Assembly: GCA_023258955.1 (NCBI GenBank)
Contig: JAHFRE010000014.1
Location: 1 to 39,364 of the forward strand
Length of the DNA stretch: 39,364 nucleotides
Direction: 5' to 3'
Source: Sterolibacterium sp.
GTDB lineage: Bacteria > Pseudomonadota > Gammaproteobacteria > Burkholderiales > Rhodocyclaceae
Shown here: piece after piece, positions 1 to 39,364 of the stretch
Layout of the letters: the number at the start of each line of letters is the position of its first letter
Position numbering within the stretch: position 1 is the first letter of the stretch
Made by a program: the position numbers and the translations under genes
The notes under the pieces: generated by a model
Seen by the model: only the letters and a program-made list of their open reading frames with translations
The model's database searches: none
Told to the model about the DNA's origin: nothing

Positions 1-448
1 CGTGATCGTTGACCAGTTGCGTCTCGGTCCGGTCGCTCGCCTGCTGCCACCGGGCGGCGGCGACGTGCTCCTCGACCGACAGGGCGAGGCCGTCGGGCCA
101 GCGCCGCCGTACGGAGGCGTGGCGCACCCACTGCTGCCTTTCGAGAGCAGCGCGCACCGCTTCGAGGTCGACGGTGAAGAAGTTGCCGGCCAGGGAGTTC
201 TTCGCCACGAATTCGAGCTGCGCCCGGCTCACCTGGCTGGGCGCGTTGTCCACCACCACCTCGCGCAGGGGAAAGAAGGGCAGGCGGGACGCCGCCAGCA
301 CCGCCGAATAGCTCAGCGCGGCGGCGGCGAATATGAACAGCAGGTCGGCGACCATGCCCATCAATTCCGGCCGTTCCCAAAAGGCGTCAGCGGCCGCCTG
401 CTGGCGCTTTTTCGCATCCTGGCGACTGAGGCTGGGTAGCTTAGCCAA
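1..448 (-). CDS. ftsQ: Cell division protein FtsQ (5' part only, runs off the window)
   Basis: FtsQ is a bitopic membrane protein of the divisome that bridges early (FtsA/Z/K) and late (FtsL/B/W/I) proteins through its periplasmic POTRA domain. About 149 codons are visible. A charged cytoplasmic N-terminus (SRQDAKKRQQ) is followed by one membrane segment (LLFIFAAAALSYSAVLA) and then a POTRA-like region with FFPLREVVVDN and VRHASVRRRWPDGLALSVEEH. The chosen start is a TTG (448-446) overlapping the ddlB stop, preceded by a G-rich stretch. An internal ATG at 361 would remove the cytoplasmic tail and is less likely. The position directly after ddlB is the usual dcw order, and ftsA and ftsZ would be expected beyond the left edge. 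The start codon is uncertain; the identity is not. Confidence 0.87.
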   Translation of the reverse strand, partial: MAKLPSLSRQDAKKRQQAAADAFWERPELMGMVADLLFIFAAAALSYSAVLAASRLPFFPLREVVVDNAPSQVSRAQLEFVAKNSLAGNFFTVDLEAVRAALERQQWVRHASVRRRWPDGLALSVEEHVAAARWQQASDRTETQLVNDH

Positions 449-1358
449 GTTGCGCCCCCCCGAGGATGGACAGCACCAGTTGGTCGAAGCTCATGCCGGC
501 GGCGCGCGCCGCCATCGGCACCAGCGAATGGTCGGTCATGCCGGGGACGGTGTTCATCTCCAGCAGGAAGAAGCTGCCGTCGGGGCGCAACATCAGGTCG
601 CCGCGCCCCCAGCCGCGGCAGCCGAGCACGCGGAAGGCTTCGAGCACGGCGGCGCCGATGGCGGCGGCCTGGGGTTGGGCCAGCTGCGCCGGGCAATCGT
701 AGCGCACGGCGTTGGTGAAATACTTGTTCTGGTAGTCGTAGCCCGCGGCGGGGGCGACGATTCGCACCAGCGGCAGCACCCGCTGCTCGAGGACGGCGAC
801 GGTGTACTCGTCGCCGGCGATGAACTCCTCCGCCATTACCAGCGGATCGAGCTTGGCCGCCGCCGCGTAGGCCGGTGCCAGCTCGGCGACGCTGTCTGCC
901 TTGGCGACACCGAGCGAAGAACCCTCGCGCACCGGTTTGACGATCAGCGGCAGGCCCAACTCGCGCGCCAGTGTCGGCCAGTCGGTTTGGGCATCGATGA
1001 GGCGATAGCGCGGCGTCGGCAGACCCGCCGCCTGCCAGATCAATTTGGTGCGCCACTTGTCCATCGCGATCGCCGAGGCCATGACGCCGCTGCCGGTGTA
1101 GGGCAGGCCGAGAGTCTCGAGCGCCCCCTGGACGGTGCCGTCCTCGCCGCCGCGGCCATGCAGCGCGATGAAGACGCGCCCAAAGTTGTCGCGACGCAGC
1201 GCCGAGAGCTCGCGTTCGGCCGGATCGAAGCGCTGCGCATCGACGCCCTGGCGCAACAGCGCGGCGAGCACCGCACCGCCCGAGAGCAGTGATATATCGC
1301 GCTCCGCCGAGCTTCCGCCCATGAGCACCGCCACCTTGCCAAAGTCCCTGCAGTTCAA
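441..1358 (-). CDS. ddlB: D-alanine--D-alanine ligase DdlB
   Basis: This ATP-grasp enzyme joins two D-alanines in the cytosol to give D-Ala-D-Ala, the substrate of MurF. The 305-residue protein has the expected length. The N-terminal motif VAVLMGGSSAERDISL binds the first D-Ala. The ATP-grasp elements PLIVKPVREGSSLGV and EEFIAGDEYTVAVL follow, and near the C-terminus come RGWGRGDLML and FLLEMNTVPGMTDHSL, which carry the metal-binding Glu/Asn and the omega-loop region. The start is a TTG that overlaps the murB stop in a TTGA arrangement. Its stop overlaps the likely ftsQ start, so it is embedded in the coupled dcw transcript. Confidence 0.96.
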   Translation of the reverse strand: MNCRDFGKVAVLMGGSSAERDISLLSGGAVLAALLRQGVDAQRFDPAERELSALRRDNFGRVFIALHGRGGEDGTVQGALETLGLPYTGSGVMASAIAMDKWRTKLIWQAAGLPTPRYRLIDAQTDWPTLARELGLPLIVKPVREGSSLGVAKADSVAELAPAYAAAAKLDPLVMAEEFIAGDEYTVAVLEQRVLPLVRIVAPAAGYDYQNKYFTNAVRYDCPAQLAQPQAAAIGAAVLEAFRVLGCRGWGRGDLMLRPDGSFFLLEMNTVPGMTDHSLVPMAARAAGMSFDQLVLSILGGAQLG

Positions 1359-2251
1359 GCCATCACCCCCACGATTCGCACTTCCCGCTGCAGCTCTACC
1401 CCGAACTTCTGCTTCACCGAGGCCTGAACATGGTCGATTAGCATTTCTATCGCAGTCGCTGTCGCCACGCTGTCGGGATTAACGATGAAATTGGCGTGCT
1501 TTTCCGAGACTCGCGCCCCGCCGATGCTGAAACCCTTGAGGCCGGCGGCTTCTATTAGGCGCGCGGCGTGATCGCCGGGCGGATTGCGGAACACCGAACC
1601 GGCGTTGGGCAACTCCAACGGCTGGCTCGCCGCGCGCGCATCGAGCAGCTCGCGCATGCGGCTGCGCGCCGCCTGGCTGTCACCGCGCGGAAAATCCAGC
1701 CAGGCGCCGACGAACCATTCGTCGCAAACCGCTTGCAGGCCGACGTGGCGGTAACCGACCGTGAAGTCAGCGGGCGAGCGAACGACGCGATTGCCCTGGC
1801 GGTCCAGCATCAGCACCTTGCGCACGAAGTGCCAGACCTCCGCCCCGTGGCAGCCGGCGTTCATGGCCAGGGCGCCGCCGAAGCTGCCCGGAATGCCGGC
1901 GAGAAATTCCGCGCCCGACAGGCCGCAGCTGGCGCAATAGCGGGCGAGCTTGGGACTACTGACGCCGACCTCGGCGTAGACGCAACCGTCGCTGTCCTGG
2001 CGCAACTCCTTGAGGGCGTCGCGGGTGAACACCACGGTGCCGGGAAAACCGCCGTCGCGCACCAGCAGATTGCTGCCCAGGCCGACGAACAGCAGCGGCT
2101 CGTCGTGACGCAGGCTGGCGAGAAACAGCGCCAGGTCGTCGAGGTCGACCGGGTAGTAGGCGCGCGCCGCAAAACCGCCGGCGCGCCAGGTGACGTGGGT
2201 CGCCATCGGCTCGGCCACGCGCAGCTCGCCGCGCCAGCGCCGTTCAGCCAC
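1355..2251 (-). CDS. murB: UDP-N-acetylenolpyruvoylglucosamine reductase MurB
   Basis: MurB is a FAD flavoprotein that uses NADPH to reduce UDP-GlcNAc-enolpyruvate to UDP-MurNAc, the second committed step of peptidoglycan synthesis. At 298 residues it is of the short class, smaller than the E. coli type. FAD-binding motifs [18 protein letters not shown] and [19 protein letters not shown] are clear. The catalytic serine lies in AGSVFRNP, the HANFIVN motif follows, and a conserved Glu lies in the final EVRIVG. The start is GTG (VAERRW), overlapping the end of murC by 8 bp. A downstream ATG ([11 protein letters not shown]) is possible and would remove 15 residues. Confidence 0.96.
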
Positions 2252-3638
2252 GCTCTGCCACCACTCTCGCGGCGATGCCGCCGATCGAGCCGGCGCCCAT
2301 GGTCATCACCACATCGCCGTCTCGCGCCACCTCCAGGATGGCGCCGACCAGTTCGCCGACCGGCTCGACGAACAGCGGCTCGACCCGACCGGCGACGCGG
2401 ATGGCGCGCAGCAGTGCGCGGCTGTCGGCGGCGACGATGGGTGACTCGCCGGCAGCGTACACCTCCGTCAGCAGCAGCACATCGACCCCGGACAGGACCT
2501 TGACAAAATCCTCGAAGCAGTCGCGGGTACGCGTGTAGCGATGCGGTTGGTAGGCGAGAACCAGGCGCCTGCCGGGAAAGGCGCCACGCGCCGCCGCCAA
2601 GGTGGCGCGCATCTCCGCCGGATGGTGGCCGTAATCGTCGATCAGGGTGAAGCTGCCGCCACCGCTCGCGGCGACCTCGCCGTAGCGCTGGAAGCGTCGG
2701 CCGACGCCCTTGAACTCGGCCAGCGCCCGGGCGATCGCTGCATCGCCGACACCGACCTCCGCCGCAACGGCGATCGCGGCCAGCGCGTTTTGCACGTTGT
2801 GTACCCCGGCCAGGTTGAGCGTCACCGGAAAGCGGCTGACGCTGCCGTTCTCGCGCACGCAGTCGAAGCGCATGCGGCCGCTGTCGGCGCGCAGATTTTC
2901 GGCGCGCACGTTGGCGCCCTCGGCGATGCCGTAGCTCACCACCTGCTTCGACAACCGCGGCAGAATGTCGCGCAGGTTTTGGTCGTCGGCGCAGAGCACG
3001 GCCACGCCGTAGAAGGGCAAGTGTTCGATGAAATCCACGAAGGCCTGCTTGAGCCGGCCGAAATCGTGGCCGTAGGTCTCCATGTGATCGGCGTCGATGT
3101 TGGTGACTACCGCGACCACCGGCTGCAGATGGAGGAAGGAGGCATCCGATTCGTCGGCTTCGGCGACCAGGAAATCGCCACCGCCCAGACGCGCGTTGGC
3201 TCCCGCAGAATTGAGGCGGCCACCGATGACGAAGGTCGGGTCGAGGCCACCCTCGGCGAGGATGCTGGCGATCAGGCTGGTGGTGGTGGTCTTGCCGTGG
3301 GTGCCGGCGACCGCGATCCCCTGCTTCAGGCGCATCAACTCGGCCAGCATCAGCGCCCGCGGCACCACCGGGATCCGCCGTTGGCGCGCCGCCACCACCT
3401 CCGGGTTGTCGGCACCGACCGCGGTAGACACCACGACGGCGTCGGCGCAAGCGATGTTCTCCGCCGCGTGCCCAAGCGCGATGCGCACACCCAGCCCGGC
3501 CAGGCGTCGGGTCGCAGCGCCGTCGGCGAGGTCTGAACCGCTGACCTCGAAGCCCTGGGTGAGCAGCACCTCGGCGATGCCGCTCATGCCCGAACCGCCG
3601 ATGCCGACGAAGTGGATGCGCTTGACCTTGTGTTTCAT
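2244..3638 (-). CDS. murC: UDP-N-acetylmuramate--L-alanine ligase MurC
   Basis: MurC adds L-Ala to UDP-MurNAc with ATP, the first of the four Mur amide ligases. The protein is 464 residues from the chosen start. It opens with the Rossmann motif [14 protein letters not shown] and carries the ligase P-loop GTHGKTTTT at about residues 112-120. DADHMETYG and the [11 protein letters not shown] motif typical of MurC follow, then the C-terminal domain. I chose the ATG at 3638 ([10 protein letters not shown]) because it overlaps the murG stop as ATGA, has GGAG about 8 nt upstream, and puts the GIGG motif at the usual distance. An ATG 18 bp further upstream lies inside murG. Confidence 0.97.
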
Positions 3639-4720
3639 TTGACCGACTCCATGCAAGCGCGGGCGACGAAGGCCGTCGCGCCGGGTTTGGCCAGGGCGCG
3701 CGCGCGCTCGGCCATCTGCAGCAACTGCGACCGGGTCAGGCTGCGCAGCAGCGCCAGTTCCGCGGCGCTGGCGCGCGCCTCGGGCAACAGGATGGCGGCA
3801 CCGGCGCCGGCGAGGAAGCGCGCGTTGGCCGTCTGGTGGTCATCGACCGCGTGCGGAAAGGGCACCAGCACGCTGGCCACACCGACGGCCGCCAATTCGG
3901 CGACGGTGAGGGCGCCGGCGCGGCAGATCACCAGGTCGGCCCAGGCGTAGGCCGCCGCCATGTCCTCGATGAAGGGAACGCAGTCGGCCTCGACGCCGGC
4001 TCTGCCGTAGTTCTCGCGCAGCGCCTGCAACTGCTGCTCACCCGATTGATGCCTGACCAGCGGCCGATCGGTCGCCGGCAGCAGCGCCAGCGCCTCCGGC
4101 ACGCGAGCGTTCAAGGCGGCGGCGCCGCGGCTGCCGCCCAGCACCAGCAGACGCAGCGGGCCGCTCCTGTCCTTGAAGCGCGCCGCCGGCTCGGGCAGCG
4201 CGCACAGCTCCGGGCGCAGCGGATTGCCGCAGCACTCGCCGCCCGCCAGCACCCCGGGAAAGCCCGTCAGCACGCGGCTGGCCAGGCGAGCCAAGACGCG
4301 ATTGGCCAGTCCCGCCACCGAGTTCTGTTCATGCACCAGCAGCGGCCGTCCCTGCAACCGCGCCATCAGGCCGCCGGGAAAGCTGACGAAGCCGCCCAGG
4401 CCCAGCACCACGTCGGGGGCGACGCGCCGCAATTGCTTGCGTGCTTGCCAGCATGCCGAGAGCAGGCGCCAGGGCAGCAGCGCCTTGGCCAGCAGACCCT
4501 TGCCGCGCAGCGCCGGAAAGCGCAGAGGCAGCAATTCGTAGCCGTGGGCGGGCACCAGCTGGGCTTCCATGCCCGCCGGATTGCCCAGCCAAAGCACCTT
4601 CCAGCCCTGATTGCGGACCGCGTCGGCCACCGCCAGACCGGGAAAGATGTGGCCGCCGGTGCCGCCGGCCATCACCAGCAGGGTGCGCTCGACGCGATGA
4701 TCGAAGAGCGAGGTGGTCAT
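3635..4720 (-). CDS. murG: UDP-GlcNAc:lipid I GlcNAc transferase MurG
   Basis: MurG is a peripheral membrane GT-B glycosyltransferase. It transfers GlcNAc from UDP-GlcNAc to lipid I on the inner leaflet, giving lipid II. The 361-residue protein has the N-terminal glycine-rich loop [16 protein letters not shown] (from about residue 17), a second G-loop [12 protein letters not shown], and the donor-binding segment [12 protein letters not shown] followed by [18 protein letters not shown]. The ATG overlaps the ftsW stop (ATGA), and the stop overlaps the murC start. This fits coupled translation of the flippase-neighbour FtsW, MurG and MurC. Confidence 0.97.
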
Positions 4721-5928
4721 GCGGTGAGCCCCCGCATGAGCAGTCGATTTTCATAATCGACGCGCAGCAGGATGGCCAGGGCGACGCAGTTGGCGACGAT
4801 GCCCGAACCGCCGAAGCTCATCAGCGGCAGGGTCAGGCCCTTGGTCGGCAGCAGGCCCATGTTGACTCCCATGTTGATGAACGCCTGGACGCCGATCCAA
4901 ATGCCGACCCCCTGCGCCACCAGGCCGGCGAAGACCCGGTCGAGGCTCTGCGCCTGGCGGCCGATGGCGAAGGCACGCTGCACCACCAGCGCGAACATCG
5001 CGATCACCGCCAGCACGCCGACGAAACCCAACTCCTCGGCGATCACGGCGAGCAGAAAATCGGTATGCGCCTCCGGCAGATAGAACAGCTTTTCGACGCT
5101 GGCGCCGAGGCCGACCCCCAGCCATTCGCCGCGACCGAAGGCGATCAGCGCGTGCGACAGTTGGTAGCCGCGACCGTAGGCGTCCTGCCAAGGATCCATG
5201 AAGCCGAAGATGCGTTCGCGCCGGTAGGGGGAAATCCAGATCAGCAGCACGAAGCCGACCAGCAGCACCAACAGCAGCGCCGAGAAGACGCGGGCGTTGA
5301 TGCCGCCGAGGAACAGGATGCCGACGGCGATGCAGACGATGACCACGAAGGCGCCGAAGTCCGGCTCCTTGAGCAGCAGGCCGCCGACCAGCAGCATCAC
5401 CACCGCCATGGGCACGAAGCCGCGGCGGAAGGATTCCATGTCGGCCAGCTTGCGCGTCGTGTAATCCGCCGTGTACAGCACCGCGAAGAGTTTGGCCAGC
5501 TCCGAAGGTTGGAGGTTCACCGGGCCCAGGGGCAGCCAGCGCTGGGCACCGTTCACCGCGCGGCCGAGGTGGGGGATAACGACGACGACGAGCAGGACGA
5601 TGGTCGCCACGAACAGCCAGGGTGCGGCCTGCTGCCAGATGCGCAGCGGAACCTGGAAGGCGACCACCGCCAGCACCACGCCGATGCACAGGAAGATGGC
5701 GTGGCGCACCAGAAAGTAGGCCGATTGGTAGCCGGTGAATTTGCTGCCCTCGGCGGTGGCGATGGAGGCGGAGTACACCATCACCAGACCGAACAGCAGC
5801 AGCGCCAGCGCCGGCCAGAGCAGCCAGGGGTCGAACTCCTGGCTGGTGCCGGCCTGCGGGCGACGGTGGGCGCCCGCCTTGGCACCGCCGTTTCTGCCAG
5901 CGATCAAGCCGCCGAAGGCAATGCTCAT
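4717..5928 (-). CDS. ftsW: Peptidoglycan glycosyltransferase / SEDS protein FtsW
   Basis: FtsW is the septal SEDS glycan polymerase that works with FtsI (PBP3). The protein is 403 residues and highly hydrophobic, with about ten membrane segments after a roughly 40-residue cytoplasmic tail rich in Gly, Arg and Ala. SEDS signatures include [10 protein letters not shown] in the first helix, [26 protein letters not shown], then [24 protein letters not shown] and [18 protein letters not shown], and the C-terminal [13 protein letters not shown]. The Asp in EAHTDF is in the usual SEDS catalytic region. The start at 5928 overlaps the murD stop as ATGA, which rules out the much longer open frame that continues upstream through murD in a different frame. 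Confidence 0.96.
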
Positions 5929-7352
5929 GGCGTCGGGCTCCGCGCGCCGCTGCGGCTTTCCACCGCCGCGATGAAGACCTCGGCGCGATGTGCGTAGTTC
6001 CTGAACATGTCGAAGCTGGCGCAAGCCGGGGAGAGCAGCACGCAGTCGCCGGGCCGCGCCGCCCGCGCGGCCAGCTCCACCGCCTCCGCCATGTCGGCAG
6101 CGCGCAGCAGGGGCACGCCGCTGGCGGCGATCGCCGCCTCGAGCAGGCCGGCGTCGCGGCCGATCAGCACCACGGCGCGGGCGCAGCGCGCCGTGGCCTC
6201 GGCCAACGGCGAAAAGTCCTGTCCCTTGCCCTCCCCACCGGCGATCAGCACGATCTTGCTTGCCGCCGTGGCCAGCCCGTGCAGGGCGGCGACGGTGGCG
6301 CCGACGTTGGTTCCCTTGGAGTCGTCGAAGTAGCGCACCCCCTCGGCTTCGGCGATCAACTGCACCCGATGCGGCAGGCCGCGGAAGGTGCGCAGCGCCT
6401 CGATCATAGGCAACAGCGGCAGGCCGATGGCGTGGGTGAGCGCCAGGGCGGCGGCGGCGTTGGCGGCGTTGTGCCTGCCGGCGAGCGGCATTTCCGTCAG
6501 CGGCAGCAGGAACTGATCGCCCTGCACCAGCCAGGGTCCGCCGCGATTCTGGCGCAGGCCGAAATCGTCGGCCATGCCCGGCGCGTCGAGGCCGAAGCTG
6601 AGCAGGCGCCGGCCGGGAATCGCCATCTTCTTCACCCGCGCGTCGTCGCGGTTGAGCACCTGGGCAGCCTCGCCGCTGAAGATGCGTTTCTTGGCGCTGG
6701 CGTAGTCCTCGATGTCGATGTAGCGGTCGAGGTGGTCGTCGCTGATGTTGAGCACGGTGGCGACCTCGGCGTCGAGCAGCTCCAGCGTCTCCAGTTGGAA
6801 CGAGGACAGCTCCAGCACCCAGACGTCGGGCAGGCGGCCCGCGTCCAGACGCGCCATCAAGGCGGTGAGCGCCGCCGGTGAGATGTTCCCCGCCACTTCG
6901 GCGTCGAGCCCGGCGGCGCGGCACAGGTGTCCGGTCAAGGCGGTGGTGGTGGTCTTGCCGTTGGTGCCGGTGATGGCGATCAACTGGCTGCGCTTCTTGC
7001 CGCCGCCCTCGGGCTGCAGCTTCCGCTGCGCGCGGGCGAACAATTCGATTTCGCCGACGATCGGGATGCCGCGCGCCCGGGCGTTGAGCACCAGCAGCGT
7101 GCCACCCGACAGCCCCGGCGACAGGCAGAGCAGATCGACAGCGTCGAGCAGGCCCTTGTCCGCGCCCTTGATGAAATCGCTGCAGCGGAACTCGGCCGCA
7201 GGCAGCGCACGCCGCAATTCGGCCAACGCCGGCGGCGCCGCACGGGTATCGGCGACCCGCAGCCGCGCGCCCAACCGCGCGCACCAGCGCGCCATGGCCA
7301 GGCCCGATTCGCCGAGCCCGAGGACGAGGACCAGTTTGCCTTCCAGCTTCAT
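5925..7352 (-). CDS. murD: UDP-MurNAc-L-Ala--D-glutamate ligase MurD
   Basis: MurD adds D-Glu to UDP-MurNAc-L-Ala in the cytosol, using ATP. From the chosen ATG the protein is 475 residues, slightly longer than the E. coli enzyme. The N-terminal nucleotide-sugar motif is [14 protein letters not shown], the P-loop GTNGKTTTT is at about residues 129-137, and [10 protein letters not shown] and [12 protein letters not shown] follow. [23 protein letters not shown] near the C-terminus is the MurD C-domain signature (split here: [10 protein letters not shown] and RGEVF-like RAEVF). The start overlaps the mraY stop (ATGA) and the stop overlaps ftsW. Confidence 0.97.
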
Positions 7353-8503
7353 CTGATCTTCAAGGTCGACAGGCCGAACAGCACCAGCATGATGGTGATG
7401 ATCCAGAAGCGGACCACCACCTGGGTTTCCTTCCAGCCTGACAACTCGTAGTGATGGTGCAGCGGCGCCATGCGGAAGATGCGCTTGCCGCCCGACCACT
7501 TGAAATAGAGCACCTGCACCATCACCGACAGGGTCTCGGCGACGAAGACGCCGCCCATGATGAAGAGCACGATCTCCTGACGCACGATCACCGCCACGGT
7601 CCCAAGGGCGGCGCCCAGCGCCAGGGCGCCGACGTCGCCCATGAACACTTCGGCCGGGTAGGCGTTGAACCAGAGGAAGCCCAGGCCGGCGCCGGCCATG
7701 GCGCCGCAGAACACGGTCAGTTCGCCGGCACCGGGGATATAGGGGAGGATCAGGTATCTCGAGTAGCCGGCGTGGCCGGCGACGTAGGCGAACAGGCCCA
7801 GCGCCGCGCCGACCAGGACGGTGGGCATGATCGCCAGACCGTCGAGGCCGTCGGTGAGGTTCACCGCGTTGCTGGCGCCGACGATGACGCAGAAGGTCAG
7901 GGTGATGAAGCCGACCACCCCCAGTGGATAGGATACGGTCTTGAAGAAGGGCACGATCAAATCGGCTTTGGGCGGCAGGTTGATGTTGAAGCCGCTCTGC
8001 ACCCAGGCCCAGAACAGATCGATGAAGCGGGCGTTGTCCGGGGCCGACACCGAAAAGGCGAGATAGACGGCGGCAATCAGGCCGATCGCCGACTGCCAGA
8101 AGAACTTGGTCCGCGCCGCCAGGCCCTTGGGATTGCGGTGCACGACTTTGCGCCAGTCGTCGATCCAGCCGATGATGCCGAAGCCCAGGGTGACGACGAG
8201 GACGATCCAGATGAAGCGGTTGGACAGATCGCTCCACAACAGCGTGCTCACCGCCATCGAAATCAGGATCAGGGCGCCGCCCATGGTCGGCGTGCCGGCC
8301 TTGATCAGGTGGCTCTGCGGGCCGTCGTCGCGCACCGACTGGCCGATCTTCTTCGAGGTCAGCCAGCGGATCACCGTCGGCCCGAGGATGAAGGAGATGC
8401 CGAGCGAAGTCAGCGTCGCCAGCACGGCGCGCAACGTGATGTAGCCGAAGACGTTGAAGGCGCGCACGTCCTTCGCCAACCATTGGGCGAGCTCAAGCAG
8501 CAT
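7349..8503 (-). CDS. mraY: Phospho-N-acetylmuramoyl-pentapeptide transferase MraY
   Basis: MraY is the integral membrane enzyme that transfers phospho-MurNAc-pentapeptide to undecaprenyl phosphate, making lipid I. At 384 residues with about ten membrane helices it matches the family. Recognisable motifs are the N-terminus [22 protein letters not shown], the Asp-rich [23 protein letters not shown] with the catalytic aspartates, [18 protein letters not shown], and the histidine cluster [15 protein letters not shown]. The ATG at 8503 gives the usual N-terminus MLLELAQWL. It lies 15 bp downstream of the murF stop, one of the few junctions in this operon without an overlap. Confidence 0.97.
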
Positions 8504-8518
8504 TGTCGACTCCTCGGC

Positions 8519-9895
8519 TCACGTTGGGGCCACCGTTATTGCCTCGACCACCCGCTCCATCTTCATGAAGCGGGAGCCCTTGACCAGGACCGTGGTCTGC
8601 GCGTCGAGCGCCGGTCGCAGGGCCTCGATCAGGGCGTAGACGTTCTTGAAGTGGCTGGCGCCGCCGTCGAAGTTGTGCACCGCCGTCGCCGCGTGTTCGC
8701 CGACCGCAAACAGCAGGTCCACGCCCATGCTCTTGGCGTAGCCGCCGACCTCGTCGTGATACTGGGCGGCGGCCTCCCCGACCTCGCCCATGTCGCCCAA
8801 GACCAGGATCTTCTTCCCCGGCATCGCCGCCAGCACGTCGATGGCGGCGCGCAGCGAATCCGGATTGGCGTTGTAGCTGTCGTCGATCACGACGGCGCCG
8901 CTCACCCCCGCCTTCTTCTGCAAGCGACCCTTGACCGAGCTGCAGGCGTCGAGGCCGGCGACCACGGCGGCCAGACCGCAGCCGACAGCCAGGGTCGCCG
9001 CCGCCGCCGCCAGCGCGTTGGCGGCGTTGTGGCGGCCGGGCAGGCGCAACTCGACCAGGGCCTGTCCCTGCGGCGTCGTCAATTCGAGCCGGCCGCCATA
9101 GCCTTGCGCCGCGTAGCGGCCGCTGACCGCAGCCTCGCGCTCGAGGGAGAAGTCGACCCGCTTGTAGGCGCCGGCCAACTCGCGCCACAGGGCGGCGTGG
9201 CCATCGTCGGCGTTGATGATCGCCACCCCGCCCGGCCGCAGGCCGGCGAAGATTTCGCCCTTGGCCCGCGCCACGGCGGTGATCCCGCCCAGGCCCTCGA
9301 GATGAGCACGCTGGGCGTTGGTGATCACGGCCACGGTCGGCTGGGCGATGCGCGCGAGATAGTCGATCTCGCCCGGATGGTTCATCCCCATCTCGATCAC
9401 CGCGGCGCGATGGTTGCTGCGCAGGCGCAGCAGCATCAGCGGCAGGCCGATGTCGTTGTTGAGGTTGCCGGCCGTCGCCAGCACGCAGCCCGGGTCGCCG
9501 GTCCACGCCGCCAATATCGAAGCGCACATCTCCTTGACCGTGGTCTTGCCGTTGCTGCCGGTCACCCCGATCAGCGGCAGCTCGAAGCGTCGGCGCCAGG
9601 CCCCCGCCAGTTCACCGAGCGCCAGCCGCGTTTGCTCGACCACGATCAGCGCCAAGCCCTGTCCGCGGCTGCGCGCCCACTCGGCCGAAACCAGCGCCGC
9701 CACGGCGCCGCGAGCCAGCGCCGCGGCGACGAAATCGTGACCGTCGAAGTTCTCGCCGGCGATCGCCACAAACAGCTCGCCGGGGGCGACGCTGCGGCTG
9801 TCGGTCGACACCGCGACGAAGCGCACCGTCTCGGGCGCATCGTGCAGCTCACCGTGACAGGCGTCGGCTGCCTCGCGCAGGCTGAACATGGTCAT
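8519..9895 (-). CDS. murF: UDP-MurNAc-tripeptide--D-Ala-D-Ala ligase MurF
   Basis: MurF completes the UDP-MurNAc-pentapeptide by adding the D-Ala-D-Ala made by Ddl. The 458-residue protein has the substrate motif STDSRSVAPGELFVAI near the N-terminus, the P-loop GSNGKTTVK at about residues 113-121, then [25 protein letters not shown] and DDSYNANPDS, all typical of MurF. It ends with LVKGSRFMKMERVVE. The start ATG at 9895 overlaps the murE stop as ATGA. A second ATG two codons downstream is equally readable. An open frame continues upstream antisense to nothing real; it is the alternative frame of murE. Confidence 0.97.
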   Translation of the reverse strand: MTMFSLREAADACHGELHDAPETVRFVAVSTDSRSVAPGELFVAIAGENFDGHDFVAAALARGAVAALVSAEWARSRGQGLALIVVEQTRLALGELAGAWRRRFELPLIGVTGSNGKTTVKEMCASILAAWTGDPGCVLATAGNLNNDIGLPLMLLRLRSNHRAAVIEMGMNHPGEIDYLARIAQPTVAVITNAQRAHLEGLGGITAVARAKGEIFAGLRPGGVAIINADDGHAALWRELAGAYKRVDFSLEREAAVSGRYAAQGYGGRLELTTPQGQALVELRLPGRHNAANALAAAAATLAVGCGLAAVVAGLDACSSVKGRLQKKAGVSGAVVIDDSYNANPDSLRAAIDVLAAMPGKKILVLGDMGEVGEAAAQYHDEVGGYAKSMGVDLLFAVGEHAATAVHNFDGGASHFKNVYALIEALRPALDAQTTVLVKGSRFMKMERVVEAITVAPT

Positions 9896-11382
9896 GAACG
9901 CGGCTCCCAAGCCGCCAGCGCCTTCGCGGCTTCGACCGAATCGGAGAAGGGCCGGCGCTCGCCGGCGACCTCCTGATAGTCCTCGTGCCCCTTGCCCGCG
10001 AGCAGCACCACATCCGCCGCCGCGGCGCCGGCAACGGCCAGTCGAATCGCGCTCGCCCGCTCGGGCTCGACCAGCGGCGTGCTCGCCATGCCGCTCAGGA
10101 TGTCGGCGATGATCGCAGCGGGCGCCTCGCGCCGGGGATTGTCGCTCGCCACGACAACGCGATCGGCCAGGCGTTCGGCGACCGCGCCCATCAGCGGCCG
10201 CTTGCCGCTGTCGCGCTCGCCGCCGCAACCGAACAGGCAGTGCAGCTTGCCGCCGCGGGCCCGAGCCACTTCGCGCAGGGTGGAGAGCGCCTGCTCCAGC
10301 GCGTCCGGGGTGTGGGCGTAGTCGACCACCAGCAGCGGCTGCTGGGCATTTCCCGGCACGGCTTGCATGCGCCCCGGTGGAGCGCTGATCTGCGCCAGCT
10401 GCGCCGCCGCGCGGTCCAAGGGGACGCCCGACGCGAGCAGGGCGCCGATCACCGCCAGCAGGTTGGCGGCGTTGAACCGCCCGAGCACCGGCGCCACCAC
10501 CTCGGCCGCGGTGCCGCCGTGACGGACGCGAAAGCCGAGGCCCGCAGCACCAAAGTGCAGCGCCTCGGCGACCACGATGTCGTCGACCAGGCCAGCGTGC
10601 GCGGCCGCATCGTCCAGGGTGTAGCCGATGCAGCGCGCACCCTTGCCCGCCAGCGTCTTGGCGATCTCGCGGCCGCGCGGATCGTCGACATTGAGCACCG
10701 CCGCGGCGAGGCCCGGCGTCTCGAACAGCGCTGCCTTGGCGGCGGCGTAGGCTTCCATATTCGGGTGATAGTCGAGGTGATCGCGGCTGAGATTGGTGAA
10801 CACGGCGAGGTCGAATTCGACCGCGGCGACCCGGCCTTCGGCCAGGCCGATCGAAGAGACCTCCATGGCGCAGGCCTGGGCGCCGCTCGCAACGAAATCG
10901 GCGAGACGGCGCTGCAGGCTGATCGCGTCCGGCGTGGTGTTGGGGCTCGCCTGCAACTCGCCCGGATAGCCGCTGCCCAAGGTGCCGACCACGGCGCAGC
11001 GCCGGCCGGTCGCCGCCAGCGTCTGGGCGATCCACAGGCTGACCGAGGTCTTGCCGTTGGTGCCGGTCACGCCCACCATCCACAAGCGCTGCGACGGTGC
11101 GCCGTACACCCGCTTCGCCAGCTCCCCCGAGAGGGCGGCGAGGCCCGTCACGCCGATGTTCGGCACCGCGATGGCGGCGGGTGCTTGACCCTGGCGCTCC
11201 CAGAGCACCGCCGCCGCGCCGCGGGCGACAGCGTCGGCGACGTGGGCGCGGCCGTCGCTTCTCGATCCCGGCATGGCGACAAAGACCTCGCCGCGGCGTA
11301 GCTGGCGCGAGTCGGCGCACATGCCGGTCGGCTCGACCCCTTGGTGGCGCAGTTGTTCGAGGATTTGGGCGGCGGCGCTCAC
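9892..11382 (-). CDS. murE: UDP-MurNAc-L-Ala-D-Glu--meso-diaminopimelate ligase MurE
   Basis: MurE adds the third amino acid of the peptidoglycan stem. The 496-residue protein carries CADSRQLRRGEVFVAMPG, the P-loop GTNGKTS at about residues 107-113, MEVSSIGLAEGRV, NLSRDHLDYH and VVDYAHTPDALE. The specificity motif DNPR is present at about residues 414-417, which in this family marks meso-diaminopimelate rather than lysine as the amino acid added. The start is GTG at 11382, overlapping the ftsI stop as GTGA. The only nearby ATG is followed immediately by a stop in frame, so GTG is preferred. Confidence 0.97.
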   Translation of the reverse strand: MSAAAQILEQLRHQGVEPTGMCADSRQLRRGEVFVAMPGSRSDGRAHVADAVARGAAAVLWERQGQAPAAIAVPNIGVTGLAALSGELAKRVYGAPSQRLWMVGVTGTNGKTSVSLWIAQTLAATGRRCAVVGTLGSGYPGELQASPNTTPDAISLQRRLADFVASGAQACAMEVSSIGLAEGRVAAVEFDLAVFTNLSRDHLDYHPNMEAYAAAKAALFETPGLAAAVLNVDDPRGREIAKTLAGKGARCIGYTLDDAAAHAGLVDDIVVAEALHFGAAGLGFRVRHGGTAAEVVAPVLGRFNAANLLAVIGALLASGVPLDRAAAQLAQISAPPGRMQAVPGNAQQPLLVVDYAHTPDALEQALSTLREVARARGGKLHCLFGCGGERDSGKRPLMGAVAERLADRVVVASDNPRREAPAAIIADILSGMASTPLVEPERASAIRLAVAGAAAADVVLLAGKGHEDYQEVAGERRPFSDSVEAAKALAAWEPRS

Positions 11383-13100
11383 ATGCTCTCCTTGACCGCC
11401 GGCGAGTCGAGGCTCGCCTGCAGGCCCGGCGCATCGGGGGCGACGCCGAGGGCGCGCAGGCTCGCCGCCATGACCCGGGCGAACACCGGCGCCGCGACGT
11501 CGCCGCCGTAGTAGGCGGCGCCGGCCGGCTCGTCGATCATCACCGCGACGATCAACCGCGGATCGGAGGCGGGGGCGAAACCGACGAACGAGGCGATGTA
11601 TTTGTCGGCGTACACCCCTGACTCGATCTTGTGCGCCGTGCCGGTCTTGCCGGCGACGCGATAGCCGGGGATCTGGGCTTTCGGCGCGGTGCCTCCGGGC
11701 AGCACCGCCATCTCCAGCATCGCGCGCACCTCGTGCGCCGTCTGCTTGGAGAACACCGGCCTGCCCTCGGCCGGCGGCAACTCCAGGCGGGTCAGCGACA
11801 GCGGCAGCAGATCGCCGTCGCGCGCAAACACCAGGTAGGCGCGCGCCAGCTGCATCAGGGTCACCGAGATGCCGTGGCCGTAAGCCATGGTCGCCTGTTC
11901 GATCGGCTGCCACTTCTTGAACGGCCGCAGGCGGCCACCGACCTCGCCGGGGAAACCCAGCTTCAACGGGCTACCGAAACCGAGGCTGTCGAGCATGGCC
12001 CACATCTCCTGCGGCGGCAGGCTCAGCGCCATCTTCGCGGCGCCGACGTTGGAGGATTTCTGGATCACCTGGGCCACGGTGAGCATGCCGTGCATGTGCG
12101 CGTCGTGGATGGTCGCCGAGCCGATGGTCAGGCGTCCCGGCGCGGTCTGGATCAGGGTGTCGGCGCGGTACTTGCCCGCCTCCAGCGCCAGGGCCGCGGT
12201 GAAGGGCTTGAGGGTCGAGCCCGGCTCGAAGGTGTCGGTCAGGGCACGATTGCGCAGCTGCGCACCGGCCAGCTTGACCCGGTTGTTGGGGTTGTAGGTC
12301 GGCGAGTTGACCAGGGCCAGGATCTCGCCGGTCTTGGCGTCGAGCACGACGATGCCGCCGGCCTTGGCCCGGTTCTCGGCGATCGCCTGGCGCAGATTGC
12401 TGTGCGCCAAGTACTGGATCTTGGCGTCGAGCGCCAGCAGCACGTCGCGCCCGTCCTGCGGCGCGCGGATCGATTCCACGTCCTCGACCACCTGACCACG
12501 CCGATCCTTGATCACCCGCCGGCTGCCCGGCTTGCCGGCGAGCGCCGCCTCGAAAGCCAGCTCCACCCCCTCCTGGCCGACGTCCTCGGCGCCGGTGAAG
12601 CCGAGCATATGCGCCGTCACCTCGGCGGAAGGATAGTAGCGGCGATACTCGCGCTGGTCGTGGATGCCTGGCAGCTTGAGCGCCGCCACCCGCTCGGCTG
12701 TGTCGGGCGGAATCTGTCGTTTGACGAACACGAAGTCGGCGTCGGAGCCGAGCTTGCGCGCCAGCTCGCGCACGTCCAGCTCCAGCAGGCCGGCCAGGGC
12801 GCGCAGCTGTCCCGGGTTTAGCTTGGCGTCCTCGGGGATGGCCCAGACCGACTTTACCGGCGTCGACACCGCCAGCACGTCGCCGTGTCGGTCCATGATC
12901 CGACCGCGGGTGGCCGACAGTTCGATCACGCGCGAATAGCGCGAGGCACCCTTCTCCTGGAGAAAGACGCTGTTGAAGCCCTGCAGGTACACCGACCAGC
13001 CGCCGAGCACGGCGAAGGCGGCGAGCAAGCCCAACAGCAGCAGACGCGAACGCCAGGCCGGCAGGCCCTGCGACAGCAGTGGGCTTTGGGAGAACTTCAC
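11379..13100 (-). CDS. ftsI: Septal peptidoglycan transpeptidase FtsI (PBP3)
   Basis: FtsI is the class B penicillin-binding protein that crosslinks septal peptidoglycan with FtsW. From the chosen GTG it is 573 residues. It has a short cytoplasmic tail with SPLLSQGLPAWRSR, one membrane anchor (LLLLGLLAAFAVLGGWSVYL), a dimerisation region with RGRIMDRHGDVLA, and a transpeptidase domain. The active-site motifs are STLK (about 295-298), SSN (349-351) and KTGT (485-488). I chose GTG at 13100 because AAGGA lies 9 nt upstream, it avoids overlapping ftsL, and homologues begin at this motif as I recall the family. An in-frame ATG at 13127 overlaps ftsL by 14 bp and is the alternative. Confidence 0.95.
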   Translation of the reverse strand: MKFSQSPLLSQGLPAWRSRLLLLGLLAAFAVLGGWSVYLQGFNSVFLQEKGASRYSRVIELSATRGRIMDRHGDVLAVSTPVKSVWAIPEDAKLNPGQLRALAGLLELDVRELARKLGSDADFVFVKRQIPPDTAERVAALKLPGIHDQREYRRYYPSAEVTAHMLGFTGAEDVGQEGVELAFEAALAGKPGSRRVIKDRRGQVVEDVESIRAPQDGRDVLLALDAKIQYLAHSNLRQAIAENRAKAGGIVVLDAKTGEILALVNSPTYNPNNRVKLAGAQLRNRALTDTFEPGSTLKPFTAALALEAGKYRADTLIQTAPGRLTIGSATIHDAHMHGMLTVAQVIQKSSNVGAAKMALSLPPQEMWAMLDSLGFGSPLKLGFPGEVGGRLRPFKKWQPIEQATMAYGHGISVTLMQLARAYLVFARDGDLLPLSLTRLELPPAEGRPVFSKQTAHEVRAMLEMAVLPGGTAPKAQIPGYRVAGKTGTAHKIESGVYADKYIASFVGFAPASDPRLIVAVMIDEPAGAAYYGGDVAAPVFARVMAASLRALGVAPDAPGLQASLDSPAVKESM

Positions 13101-13113
13101 GGGGTGCGATCCT

Positions 13114-13380
13114 TCATCGAACGGCATCGATGCTGATGATTTGACCGGGCCCGGGCGCTTTCATGCGCAGCTTGTCGCGGGCGATCTTCTCCACCCGGCC
13201 GGGAGCAGCCCAGGTGCTCTGCTCCAGCTGCAACTGACCCCACTCGACCTCCAGCGCCTGGCTGCGCGCCTGTTCCCGCTCCAACTCGGTAAACAGCTTG
13301 CGCGCGGTGTGGTTGGCGCTGACGGTGGCCAGGGCGCAGACCACCGCCAGCGCCAGCAGGATGGCGTTGATCCGGGCCAT
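13114..13380 (-). CDS. ftsL: Cell division protein FtsL
   Basis: FtsL is a small bitopic divisome protein that forms the FtsQLB complex through a periplasmic coiled coil and activates FtsW/FtsI. This 88-residue protein has the expected layout: a very short N-terminus (MARIN), one membrane helix (AILLALAVVCALATVSA), then a heptad-like, Glu/Leu-rich segment (ARKLFTELEREQARSQALEV) and a conserved end region with ARDKLRM. The ATG shares one base with the rsmH stop (TGATG). The identity rests on size, topology and position, since FtsL sequences are poorly conserved, but the location between rsmH and ftsI is diagnostic. Confidence 0.94.
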   Translation of the reverse strand: MARINAILLALAVVCALATVSANHTARKLFTELEREQARSQALEVEWGQLQLEQSTWAAPGRVEKIARDKLRMKAPGPGQIISIDAVR

Positions 13381-14312
13381 CAGCGCTTCTCCGCGACGCG
13401 CATGACAGCGCTGCGAGCGCGCGGGTTGGCGGCGATTTCAGCCTCGCCCGGAAACACCACTTTGCCCACCAGGCGCAGAGTCGGCGACGACATCTCGGCG
13501 GCGCGTAACGGCAGTCGCGCCGGCAGTTCGGGCGGCTGGGCGCGGCTGCGCAGGAAACGCTTGACCAGGCGGTCTTCGAGCGAGTGAAAGCTGATCACCA
13601 CCAAGCGTCCACCGGGCGCGAGCCGTTGGGCGCAGGTGGGCAGGGCTAGCGACAACTCCTCAAGTTCCTGATTGATGTGAATCCGTAGAGCCTGAAAGCT
13701 ACGCGTCGCCGGGTGCTTGCCCGGTTCGCGCGTACGAACGGCCTTTTCCACGAGCGCGGCAAATTGTCGTGTGCCTGAAATACGGTGTTCGCCCCGAGCA
13801 GCAACAACCGCCTTTGCAATCGCATCAGCAAACCGTTCTTCGCCATAATCTTTTATCACCCTCCTGATTTCCTGTTGAGAAGCCCGCTCCAACCACTGCG
13901 CCGCTGTTTCGCCGCGGCTCGTATCCATGCGCATGTCCAGGGGCGCGTCGTGGCGAAAGCTGAATCCGCGCTCTGCCTCGTCCAACTGCGGCGATGAGAC
14001 GCCCAAATCGAGCAGCACCCCATCCACCTCGTTCCACCCCAGACCGTCCAGCACTTCGTCCATCGCGCCGAAGGCGGCGTGCAGCAACGTCATCCGCCCA
14101 TCGACCATCCCGGCCCCCGCGGCGATCGCCGCCGGATCACGGTCTATTGCCAGCAGACGTCCGGATTCACCCAGGCGCCGCAGTATTTCTGCGCTGTGTC
14201 CGCCGCGCCCGAAGGTGGCGTCGACATACCGACCCTCTGCTTTCACCTGCAGCGCGGCGAGCGCCTCTTGCAGCAGCACGCTGCGGTGCACCGGGGGCGC
14301 ACCCTCGTTCAC
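13380..14312 (-). CDS. rsmH: 16S rRNA (cytosine-1402-N4)-methyltransferase RsmH (MraW)
   Basis: RsmH methylates N4 of C1402 in the decoding centre of 16S rRNA using S-adenosylmethionine. It acts on the same nucleotide as RsmI, which is encoded a few kilobases upstream (17,802-18,656). The 310-residue protein begins with [13 protein letters not shown]. It has the SAM motif [11 protein letters not shown] (GRGGHS at about 35-40), [41 protein letters not shown] and [14 protein letters not shown], and ends in [14 protein letters not shown]. The start is GTG at 14312, overlapping the mraZ stop as GTGA. The longer open frame extending upstream is an alternative frame of mraZ. Confidence 0.97.
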
Positions 14313-14755
14313 AACGTCAAGCTCTCCAGTCCCGGCGGCAACAATTTGTCGCCGAGGGCAAATATCGCGTCCTGCTGCTGCTTCCAGCCGGCATCGCTCC
14401 AGATTTCGAAATGGCTGCCCTGGCCGACCAGCCAGACCTGCTTCTCCAGGCCCGCGTATTGGCGCAACTCGGGCGGCACCAGCAGGCGGCCGGCGGCGTC
14501 CATCTCGGCGTCGGTGGCGAAACCGACGAGCAAGCGCCGCAACATCGCCGACTGGGTCTCGAGGCTGGGGGCGGCGAGGATCTTGGCGCGGATCGGCTCC
14601 CACGCCGGGGCCGGATAGAGGAGCAGGCAACGGTGCGGGTGGGCGGTCAGTACGAGGCGGCCGGCGTCGGGTTGGGCCAGTCCGTCGCGATGCCGGGACG
14701 GGACGACCATGCGTCCCTTGACATCCAGACTCAGCGCCGCCGCCCCTTGAAACAT
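14309..14755 (-). CDS. mraZ: Transcriptional regulator MraZ
   Basis: MraZ is a ring-forming DNA-binding protein that represses its own dcw operon by binding short tandem repeats at the promoter. The 148-residue protein contains two SpoVT/AbrB-type repeats, each with the DxxGR signature: [15 protein letters not shown] near the N-terminus and [15 protein letters not shown] near residue 85. I chose the ATG at 14755 because a GGGAG ribosome-binding site lies just upstream and family members start with MFQG. The in-frame ATG 60 bp further upstream would fall inside the leader. Its operator is visible 46 bp upstream. Confidence 0.97.
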
Positions 14756-14800
14756 CCAGTCTCCCGTCTTGTCGCGAGGGGGCCGGGCGACCCCCGGATT

Positions 14801-14825
14801 CCCACATTTCCCCACTTCTTCCCAC
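14801..14825 (-). promoter_or_regulatory. MraZ operator: three GTGGG repeats at 10-bp period
   Basis: On the minus strand GTGGG occurs at 14825-14821, 14815-14811 and 14805-14801, exactly 10 bp apart (GTGGGAAGAA, GTGGGGAAAT, GTGGGAATCC). MraZ is known to bind three or so TGGGN repeats separated by 5 bp upstream of mraZ. The first repeat touches the -10 element, so bound MraZ should block transcription start. The repeats are seen directly; the binding is inferred from family knowledge. Confidence 0.9.
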
Positions 14826-14852
14826 TGTAGAGCAAATTCATGGGTGGGTCAA
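14824..14852 (-). promoter_or_regulatory. Sigma-70 promoter of the dcw operon (mraZ promoter)
   Basis: On the minus strand TTGACC (14852-14847) and TACAGT (14829-14824) are separated by 17 bp, a good sigma-70 match. The -10 overlaps the first MraZ repeat. The leader to the mraZ ATG is about 65-70 nt. Confidence 0.8.
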
Positions 14853-14970
14853 GCGCCAAACGTGGTTTTTTCTTGTCCAGACAAGGACTTACCGGCGAAA
14901 GCTCGCGCAGGTAATAATCCTTAAAAAACAATAGGGATGGGGTTTAAAGCTAAAGTAAATTCTGGAATCG

Positions 14971-15397
14971 GGAGTGGAAGCCCGCCGATAAGCCGGGTTC
15001 TGTCGTGGGCAGCCATTCCTCTGGGCCCGCCGTTGCCGACGGGCTCTTGCAGCCTACCCGGAAGCAGCGCGAGCAACGCTATCGCTTCCCTATTTGGCCT
15101 TGCCCCGGATGGAGGTTACCGTGCCGTCCGTGTCGCCACGTCCGCGGTGGGCTCTTACCCCGGCACCGCTCGCGCGGCACCGGCGCACCTTGCGGCGCGC
15201 CACCATTTCACCCTTGCCGTCTCTTGCGAGCTTAGGCGGTATCTTTCTGTTGCCCTGTTCGTCGCCTTGGGCCGCAACTCAAATGCATCCTGAGCGCGAC
15301 TTATAACGCCCGGCTGTTAGCCGGCATCCTGCTCTGCGGGGCCCGGACTTTCCTCCATGGATTTGCATCCACAGCGGCTGCCTAGCGGGCTTCCGCT
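14971..15397 (-). ncRNA. rnpB: RNase P RNA (rnpB), bacterial class A
   Basis: This is the catalytic RNA of RNase P, which trims the 5' leader of tRNA precursors. On the minus strand the 5' region contains the near-universal GAGGAAAGTCCGGGC block. Downstream come the AGGGTGAAA block, then GGTAACCTCCATCCGGGGCAA and GCCAAATAGG, GGGTAGGCTGC, and near the 3' end the invariant CACGACAGAACCCGGCTTATCG. The two ends form a perfect 10-bp P1 helix (GGAAGCCCGC at 15394-15385 against GCGGGCTTCC at 14985-14976), which fixes the boundaries to within a few bases. Location between the dcw cluster and rsmI/pyrC is common in betaproteobacteria. No clear rho-independent terminator is visible, only a T-rich stretch about 45 bp downstream. 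Confidence 0.97.
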
Positions 15398-16182
15398 GTC
15401 GATTGTAACAGCCGCAGCGGTCTGAACTGGCGCTGATCGAGATAGTACTCGGCGCATTCGTTGGCTGCCGTCGCACCAGGCCAGCCGAGCAGGGGTAGGG
15501 GTTGCAGGTCGCGCGGCCGCGGTGAAAAAGCCCCGGCGAAGCGCTGCGCGACCCGGGCGTCAACGTCGGCCAGTTGCTCCGCCTCGCTCAGCCGATGCCA
15601 GTCGGGGTCGACGTGGAGCAGCAGCGACTTGGCGCACAGGCCCAGGTGCGGCCGGCGCAGCATGTCGTAGCTGGCGTGGCCGAAGACGAACAGCCGCAGG
15701 TGCTCCAAGACCTCGGCCCGGCGCTGCCAGAACAGCTCCTGCCAGCGATGGCCGCACAGCGCCCGCCAAAGGTCGAGGCGCGAACAGACGACGATGGCAC
15801 CGCATTCATCGAACTGGGTGAGGCTGTCGCGCAGGGGCCCGCAACCGGTCTGTCGCCACCTATCGCGGCCGAGATGGGCCTGGTGATGGCGGCCGTTCAA
15901 GGCCGCCTTGGTGCGCGGGAAGGCGAGCCAGACCATGGCGTTGAAGGCGTCGTGCCACACGCCTGGCCGTGTCTCCACTTCGCCCAGCCAGTAGATCCGC
16001 TCTTCGTACGACATGCCGCTGCCGCCGGGCACGACGAAACGCAGGGCGGCGCCGCCGCCGCTGACGATGCCGGCGGCCGCGGCCTGGGCGTTGAGCGTCT
16101 CGCCGTCGGGTGGTTCGCCACCCTCAGCGACGCCACCGCCATAGGCGGCCAGCGGCGCGTAGAGGGCTAGGCGCGAGAACAA
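15382..16182 (-). CDS. DUF3025 domain protein
   Basis: This is a soluble protein of about 266 residues belonging, by recognisable motifs, to the DUF3025 family of proteobacterial proteins of unknown function. Family-like motifs are LRFV, SYEERIYWLGEVETRPGVWHD (read in two halves: SYEERIYWLGEV and TRPGVWHDAFNAMVWLAFPR), TKAALNGRHH, GPLRDSLTQFDECGAIVV, and HRWQELFW. The start is uncertain. I used TTG at 16182 (LFSRLALYAPLAAYG), because the frame upstream is only the alternative frame of the lipoprotein gene and the family begins near here. The 3' end overlaps the rnpB 5' end by about 15 bp and contains its -10 element. It probably shares a transcript with the lipoprotein and pyrC. Confidence 0.8.
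   Translation of the reverse strand: MFSRLALYAPLAAYGGGVAEGGEPPDGETLNAQAAAAGIVSGGGAALRFVVPGGSGMSYEERIYWLGEVETRPGVWHDAFNAMVWLAFPRTKAALNGRHHQAHLGRDRWRQTGCGPLRDSLTQFDECGAIVVCSRLDLWRALCGHRWQELFWQRRAEVLEHLRLFVFGHASYDMLRRPHLGLCAKSLLLHVDPDWHRLSEAEQLADVDARVAQRFAGAFSPRPRDLQPLPLLGWPGATAANECAEYYLDQRQFRPLRLLQSTAEAR
15402..15407 (-). promoter_or_regulatory. Likely -10 element of the rnpB promoter
   Basis: TACAAT reads on the minus strand at 15407-15402, placing a start about 6-8 nt downstream, at the beginning of the P1 helix. No good -35 is visible. The element lies inside the last codons of the DUF3025 gene. Confidence 0.55.
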
Positions 16183-16184
16183 GT

Positions 16185-16760
16185 TCAGCGGCCCGCCGCG
16201 GGTGCGACCGGCAGGGTCGGGGCGGCCTGCGGTTCGGTCGGTGCTGGCGCTGCCGGCGCGGTGGCGGCCGATGTGGCCCCTGCCGGCGCGGCGGCGGGCG
16301 TGGCGCCTGCTGGTGTAGCGACGGCCTGCGGTGGTGCCGGCGGCTTGGGTAGGGCGACAAAGGTCAGCTTGCCGTCCTTGAACTCGAAACTGCCGCGCAG
16401 TTCGCCGGGCTCCGGCGGCGGCGCCTTGAAGCGCTGCAGCTGACACTTCTTGGTCTCGGCGATGTACCAATTATTGCCCTGCTTGACGATGTAGGCGCCG
16501 TCGGCTGCCTGGTAGACGTCCAGCTTCAAGCCATCGAGCGGCGCCGGCTGCAGGTTGTGACGGCGCATGCAATCGGGCTGACGCGTGGTCAGCAGTCCGA
16601 GCTGCCACTCGTCGTCCCACAGATAGTTCTGGTCGACGATCAGGGTCAGGCTCAGCTCCGGTCCGTTGATCATGTAGGAGGCCGAATCGCTGCGGCAGCC
16701 GCCCGCCAGCGCGGCAATCAAGGCCAGCGCAGCCGTTGCCGCGCGCCTGCTCAACTTCAT
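16185..16760 (-). CDS. Lipoprotein of unknown function with Ala/Pro-rich tail
   Basis: The 191-residue protein starts with a lipoprotein signal (MKLSRRAATAALALIAALAG) and a lipobox-like AGGC with the modified Cys at residue 22. This predicts anchoring in the outer or inner membrane facing the periplasm. The middle part (GPELSLTLIVDQNYLWDDEW, then TRQPDCMRRHNL, WYIAETKKCQLQRF) is not a family I can name with confidence. Two further cysteines could form a disulfide. The last about 55 residues are almost only Ala, Pro and Thr and look unstructured. Its ATG overlaps the pyrC stop (ATGA), so it is coupled to pyrC, and DUF3025 follows immediately. The function is unknown. Confidence 0.82.
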   Translation of the reverse strand: MKLSRRAATAALALIAALAGGCRSDSASYMINGPELSLTLIVDQNYLWDDEWQLGLLTTRQPDCMRRHNLQPAPLDGLKLDVYQAADGAYIVKQGNNWYIAETKKCQLQRFKAPPPEPGELRGSFEFKDGKLTFVALPKPPAPPQAVATPAGATPAAAPAGATSAATAPAAPAPTEPQAAPTLPVAPAAGR

Positions 16761-17794
16761 GGTTGCACCCTCCACAAGATCGTTTCGCCGGCCATGAACG
16801 GCACCAGCGCTTCTCCATCGGCAAAGGCCTGCGCCACCGGCACCGTCCACGCCTCGCTGACCAGGGTCAGCGTCTCGCGGCTGCGCGACAGGCCGTAGAA
16901 ATCGGCGCCGTAGTGGCTGGCGAAGCCTTCCAGCCGCGTCAGCGCCCCCTCGGCGTCGAACAGCTGCGCGTAGAGCTCGATGCCGGCGTGGGCAGTGTAG
17001 CAGCCGGCGCAGCCGTGGTCGGCCTCCTTGGCGCTACGCCCGTGCGGTGCCGAGTCGCTGCCGAGAAAGAATTTCGGATCGCCCGATACCGCGGCGGCGA
17101 CCAGCGCCCGCCGATGGGCTTCGCGTTTGAGCAGCGGCAGACAATAGTTGTGGGGGCGCAGGCCGCCGGCGAAGATGGCGTTGCGGTTGAGCAGCAGGTG
17201 ATGGGCGGTGATGGTCGCCGCGACCCCGGGTCCGGCGCCGCGCACGAAGTCCACCGCATCGCCGGTGGTGATGTGTTCGAACACCAGGCGCAGACCGGGG
17301 AAATCGCGCCTCAGGGGCAGGGCCACCCGTTCGATGAAGGCCGCCTCGCGGTCGAAGACGTCGACCGCGACATCGGTCAGTTCGCCGTGCACCAACAGCG
17401 GCAGGCCGCTGGCCTCCATCGCCGCCAGCGCCTGCCGGCAGCGCTGGATGTCGGTGACCCCGGCGGCGGAGTTGGTGGTGGCGCCGGCCGGGTAGTACTT
17501 GATCGCGTGAACAAAATCGCTGGCCCGCGCCGCGTGAATTTCAGCCGCCGTCGTGTCGTCGGTCAGGTAGAGGGTCATCAGCGGTTCGAAGCGCAGGCCC
17601 TTGGGCAGCGCCGCCAGTATCCGCTCGCGGTAGGCCGCCGCGGCGGCCACCGTCGTCACCGGCGGTTTCAGGTTGGGCATGACGATGGCGGCGGCAAAGC
17701 GCTGCGCCGTGTCGGGCAAGACCATCGCCATGGCGGCGCCGTCGCGCAGGTGCAGGTGCGCGTCCAGGGGCCGGGCGATGGTCAGTGTGCGCAT
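16757..17794 (-). CDS. pyrC: Dihydroorotase PyrC (class II)
   Basis: PyrC catalyses the reversible cyclisation of N-carbamoyl-aspartate to dihydroorotate in pyrimidine synthesis. The protein is 345 residues, close to E. coli PyrC. Binuclear zinc ligands are in place: HLH at residues 13-15, the Lys to be carbamylated at 99 (AIKYYPAGATTNS), His136 (LVHGEL), His174 (FEHITT) and Asp247 (GSDSAPH). LRPHNYCLPLLKRE is the substrate loop region. The ATG at 17794 was chosen because the motif DAHLHLRDG then falls at the usual distance from the N-terminus. The upstream frame belongs to rsmI. Confidence 0.97.
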   Translation of the reverse strand: MRTLTIARPLDAHLHLRDGAAMAMVLPDTAQRFAAAIVMPNLKPPVTTVAAAAAYRERILAALPKGLRFEPLMTLYLTDDTTAAEIHAARASDFVHAIKYYPAGATTNSAAGVTDIQRCRQALAAMEASGLPLLVHGELTDVAVDVFDREAAFIERVALPLRRDFPGLRLVFEHITTGDAVDFVRGAGPGVAATITAHHLLLNRNAIFAGGLRPHNYCLPLLKREAHRRALVAAAVSGDPKFFLGSDSAPHGRSAKEADHGCAGCYTAHAGIELYAQLFDAEGALTRLEGFASHYGADFYGLSRSRETLTLVSEAWTVPVAQAFADGEALVPFMAGETILWRVQP

Positions 17795-17801
17795 GGCGCG
17801 A

Positions 17802-18656
17802 TTATAGCGTCGAGCTATCGCCGCGCTCGGCGCGCCAGGCGAGCGCCCGCTCGTAGAGCGCGTTGCGCGACACGCCGGTGATGTCGACGGCGAGCTTGAC
17901 CGCACGCGTCAGCGGCAGCTCGGCGAGGAGCAACTCGAGCACGCGCAGCGCCGCCGCCGGCAGCGCTGCTACCGGCGGTGGGGCGGAGACGACCAAGACG
18001 AACTCGCCGCGACGGCGATTCTCGTCGGCCGCCAGCCAGGCCGGCGCCTCGAGCAGCGGCAGTTCGACCGTCTGCTCGAACAGCTTGGTCAGCTCGCGCC
18101 CGATCAACAAGCGGCGGCTGGGTTCGAGCAGCGCCGCCAGATCGTCGATCGTGGCGACGATGCGGTGCGGCGCCTCGTAGAACACCAGCGCCGCCTGCAC
18201 CTCCTTGACCGCGACGATCGCCTGCCGCCGCGCCGCCGCCTTGCTCGGCAAGAAGCCGCAGAACAGAAAGTGCGGCTCGATCAAGCCCGCCACCGAGAGC
18301 GCCGCGACCGCGGCGTTGGCACCCGGGATGGGCAACACACGATGGCCGGCGGCGCGCACCGCGGCGACCACCCGCGCGCCCGGATCGCAGATCCCCGGGG
18401 TGCCGGCATCCGACACCAGCGCCACCGACTGACCGGCGTCGAGCAAGGCGAGCAGCTTTTGCGCCGCGGCCGCCTCGTTGTGTTGATGCACGGCGACGAG
18501 CGGCGCCCGGATCTCGAAATGGTCGAGCAGGCGGCGCGTGTGGCGCGTGTCCTCGCAGGCGATGACGGCGGCGCGACGCAGCGTGTCTACGCCGCGGGCG
18601 CTGATGTCGCCGAGATTGCCCAGCGGCGTCGCAACGACGTACAATGCCGTCGTCAT
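17802..18656 (-). CDS. rsmI: 16S rRNA (cytidine-1402-2'-O)-methyltransferase RsmI
   Basis: RsmI methylates the 2'-O of C1402 in 16S rRNA with SAM, complementing RsmH. The 284-residue protein is a tetrapyrrole methylase-fold enzyme with LYVVATPLGNLGDIS at the N-terminus, ACEDTRHTRRLLDHF, the SAM-binding VALVSDAGTPGICDPG, and PGANAAVAALSVAG, followed by FCGFLP. The C-terminal region ends in a small helical domain. The ATG at 18656 (MTTALY) fits the family; another in-frame ATG lies 21 bp upstream. It is divergent from yraN with a 96-bp gap, the yraL/yraN arrangement of proteobacteria, though lpoA (yraM) is missing here. Confidence 0.96.
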   Translation of the reverse strand: MTTALYVVATPLGNLGDISARGVDTLRRAAVIACEDTRHTRRLLDHFEIRAPLVAVHQHNEAAAAQKLLALLDAGQSVALVSDAGTPGICDPGARVVAAVRAAGHRVLPIPGANAAVAALSVAGLIEPHFLFCGFLPSKAAARRQAIVAVKEVQAALVFYEAPHRIVATIDDLAALLEPSRRLLIGRELTKLFEQTVELPLLEAPAWLAADENRRRGEFVLVVSAPPPVAALPAAALRVLELLLAELPLTRAVKLAVDITGVSRNALYERALAWRAERGDSSTL

Positions 18657-18752
18657 GGTCGCCCCGTCGCCCTCCATCAACCACCCTCCCCTCGCGCCTG
18701 CGTCCGGCATTGTCGGTTGCGGCCGCCGGCGGCGCAAGTCGGAGCGAGCGCC

Positions 18753-19127
18753 GTGTTGACCGCGACGTCGCGCCCAAGCAGCGGCGCGGAAGCCGAGGCG
18801 CTGGCCGCGGACTATCTGGCGCGCCAGGGACTGCGTCTGTTGGCGCGCAACTGGCGGGTGCGCGGCGGCGAGATCGACCTGGTCTGCGCCGACGGCGCCA
18901 CCCTGGTCTTCGTCGAGGTGCGGCTGCGCCGCTCGAACGCCTTCGGCGGCGCCGCTGCCAGCATCACCGCAGCCAAGCAGCGGCGCCTGATCATCGCCGC
19001 CCACGACTATCTGCAGCGCCACGCCAGGACCGCGCGCGGCAGGCCCTGCCGCTTCGACGCCGTGCTGCTCGAGGCCCTGTGCGAGAGCAAGCTGCGTTGG
19101 CTGAAAGATGCGTTCGCTCTGCCTTAG
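18753..19127 (+). CDS. yraN: YraN family (UPF0102) endonuclease-like protein
   Basis: The 124-residue protein belongs to the YraN/UPF0102 family, which has a restriction endonuclease-like fold related to Holliday junction resolvases. Its cellular role is not settled. Motifs are GAEAEALAADYLARQGLRLL, ARNWRVRGGEIDLVC with the GEIDL catalytic-type acidic motif, and LVFVEVRLRR, the usual FVEVK-like strand. The core Asp/Glu-x-Lys set is changed in the last motif to EVR. The start is GTG at 18753, with GGAG 8 nt upstream; TTG directly after it is possible. The 3' end overlaps the next gene by 20 bp. Confidence 0.93.
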   Translation: MLTATSRPSSGAEAEALAADYLARQGLRLLARNWRVRGGEIDLVCADGATLVFVEVRLRRSNAFGGAAASITAAKQRRLIIAAHDYLQRHARTARGRPCRFDAVLLEALCESKLRWLKDAFALP

Positions 19128-19482
19128 CCTGCTGCTCCTCGCCGCCAGCGCGGCGGCGCAGTCGGAGCGCACGGTGGTGCGCATGGTGGTACAGAGCTCG
19201 CCGCTGGCCGGCTTCCAGTACCACGAGGCGGCGACGCTGTGGCAGCAGCTGCGCGTCGGCGACGCCCTGGAGCTGACGCGCGAACCGCAAAACCCGCACG
19301 ATGCAAGAGCGGTCAGCGTCGCCTGGCAAGGCCACAAGCTGGGCTACCTGCCGCGCCGCGATAACGCCGCGGTCGCCGCCGAGATGGACGCTGGTGCCCG
19401 CGTTGCGGCGCGCATCGAACGCCTGCAGCAGGGGCCGGATCCCTGGGCCCGGCTGCGCGTCGAGGTGTTCGTCGAACTCTAG
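19108..19482 (+). CDS. Secreted HIRAN-domain protein
   Basis: The 124-residue protein has an N-terminal signal peptide (MRSLCLSLLLLAASAAAQ) and a HIRAN domain: SSPLAGFQYHEA, LTREPQNPHDARAVSVAW, LGYLPRRDNAAVA. HIRAN domains occur in eukaryotic helicases such as HLTF, where they bind DNA ends. In bacteria small exported HIRAN proteins are frequent but have no known role. Export makes a DNA-repair function unlikely unless the periplasm is involved. It overlaps yraN by 20 bp and sits where the conserved yraN-diaA junction would be. Confidence 0.87.
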   Translation: MRSLCLSLLLLAASAAAQSERTVVRMVVQSSPLAGFQYHEAATLWQQLRVGDALELTREPQNPHDARAVSVAWQGHKLGYLPRRDNAAVAAEMDAGARVAARIERLQQGPDPWARLRVEVFVEL

Positions 19483-19510
19483 CTGGGGCCGCGGGACACA
19501 AAATCGCCCA

Positions 19511-19519
19511 TGCTAGAAT
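19511..19519 (+). promoter_or_regulatory. Extended -10 promoter element before diaA
   Basis: TGCTAGAAT combines the extended -10 dinucleotide TG (19511-19512) with a TAGAAT hexamer (19514-19519), 37 nt before the diaA ATG. No good -35 is seen, which is tolerated for extended -10 promoters. Confidence 0.5.
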
Positions 19520-19555
19520 CGACGCGGTCAGAAAACCCCATTTGCCAGGCCCACC

Positions 19556-20158
19556 ATGGATCTCGTCCGCCGCATCACCCAGCACTTTGAAGACAGCGCG
19601 CAGACCAAGCTCGACGCCGCGCCGCTGTTGGCCGGGCCGATCGCCGCCGCCGTCGCCATGATGGCGGCGAGCCTGCTCGGTGGAGGCAAGATCATGGCCT
19701 GCGGCAATGGCGGTTCGGCTGCCGACGCGCAACACTTCGCCGCCGAGTTGATCAACCGTTTCGAGATCGAACGGCCGCCGCTGGCGGCGATCGCCCTGAC
19801 CACCGACACCTCGACCCTGACCTCGATCGCCAACGATTATCGCTACGAGGACGTGTTCGCCAAGCAGGTGCGGGCGCTGGGAAACGCCCGCGACGTGCTG
19901 CTGGCGATCTCCACCTCCGGCAATTCGTCCAGCGTGCTCGAGGCGATCGCCGCGGCGCGCGAACAGCAGGTGGGCGTGGTCGCCCTCACCGGTCGCGAAG
20001 GCGGCCGCGTTCCGGCGCTGCTGCGCGACGGCGATGTGCACATTTGCGTGGCGGCCCAGCGCACGGCGCGCATCCAGGAGGTACACCTACTGGTATTGCA
20101 CTGCCTTTGCGACGGCATCGACAGCCTGCTGCTCGGATCCCAAGGAGAACCCCCATGA
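19556..20158 (+). CDS. diaA: SIS-domain protein DiaA / phosphoheptose isomerase-like
   Basis: The 200-residue SIS-fold protein contains [19 protein letters not shown] and [17 protein letters not shown], the two sugar-phosphate-binding loops. The family includes GmhA (sedoheptulose-7-phosphate isomerase in LPS heptose synthesis) and DiaA, which binds DnaA and stimulates initiation at ori[10 protein letters not shown] and [15 protein letters not shown] resemble DiaA more closely, and the order yraN-diaA-dolP matches E. coli yraN-yraO-yraP. However, the GmhA-like His and Glu of QHFAAEL and the nearby rfaE2 keep a heptose isomerase role open. The stop overlaps the dolP start (ATGA). Confidence 0.85.
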
Positions 20159-20787
20159 ACAAGACGCTGCCAGCCAGGCTCGCCTGGTTGTTGCTCGCCG
20201 CATCGCTGCCCCTGCTCGGCGGTTGCTTCGGCGCCGCCGCCGTCAGCCTCGGCGCCGGCACCCTGATCGCCACCGACCGCAGGCCGGCGGAGACCTACGT
20301 CACCGACGAGGGCATAGAGATGCGCGCCGCCGCCCGCATCCGCGACACGATCGGCGAGCGGGGCACGGTCCACGTCACCAGCTACAACCGCAGCATCCTG
20401 CTAACCGGCAGCGTTGCCGACGGCGCCGCCAAGGCGGAGGCGGAACGGCAGGCGGCGAGCGTGCCCAACGTCAAGAGCATCACCAACGAAGTCGAGGTCG
20501 CCGGTCCCGCCTCCTACACCGGCGACACCTACATCACAACCAAGGTCAAGGCGCGCTTCGTCGACAGCAACAAGTTTTCCGCCAACCACGTCAAGGTGGT
20601 CACCGAAGGCGGCGTGGTCTTCCTGCTCGGCCTGGTCACCCAGGGCGAGGCCGATGCGGCGGTGGAAGTGGCGCGCACCACGGCCGGCGTGCGCAAGGTG
20701 GTGCGCGTGTTCGAGATCATCAGCGATGCGCAGGCGCGGCAGGTAGACGCCCAGCCCGCGGAAAAGAAACCGACGGCCAAGCCTTGA
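20155..20787 (+). CDS. dolP: BON-domain outer-membrane lipoprotein DolP (YraP)
   Basis: The 210-residue protein has a lipoprotein signal with lipobox LLGGC (Cys at residue 24) and two BON domains. The first runs from about residue 55 to 115 ([38 protein letters not shown]). The second runs from about 120 to 190 ([43 protein letters not shown]). DolP binds anionic lipids at the outer membrane and the division site and supports envelope integrity. A short charged tail ([10 protein letters not shown]) ends it. AAGGAG lies 8 nt before the ATG, and the start overlaps diaA. Confidence 0.93.
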
Positions 20788-20794
20788 GCCTGGC

Positions 20795-21292
20795 GTGGCC
20801 TCGCCCATCTTGACCCCACCGGCGTTCGAGGCCAAGCTCTGTCGCCCCGAGGATTTCGCCGCACGCGCGGCGCAACTGGCCCGGCCACGGGTGTTCAGCA
20901 ACGGCTGCTTCGACATCCTGCACCGCGGTCACGTCACCTATTTGGCGCAGGCGCGACAACTCGGCGCCAGTCTTATCGTCGCCGTCAACAGCGACGACTC
21001 GGTGCGCCGCCTGGGCAAGGGCGCGGACCGGCCGGTGAATCGCCTCGCCGACCGCATGGCGCTACTGGCGGCGCTCGAGTGCGTTTCCCTGGTGGTGAGC
21101 TTCGCCGAGGACACGCCGCTGGCCACCATCCTGCGCTGCCTACCGGAGATCCTGGTCAAGGGCGGCGATTGGCCGGTCGACAGCATCATCGGCGGCCGCG
21201 AGGTGCTCGCCGCCGGCGGCAGCGTGCAGTCGATACCCTTCGTCCACGCCAGCTCGACCACCGCCTTGCTGGAGAAGATCCGCAGCCTCTGA
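20795..21292 (+). CDS. rfaE2: D-glycero-beta-D-manno-heptose 1-phosphate adenylyltransferase (RfaE domain II)
   Basis: This 165-residue nucleotidyltransferase corresponds to the C-terminal domain of HldE. It uses ATP to make ADP-heptose for LPS core synthesis. The cytidylyltransferase-fold signature VFSNGCFDILHRGHVTYLAQ (HxGH type) and the motifs VAVNSDDSVRRLGKG, RPVNRLADRMALLAAL, VKGGDW and FVHASSTTALLEKI identify it. It is a stand-alone protein, so a separate kinase (rfaE1) is expected elsewhere. The start is GTG at 20795, only 7 bp after dolP, so it is probably co-transcribed with it. Confidence 0.93.
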   Translation: MASPILTPPAFEAKLCRPEDFAARAAQLARPRVFSNGCFDILHRGHVTYLAQARQLGASLIVAVNSDDSVRRLGKGADRPVNRLADRMALLAALECVSLVVSFAEDTPLATILRCLPEILVKGGDWPVDSIIGGREVLAAGGSVQSIPFVHASSTTALLEKIRSL

Positions 21293-21308
21293 GGGCGAGC
21301 CGCGGCGG

Positions 21309-22658
21309 CTAGGATCTTCTCCCGCCCAGCATCGCTTTCAGGCACACCCAGATGAACATGACGCCGCCGATGATGGCGATCGCGCCGCCCAGGCCCATCA
21401 TGCCCATCGCCACCTTCTCCGAGACGCTGGACAGGACCTGATCGGCGCCGGCCACCTTGCGCTGCACGCCGTAGCCGCCGGACCAGGCCAGACCCACGAT
21501 GTGCAGCAGCTGGCCGCCGCCGTAGACGTAGGGTTGCAGGCGCGCCATGCGTCCGTCCGCTTCGGCGTAGCCGAGCTTGGGCAGCAGCAGGTAGGCCAGG
21601 CCCATGAAGGCCAGGGTGACGCCGACGATGGAGCCGTGGTAATGGGCGGGAATCACCACGTTCACGCCGCGGATCAGATAGCCGAGAACGCCGCCGCAGA
21701 CGAACAGCAGGACCGAGGCCCACAGCGCCGCCGCCGCCGGCCGCCGCGCCGGCCAGGAACGCGGCAGGGCCAGCAGCAGCAGCACCATCAACGGCAGCAT
21801 CAGCGTGTGGCCGATCTGCATCAGCAGGGCGAATGCCGCCATGTGCCCATCCGATCCCAGCGGCCAGAAGACGTAGATGATCGGCACGGCGATCACCGGC
21901 AGGGTCGCCAGCGCGAACAGTTGCGTCGCCGAGCGGCTGCTGGCCCGCGGCGGCGCCCCCAACTCCTGCGCCAGCCACCACCAGGCGACCAGCATCAACA
22001 GCGAGTGCTGGAACTGCAGCGTGTGCCCGGGACCCCAGAACAATAGCTCGTAGAAGGCCGTGCCCTTGATCTCCGGGACCGTCGCCAGCGAGGCGGCCAG
22101 CGCCGCGTAGGAAACCGCGCCGGTTACCGCGCCGAGGTAGATGCCCAGCCGCAACTCGCCGCCCGCACCGCCGAGCGCCTGGCCAGGCCAGCCGGTGAGC
22201 AGATGGCGCAACAGGGCCAATCCGAAGCCGGCGCCGGCCAGGGTCAGGCCCAGCAGAAAGTAGTCCTGATCGAGGACGGGAATGTAGTTGTTGAGTAGCG
22301 GCTCGGCACCGGGAAGGAACGGCGAGGCGCCCATGACCAGCGTTCCGGCGACGGCGAAGCCCAACCCGCTCCAACCCATCCAGAGCAGGCGGGCACTGCC
22401 GGCCAGGCTCCAGAGCAAGGCGGCAAAAGCCATGAACCAGGTGAACACCGACAGGTCGACATGCACCACCAGCGCCGAGCGGAAGAAGTCCCGGCGTGGG
22501 AACAGGTCCTGCATGCCCGGTGTGCGCGCCACCACCAGCAACACGGCGAGCAGGCCGGAGACGATCAGGGCGGTGATGCCGACGGCGAGCCAGGCCCGGG
22601 CGAGGCGCTTGGCTGCGGCGTCGCCGCTAAAGGAAAGGGTATCGCTTTTGTCTGTCAT
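21309..22658 (-). CDS. Divergent heme-copper oxidase subunit I-like membrane protein
   Basis: The 449-residue polytopic protein has about twelve membrane helices and belongs to the heme-copper oxidase / nitric oxide reductase superfamily. Conserved histidines are His66 (LVVHVDLSVFTWF, low-spin heme type), His212 in FWGPGHTLQF (the CuB-type helix), His339 and His341 in IPAHYHGSIVGVTLAFMG (heme-ligand helix), and His386. The usual adjacent His-His pair that completes CuB is absent anywhere in the protein; the corresponding region reads GSDGHMAAFALLMQIGH. No subunit II or cytochrome c gene is adjacent. Alternatives are a non-canonical NO reductase or an oxidase with altered metal site. It starts one base after the chemoreceptor stop and is probably co-transcribed with it. 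Confidence 0.82.
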   Translation of the reverse strand: MTDKSDTLSFSGDAAAKRLARAWLAVGITALIVSGLLAVLLVVARTPGMQDLFPRRDFFRSALVVHVDLSVFTWFMAFAALLWSLAGSARLLWMGWSGLGFAVAGTLVMGASPFLPGAEPLLNNYIPVLDQDYFLLGLTLAGAGFGLALLRHLLTGWPGQALGGAGGELRLGIYLGAVTGAVSYAALAASLATVPEIKGTAFYELLFWGPGHTLQFQHSLLMLVAWWWLAQELGAPPRASSRSATQLFALATLPVIAVPIIYVFWPLGSDGHMAAFALLMQIGHTLMLPLMVLLLLALPRSWPARRPAAAALWASVLLFVCGGVLGYLIRGVNVVIPAHYHGSIVGVTLAFMGLAYLLLPKLGYAEADGRMARLQPYVYGGGQLLHIVGLAWSGGYGVQRKVAGADQVLSSVSEKVAMGMMGLGGAIAIIGGVMFIWVCLKAMLGGRRS

Positions 22659-22659
22659 G

Positions 22660-23982
22660 TCAGAAGAGCTCTATTTTGGGCCCGGACGCGGCCCCCGGAT
22701 TGGCCGGAGTGACCTTGCCGGAAAGGTTGTTGTGGGTGACGCGCTGCTGCTCCATGGCGTATCCGGACGACAGCGCCTCCAGGTGATCGCTGAGCGGAAC
22801 CAATTGCAACGGCGCCACGTGTCCCTGGCGGGCGGCGTCGGCCAGCAAGGCGGCGTGGTTGTCGAGCTGCACCAACGCGCCCGCCACCAGTTCCAGCTGC
22901 TGCCGGGTGATGTCCTGGAACTGCAGGCAGCCCAGGGTTTCCAGAACCTCGTTGGAAATGATTTCGGAGGTGCTGTTCAACCTGCTGGTGAGACCCTGCA
23001 GGTATTCGACCACATCGGCGAAACGTCGTCCCAGTTCCTGCATCTGCTCGCTGATCTGGCCCATGCGGCGGCTCTCCTCGTCCTCACCCGACGCCGCCTT
23101 GGTCGCCACCAGGTTCTCGTCGATGGCGCGGGTGACGCTGGCGATGCCCGTGGTGATCTCCGCCGCCGCCTTGTCGGTCTGCGCCGAGAGTTCGCGCACG
23201 TGGTCGGCGACGACGGCGAAGCCTCTGCCGTATTCGCCCGCCCGCGCCGCCTCGATGGAAGCGTTCAAAGCCAGCAGATTGGTCTGCTTGGCGATCTGCC
23301 GTATCGTTTCCGCCAGCGGCCCCAGCGAGCGCACCACCTCGGCCATCTTGGCCACCCGCTGCTGCTCCTTGCGCAGCTCGCCCATGCGCAGCTGTTCGTA
23401 TTCGTTGAGGGCTTCGATCGCGTTGACGTTGCGCTGCACCTCGTCTTCCGATTCCTGCGACAGCGAGTTGGAACGGATCACCGATTGGCGGACCTCTTCG
23501 AGCAGGGTCTCGCTCTGCGCAAAGATATGGTTGAGCCGGTTGGCCATGTCACCGGCTGCGGCTTCGGTGGCCGTCGTCACGTCCTTGAGGTGACCACGCA
23601 AGACGTCGTTGTACGGCCCGATGCGGTTCAGGTCAGCGGCGATCAGGCCAAAATTGTCCAGCTGTTGCGCGTCGGACAAGCCGAGAAACTTCTTGTCGCC
23701 GGTGAAATCGTCGAGCGCGCGGTCCATCACCAAGGACAGCAAGATCAGCAGCGCGACCGTCGTCAGCAACGCCAGGGTCACCCCCGCGAGCAGGGCGCCG
23801 GCCATCCCGTCGCGCGGGTCCGCCCAGCCCTGAGCGAAGCACAGCGCCGGCAAGGCCCAGGCCGCCACCAAGCTCAACACAGCCATCGCCAGGACCAGGC
23901 CGAGGCGCGCCGTCCAGCCGTGGCGCCGATACCAGAAGGTCAGCCGCAGATGCCACGGAACGCGCGGACTCGCGCGCTTCAT
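22660..23982 (-). CDS. Methyl-accepting chemotaxis-type signalling protein
   Basis: The 440-residue protein has a basic cytoplasmic N-terminus, two membrane helices ([20 protein letters not shown] and [20 protein letters not shown]) with a short loop of about 20 residues between them, and a long coiled-coil cytoplasmic domain. The receptor tip is clear: [38 protein letters not shown]. With almost no periplasmic region and no HAMP domain that I can see, it probably senses a cytoplasmic or membrane signal or a partner protein. Near the C-terminus [15 protein letters not shown] resembles the FQD motif of CheZ-like proteins. The ATG overlaps the stop of the upstream hemerythrin gene (ATGA), so the two are translationally coupled. 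Confidence 0.9.
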
Positions 23983-24392
23983 CCGAGGCTCGGCGCGGCA
24001 AGCATCAGCTGTCCGAGTTCCCGGTCCAGTTCGCAGATGTGATTCAGCCACCAGCTTTGCAGAAAGGCGTGCAGCGCCAGACCGACGCTCGCATCGCCCG
24101 CCTGCAAGCGTGCCTGAAAGTCGGCAACGCTACGCCAATACTGGCCGTGCGCCGCCAGGTGCAGTTGCACGTGGCTGGTCGGCAGAGCCACGGACTTCAT
24201 CAGGTGTTCCTCGGAGCTAAAATGGAACGCCGCATAGTCCTGCAACTCGGCCATCAACTTACTCAGCGCGCTGCCCCCCTTGCCGGTCGACGTCAAGGTG
24301 CCGACACGAGCGAGCAAGCGCAGCAAATGTTTGTGCTGGTCATCGACGTCGTCGATGCCCACGCTGTACTCGGGACGCCAGTTCGTATCCAT
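23979..24392 (-). CDS. Bacteriohemerythrin
   Basis: The 137-residue soluble protein has the four-helix hemerythrin fold with a di-iron O2-binding site. Predicted ligands are His20 ([12 protein letters not shown]), His57 and Glu61 ([10 protein letters not shown]), His78 and/or His82 (HVQLHLAAH), His118 and Asp123 (NHICELD). Such proteins store or sense oxygen, and some bind NO. Here the gene overlaps a chemoreceptor that has no obvious sensor domain, so acting as its oxygen-sensing partner is a reasonable inference. The ATG at 24392 was chosen because the family starts close to W-x-P-x-Y-x-V-G-I-D. The frame upstream is antisense-like filler over ssb. Confidence 0.93.
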
Positions 24393-24474
24393 TGTGCGGG
24401 CCGTGCCATGCTTGCGGGAACGCAGAGGATACACCAGCAGCGCGGCGGATTTCCAGCTCCCGGGCGCACTATTC

Positions 24475-24930
24475 CTAGAAGGGGATATCGTCCTCGAAGT
24501 CGTTGAACCCCGCGCCCGCTGGCTGTTGCGGCGGCTTGGCGGAACCGCTCGCGGCGGCGCTCGAATCGCGCGCAGGCGGCGCTTCGCCACTGCCCGAGCG
24601 GCTGCCCAACATCTGCATGCTGTCGGCGACGATCTCGGTGGTGTAGCGCTCCTGGCCTTCCTTGTCGGTCCACTTGCGGGTCTTCAGCGAGCCTTCGATG
24701 TACACCTGCGAACCCTTCTTCAGGTATTGCCCGGCGATCTCCGCCAGGCGGCGAAAGAAAACGACGCGGTGCCATTCGGTGGCCTCCTTCTTCTCGCCGC
24801 TGGTCTTGTCCTTCCAGGTGTCGGTGGTCGCCAGGGTGCAATTGGTCACCGCCTCACCGTTGGGCATGTAGCGGGTCTCCGGATCACGCCCGAGGTTGCC
24901 CACCAGAATCACCTTGTTCACTGAAGCCAT
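24475..24930 (-). CDS. ssb: Single-stranded DNA-binding protein SSB
   Basis: SSB coats single-stranded DNA during replication, recombination and repair and recruits partners by its acidic tail. The 151-residue protein has the OB-fold motifs [52 protein letters not shown] and [13 protein letters not shown] Gly/Ala/Pro-rich linker follows, and the protein ends in the conserved tail DFEDDIPF. A strong AAAGGAGAG lies before the ATG. The DNA from about 37 bp upstream of the ATG becomes AT-rich and carries the TGTCAC repeats described separately, so its native promoter may have been displaced. Confidence 0.97.
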
Positions 24931-24966
24931 CTTTTCTCTCCTTTGGTGCTGAGCGTTAATACTTTA

Positions 24967-25012
24967 TGTCACCAGTGAAAAGTATCTGTCACTCGTTAAT
25001 TTAATATGTCAC
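24967..25012 (+). repeat. Three TGTCAC repeats at exact 20-bp spacing
   Basis: TGTCAC occurs at 24967-24972, 24987-24992 and 25007-25012. The copies sit in similar contexts (ATGTCACCAG, CTGTCACTCG, ATGTCACTGT) in very AT-rich DNA just upstream of ssb. Regular 20-bp repeats that start with TGT at a compositional boundary resemble transposase-binding sites at one end of Tn7-, Tn5053- or IS21-like elements. They could also be operator sites. I find no convincing matching inverted end in the window and no transposase. Confidence 0.55.
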
Positions 25013-25693
25013 TGTCTATTACATTATTACAATTGGTTAGAATAGGCATGACACAACGTACCAATCACAAGCAACCCGCCCTTTAAGAACCCTTTCATTA
25101 TTGTCGGCTGTCCACCGTAAGCGATAACCAAGCAGTGAAGAGTATATATAGGTTATGTTGGAAAAAGCTGAGCGCATTTATCCCCGGCGGGTAAGAAGTG
25201 CTTTCCCGCGCAGGTTGAAATGTATGGCCTCAAGCTGTCTAGCTCTTGGACAGGCATTCAGTCGAGAACATAAATGTTCAGACTGAGTTGTCGTGACGCG
25301 CACCAAAAGAACCTTGGTGGCGGTTAAGAGACGGCAAACCGGCTCTTGTCTTGGTTTAGTACTGCTTGCTGCGTTCGCCCCGAAAGGCCGGTTGTAGCTC
25401 ACCGTTGTCGGTGCAAAGCACCAGTATGCATGTTTATTCTATCACAGAATTTTGTTCTATGTCTAGGGGGAGCCCTTTCCATGTGTTTAAGGAGCCATGC
25501 TCTCTCTCCCTTGTGGATGTGCCCGAACATGACTTCAAAACAATCGGCAAACAGTTCGTGGGGCGTGCTGGCCGAAAGAGGTAAACGAGAGCCTGCCGTC
25601 AATTTGACAAATGCTGCACGAATATTCGCTGCCGGGTAAAGGCGCTTGTGTCGGAATAGCCATACTCCGCTGAGTCTATTGTCCGTGTCACGG
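25013..25693. other. AT-richer stretch with no recognisable gene
   Basis: Short open frames exist on both strands, all under 100 codons, and none has a domain, convincing ribosome-binding site or codon use like the neighbours. Base composition differs clearly from ssb on the left and exbD on the right. It may be degraded mobile-element DNA behind the TGTCAC repeats. Confidence 0.5.
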
Positions 25694-25828
25694 CTAACTG
25701 CCCTCGGAGCGCGCCGTGTCGCGCTCAGCCTGGCGAACCGACGCCTGCATAACCACGCAGGCCTCAGCGAGAATAAAAAGCGCGGCCAACATCCGACCGC
25801 GAAGGAGGAGCTTTATGTCCGTCATCAT
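25694..25828 (-). CDS. Possible 44-residue membrane protein at the end of the exbD operon
   Basis: An ATG at 25828, 18 bp after the exbD stop and preceded by GAGGAC at 6-nt spacing, opens a 44-codon frame. It starts MMTDIKLLLRGRM, continues with a hydrophobic stretch LAALFILAEACVVMQASV, and ends in a charged tail. The layout is that of a single-helix small membrane protein. It has no recognisable family. A terminator-like hairpin lies inside the frame, which argues against it or suggests attenuation. I cannot decide whether it is expressed. Confidence 0.35.
   Translation of the reverse strand: MMTDIKLLLRGRMLAALFILAEACVVMQASVRQAERDTARSEGS
25772..25801 (-). terminator. Rho-independent terminator-like hairpin after tonB-exbBDD
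   Basis: On the minus strand CGCGGTC (25801-25795) can pair with GGCCGCG (25787-25781), with one G-U pair and a 7-nt loop, followed by CTTTTTATT (25780-25772). This is a good intrinsic terminator 46 bp after the last exbD, though it lies inside the small open frame 25694-25828. Confidence 0.6.
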
Positions 25829-25846
25829 TCTGTCCTCAACTCATGC

Positions 25847-26278
25847 TCAGTTCATAAATTGCTCGTTGCCGACGAGACCGATCTTGGTCACGCCCCGTCG
25901 CTGCGCGGTCGCCATCACCATCGCCACCGACTTGTAGAGCACCAGCTTGTTCGGTCGCAGATGCACTTCCGGTTGATCCGGCAGCGCGGCGAGGGTCGCC
26001 ATCTTGCCTTCGAGCGTCGGCCTATCCGGCACCACCTGCCCGTCCCAGATGACGGTCCCGTCGAAGTCCACCTCGATCCTGACGATCTCCGGCGGCTTCA
26101 AGGGTGGGGGCGGATTGCCCACCGGCATGTTCAACTTCACCGCGTGCGTCTGGATCGGTATCGTGATGATCAGCATGATCAGCAGCACCAGCATCACGTC
26201 GATCAGCGGCGTGGTGTTCATCTCCACCATCACTTCCGGATCCCCCGAGCCTCCGCTCGGTCCCACGTTCATCGACAT
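25847..26278 (-). CDS. exbD: Biopolymer transport protein ExbD (second copy)
   Basis: ExbD is a bitopic inner-membrane protein that forms the proton-driven motor with ExbB and passes energy to TonB. The 143-residue protein has a short cytoplasmic tail ending in EMNTTPLIDVMLVLLIMLII, with the essential membrane Asp in the PLIDVMLVLL motif, and a periplasmic domain with KLNMPVG, FDGTVIWDGQ and VHLRPNK. It differs substantially from the preceding exbD copy. It follows that gene after a 1-bp gap and is the last sure gene of the operon. The ATG at 26278 gives MSMNVG, parallel to MSMTVG in the neighbour. Confidence 0.93.
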   Translation of the reverse strand: MSMNVGPSGGSGDPEVMVEMNTTPLIDVMLVLLIMLIITIPIQTHAVKLNMPVGNPPPPLKPPEIVRIEVDFDGTVIWDGQVVPDRPTLEGKMATLAALPDQPEVHLRPNKLVLYKSVAMVMATAQRRGVTKIGLVGNEQFMN

Positions 26279-26279
26279 C

Positions 26280-26711
26280 TCAGCCCTCCCTCCCCGGCGG
26301 CTCGGTGATGAAGCCGATCTTGACGATCCCCGCCCGCTGGCAGGCGAACACCACCCTCCCCACCGCCTCGTAGCGCGCATCCATGTCGCCGCGGATGTGC
26401 ACCTCCGGCTGCGGGTCGAGCACCGACACCTTCTTCAGCCGATTCACCAGGTCCTCGTTGTCCGGTATCAGGAGGGTGTTCCAATACACCTCCCCTTCCC
26501 GGCTCACCGACAACAGCACGTTCTCCGGCTTGGTCACCGTCGGCACGTTCTCTTCCTTGGGCAGTTCCACCCGCGCCGATTGCGTCACCACCGGGATGGT
26601 GATGAGGAAGATGATCAGCAGCACCAGCATCACGTCCACCAGGGGCGTGGTGTTGATCGACGAGACGACCTCGTCCTCGTCGCTCGATTCTGTGCCTACA
26701 GTCATGCTCAT
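26280..26711 (-). CDS. exbD: Biopolymer transport protein ExbD (first copy)
   Basis: This is a second ExbD-type protein, also 143 residues. It has an acidic N-terminal tail (SSDEDEVVSSINTTP), the membrane helix PLVDVMLVLLIIFLITIPVV with the proton-handling Asp, and a periplasmic domain (LLSVSREGEVYWN, PEVHIRGDMDARYEAVG). Operons with one ExbB and two ExbDs occur in proteobacteria such as Xanthomonas, where the second ExbD is needed only for some functions. That precedent is from family knowledge; nothing here shows which ExbD does what. It lies 11 bp after exbB. Confidence 0.94.
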   Translation of the reverse strand: MSMTVGTESSDEDEVVSSINTTPLVDVMLVLLIIFLITIPVVTQSARVELPKEENVPTVTKPENVLLSVSREGEVYWNTLLIPDNEDLVNRLKKVSVLDPQPEVHIRGDMDARYEAVGRVVFACQRAGIVKIGFITEPPGREG

Positions 26712-26722
26712 GTTCTTGGCCT

Positions 26723-27577
26723 TTAACCTTTACCGCCCATCAGGATGGCGTGCACGTCGGCGGAGAATCCTCTGATCTTCTCCATCGCCACCTTGTTGCG
26801 CCGCACCAGCCAGTTGTAGCCCAGCACCGCCGGCACCGCCACTGCCAGGCCGATCGCCGTCATGATCAGCGCTTCGCCCACGGGACCGGCCACCTTGTCG
26901 ATCGAGGCCTGGCCGGCGATGCCGATGGCGGTCAGCGCGTGGTAGATGCCCCAGACCGTGCCGAACAGACCCACGAAGGGGGCGGTCGAACCGACCGTGG
27001 CCAGAAACGCCAGGCCGTCTTGCAACCGGTTCTGCACGCTCTCCGTGGCCCGCTGGATCTGCATGGTGAGCCAGGTGTGCTGGTCGATCTTGGCCACGAT
27101 CGCTCCTTCGTGCCGGCTGCCCGCCTCCACCGCCGACTCGGCGATGTAGCGGAAGGCGTTGCCCGCCTCCAGCGCGTTGATCCCCTCCTGCACGCTTCGG
27201 GCCTGATCGAAGGAGGTCTTGGCGGCGTTGGCCTGGGAGAACATCTTCAGCTGTTCGTAGAACTTGGTGACGATGATGTACCAACTGCCCATCGACATGA
27301 TCACCAGGATGATCAGCGTGCCCTTGGCGACGAAGTCGCCGGTCTTCCACAGGGCGTCCAGACCGTAGGGGTTGTCGATCTTCTCGACGTCCTTCTTCGC
27401 CTCTTCCTTCTTTACCTCGGGCAGGCCCGAGGCCACCGGCGTCACCTTGGCGGCGTCGCTGGCCGCCGCGGCCACCGCCGGCGCTGCCGGAGCATCTGCG
27501 GCCGCGGCCGGCGGCGCTGCCAAGAATGTTGCTGCCATCAGCGCAGCAGCCATTACCGATATTCTGTTCATTGCCAT
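26723..27577 (-). CDS. exbB: MotA/TolQ/ExbB proton channel family protein ExbB
   Basis: ExbB forms the pentameric inner-membrane channel of the TonB energy-transducing complex. The 284-residue protein carries an N-terminal signal-like segment (ISVMAAALMAATFLAAPP), an Ala-rich periplasmic stretch and a charged VKKEEAKKDVEKI, then three membrane helices. The family core is LAFLATVGSTAPFVGLFGTVWGIYHAL, seen as LATVGSTAPFVGLFGTVWG, followed by GPVGEALIMTAIGLAVAVPAVLGYN. The long exported N-terminus is a known variant of ExbB. AGGAGA lies before the ATG at 27577. The gene is 52 bp after tonB. Confidence 0.95.
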   Translation of the reverse strand: MAMNRISVMAAALMAATFLAAPPAAAADAPAAPAVAAAASDAAKVTPVASGLPEVKKEEAKKDVEKIDNPYGLDALWKTGDFVAKGTLIILVIMSMGSWYIIVTKFYEQLKMFSQANAAKTSFDQARSVQEGINALEAGNAFRYIAESAVEAGSRHEGAIVAKIDQHTWLTMQIQRATESVQNRLQDGLAFLATVGSTAPFVGLFGTVWGIYHALTAIGIAGQASIDKVAGPVGEALIMTAIGLAVAVPAVLGYNWLVRRNKVAMEKIRGFSADVHAILMGGKG

Positions 27578-27629
27578 CTTCCTATCTCCTGTGCTTCGAT
27601 TGAGTGTCTTGCGCTGGGCATTGCCGCTG

Positions 27630-28256
27630 CTATTCGAGCTTCCACACGTACTGCAGCCGTGCCCAGGAGGTCTCGGGCTTGCCGTCGACCGTCCCCGCCT
27701 TGAACTGGCACAGGGAAAGAGCACGCCTCGCCGCCTCGTCGAGACGCGGATAACCGCTCGAGGTCTCGATCTTGCTCTCGGCCACCCGCCCATCGACCCC
27801 GATCAGGAACCTCAGGGTCACCGTCCCCGTCTCTTCGTTGCGCCGTGCCGCTGCCGGATACTCCGGCTGCTGGCAGGAGCGGGCGGCGTCGATCACCGGG
27901 GCGGTGCGCTCGACGTGCCTTGCGGCCACCGGCGGCAGCGCGGCCACCGGTCGGCTGCTCGTGGTCGAACTGATAGTGTTGGCGGCGGGGGCGGCCACCG
28001 AGATGTTCACCTCCACCGGCGGGATGTAGGCCGGCGGTGGTGGCGCGAGCTTGGGCGGCGGCGGCGGCGTCTTGTCCGGCGGCGGCTTCTTCGCCTCCTC
28101 GATCAGCTTCGTCTCGTAGGGCTTCCTGACTGTCTCGACGATCTTGTGCGCCAGGCCGTTGACCAGCGCATAGACCAGCGCGACGTGGAATACGATTACG
28201 AAGCTGATGCCGATCAGGTGCCTTCCAGGATTCCGCTGCTCTCTCGCGTAATCCAT
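27630..28256 (-). CDS. tonB: Energy transducer TonB
   Basis: TonB spans the periplasm and couples the ExbB/ExbD motor to outer-membrane receptors for siderophores, cobalamin and other substrates. The 208-residue protein has one N-terminal membrane helix (IGISFVIVFHVALVYALV) with the conserved Ser/His pattern. A Pro/Lys-rich periplasmic linker follows (KKPPPDKTPPPPPKLAPPPP), then a C-terminal TonB domain with PEYPAAARRNEETGTVTLRF, VDGRVAESKIETSSGYPRLD and a terminal WKLE. The two cysteines (SCQQPEYP, LCQFKAG) may pair. A strong AGGAGG precedes the ATG. The cobalamin-dependent IcmF nearby would benefit from TonB-dependent B12 uptake, but no receptor gene is in the window. Confidence 0.95.
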   Translation of the reverse strand: MDYAREQRNPGRHLIGISFVIVFHVALVYALVNGLAHKIVETVRKPYETKLIEEAKKPPPDKTPPPPPKLAPPPPAYIPPVEVNISVAAPAANTISSTTSSRPVAALPPVAARHVERTAPVIDAARSCQQPEYPAAARRNEETGTVTLRFLIGVDGRVAESKIETSSGYPRLDEAARRALSLCQFKAGTVDGKPETSWARLQYVWKLE

Positions 28257-28421
28257 CAGTTCTCTTCCTCCTAAACGACCTGGTTATTAGCCTGTCTTCA
28301 ATGGGCTCACTGCGCATGTCGCCGATCACTTTGAGATATCATCGTGCGGTCTTCTGTGCTCGATGGTTCTCGCGATCTAGCGTTAACCTTGGTGCTCAAC
28401 AAAATATTAAGCGCAGCCCGT

Positions 28422-29282
28422 CTAGACCTTATACCTAGTCGATTGAGCTTCGTATTCAGGTAAGCCGACAATACGCTTCATCTCCTCAAAGCTAAGCGCT
28501 AAGGGAAACGACGCTGACTCTCCACGCATCTGCAAAAGGGCATCCTGCATCGCACGCATTGACGCAAAGAGTAGGGGATGATAGACAGCGAGCTTGAATC
28601 CATAGTCCTCCAATTCCTTCCGTGACAGTACAGGAGTCTTCCCGCCCGGCACAACGTTTGCCAAGGTTGGTACTTGAATTTCCCTGGCGAACGTTCGCAA
28701 CTCATCCGAGGATTCCGGCGCTTCGAGAAAAATTATGTCCGCACCTTCATTGACGAAGTCAAGGCACCGATCCATCGCCGCTGAAAAGCCGTCGACAGCG
28801 CGCGCATCGGTGCGGGCGACGATGAGGACACCATATTCGCGTGCTGCCTCAACGGCAGCGCGGATCCTCATTTTAGCTTCAGCCCGTGGGACGACCATCT
28901 TTCCGTCAAAATGACCGCATCGCTTCGGTTCGACCTGGTCTTCGATCATCACGGCCGCAGCACCAGCGCGCGCATATTCCGACACAGTACGACGAACGTT
29001 CATGCCATTTCCATTTCCCGTGTCACCATCCCCGATCACAGGCATTCCTGGGATTGCACTACAAATATATCGAAGCTGATCTGCCATTTCAGACATGGTG
29101 ATAAGACCAGTATCGGGGCCACCGAGTCGACTTGCCGAAACCGCAGCACCGCTCATGAAAGTCAGAGGAAACCCTGCTTGTTTCACCATGACGGCAGAAA
29201 GTCCGTCATAACATGTTGGGAAATGATGGCAGCCTGGCGCCTTCAAGATATCCCGCAATGCACGCGAAGTGGTCTTGTTCAT
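28422..29282 (-). CDS. Isocitrate lyase / PEP mutase superfamily C-C lyase
   Basis: The 286-residue TIM-barrel protein belongs to the ICL/PEPM superfamily. It has the metal-binding VIGDGDTGNG (Asp85, Asp87), MIEDQ (Glu114) and PKRCGH with Cys122. A Cys in K-R/K-C-G-H is the catalytic acid of isocitrate, methylisocitrate and 2,3-dimethylmalate lyases and is absent from PEP mutase and oxaloacetate decarboxylase, so a retro-Claisen/aldol cleavage is expected. The gene overlaps leuD by 4 bp (ATGA), making it the last gene of a three-gene dehydratase-lyase operon. The likely substrate is the substituted malate made by that dehydratase, but the exact compound cannot be read from the sequence. Base composition is lower in GC than the flanking tonB operon. 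Confidence 0.88.
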   Translation of the reverse strand: MNKTTSRALRDILKAPGCHHFPTCYDGLSAVMVKQAGFPLTFMSGAAVSASRLGGPDTGLITMSEMADQLRYICSAIPGMPVIGDGDTGNGNGMNVRRTVSEYARAGAAAVMIEDQVEPKRCGHFDGKMVVPRAEAKMRIRAAVEAAREYGVLIVARTDARAVDGFSAAMDRCLDFVNEGADIIFLEAPESSDELRTFAREIQVPTLANVVPGGKTPVLSRKELEDYGFKLAVYHPLLFASMRAMQDALLQMRGESASFPLALSFEEMKRIVGLPEYEAQSTRYKV

Positions 29283-29968
29283 CTCTTTATTGGCTCACTC
29301 GTAATGACAGAACCGGTGGCCACCGCCATTTGTTGGCGCAGCGCCGCAGGCGTCGCTTCGTATATCCAAGGCCGAAGCTGACGGTCCCTCATTTGGAAGG
29401 CATTGATGTCCAACTCGTGCTTTAGAATTTTGCCAATCTCGTCGAGACCTTCTAGGAGAATCTCCCTCAGGCCATCGTCGATGGAGAAGTTGATTTCCGT
29501 TCCTTCCACTGTTGTGATCTTGCGGTCGACAAGGTTAACAGTGATTGGGTGAGCTTCGCTGGTCGACATAATTTCTGCCGCCAGTGACCGCACAAGGTCC
29601 GGTGAAAGAACTACCGGGAGCAGACCCCGTTTGAAGCAATTGTTGAAGAAGATGTCTCCGAAACTCATTGCAATCACGCAGCGCACTCCGAATCCCATTA
29701 GCGCCCATACCGCATGCTCTCGGGAACTACCGCAACCAAAATTTTCGCCTGCTAGAACGATTTTCGCGTTCGTGAATGGCGGCTTATTGAGAATGAAGCT
29801 TGGATTAGGCTGGTCACCCTCAACGTAGCGCCAGTTTCCAAACAACGCGGCTCCGTAGTCTGGCCTCATTGAAGCAAGCATTCGCGGAATCGGAATTATC
29901 TGATCAGTGTCAATATTGTCAGTCAAAATAGGCGCCGCCACAGCGGTCAGGCGATCAAACTTTTGCAT
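29279..29968 (-). CDS. leuD: Aconitase-family dehydratase small subunit (LeuD-like)
   Basis: The 229-residue protein is the swivelling small subunit of a two-subunit hydro-lyase like isopropylmalate isomerase. Motifs are LTDNIDTDQIIP at the N-terminus, NPSFILNKPPF, and the key NFGCGSSREHAVWALMGFG, which supplies substrate-binding residues, followed by GDIFFNNCFKRGLLPV. In standard LeuD the segment is usually REHAPWAL with a Pro; here it is Val. Length is slightly above the typical 200-215 because of an extended C-terminus. It directly follows leuC and overlaps the lyase gene, so it probably belongs to a catabolic dehydratase rather than leucine synthesis. No leuA or leuB is present. Confidence 0.9.
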   Translation of the reverse strand: MQKFDRLTAVAAPILTDNIDTDQIIPIPRMLASMRPDYGAALFGNWRYVEGDQPNPSFILNKPPFTNAKIVLAGENFGCGSSREHAVWALMGFGVRCVIAMSFGDIFFNNCFKRGLLPVVLSPDLVRSLAAEIMSTSEAHPITVNLVDRKITTVEGTEINFSIDDGLREILLEGLDEIGKILKHELDINAFQMRDRQLRPWIYEATPAALRQQMAVATGSVITSEPIKR

Positions 29969-31375
29969 TTATACCCCCAGCTTACGGATGTCCACTATTC
30001 TTCCAGCAATCGCCGCCGCTGCAGCCATTGCTGGGCTCGCAAGATGTGTACGCGAGTTCGGACCCTGTCGCCCCTCGAAATTCCGATTGGACGTCGAGAC
30101 GCAACGCTCCCCTGGTCCCACCTTATCGGCATTGACGGCACCGCACATTGAACACGCCGACTCGCGCCATTCAAATCCCGCGTCAATGAAGATCCGGTCC
30201 AGACCTTCGCCTTCTGCAGCACGCTTGACCGAAGTCGAGCCCGGAACAACCATGGCGCGGACTCCTGCGGCGACCCGGCGCTTTTGGATCATCGCTGCGG
30301 CCGCCCGCAAATCATCCAGGCGACTGTTCGTGCATGAACCGATAAACACATTTTGAATAGGCAAATCGATCAGCGACGCTCCTGGCGTCAGCCCCATATA
30401 GGCTAATGCTTGCTCGGCGTTGCGACGCGTCTCCGGGTCGGAGATAGACTGAGGATCAGGTACCTGCCCGTCAACATTAATTACGTGCTGCGGACTAGTT
30501 CCCCATGTCACTTGCGGACCTATCAGAGTCGTGTCTACTGTGATTTCGCGGTCAAATATCGCTTCCTCGTCGGTCGTTAGCTGCCTCCAATGGCTCTCTG
30601 CTGCGGTCCAGCTTTTCCCGGTTGGCGCATAGCGACGCCCGCGAACATAGTCAATTGTCTTATCATCGGGGGCCACAAAGCCTACTCGGGCGCCCATTTC
30701 GATCGCCATGTTACAGAGGGTAAACCGTCCCTCGATAGGCAGGTCCTGGATGACTGGGCCGGCATACTCGACTGCGTAGCCCGTGCCGGCACCAGCACCA
30801 ATCTTCCCGATCAAATAGAGAATCAAGTCTTTGGCGAAAACGCCGGGTTGAAGAATGCCATCAAATACTACACGCATACGCATAGGCTTTCGCATGGGAA
30901 GGACCTGCGTTGCTAGAACCTCCTCGACTTGGCTAGAGCCGATCCCAAATGACACCGCCCCGATGCCGCCGACGGTACATGTATGGCTATCACCGCAGAC
31001 TAGCGTCGCACCTGGCAGCGCGATGCCGAGTTCAGGTGCCATGACGTGCACAATACCCTGGCGCGAATCACGAAAATCCACCAGTTCTATTCCAGCCTCT
31101 TGTGTATTTTGTCTTAGCGTGTATAGAAAATCTGCACCTGGCGCAAAGCTATCCTCGTTGCGACCTGGGTCGGTTGATAGGATATGCTCTTGCACACCAA
31201 CCGTAAGTTCAATATTGCGGACCCGTCGTCCGGCCCCGCGCAGACCGTCAAACCCCTGATAGGAGGAGAGTTCATGCATCATATGGCGGTCAATGTGCAG
31301 GAGCACGCTTCCGTCATTTAGTTCCTTGACGACATGAAGATTCCATATTTTATCGAAGGCGGTGAGTGGTGTCAT
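29969..31375 (-). CDS. leuC: Aconitase-family dehydratase large subunit (LeuC-like)
   Basis: The 468-residue protein is the iron-sulfur large subunit of a LeuCD-type hydro-lyase. The [4Fe-4S] cysteines are Cys348 (GSCTNSR), Cys408 and Cys411 (ACSMCG), at nearly the same positions as in E. coli LeuC. Other motifs are VCGDSHTCTVGGIGA, VLATQVLP and NRNFEGRQGP. Near residue 38 the usual SPQAF-like segment reads SSYQGFDGLR, a possible substrate-specificity change. It starts at the ATG at 31375 with AAGGA upstream, one base before leuD in the operon leuC-leuD-lyase, behind a strong promoter and a candidate GntR operator. Isopropylmalate isomerase remains possible, but the lyase partner suggests another substituted maleate/malate. 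Confidence 0.9.
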   Translation of the reverse strand: MTPLTAFDKIWNLHVVKELNDGSVLLHIDRHMMHELSSYQGFDGLRGAGRRVRNIELTVGVQEHILSTDPGRNEDSFAPGADFLYTLRQNTQEAGIELVDFRDSRQGIVHVMAPELGIALPGATLVCGDSHTCTVGGIGAVSFGIGSSQVEEVLATQVLPMRKPMRMRVVFDGILQPGVFAKDLILYLIGKIGAGAGTGYAVEYAGPVIQDLPIEGRFTLCNMAIEMGARVGFVAPDDKTIDYVRGRRYAPTGKSWTAAESHWRQLTTDEEAIFDREITVDTTLIGPQVTWGTSPQHVINVDGQVPDPQSISDPETRRNAEQALAYMGLTPGASLIDLPIQNVFIGSCTNSRLDDLRAAAAMIQKRRVAAGVRAMVVPGSTSVKRAAEGEGLDRIFIDAGFEWRESACSMCGAVNADKVGPGERCVSTSNRNFEGRQGPNSRTHLASPAMAAAAAIAGRIVDIRKLGV

Positions 31376-31415
31376 TTCGATTCCTTTTCAACGAACGTTG
31401 CAATCACTATTGTCT

Positions 31416-31427
31416 GATTATATAATC
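31416..31427. promoter_or_regulatory. Candidate GntR operator over the leuC -10
   Basis: GATTATATAATC is a perfect 12-bp palindrome (GATTA-TA-TAATC) overlapping the leuC -10, in the context GTCTGATTA. The same TCTGATTAAT context recurs upstream of both gntR genes. Binding by the GntR proteins is inferred. Confidence 0.55.
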
Positions 31428-31446
31428 CTGCAAAATAACTTGTCAA
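31417..31446 (-). promoter_or_regulatory. Near-consensus sigma-70 promoter of the leuC-leuD-lyase operon
   Basis: On the minus strand TTGACA (31446-31441) and TATAAT (31422-31417) are both perfect hexamers, separated by 18 bp. The start would lie about 35 nt before the leuC ATG. Such a strong promoter usually needs repression, and a palindrome covers the -10. Confidence 0.85.
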
Positions 31447-31703
31447 GGGAATTGAACATCGTTTCGCACGAACAGGGGGCTACCATAGCCTGCAAGCCAG
31501 TGCATTGGTCAGGCAACTATTGGACTAATGGGAAGTTCTTTTTGCGAATATTGCAGGCTGCTTGACGACTGGCATATCAATCGTCTTTGAGTTGACTCTG
31601 GGCATTCAACCAGGCGAAGGATTAACTAGCTTCGCGTGGCTGGCGAATCTTCAGAGTTGGTCAAGACTTTCCTTTGAGGCGTACATATGATACGGACCTG
31701 GCC
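31447..31703. other. Intergenic region between leuC promoter and icmF
   Basis: About 260 bp of AT-richer DNA with no open frame I would call. The composition changes to GC-rich within a few tens of bases of the icmF start, so the right edge of the inserted cassette probably lies near 31,690. No convincing icmF promoter or ribosome-binding site is seen, so the native icmF upstream region may have been replaced. Confidence 0.5.
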
Positions 31704-34700
31704 ATGACCGATCTCAGCGCAGGCAGCGCAGTGCTTCCCTACAAAGCCAAGAACAAGGTGCGCTTTGTCACCGCGGCCGCGCTGTTCGACGGCCACGACG
31801 CCTCGATCAACATCATGCGGCGCATCATGCAGGCGACCGGGCTGGAGGTGATCCATCTCGGCCACAACCGCTCGGTCGGCGAAATCGTCAATGCGGCGCT
31901 GGCCGAAGACGTGCAGGGCATCGCCGTCACCTCCTACCAAGGCGGCCACGTCGAGTATTTCAAGTACATGCTCGATCTGCTCGCCGCTGGCGGCGGCGAC
32001 AACATCAAGGTCTTCGGCGGCGGCGGCGGCGTCATCGTGCCCGCCGAGATCGCCGAGTTGCACGCCTACGGCGTCGAGCGCCTGTACGCGCCGGAAGACG
32101 GTCAGCAGATGGGTCTGCAGGGCATGATCAACGATCTGGCGCGGCGCGCCGACGTCGACCTGTCACCGCTGGCACCGCAGGGGCAGGAGTTGTTCGCCGC
32201 GCTCGCGGCGCCGGACCGAAACACGCGCCTGCGCCATCTGGCGCGGGTCATCACGGCGCTGGATAACGGCGTCTACGCGGAGGAGATCAAGGCGCGCTTG
32301 CGGGCCGAGGCGGCAGCGGTCACCACCCCCACGCTGGGCGTCACCGGCACCGGCGGCTCGGGCAAGTCGAGCCTCTGCGACGAGCTGATCCGGCGCTTCC
32401 GCCTCGACCAGGACGACCGGCTGAAGATCGCCGTGATCGCCGTCGATCCCTCGCGCAAGAAGAGCGGCGGTGCGCTGCTCGGCGATCGCATCCGCATGAA
32501 CGCGATCGAGCACCCCAACATCTACATGCGCTCGCTCGCCACGCGCGGTGCCGGCGCCGAGGTTTCCTCGGCCCTGCCCGAGGTGGTGGCCGCCTGCAAG
32601 CTCGCCGGCTTCGATCTGATCATCGTCGAGACCCCCGGCATCGGCCAGGGCGACGCCGCCATCGTCGGCCACGTCGATTGCTCGCTCTACGTGATGACGC
32701 CGGAGTTCGGCGCCGCGAGCCAGTTGGAGAAGATCGACATGCTCGACTTCGCCGACTTCGTCGCCATCAACAAGTTCGATCGCAAGGGCGCCGAGGACGC
32801 GCTGCGCGACGTCGCCAAGCAGGTGCAGAGGAACCGCCAGCGTTTCGATCAGCCGCTCGAGACCATGCCGGTGTTCGGCACCCAGGCGGCGCGCTTCAAC
32901 GACGACGGCGTCACCGCCCTCTACCAGGCGCTGCGCGAACGCCTCGCGGTGCTGGGTCTCGCGACCGGGCCGGGCCGGCTGCCGGCAGCCGCCGTCAGGC
33001 ATTCGACCAGTTCGCGCGCCATCGTGCCGACGGCGCGGGTGCGGTATCTCGCCGAGATCGCCGCGACGGTCCGCGCCTACCATGGGCTGACCCGCGCCCA
33101 GTCGCTCATCGCCCGCCAGTGCCAGTCGCTGCGCACGGCGATCGCCCTGCTCGAGACCCGCGGCAAGCCGACCGGCGATCTGGCCGAAGCGCTCGCCGCC
33201 ACAGCCGGCGAGCTGCAGCCGGCGCAGCACAAGCTCTTGGCGATGTGGCCCGACATGCAGCGCGCCTACGGCGCCGACGAGTATGTGGTGAAGATCCGCG
33301 ACAAGGAGCTGAGGACCCAGCTCGTCGGTGTCTCGCTCTCCGGCACCAAGATACGCAAGGTGGTGCTGCCGCGCTTCGAGGACGAGGGCGAGATCCTGGG
33401 TTTTCTCATGCGCGAGAACGTGCCCGGTTCGTTCCCGTACACCGCCGGCGTCTTCGCCTTCAAGCGCGAAAACGAGGACCCGACCCGCATGTTCGCCGGC
33501 GAGGGCGACGCCTACCGCACCAACCGCCGCTTCAAGCGCGTCTCCGAGGGCCAGTCGGCCAAGCGCCTGTCCACCGCCTTCGATTCGGTGACGCTCTACG
33601 GCTGCGATCCGGACGAGCGGCCGGACATCTACGGCAAGGTCGGCAACTCGGGCGTTTCGATCGCCACCGTCGACGACATCAAGGTGCTCTACGACGGCTT
33701 CGACCTGTGCAGTCCCACCACCTCGGTGTCGATGACCATCAACGGTCCGGCGCCGATGATGCTGGCCATGTTCTTCAACTGCGCCATCGACCAGCAGCTG
33801 GACAAGTTTAGGCGCGACAACGGACGCGAGCCGACCGAGGACGAGGCGGCCAAGATCAGCGCCTGGACCTTGGGCAACGTGCGCGGCACGGTGCAGGCGG
33901 ACATCCTCAAGGAGGACCAGGGCCAGAACACCTGCATCTTCTCCACCGAATTCGCCCTGAAGATGATGGGCGACATCCAGGAATACTTCGTCCACCACGA
34001 CGTGCGCAACTTCTACTCGGTGTCCATCTCCGGCTACCACATCGCCGAGGCCGGGGCCAATCCGATCAGCCAGCTCGCCTTCACCCTGGCCAACGGCTTC
34101 ACCTACGTCGAAGCCTATCTGGCGCGCGGCATGCACATCGACGACTTCGCGCCCAACCTGTCCTTCTTCTTCTCCAACGGCATGGATCCCGAGTACACGG
34201 TGATCGGCCGCGTCGCCCGGCGCATCTGGGCGGTGGCGATGAAGAACAGATACGGCGCCAACGAGCGCAGCCAGAAGCTGAAGTACCACGTGCAGACCTC
34301 GGGCCGCTCGCTGCACGCCCAGGAGATGGCCTTCAACGACATCCGCACCACGCTGCAGGCGCTGATCGCCGTCTACGACAACTGCAACTCGCTGCACACC
34401 AACGCCTTCGACGAGGCGATCACCACGCCGACCGACGAGTCGGTACGCCGCGCCATGGCCATCCAGCTGGTGATCAACCGCGAGTGGGGTTTGACGATGA
34501 ACGAGAATCCCAACCAGGGCGCCTACATCATCGACGAGCTGACCGACCTGGTGGAGGAGGCGGTGCTCAAGGAATTCGAGGCATTGGCCTCCCGCGGCGG
34601 CGTCCTCGGGGCGATGGAGACCGGCTACCAGCGCGGCAAGATCCAGGAGGAGTCGCTCTACTACGAGGGTCGCAAGCACGACGGCTCCTATCCCATCGTC

Positions 34701-34979
34701 GGCGTCAATACCTTCCGCAATCCCAAGGGCGACGCCCAGGTCGAGATCGAGCTGGCGCGCTCGACCGAAGCGGAGAAGCGTTCGCAGATCGAGCGCCTGG
34801 CACATTTCCAGAAGCGCAACCAAAGCCAGGCCGCGCCGATGCTGGAGCGGCTGCGCCGCACCGTAATCGAAGACGGCAACGTCTTCGCCGTGCTGATGGA
34901 GGCGGTCAAGGTCTGCTCGCTGGGCCAGATCAGCAGCGCGCTCTATGAAGTCGGTGGCCAGTACCGGCGCAACGTGTAG
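31704..34979 (+). CDS. icmF: Fused isobutyryl-CoA mutase IcmF
   Basis: IcmF is an adenosylcobalamin enzyme that interconverts isobutyryl-CoA and n-butyryl-CoA, with a built-in GTPase chaperone. Some members also convert isovaleryl-CoA to pivalyl-CoA. The 1091-residue protein has all three parts. The first is an N-terminal B12-binding domain with [14 protein letters not shown] (His31 as cobalt ligand) and [11 protein letters not shown]. The second is a MeaI-like G-domain with P-loop GTGGSGKSS (215-223), [16 protein letters not shown] and INKFDRKG. The third is a C-terminal TIM-barrel mutase with [35 protein letters not shown] and [10 protein letters not shown]. The ATG at 31704 gives the family N-terminus; an in-frame TTG lies 30 bp upstream. 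It is GC-rich, unlike both neighbours. Confidence 0.96.
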
Positions 34980-35112
34980 GCTAACCGATGCTCTCCCTTC
35001 TAGGAAATGCTATGAAGCAACGCGGCTCGGAAGAGCAGCTAGCCTGACTCAAGCCGTCGAGGTTAGTTGCGCAGTTATAGTTTGGAACAATTCTAATTAT
35101 TGAGAGGATGCC

Positions 35113-36669
35113 ATGAATCCCATCATACGTCGTCAAACGCTGGGTGATGCACTGCGCCGTACAGCGCTTCGCTGCCCTAACAAGACGGCCATCATTTGCG
35201 GAGACACCCAATGGACCTACGCTGAATTTGACGCACTGGTCTCCCGACTGACCGCGGGCTTATCGCAGATGGGCGTGGTTCAAGGGGAGCGGGTGGCTGT
35301 GCTGGCCCGCAATTCGCACGGATTTGCCGCCCTGCGTTTTGCTTTGGCGCGGCTGGGTGCCGTGCTGGTCCCCATCAATTTCATGCTTAAAGCCGAGGAG
35401 GTGGCCTATATCCTCAGGCATGCTGCTGCCGGAGTTATGGCAACCGACACTGGGTTGGCAGACGTGGCAAGAGCGGCGGCCGCACTTGAGACCAAGGTCA
35501 GGGAATTCATTTGGCTTCCCTCAGAAGACCACAGTCAGCCTGTAGAGGGAATGCATCGGTTCGATCAATTGATCTGTTGCGAAGCAACGTTGCCAGCAAC
35601 CAATTTGGCGAGTACCGACTTGGCGCAAATTGTCTATACGAGCGGGACGGAATCGACTCCCAAGGGAGCCATGCTGACGCACGATGCGGTGCTCTGGCAG
35701 TACGTAAGCTGCGTAGTCGACGCTGAAATCGCTGCAGAAGACTGGGCTTTGCACGCTTTGCCGCTCTATCACTGTGCCCAGCTCGACGTGTTTCTTGGTC
35801 CAGCGATTTTTGTTGGCAGCACCAACGTCATTACCTCCAAGCCAGTCCCTGACAACTTGCTGGCACTGATGGAGAAATTCAAGATTACAAGTTTCTTCGC
35901 CGCGCCCACAATCTGGATTGCCCTGCTGCGCTCCCCTTTGCTAGACCCTGCCAAGATCGCCAGCCTTGCCAAAGGCTATTACGGCGCATCCATCATGCCC
36001 GTTGAAGTACTGCGCGAACTGGCAGCTCGCCTGCCAAAGGTGCGACTTTGGAATCTTTATGGTCAAACCGAGATCGCGCCACTGGCCACCATGCTTCGTC
36101 CAGAGGATCAACTGCGCAAGCCTGGCTCCTGCGGTCGCGCGGTCCTCAATGTCGAGACACGCGTGGTCGATGATCGGATGCAGGATGTTGGACCAGGGGA
36201 GGTAGGGGAAATTGTGCATCGGTCTCCCCACCTGATGTTGGGTTACTTGAATGATGATGAGCGGACCAAAGCCTCCTTTGAGGGCGATTGGTTCCATAGC
36301 GGCGATCTGGCTACGATCGACGAGGAGGGATTCATCTCCGTTGTCGATCGGAAGAAGGACATGATCAAGTCTGGGGGGGAGAATGTTGCAAGCCGAGAAG
36401 TTGAGGAAATGATTTATCGCTTGTCGCAAGTGAGCGAGGTGGCTGTAATAGGGCTACCCGACTCGCGCTGGGTCGAGATGGTCACGGCAGTGATTGTATT
36501 GAAGGTGGGCCAGACCCTTGCCGAGGCAGAAGTGATTGCGCATTGCAGCGCGCATATGGCTAGTTTCAAAACCCCCAAACGAGTTGTATTTACCGAGGCA
36601 TTACCAAAGAATCCGAGCGGGAAGCTGCTAAAGCGGGAATTGCGCCGAATATACGCAGCGACAACATGA
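35113..36669 (+). CDS. AMP-forming acyl-CoA synthetase
   Basis: The 518-residue ANL-superfamily ligase activates a carboxylic acid as acyl-AMP and then forms the acyl-CoA. Core motifs are the P-loop YTSGTESTPKGAMLTH (from residue 175), LPLYHCAQLD, NLYGQTEIAP, GDWFHSGDLATIDEEGF, DRKKDMIKSGGENVASREVEE and the catalytic Lys504 in NPSGKLLKREL. Overall it resembles FadD3/medium-chain or aromatic acyl-CoA ligases; the substrate cannot be predicted. It follows icmF by 133 bp on the same strand but has lower GC, and it has its own GAGAGGA ribosome-binding site. It could supply CoA esters for IcmF, but this is inference. It converges with the first gntR. Confidence 0.92.
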   Translation: MNPIIRRQTLGDALRRTALRCPNKTAIICGDTQWTYAEFDALVSRLTAGLSQMGVVQGERVAVLARNSHGFAALRFALARLGAVLVPINFMLKAEEVAYILRHAAAGVMATDTGLADVARAAAALETKVREFIWLPSEDHSQPVEGMHRFDQLICCEATLPATNLASTDLAQIVYTSGTESTPKGAMLTHDAVLWQYVSCVVDAEIAAEDWALHALPLYHCAQLDVFLGPAIFVGSTNVITSKPVPDNLLALMEKFKITSFFAAPTIWIALLRSPLLDPAKIASLAKGYYGASIMPVEVLRELAARLPKVRLWNLYGQTEIAPLATMLRPEDQLRKPGSCGRAVLNVETRVVDDRMQDVGPGEVGEIVHRSPHLMLGYLNDDERTKASFEGDWFHSGDLATIDEEGFISVVDRKKDMIKSGGENVASREVEEMIYRLSQVSEVAVIGLPDSRWVEMVTAVIVLKVGQTLAEAEVIAHCSAHMASFKTPKRVVFTEALPKNPSGKLLKRELRRIYAATT

Positions 36670-36802
36670 TGCTTTGTCATAGAGATTCACTGTGCTTGCC
36701 TCGTGTAATTAGTCATCTTTAACGCGACACAGCCACCGGCTCAACCTGGCTTACGTGACCCTACGAGAGCCTGGGCCGATTCCGCACTACCTCATTCGTC
36801 TT

Positions 36803-37564
36803 TTACAGGCGCAGTTTGCCCGACGGGAATAGATCAACGAACCTGTCGTCTATCATCTGCTGGGTCTGTGCAATGTGAGCCACCATAGCTGATTGGGCAG
36901 CATCTGGATCTCCCGCCAAGATCGCTTTAGCGATCGCCCGGTGCGCCTTGCCCGAGCCAACGCGATCATTTAGCGTTACGCGCGAGCGGAACTGAAACGT
37001 GAACAGAGGCAGGTTAAGTTTCTCGATCAGCGCGCCAAGCTCCGAGTTGCCGCTTGCTTCAACTATGGCATGGTGAAACCGCTCGTTTTCAAACATGAAG
37101 GTGTCGAGTTCGGTTGCGAGCGCGTCGTTCATCCAAAGCCTTGCGACCGGCCGGAATTCTGCGCGGTTGGTGTCCTTTTTTATATTCTGTGCAGCGAGCT
37201 TGGCCGCCAATCCCTCCAACGCTTGCCGGATTTCCATGAGATTGTGAACTTCCTGGCGCGTGAGTTGGCGAACGACTGCGCCGCGGTTGCGAATGATCTC
37301 AACCAATCCTTCTGCAGCCAAGCGAAGGAATGCTTCACGGAGAGAACTGCGGCTCACGCCAAGGCTCTCCGTAAGCTCTACCTCAATAAGGCGCTGTCCC
37401 GGCGCAAACTGACCCTGACGGATCCCGTTCTGAATCGATGTGAAGGCTAGTTCAACTGCGCTTGGCTCATCGTCATTGCGCCGGCCAGGTGAACGCGTGG
37501 CGTGCGTTGGGCTCGGATCAGCCCTCTGAACCTTAGGCTTAGCCAACGGTCGTGTTTTGGTCAT
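36803..37564 (-). CDS. GntR family transcriptional regulator, FCD subfamily (copy 1)
   Basis: The 253-residue regulator has a basic, Pro-rich N-terminal tail, a winged helix from about residue 36 (AFTSIQNGIRQGQFAPGQRL, LTESLGVSRSSLREAFLRL, GLVEIIRNRGAVV) and an all-helical FCD effector domain (MEIRQALEGLAAKLAA, FENERFHHAIVEASGN). FCD regulators usually sense organic acids and repress catabolic operons. It is about 92% identical to the copy at 38486-39247, in opposite orientation; roughly 19 residues differ, mostly after residue 166. A palindrome matching that at the leuC promoter lies 53 bp upstream. It is the best candidate, with its twin, to control the leuC operon. Confidence 0.93.
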   Translation of the reverse strand: MTKTRPLAKPKVQRADPSPTHATRSPGRRNDDEPSAVELAFTSIQNGIRQGQFAPGQRLIEVELTESLGVSRSSLREAFLRLAAEGLVEIIRNRGAVVRQLTRQEVHNLMEIRQALEGLAAKLAAQNIKKDTNRAEFRPVARLWMNDALATELDTFMFENERFHHAIVEASGNSELGALIEKLNLPLFTFQFRSRVTLNDRVGSGKAHRAIAKAILAGDPDAAQSAMVAHIAQTQQMIDDRFVDLFPSGKLRL

Positions 37565-37616
37565 ATCAAATCCCCAGTTGCTTTCACCGCTTGGTTGGAA
37601 AGCAAATCCCGCTAAC

Positions 37617-37635
37617 GATTATTAATCAGATTATA
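37617..37635 (-). promoter_or_regulatory. -10 element and candidate operator before gntR copy 1
   Basis: On the minus strand TATAAT (37635-37630) is followed directly by CTGATTAATAATCG. It contains GATTA-A-TAATC (37627-37617), the same half-sites as at the leuC promoter with a one-base centre. The -35 is weak. Autoregulation is inferred. Confidence 0.5.
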
Positions 37636-37709
37636 GTAAAAGAACCACGTTAGTAGAATGTGGACCTCACCATAAGTGACAGGGACTGCTTAGGATTGCG
37701 AAGGTCACT

Positions 37710-37737
37710 CCCGTAGTGGCACGCTTGCCACTACGGG
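37710..37737. terminator. Perfect 11-bp hairpin downstream of the Lrp remnant
   Basis: CCCGTAGTGGC (37710-37720) pairs perfectly with GCCACTACGGG (37727-37737) over a 6-nt loop. It lies 22 bp after the stop of the broken Lrp gene and about 145 bp before gntR copy 1. Neither side carries a clear T-run, so it is at best a weak bidirectional terminator, or a trace of a mobile element. Confidence 0.4.
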
Positions 37738-37759
37738 TATACATAGTAAAAAGTGCGCC

Positions 37760-38097
37760 TTACGGTTGCAAATGCCGGGAAACTTGTAGTACTTTTCGCG
37801 CATCAGTCGCTTCTAATCGCGAGTATCGCCTACTACGATCCGATATGGCATACGCATCCCCTGATACCAAGTGGATCTCCTTAATCGCGGGATTAGTTGT
37901 CAACACGCGCCCAAACTCATAAAGCGTCTCGTCACTGCGGCTTTCCGGCGTGACCCGCACAGTCACCATGTCAGCGTCGCCATGCAACGGCGTACCATAT
38001 AGCGCTTGATTACGCCCTTCATCTCGAACCGTTTAATGCGACTCCAGCAACCCTTAGGTGACAGTTGGACCTTAGCACCGATGAAGGATGTTGCTTC
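37760..38097 (-). pseudogene. Broken Lrp/AsnC family regulator
   Basis: On the minus strand a frame after an in-frame TAG reads FIGAKVQLSPKGCWSRIKRF then EMKGVIKRYMV, which matches the second half of an Lrp-type helix-turn-helix (LSPxxCWxRIKRLE, GVI). It then runs into a stop. A shifted frame continues with GDADMVTVRVTPESRSDETL, YEFGRVLTTNPAIKEIHLVSG and DAYAI, the ligand-binding (RAM) domain pattern, and ends at 37760. The first part of the helix-turn-helix is lost to the upstream stop, and there is a frameshift and probably a small deletion in the linker. Lrp proteins often control amino-acid catabolism, so the locus may have once been regulated by it. Confidence 0.72.
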
Positions 38098-38410
38098 CTA
38101 ATTATGCCGGCCAGCCATAGGCACCATCGCGCGATGCTCGCCAAACACCGTTGCACGATGAAACCTGAGTCCATGCATGCTTTTCGCGTCGACTGCTTGC
38201 TTCTATGTTTCCTGGCGGCGTCGCGTGCCGCGTGCTTGTTCGTCTACCTGCTTTGGCGACGTTTCGCGACATCTCATATTGTGAGATCCTTTTGTTACTG
38301 CTAATGAACAGATGAACATTTAGATAACGGAGACAATATATTCACTCGAAGGCCTTGTCGACATTGCGTTGCCAGCGTGCCGACATCAAATTAGGCGGAC
38401 AAGCTTGTGG
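38098..38410. other. No gene recognised
   Basis: About 310 bp of mixed composition between the Lrp remnant and the gntR copy 2 promoter. A frame of 79 codons (38065-38304) has cysteine-rich, non-protein-like content and overlaps the Lrp remnant on the other strand. It may hold the lost N-terminal part of the Lrp gene in unrecognisable form. Confidence 0.5.
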
Positions 38411-38430
38411 TATTATATCGTCTGATTAAT
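38411..38430 (+). promoter_or_regulatory. -10 element and candidate operator half-site before gntR copy 2
   Basis: TATTAT (38411-38416) is followed by CGTCTGATTAAT (GATTAAT at 38424-38430), aligning with the operator region of gntR copy 1 and the leuC promoter. The second half-site is degraded (GGAG instead of AATC). Confidence 0.4.
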
Positions 38431-38485
38431 GGAGTTTGCAAAGATTACCTCCTAACCAAGCGAGAAGAACAACTGGCAAATTAAT

Positions 38486-39247
38486 ATGACCAAGTCACGT
38501 CCGTTGGCTAAGCCTAAGGTTCAGAGGGCTGATCCGAACCCAACGCACGCCACGCGTTCACCTGGCCGGCGCAATGACGATGAGCCGAGCGCAGTTGAAC
38601 TCACTTTCACATCGATTCAGAATGGGATCCGACAGGGTCAGTTTGCGCCAGGACAGCGCCTTATTGAGGTAGAACTTACGGAGAGCCTTGGCGTGAGCCG
38701 CAGTTCTCTCCGTGAAGCATTCCTTCGCTTGGCTGCAGAAGGATTGGTTGAAATCATTCGCAACCGCGGCGCAGTCGTTCGCCAACTCACGCGCCAGGAA
38801 GTTCACAATCTCATGGAAATCCGGCAAGCGTTGGAGGGATTGGCGGCCAAGCTCGCTGCACAGAATATAAAAAAGGACACCAACCGCGCAGAATTCCGGC
38901 CGGTCGCAAGGCTTTGGATGAACGACGCGCTCGCAACCGAACTCGACACCTTCATGTTTGAAAACGAGCGGTTTCACCACGCTGTAGTTGAAGCAAGCGG
39001 CAACTCGGAGCTTGGCGCGTTGATCGAGAAGCTGAACCTGCCTCTCTTCACGTTTCAGTTTCGCTCTCGGGCTGGCCTGAATTATCGTGTTGGCTCGGGC
39101 AAAGCGCACCGGACGATCGCTAAAGCGATTTTGGCGGGAGATGCAGATGGTGCCCAATCAGCGATGGTGGCCCACATCGCCCATACCCAACAGTTGATCG
39201 ACAACGAGCTTGTTAATTTGTTCCCATCGGGCTCACGGCAGCTCTAG
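38486..39247 (+). CDS. GntR family transcriptional regulator, FCD subfamily (copy 2)
   Basis: This 253-residue protein has the same layout as copy 1: winged helix from about residue 36 (GVSRSSLREAFLRL recognition region) and FCD domain (MEIRQALEGLA, ENERFHHAVVEASGN). The DNA-binding part and most of the FCD domain are identical to copy 1. Differences concentrate in the last third (for example RAGLNYRVGSGK against RVTLNDRVGSGK, and NELVNLFPSGSRQL against DRFVDLFPSGKLRL). So it should bind the same operators but might respond to a different effector. It may regulate genes beyond the right edge. Upstream DNA is recognisably related to that of copy 1, so the duplication includes the promoter. Confidence 0.93.
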   Translation: MTKSRPLAKPKVQRADPNPTHATRSPGRRNDDEPSAVELTFTSIQNGIRQGQFAPGQRLIEVELTESLGVSRSSLREAFLRLAAEGLVEIIRNRGAVVRQLTRQEVHNLMEIRQALEGLAAKLAAQNIKKDTNRAEFRPVARLWMNDALATELDTFMFENERFHHAVVEASGNSELGALIEKLNLPLFTFQFRSRAGLNYRVGSGKAHRTIAKAILAGDADGAQSAMVAHIAHTQQLIDNELVNLFPSGSRQL

Positions 39248-39364
39248 CCCGAACTTTGGCGAAGTAGTCTGAGCAATCCCTTTGGCAACAAAAAGTTGCG
39301 ATGGTTATGTGGGGCTGCTACTGGGTACGCGGGAGGGGCAGTGCAAGGAGCTTGAAGGCCTTCT
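39248..39364. other. Right edge, nothing recognised
   Basis: The last 117 bp after gntR copy 2 hold no open frame or hairpin that I can support. Confidence 0.4.

Follow-up and report, generated by a model that had tools for sequence, protein, structure and literature searches.

Locus

Three genes on the reverse strand occupy positions 21,309 to 24,392 of the window, which is the whole analysed stretch of 39,364 nucleotides of Sterolibacterium sp. contig JAHFRE010000014.1 (assembly GCA_023258955.1). The genes and the features discussed below are:

23979..24392, (-), HHE: bacteriohemerythrin of 137 aa, soluble (PF01814, NF033749); predicted sensor half
23979..23982, (-), ATGA: 4-bp overlap of the HHE stop and the MCP start (sequence)
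22660..23982, (-), MCP: methyl-accepting chemotaxis protein of 440 aa with a two-helix membrane hairpin (PF00015, hydropathy, family alignment); predicted transducer half
22660..22923, (-), C-terminal tail of MCP, residues 354-440, ending in ELF (alignment; CheZ comparison)
21309..22658, (-), OX: COX1-like membrane protein of 449 aa (PF00115, conservation over 39 sequences, AF2, Foldseek)

As a sequence-only reading of this DNA had noted, HHE and MCP overlap by 4 bp and OX starts 1 bp past the MCP stop, and both spacings hold in the host contig sequence. The three genes may be co-transcribed; a promoter and terminator scan of the locus stayed near chance level. The adjacency of OX and MCP is real in the host contig and has no second case among the genomes examined. 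That OX was joined to MCP through misassembly is very improbable: the join is known from one genome, a draft assembly of 389 contigs, but the genes run continuously across the 1-bp gap and the G+C content is 0.69 and 0.67 in two 2-kb segments spanning 20-24 kb.

The encoded hemerythrin and receptor

HHE matches PF01814 (E 2.1e-12) above the curated cut-off, passes the NCBIfam bacteriohemerythrin model NF033749 (96.4 bits, cut-off 84), and matches the solved structures of a bacteriohemerythrin (4xpy, E 2.8e-13) and of DcrH-Hr (2avk, E 1.9e-7). It has no hydrophobic segment by hydropathy and no PAS match in Pfam. Seven residues that we take to be the di-iron ligands, assigned by alignment to 4xpy (H20, H57, E61, H78, H82, H118, D123), are invariant in 5/5 aligned paired HHEs. 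Five His, one Glu and one Asp make up the hemerythrin ligand set in the accessible text of PMC9388753.

MCP matches PF00015 at residues 173-340 (E 1.9e-26, above the curated cut-off), and its signalling tip is conserved across the 26 aligned family members. Window averages of hydropathy place hydrophobic segments at residues ~22-52 and ~59-91 with at most 10 residues between them, which confirms the earlier remark that the receptor has almost no periplasmic domain. No Pfam HAMP match was obtained up to E 0.1, nor any match to an input or sensor domain, and a structure predicted from the single sequence had a pLDDT of 52, too low for use. The alignment and tree contain the 26 MCP frames obtained from 30 MCP loci; L041, L053, L057 and L058 were miscalled and stand outside both, yet are included in the HHE neighbour check.

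The MCP tail carries QFQD-x2-RQ, a CheZ-like D-x3-Q motif in which D357 and Q361 are invariant in 26/26 MCPs; D-x3-Q is presumably the catalytic motif of CheZ (D143/Q147 in E. coli CheZ). The FQD-x-T-x-Q region of the CheZ phosphatase falls in register with this tail, but the likeness is local and weak and the tail belongs to an MCP. Residues 335-373 match the NCBIfam CheZ model weakly (E 0.0066, far under the cut-off), and hhalign of the tail against a CheZ profile, built from the five sequences passing the filter out of 18 CheZ loci, was likewise weak (probability 22.7, E 9e-4; control segment 0.044).

Conservation of the pair

Neighbours were searched with single proteins from the host locus as queries at an E threshold of 1e-3 or 1e-4; contig ends truncate many of the flanks. 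HHE and MCP are a conserved pair: HHE lies upstream of MCP on the same strand in 6/6 genomes found with the paired MCP clade, which represent four genera (the Sterolibacterium sp. host, G204, G046, G105, G101 and G148). The 4-bp overlap of the host compares with distances of 17 bp in G204, 4 bp in G105, 7 bp in G101, at most ~0.2 kb in G046, in which the start is masked by a stretch of N, and ~0.3 kb in G148. The MCP of G101 is interrupted. In G148, one contig carries HHE together with the start of an MCP (56% identity to its G046 counterpart) and a second contig carries the remainder of an MCP, so this MCP may also be interrupted. HHE is absent from the flanks, up to 1.5 kb long, of MCP paralogue loci (0/24). 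The pair is rare, occurring in 6/395 genomes of the host family and, in an order-level sample of 399 genomes, in the host genome only.

In the tree of 26 MCPs the six paired receptors fall on one side of a branch with support 94/80, which is under the strict mark, and the host MCP forms a long branch. For HHE, 62 hemerythrin places in six genomes were considered, including the 5 that are paired; a further 34 domains went into the first tree, the remaining places being unfetched or under the score/length filter, and the second tree received seven more copies picked by profile score and not at random. An exclusive clade of the five paired HHEs (99/96 in the first tree) was withdrawn, since with the added unpaired copies the paired label needs three changes. 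In the tree including those copies, the paired HHEs lie within one subfamily (94/81) that also holds four unpaired members, two in G096 and two in G020, and no MCP match was found within 1.5 kb of these four. The HHE branching matches that of the MCP tree, with the host first, G204 with G101, and G105 with (G046, G148).

The suggestion that HHE is the sensor of MCP thus gains from the pairing in all six genomes and from the seven invariant ligands, and loses by the four subfamily members that lack an MCP. These unpaired copies lowered our confidence in a split receptor and raised that in a rival explanation, in which HHE buffers O2/iron or has a protective role and is expressed together with MCP but makes no direct contact with it. 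Hemerythrins are numerous, at 22 places in the host genome, and in the accessible part of PMC4257069 they are described as shielding enzymes in Campylobacter, both of which suit a buffering role, as do the subfamily members of G096 and G020; the retention of the pair throughout the MCP clade, with agreeing branching, argues against it. We regard this explanation as unlikely, though deserving serious weight.

The COX1-like gene

OX matches PF00115 (E 1.9e-14, above the curated cut-off). Its AF2 model (pLDDT 86, pTM 0.89) shares the fold of ba3-type heme-copper oxidase subunit I of Thermus (3s8f; Foldseek E 6.7e-9, TMq 0.73), but at 18% identity and without the helix-VII His pair, and it also matches cbb3 and aa3 oxidase chains. 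An OX profile found no match among PDB sequences at E 0.001, so the fold assignment draws on the fold comparison. H66, H339 and H341, presumably the heme-ligand His of helices II and X, are kept in 39/39 sequences, and H212 of helix VI is kept as well. The CuB ligands we take to be a His on helix VI and the His-His on helix VII; His-His is absent from the helix-VII stretch in 39/39 sequences and present in that stretch in the true COX1 of two relatives. OX is therefore a heme-copper oxidase fold without the CuB helix-VII His pair and, because that pair is absent, is unlikely to reduce oxygen; judged from the aligned residues, the reading as a working oxidase was rejected. The word oxidase in the earlier description was too strong for this gene. 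We know of no assigned role for this CuB-less COX1 family, which occurs in 50/199 genomes of the host family.

Besides that of the host, 50 OX places were available, of which 32 (24 + 8) were examined for neighbours and 18 left out. HHE was found in the flanks of 0/80 OX loci (the 80 listed of 121 relatives) and of 0/36 loci in a second set, the two sets overlapping (L142/G006, L144/G011, L149/G005, L166/G017, L206/G020) and thus not being independent. Partial, generic MCP matches lie near OX at 3/80 loci (again 80 listed of 121), and no OX was found in the 6.8-18 kb around five loci with the paired MCP clade. Many OX homologues adjoin Sco, CyoE or TlpA-type genes. The host OX is flanked by MCP and a cytidylyltransferase gene, with no subunit II adjoining, and the host genome has no second OX homologue of comparable strength.

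These neighbourhoods bear on the original proposal of a three-part unit in which HHE senses, MCP transduces and OX is the respiratory oxidase output. It is favoured by the tight spacing of all three genes in the host and by the lack of an equally strong second OX there, and opposed by the absence of HHE beside OX, of OX around the MCP-clade loci, of the helix-VII His pair and of a neighbouring subunit II, and we consider it extremely improbable. The trio was adjacent at 0 further loci examined, and the sequence-only reading had itself named rarity of the trio in related genomes as a refutation; on the neighbourhoods of the OX and MCP loci we reject a three-gene operon as a conserved unit, and the claim of a respiratory output falls with them and with the missing CuB ligands. 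OX was probably captured locally and does not belong to the conserved receptor.

In the host species OX might alternatively serve the receptor as a second sensor, a heme protein embedded in the membrane, which would make it a split analogue of HtrVIII of the archaeon Halobacterium, an MCP fused to membrane helices resembling oxidase heme sites in the available text of PMC13401364. Both cases associate an MCP with oxidase-like membrane helices, but those of HtrVIII are fused to it, whereas OX is a separate CuB-less gene that stands beside MCP in one genome only. Retention of the presumed heme His with loss of the CuB pair is what a sensor, not an enzyme, would be expected to show, and the 1-bp gap and the HtrVIII precedent fit as well; against it, no further locus joins OX to the MCP clade, MCP matches near OX are few and generic, and the Sco, CyoE and TlpA-like neighbours of its homologues point to oxidase maturation or respiration. 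This reading is improbable. Somewhat less probable still is a split O2 receptor in which MCP itself contains a CheZ-like phosphatase motif acting on CheY-phosphate and the host has recruited the CuB-less OX as a membrane heme/redox sensor; if so, cytosolic di-iron and membrane heme inputs would meet at a single receptor that also terminates its own signal.

A candidate split chemoreceptor

On balance we lean towards HHE and MCP together forming a chemoreceptor split between two proteins (bipartite) and working like CetB/CetA, with a hemerythrin where that system has its PAS protein and with OX as a local addition. The cytosolic di-iron HHE would bind O2 or shift its redox state and dock on the membrane-anchored MCP, itself lacking a sensor domain; MCP would then tune a CheA kinase, most likely in the CheY-MCP-STAS-CheA type of system of its family, and the output would be swimming behaviour.

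In the accessible text of PMC12442639, the cetB2 and cetA2 genes of Magnetospirillum gryphiswaldense (CetBA2) overlap, CetB2 being a small cytosolic PAS sensor and CetA2 an inner-membrane transducer, and CetA of Campylobacter jejuni has a two-helix hairpin according to that of PMC2628428. HHE and MCP resemble these proteins in having two adjoining or overlapping genes, a small cytosolic sensor and a hairpin transducer. They differ in that the sensor is a hemerythrin and that of CetB an FAD-PAS domain, in that CetA has a HAMP domain and none was found in MCP, and in that MCP belongs to a STAS/CheA-linked family and has the CheZ-like tail. By analogy, HHE/MCP may work like CetBA yet, having no PAS domain, not be a member of it. 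In DcrH of Desulfovibrio vulgaris a hemerythrin is also coupled to an MCP, and O2 sensing has been proposed in the available portions of PMC13401364 and PMC9388753; DcrH, however, is a single chain that includes periplasmic and HAMP parts, whereas HHE and MCP are two reading frames with almost no periplasmic part.

The communication between hemerythrin and signalling domain in DcrH is called inadequately understood in the accessible text of a 2026 review (PMC13401364). If the split receptor is real, a natural two-protein version would allow sensor and transducer to be separately purified, mixed and mutated, and split chemoreceptors would extend past PAS sensors. No description of a two-gene hemerythrin receptor was found in the portions available of the searchable literature, a scope that excludes subscription journals.

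The gene neighbourhoods of the MCP family show which kinase system surrounds it. Most MCP paralogues sit in CheY-MCP-STAS-CheA clusters, with CheY beside MCP at 19/24, STAS at 19/24 and CheA at 20/24 paralogue loci (Pfam on examples), and the host genome has a CheY-MCP-STAS arrangement at G000:C19. The HHE-MCP pair of G105 is divergent from a CheY-STAS-CheA-MCP-CheW-CheR-CheB-CheD cluster; the MCP piece of G148 is ~1 kb away from CheY-STAS-CheA-MCP.

Description

The minus strand of the window carries genes for a bacteriohemerythrin (HHE), a chemoreceptor (MCP) and a COX1-like protein (OX), flanked as follows.

20795-21292, plus strand, cytidylyltransferase gene downstream of OX and convergent with it, labelled rfaE2-like in our own naming
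21309-22658, minus strand, OX (Pfam COX1 above cut-off)
22660-23982, minus strand, MCP (Pfam MCP signal domain above cut-off)
23979-24392, minus strand, HHE (Pfam hemerythrin above cut-off)
24475-24930, minus strand, ssb, upstream of HHE

HHE and MCP overlap by 4 bp (ATGA) and MCP and OX are separated by 1 bp, as the sequence-only reading had it. The "almost no periplasmic domain" ascribed there to the receptor was also borne out, as only a few residues separate the two hydrophobic segments of MCP; Pfam found no HAMP or sensor domain in it. The genome is a draft of 389 contigs and 91% completeness.

The closest MCPs to that of the window were those of genomes G204, G148, G046, G105 and G101 (39-47% identity, E < 1e-75), and the MCP clade including the window was found in 6 of 395 family genomes (E <= 1e-66); in an order sample of 399 genomes, only the window's own genome passed the MCP threshold. 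HHE was paired with MCP in all six genomes found with the clade. In G204, G046, G105 and G101 it lies upstream of MCP, in the same orientation; in G148 the MCP part begins at a contig end, and another contig carries HHE together with the beginning of an MCP, 56% identical to its G046 counterpart. HHE was found in the flanks of none of 24 loci with paralogous MCPs from outside the clade. In a tree of 26 MCPs the paired receptors fall on one side of a branch (support 94/80, 100% of 200 bootstrap trees). Hemerythrins occur at 22 places in the window's own genome, so HHE next to MCP in one genome could be coincidence; its recurrence between orthologues in four genera is, in our qualitative judgement, hard to get that way. 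In G101, sequence that by eye looks like an insertion element interrupts the paired MCP (L066:8900-10190), whose conserved C-terminal end resumes about 1 kb on.

Five paired HHEs formed one clade (99/96) in a tree with 34 other hemerythrins from six genomes. With G148 and the unpaired copies scoring highest in the family search added, six paired and four unpaired HHEs formed a group of ten (94/81), and the pair label requires three changes on this tree. The unpaired copies, two each in G096 and G020 of a single genus, thus undo an exclusive clade of paired HHEs, and the pair therefore rests on one HHE subfamily that is partly MCP-free. The branching order of the paired HHEs agrees with the MCP tree, also in the second HHE tree. 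In a class sample, HHE at E <= 1e-28 was found in 6 of 369 genomes, own counted, and matches at the remaining six places were weak (2e-30 to 5e-29). One of these loci (L245) looks like a DcrH-like fusion, since the long open frame that carries HHE also contains an MCP match, upstream of HHE and in frame with it.

One unpaired G096 copy (L254:1498-2387) directly adjoins genes for a CheY-like response regulator and a PAS-GGDEF protein, at the position where CheY-MCP-STAS-CheA clusters carry the MCP. The second G096 copy and the first G020 copy are near genes that by eye resemble HDOD proteins. At L257:214-1894 an MCP gene precedes a hemerythrin gene, the reverse of the pair order, and that hemerythrin falls outside the paired subfamily.

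Flanks of the 24 paralogue loci held a CheY-like gene in 19, STAS in 19 and CheA in 20 (identities by Pfam on examples), some of the absences being due to contig ends or to miscalled frames. In the window's own genome, CheY-MCP-STAS sits at the end of a contig (L141). In two genomes of one genus, the pair is divergent from CheY-STAS-CheA-MCP-CheW-CheR-CheB-CheD (G105) and CheY-STAS-CheA-MCP is found some 1 kb away from the MCP part (G148). From these CheY, STAS and CheA neighbours of the MCP family we infer the pathway assignment. The motif QFQD-x2-RQ is kept in 26/26 MCPs and ELF is the C-terminal end in 25/26, the exception being the interrupted G101 receptor. The motif aligns weakly but in register with CheZ (hhalign probability 22.7, E 9e-4 in one comparison against 5 CheZ, where the control part gave 0.044), and a CheZ profile picked a G007 MCP of the same family at E 5.9e-4, below the profile cut-off. 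CheZ-like phosphatase activity of the MCP tail is a lead only, suggested by this resemblance.

Split receptors are already known. The overlapping genes cetB2 and cetA2 of M. gryphiswaldense encode a small cytosolic FAD-PAS protein and an inner-membrane transducer (PMC12442639), and CetA of C. jejuni combines a two-helix hairpin with a HAMP domain (PMC2628428). By analogy HHE and MCP may work like CetBA; they are not a member of that system, because the sensor is a hemerythrin rather than a PAS protein and no HAMP was found in MCP. DcrH is a hemerythrin receptor in which the two are fused (PMC13401364, PMC9388753), whereas HHE is a separate gene here. Searches of an open-access library listed no description of a two-gene hemerythrin chemoreceptor. 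The pair is predicted to be a split chemoreceptor with hemerythrin as its sensor half. In the cytosol HHE would most likely bind O2 (or report redox or NO), and its state would pass to MCP by contact, as thought for CetB to CetA.

OX had been proposed as the third member of a coupled sensor and respiratory unit, which the co-occurrence check did not uphold: the three genes are neighbours, with OX behind MCP, in the own genome only among the loci examined. With the own genome counted, 12 of 41 relatives carried an OX homologue, as did 50 of 199 family genomes at E <= 1e-60. HHE was absent beside OX in all three neighbour sets (12 loci of 7.8-14 kb; 24 loci with flanks <=1.5 kb; 80 of 121 OX relatives with flanks <=8 kb), and OX was absent from five fetched MCP-clade loci (6.8-18 kb). 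Only one of those five genomes, G101, has OX (E <= 1e-60), on the same contig about 115 kb off. Among the 80 loci, a partial generic MCP match was near OX in three (L168, L170, L207), and matches were found to a Sco query (50), CyoE (35), a TlpA-like thioredoxin (33), cytochrome b (26) and a 165-aa protein (26); these matches therefore place OX in a respiratory or oxidase-maturation setting. An oxidase-coupled receptor is left solely as a species-specific possibility, by analogy with HtrVIII (PMC13401364).

OX is not a normal oxidase: the helix-VII His-His pair, part of the ligand set of the copper site CuB, is missing (alignment with true COX1 of two relatives, its register approximate at such divergence). 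None of 39 OX sequences has an adjacent His pair in this stretch, and four have a single His there. H66, H212, H218, H339, H341 and H386, of which H66, H339 and H341 are taken as heme ligands, are invariant across the 39. The AF2 model (pLDDT 86, pTM 0.89) had Thermus ba3 oxidases as best fold matches. Judging from the kept ligands, the OX product is likely a diheme membrane protein without CuB.

At most of the loci L020, L021, L024 and L067-L090 the CuB-less COX1 adjoins genes for Sco, CyoE or a TlpA-like thioredoxin, and proteins of this family may serve in oxidase maturation or in heme/copper handling. A respiratory cluster at L027:1228-10113 combines one cytochrome b fused to 4Fe-4S and FlpD domains, another fused to ferredoxin and FAD/NAD reductase domains, a protein of 165-173 aa that matches no Pfam family, the CuB-less COX1, a true COX1, Sco and CyoE, and is an unusual electron-transfer module; the cytochrome b and 165-aa matches in 26 of the 80 OX loci belong with it.

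Elsewhere in the window, G+C content in 2-kb windows is 0.54-0.65 across 24001-32000 vs 0.66-0.72 preceding that stretch. The gene at 31704-34979 encodes a 1091-aa protein in which B12-binding, MeaB-type GTPase and methylmalonyl-CoA mutase domains are fused. Close to the end of the window, two GntR/FCD regulator genes of 253 aa each (36803-37564 and 38486-39247) lie on opposite strands and fall in a single similarity cluster.
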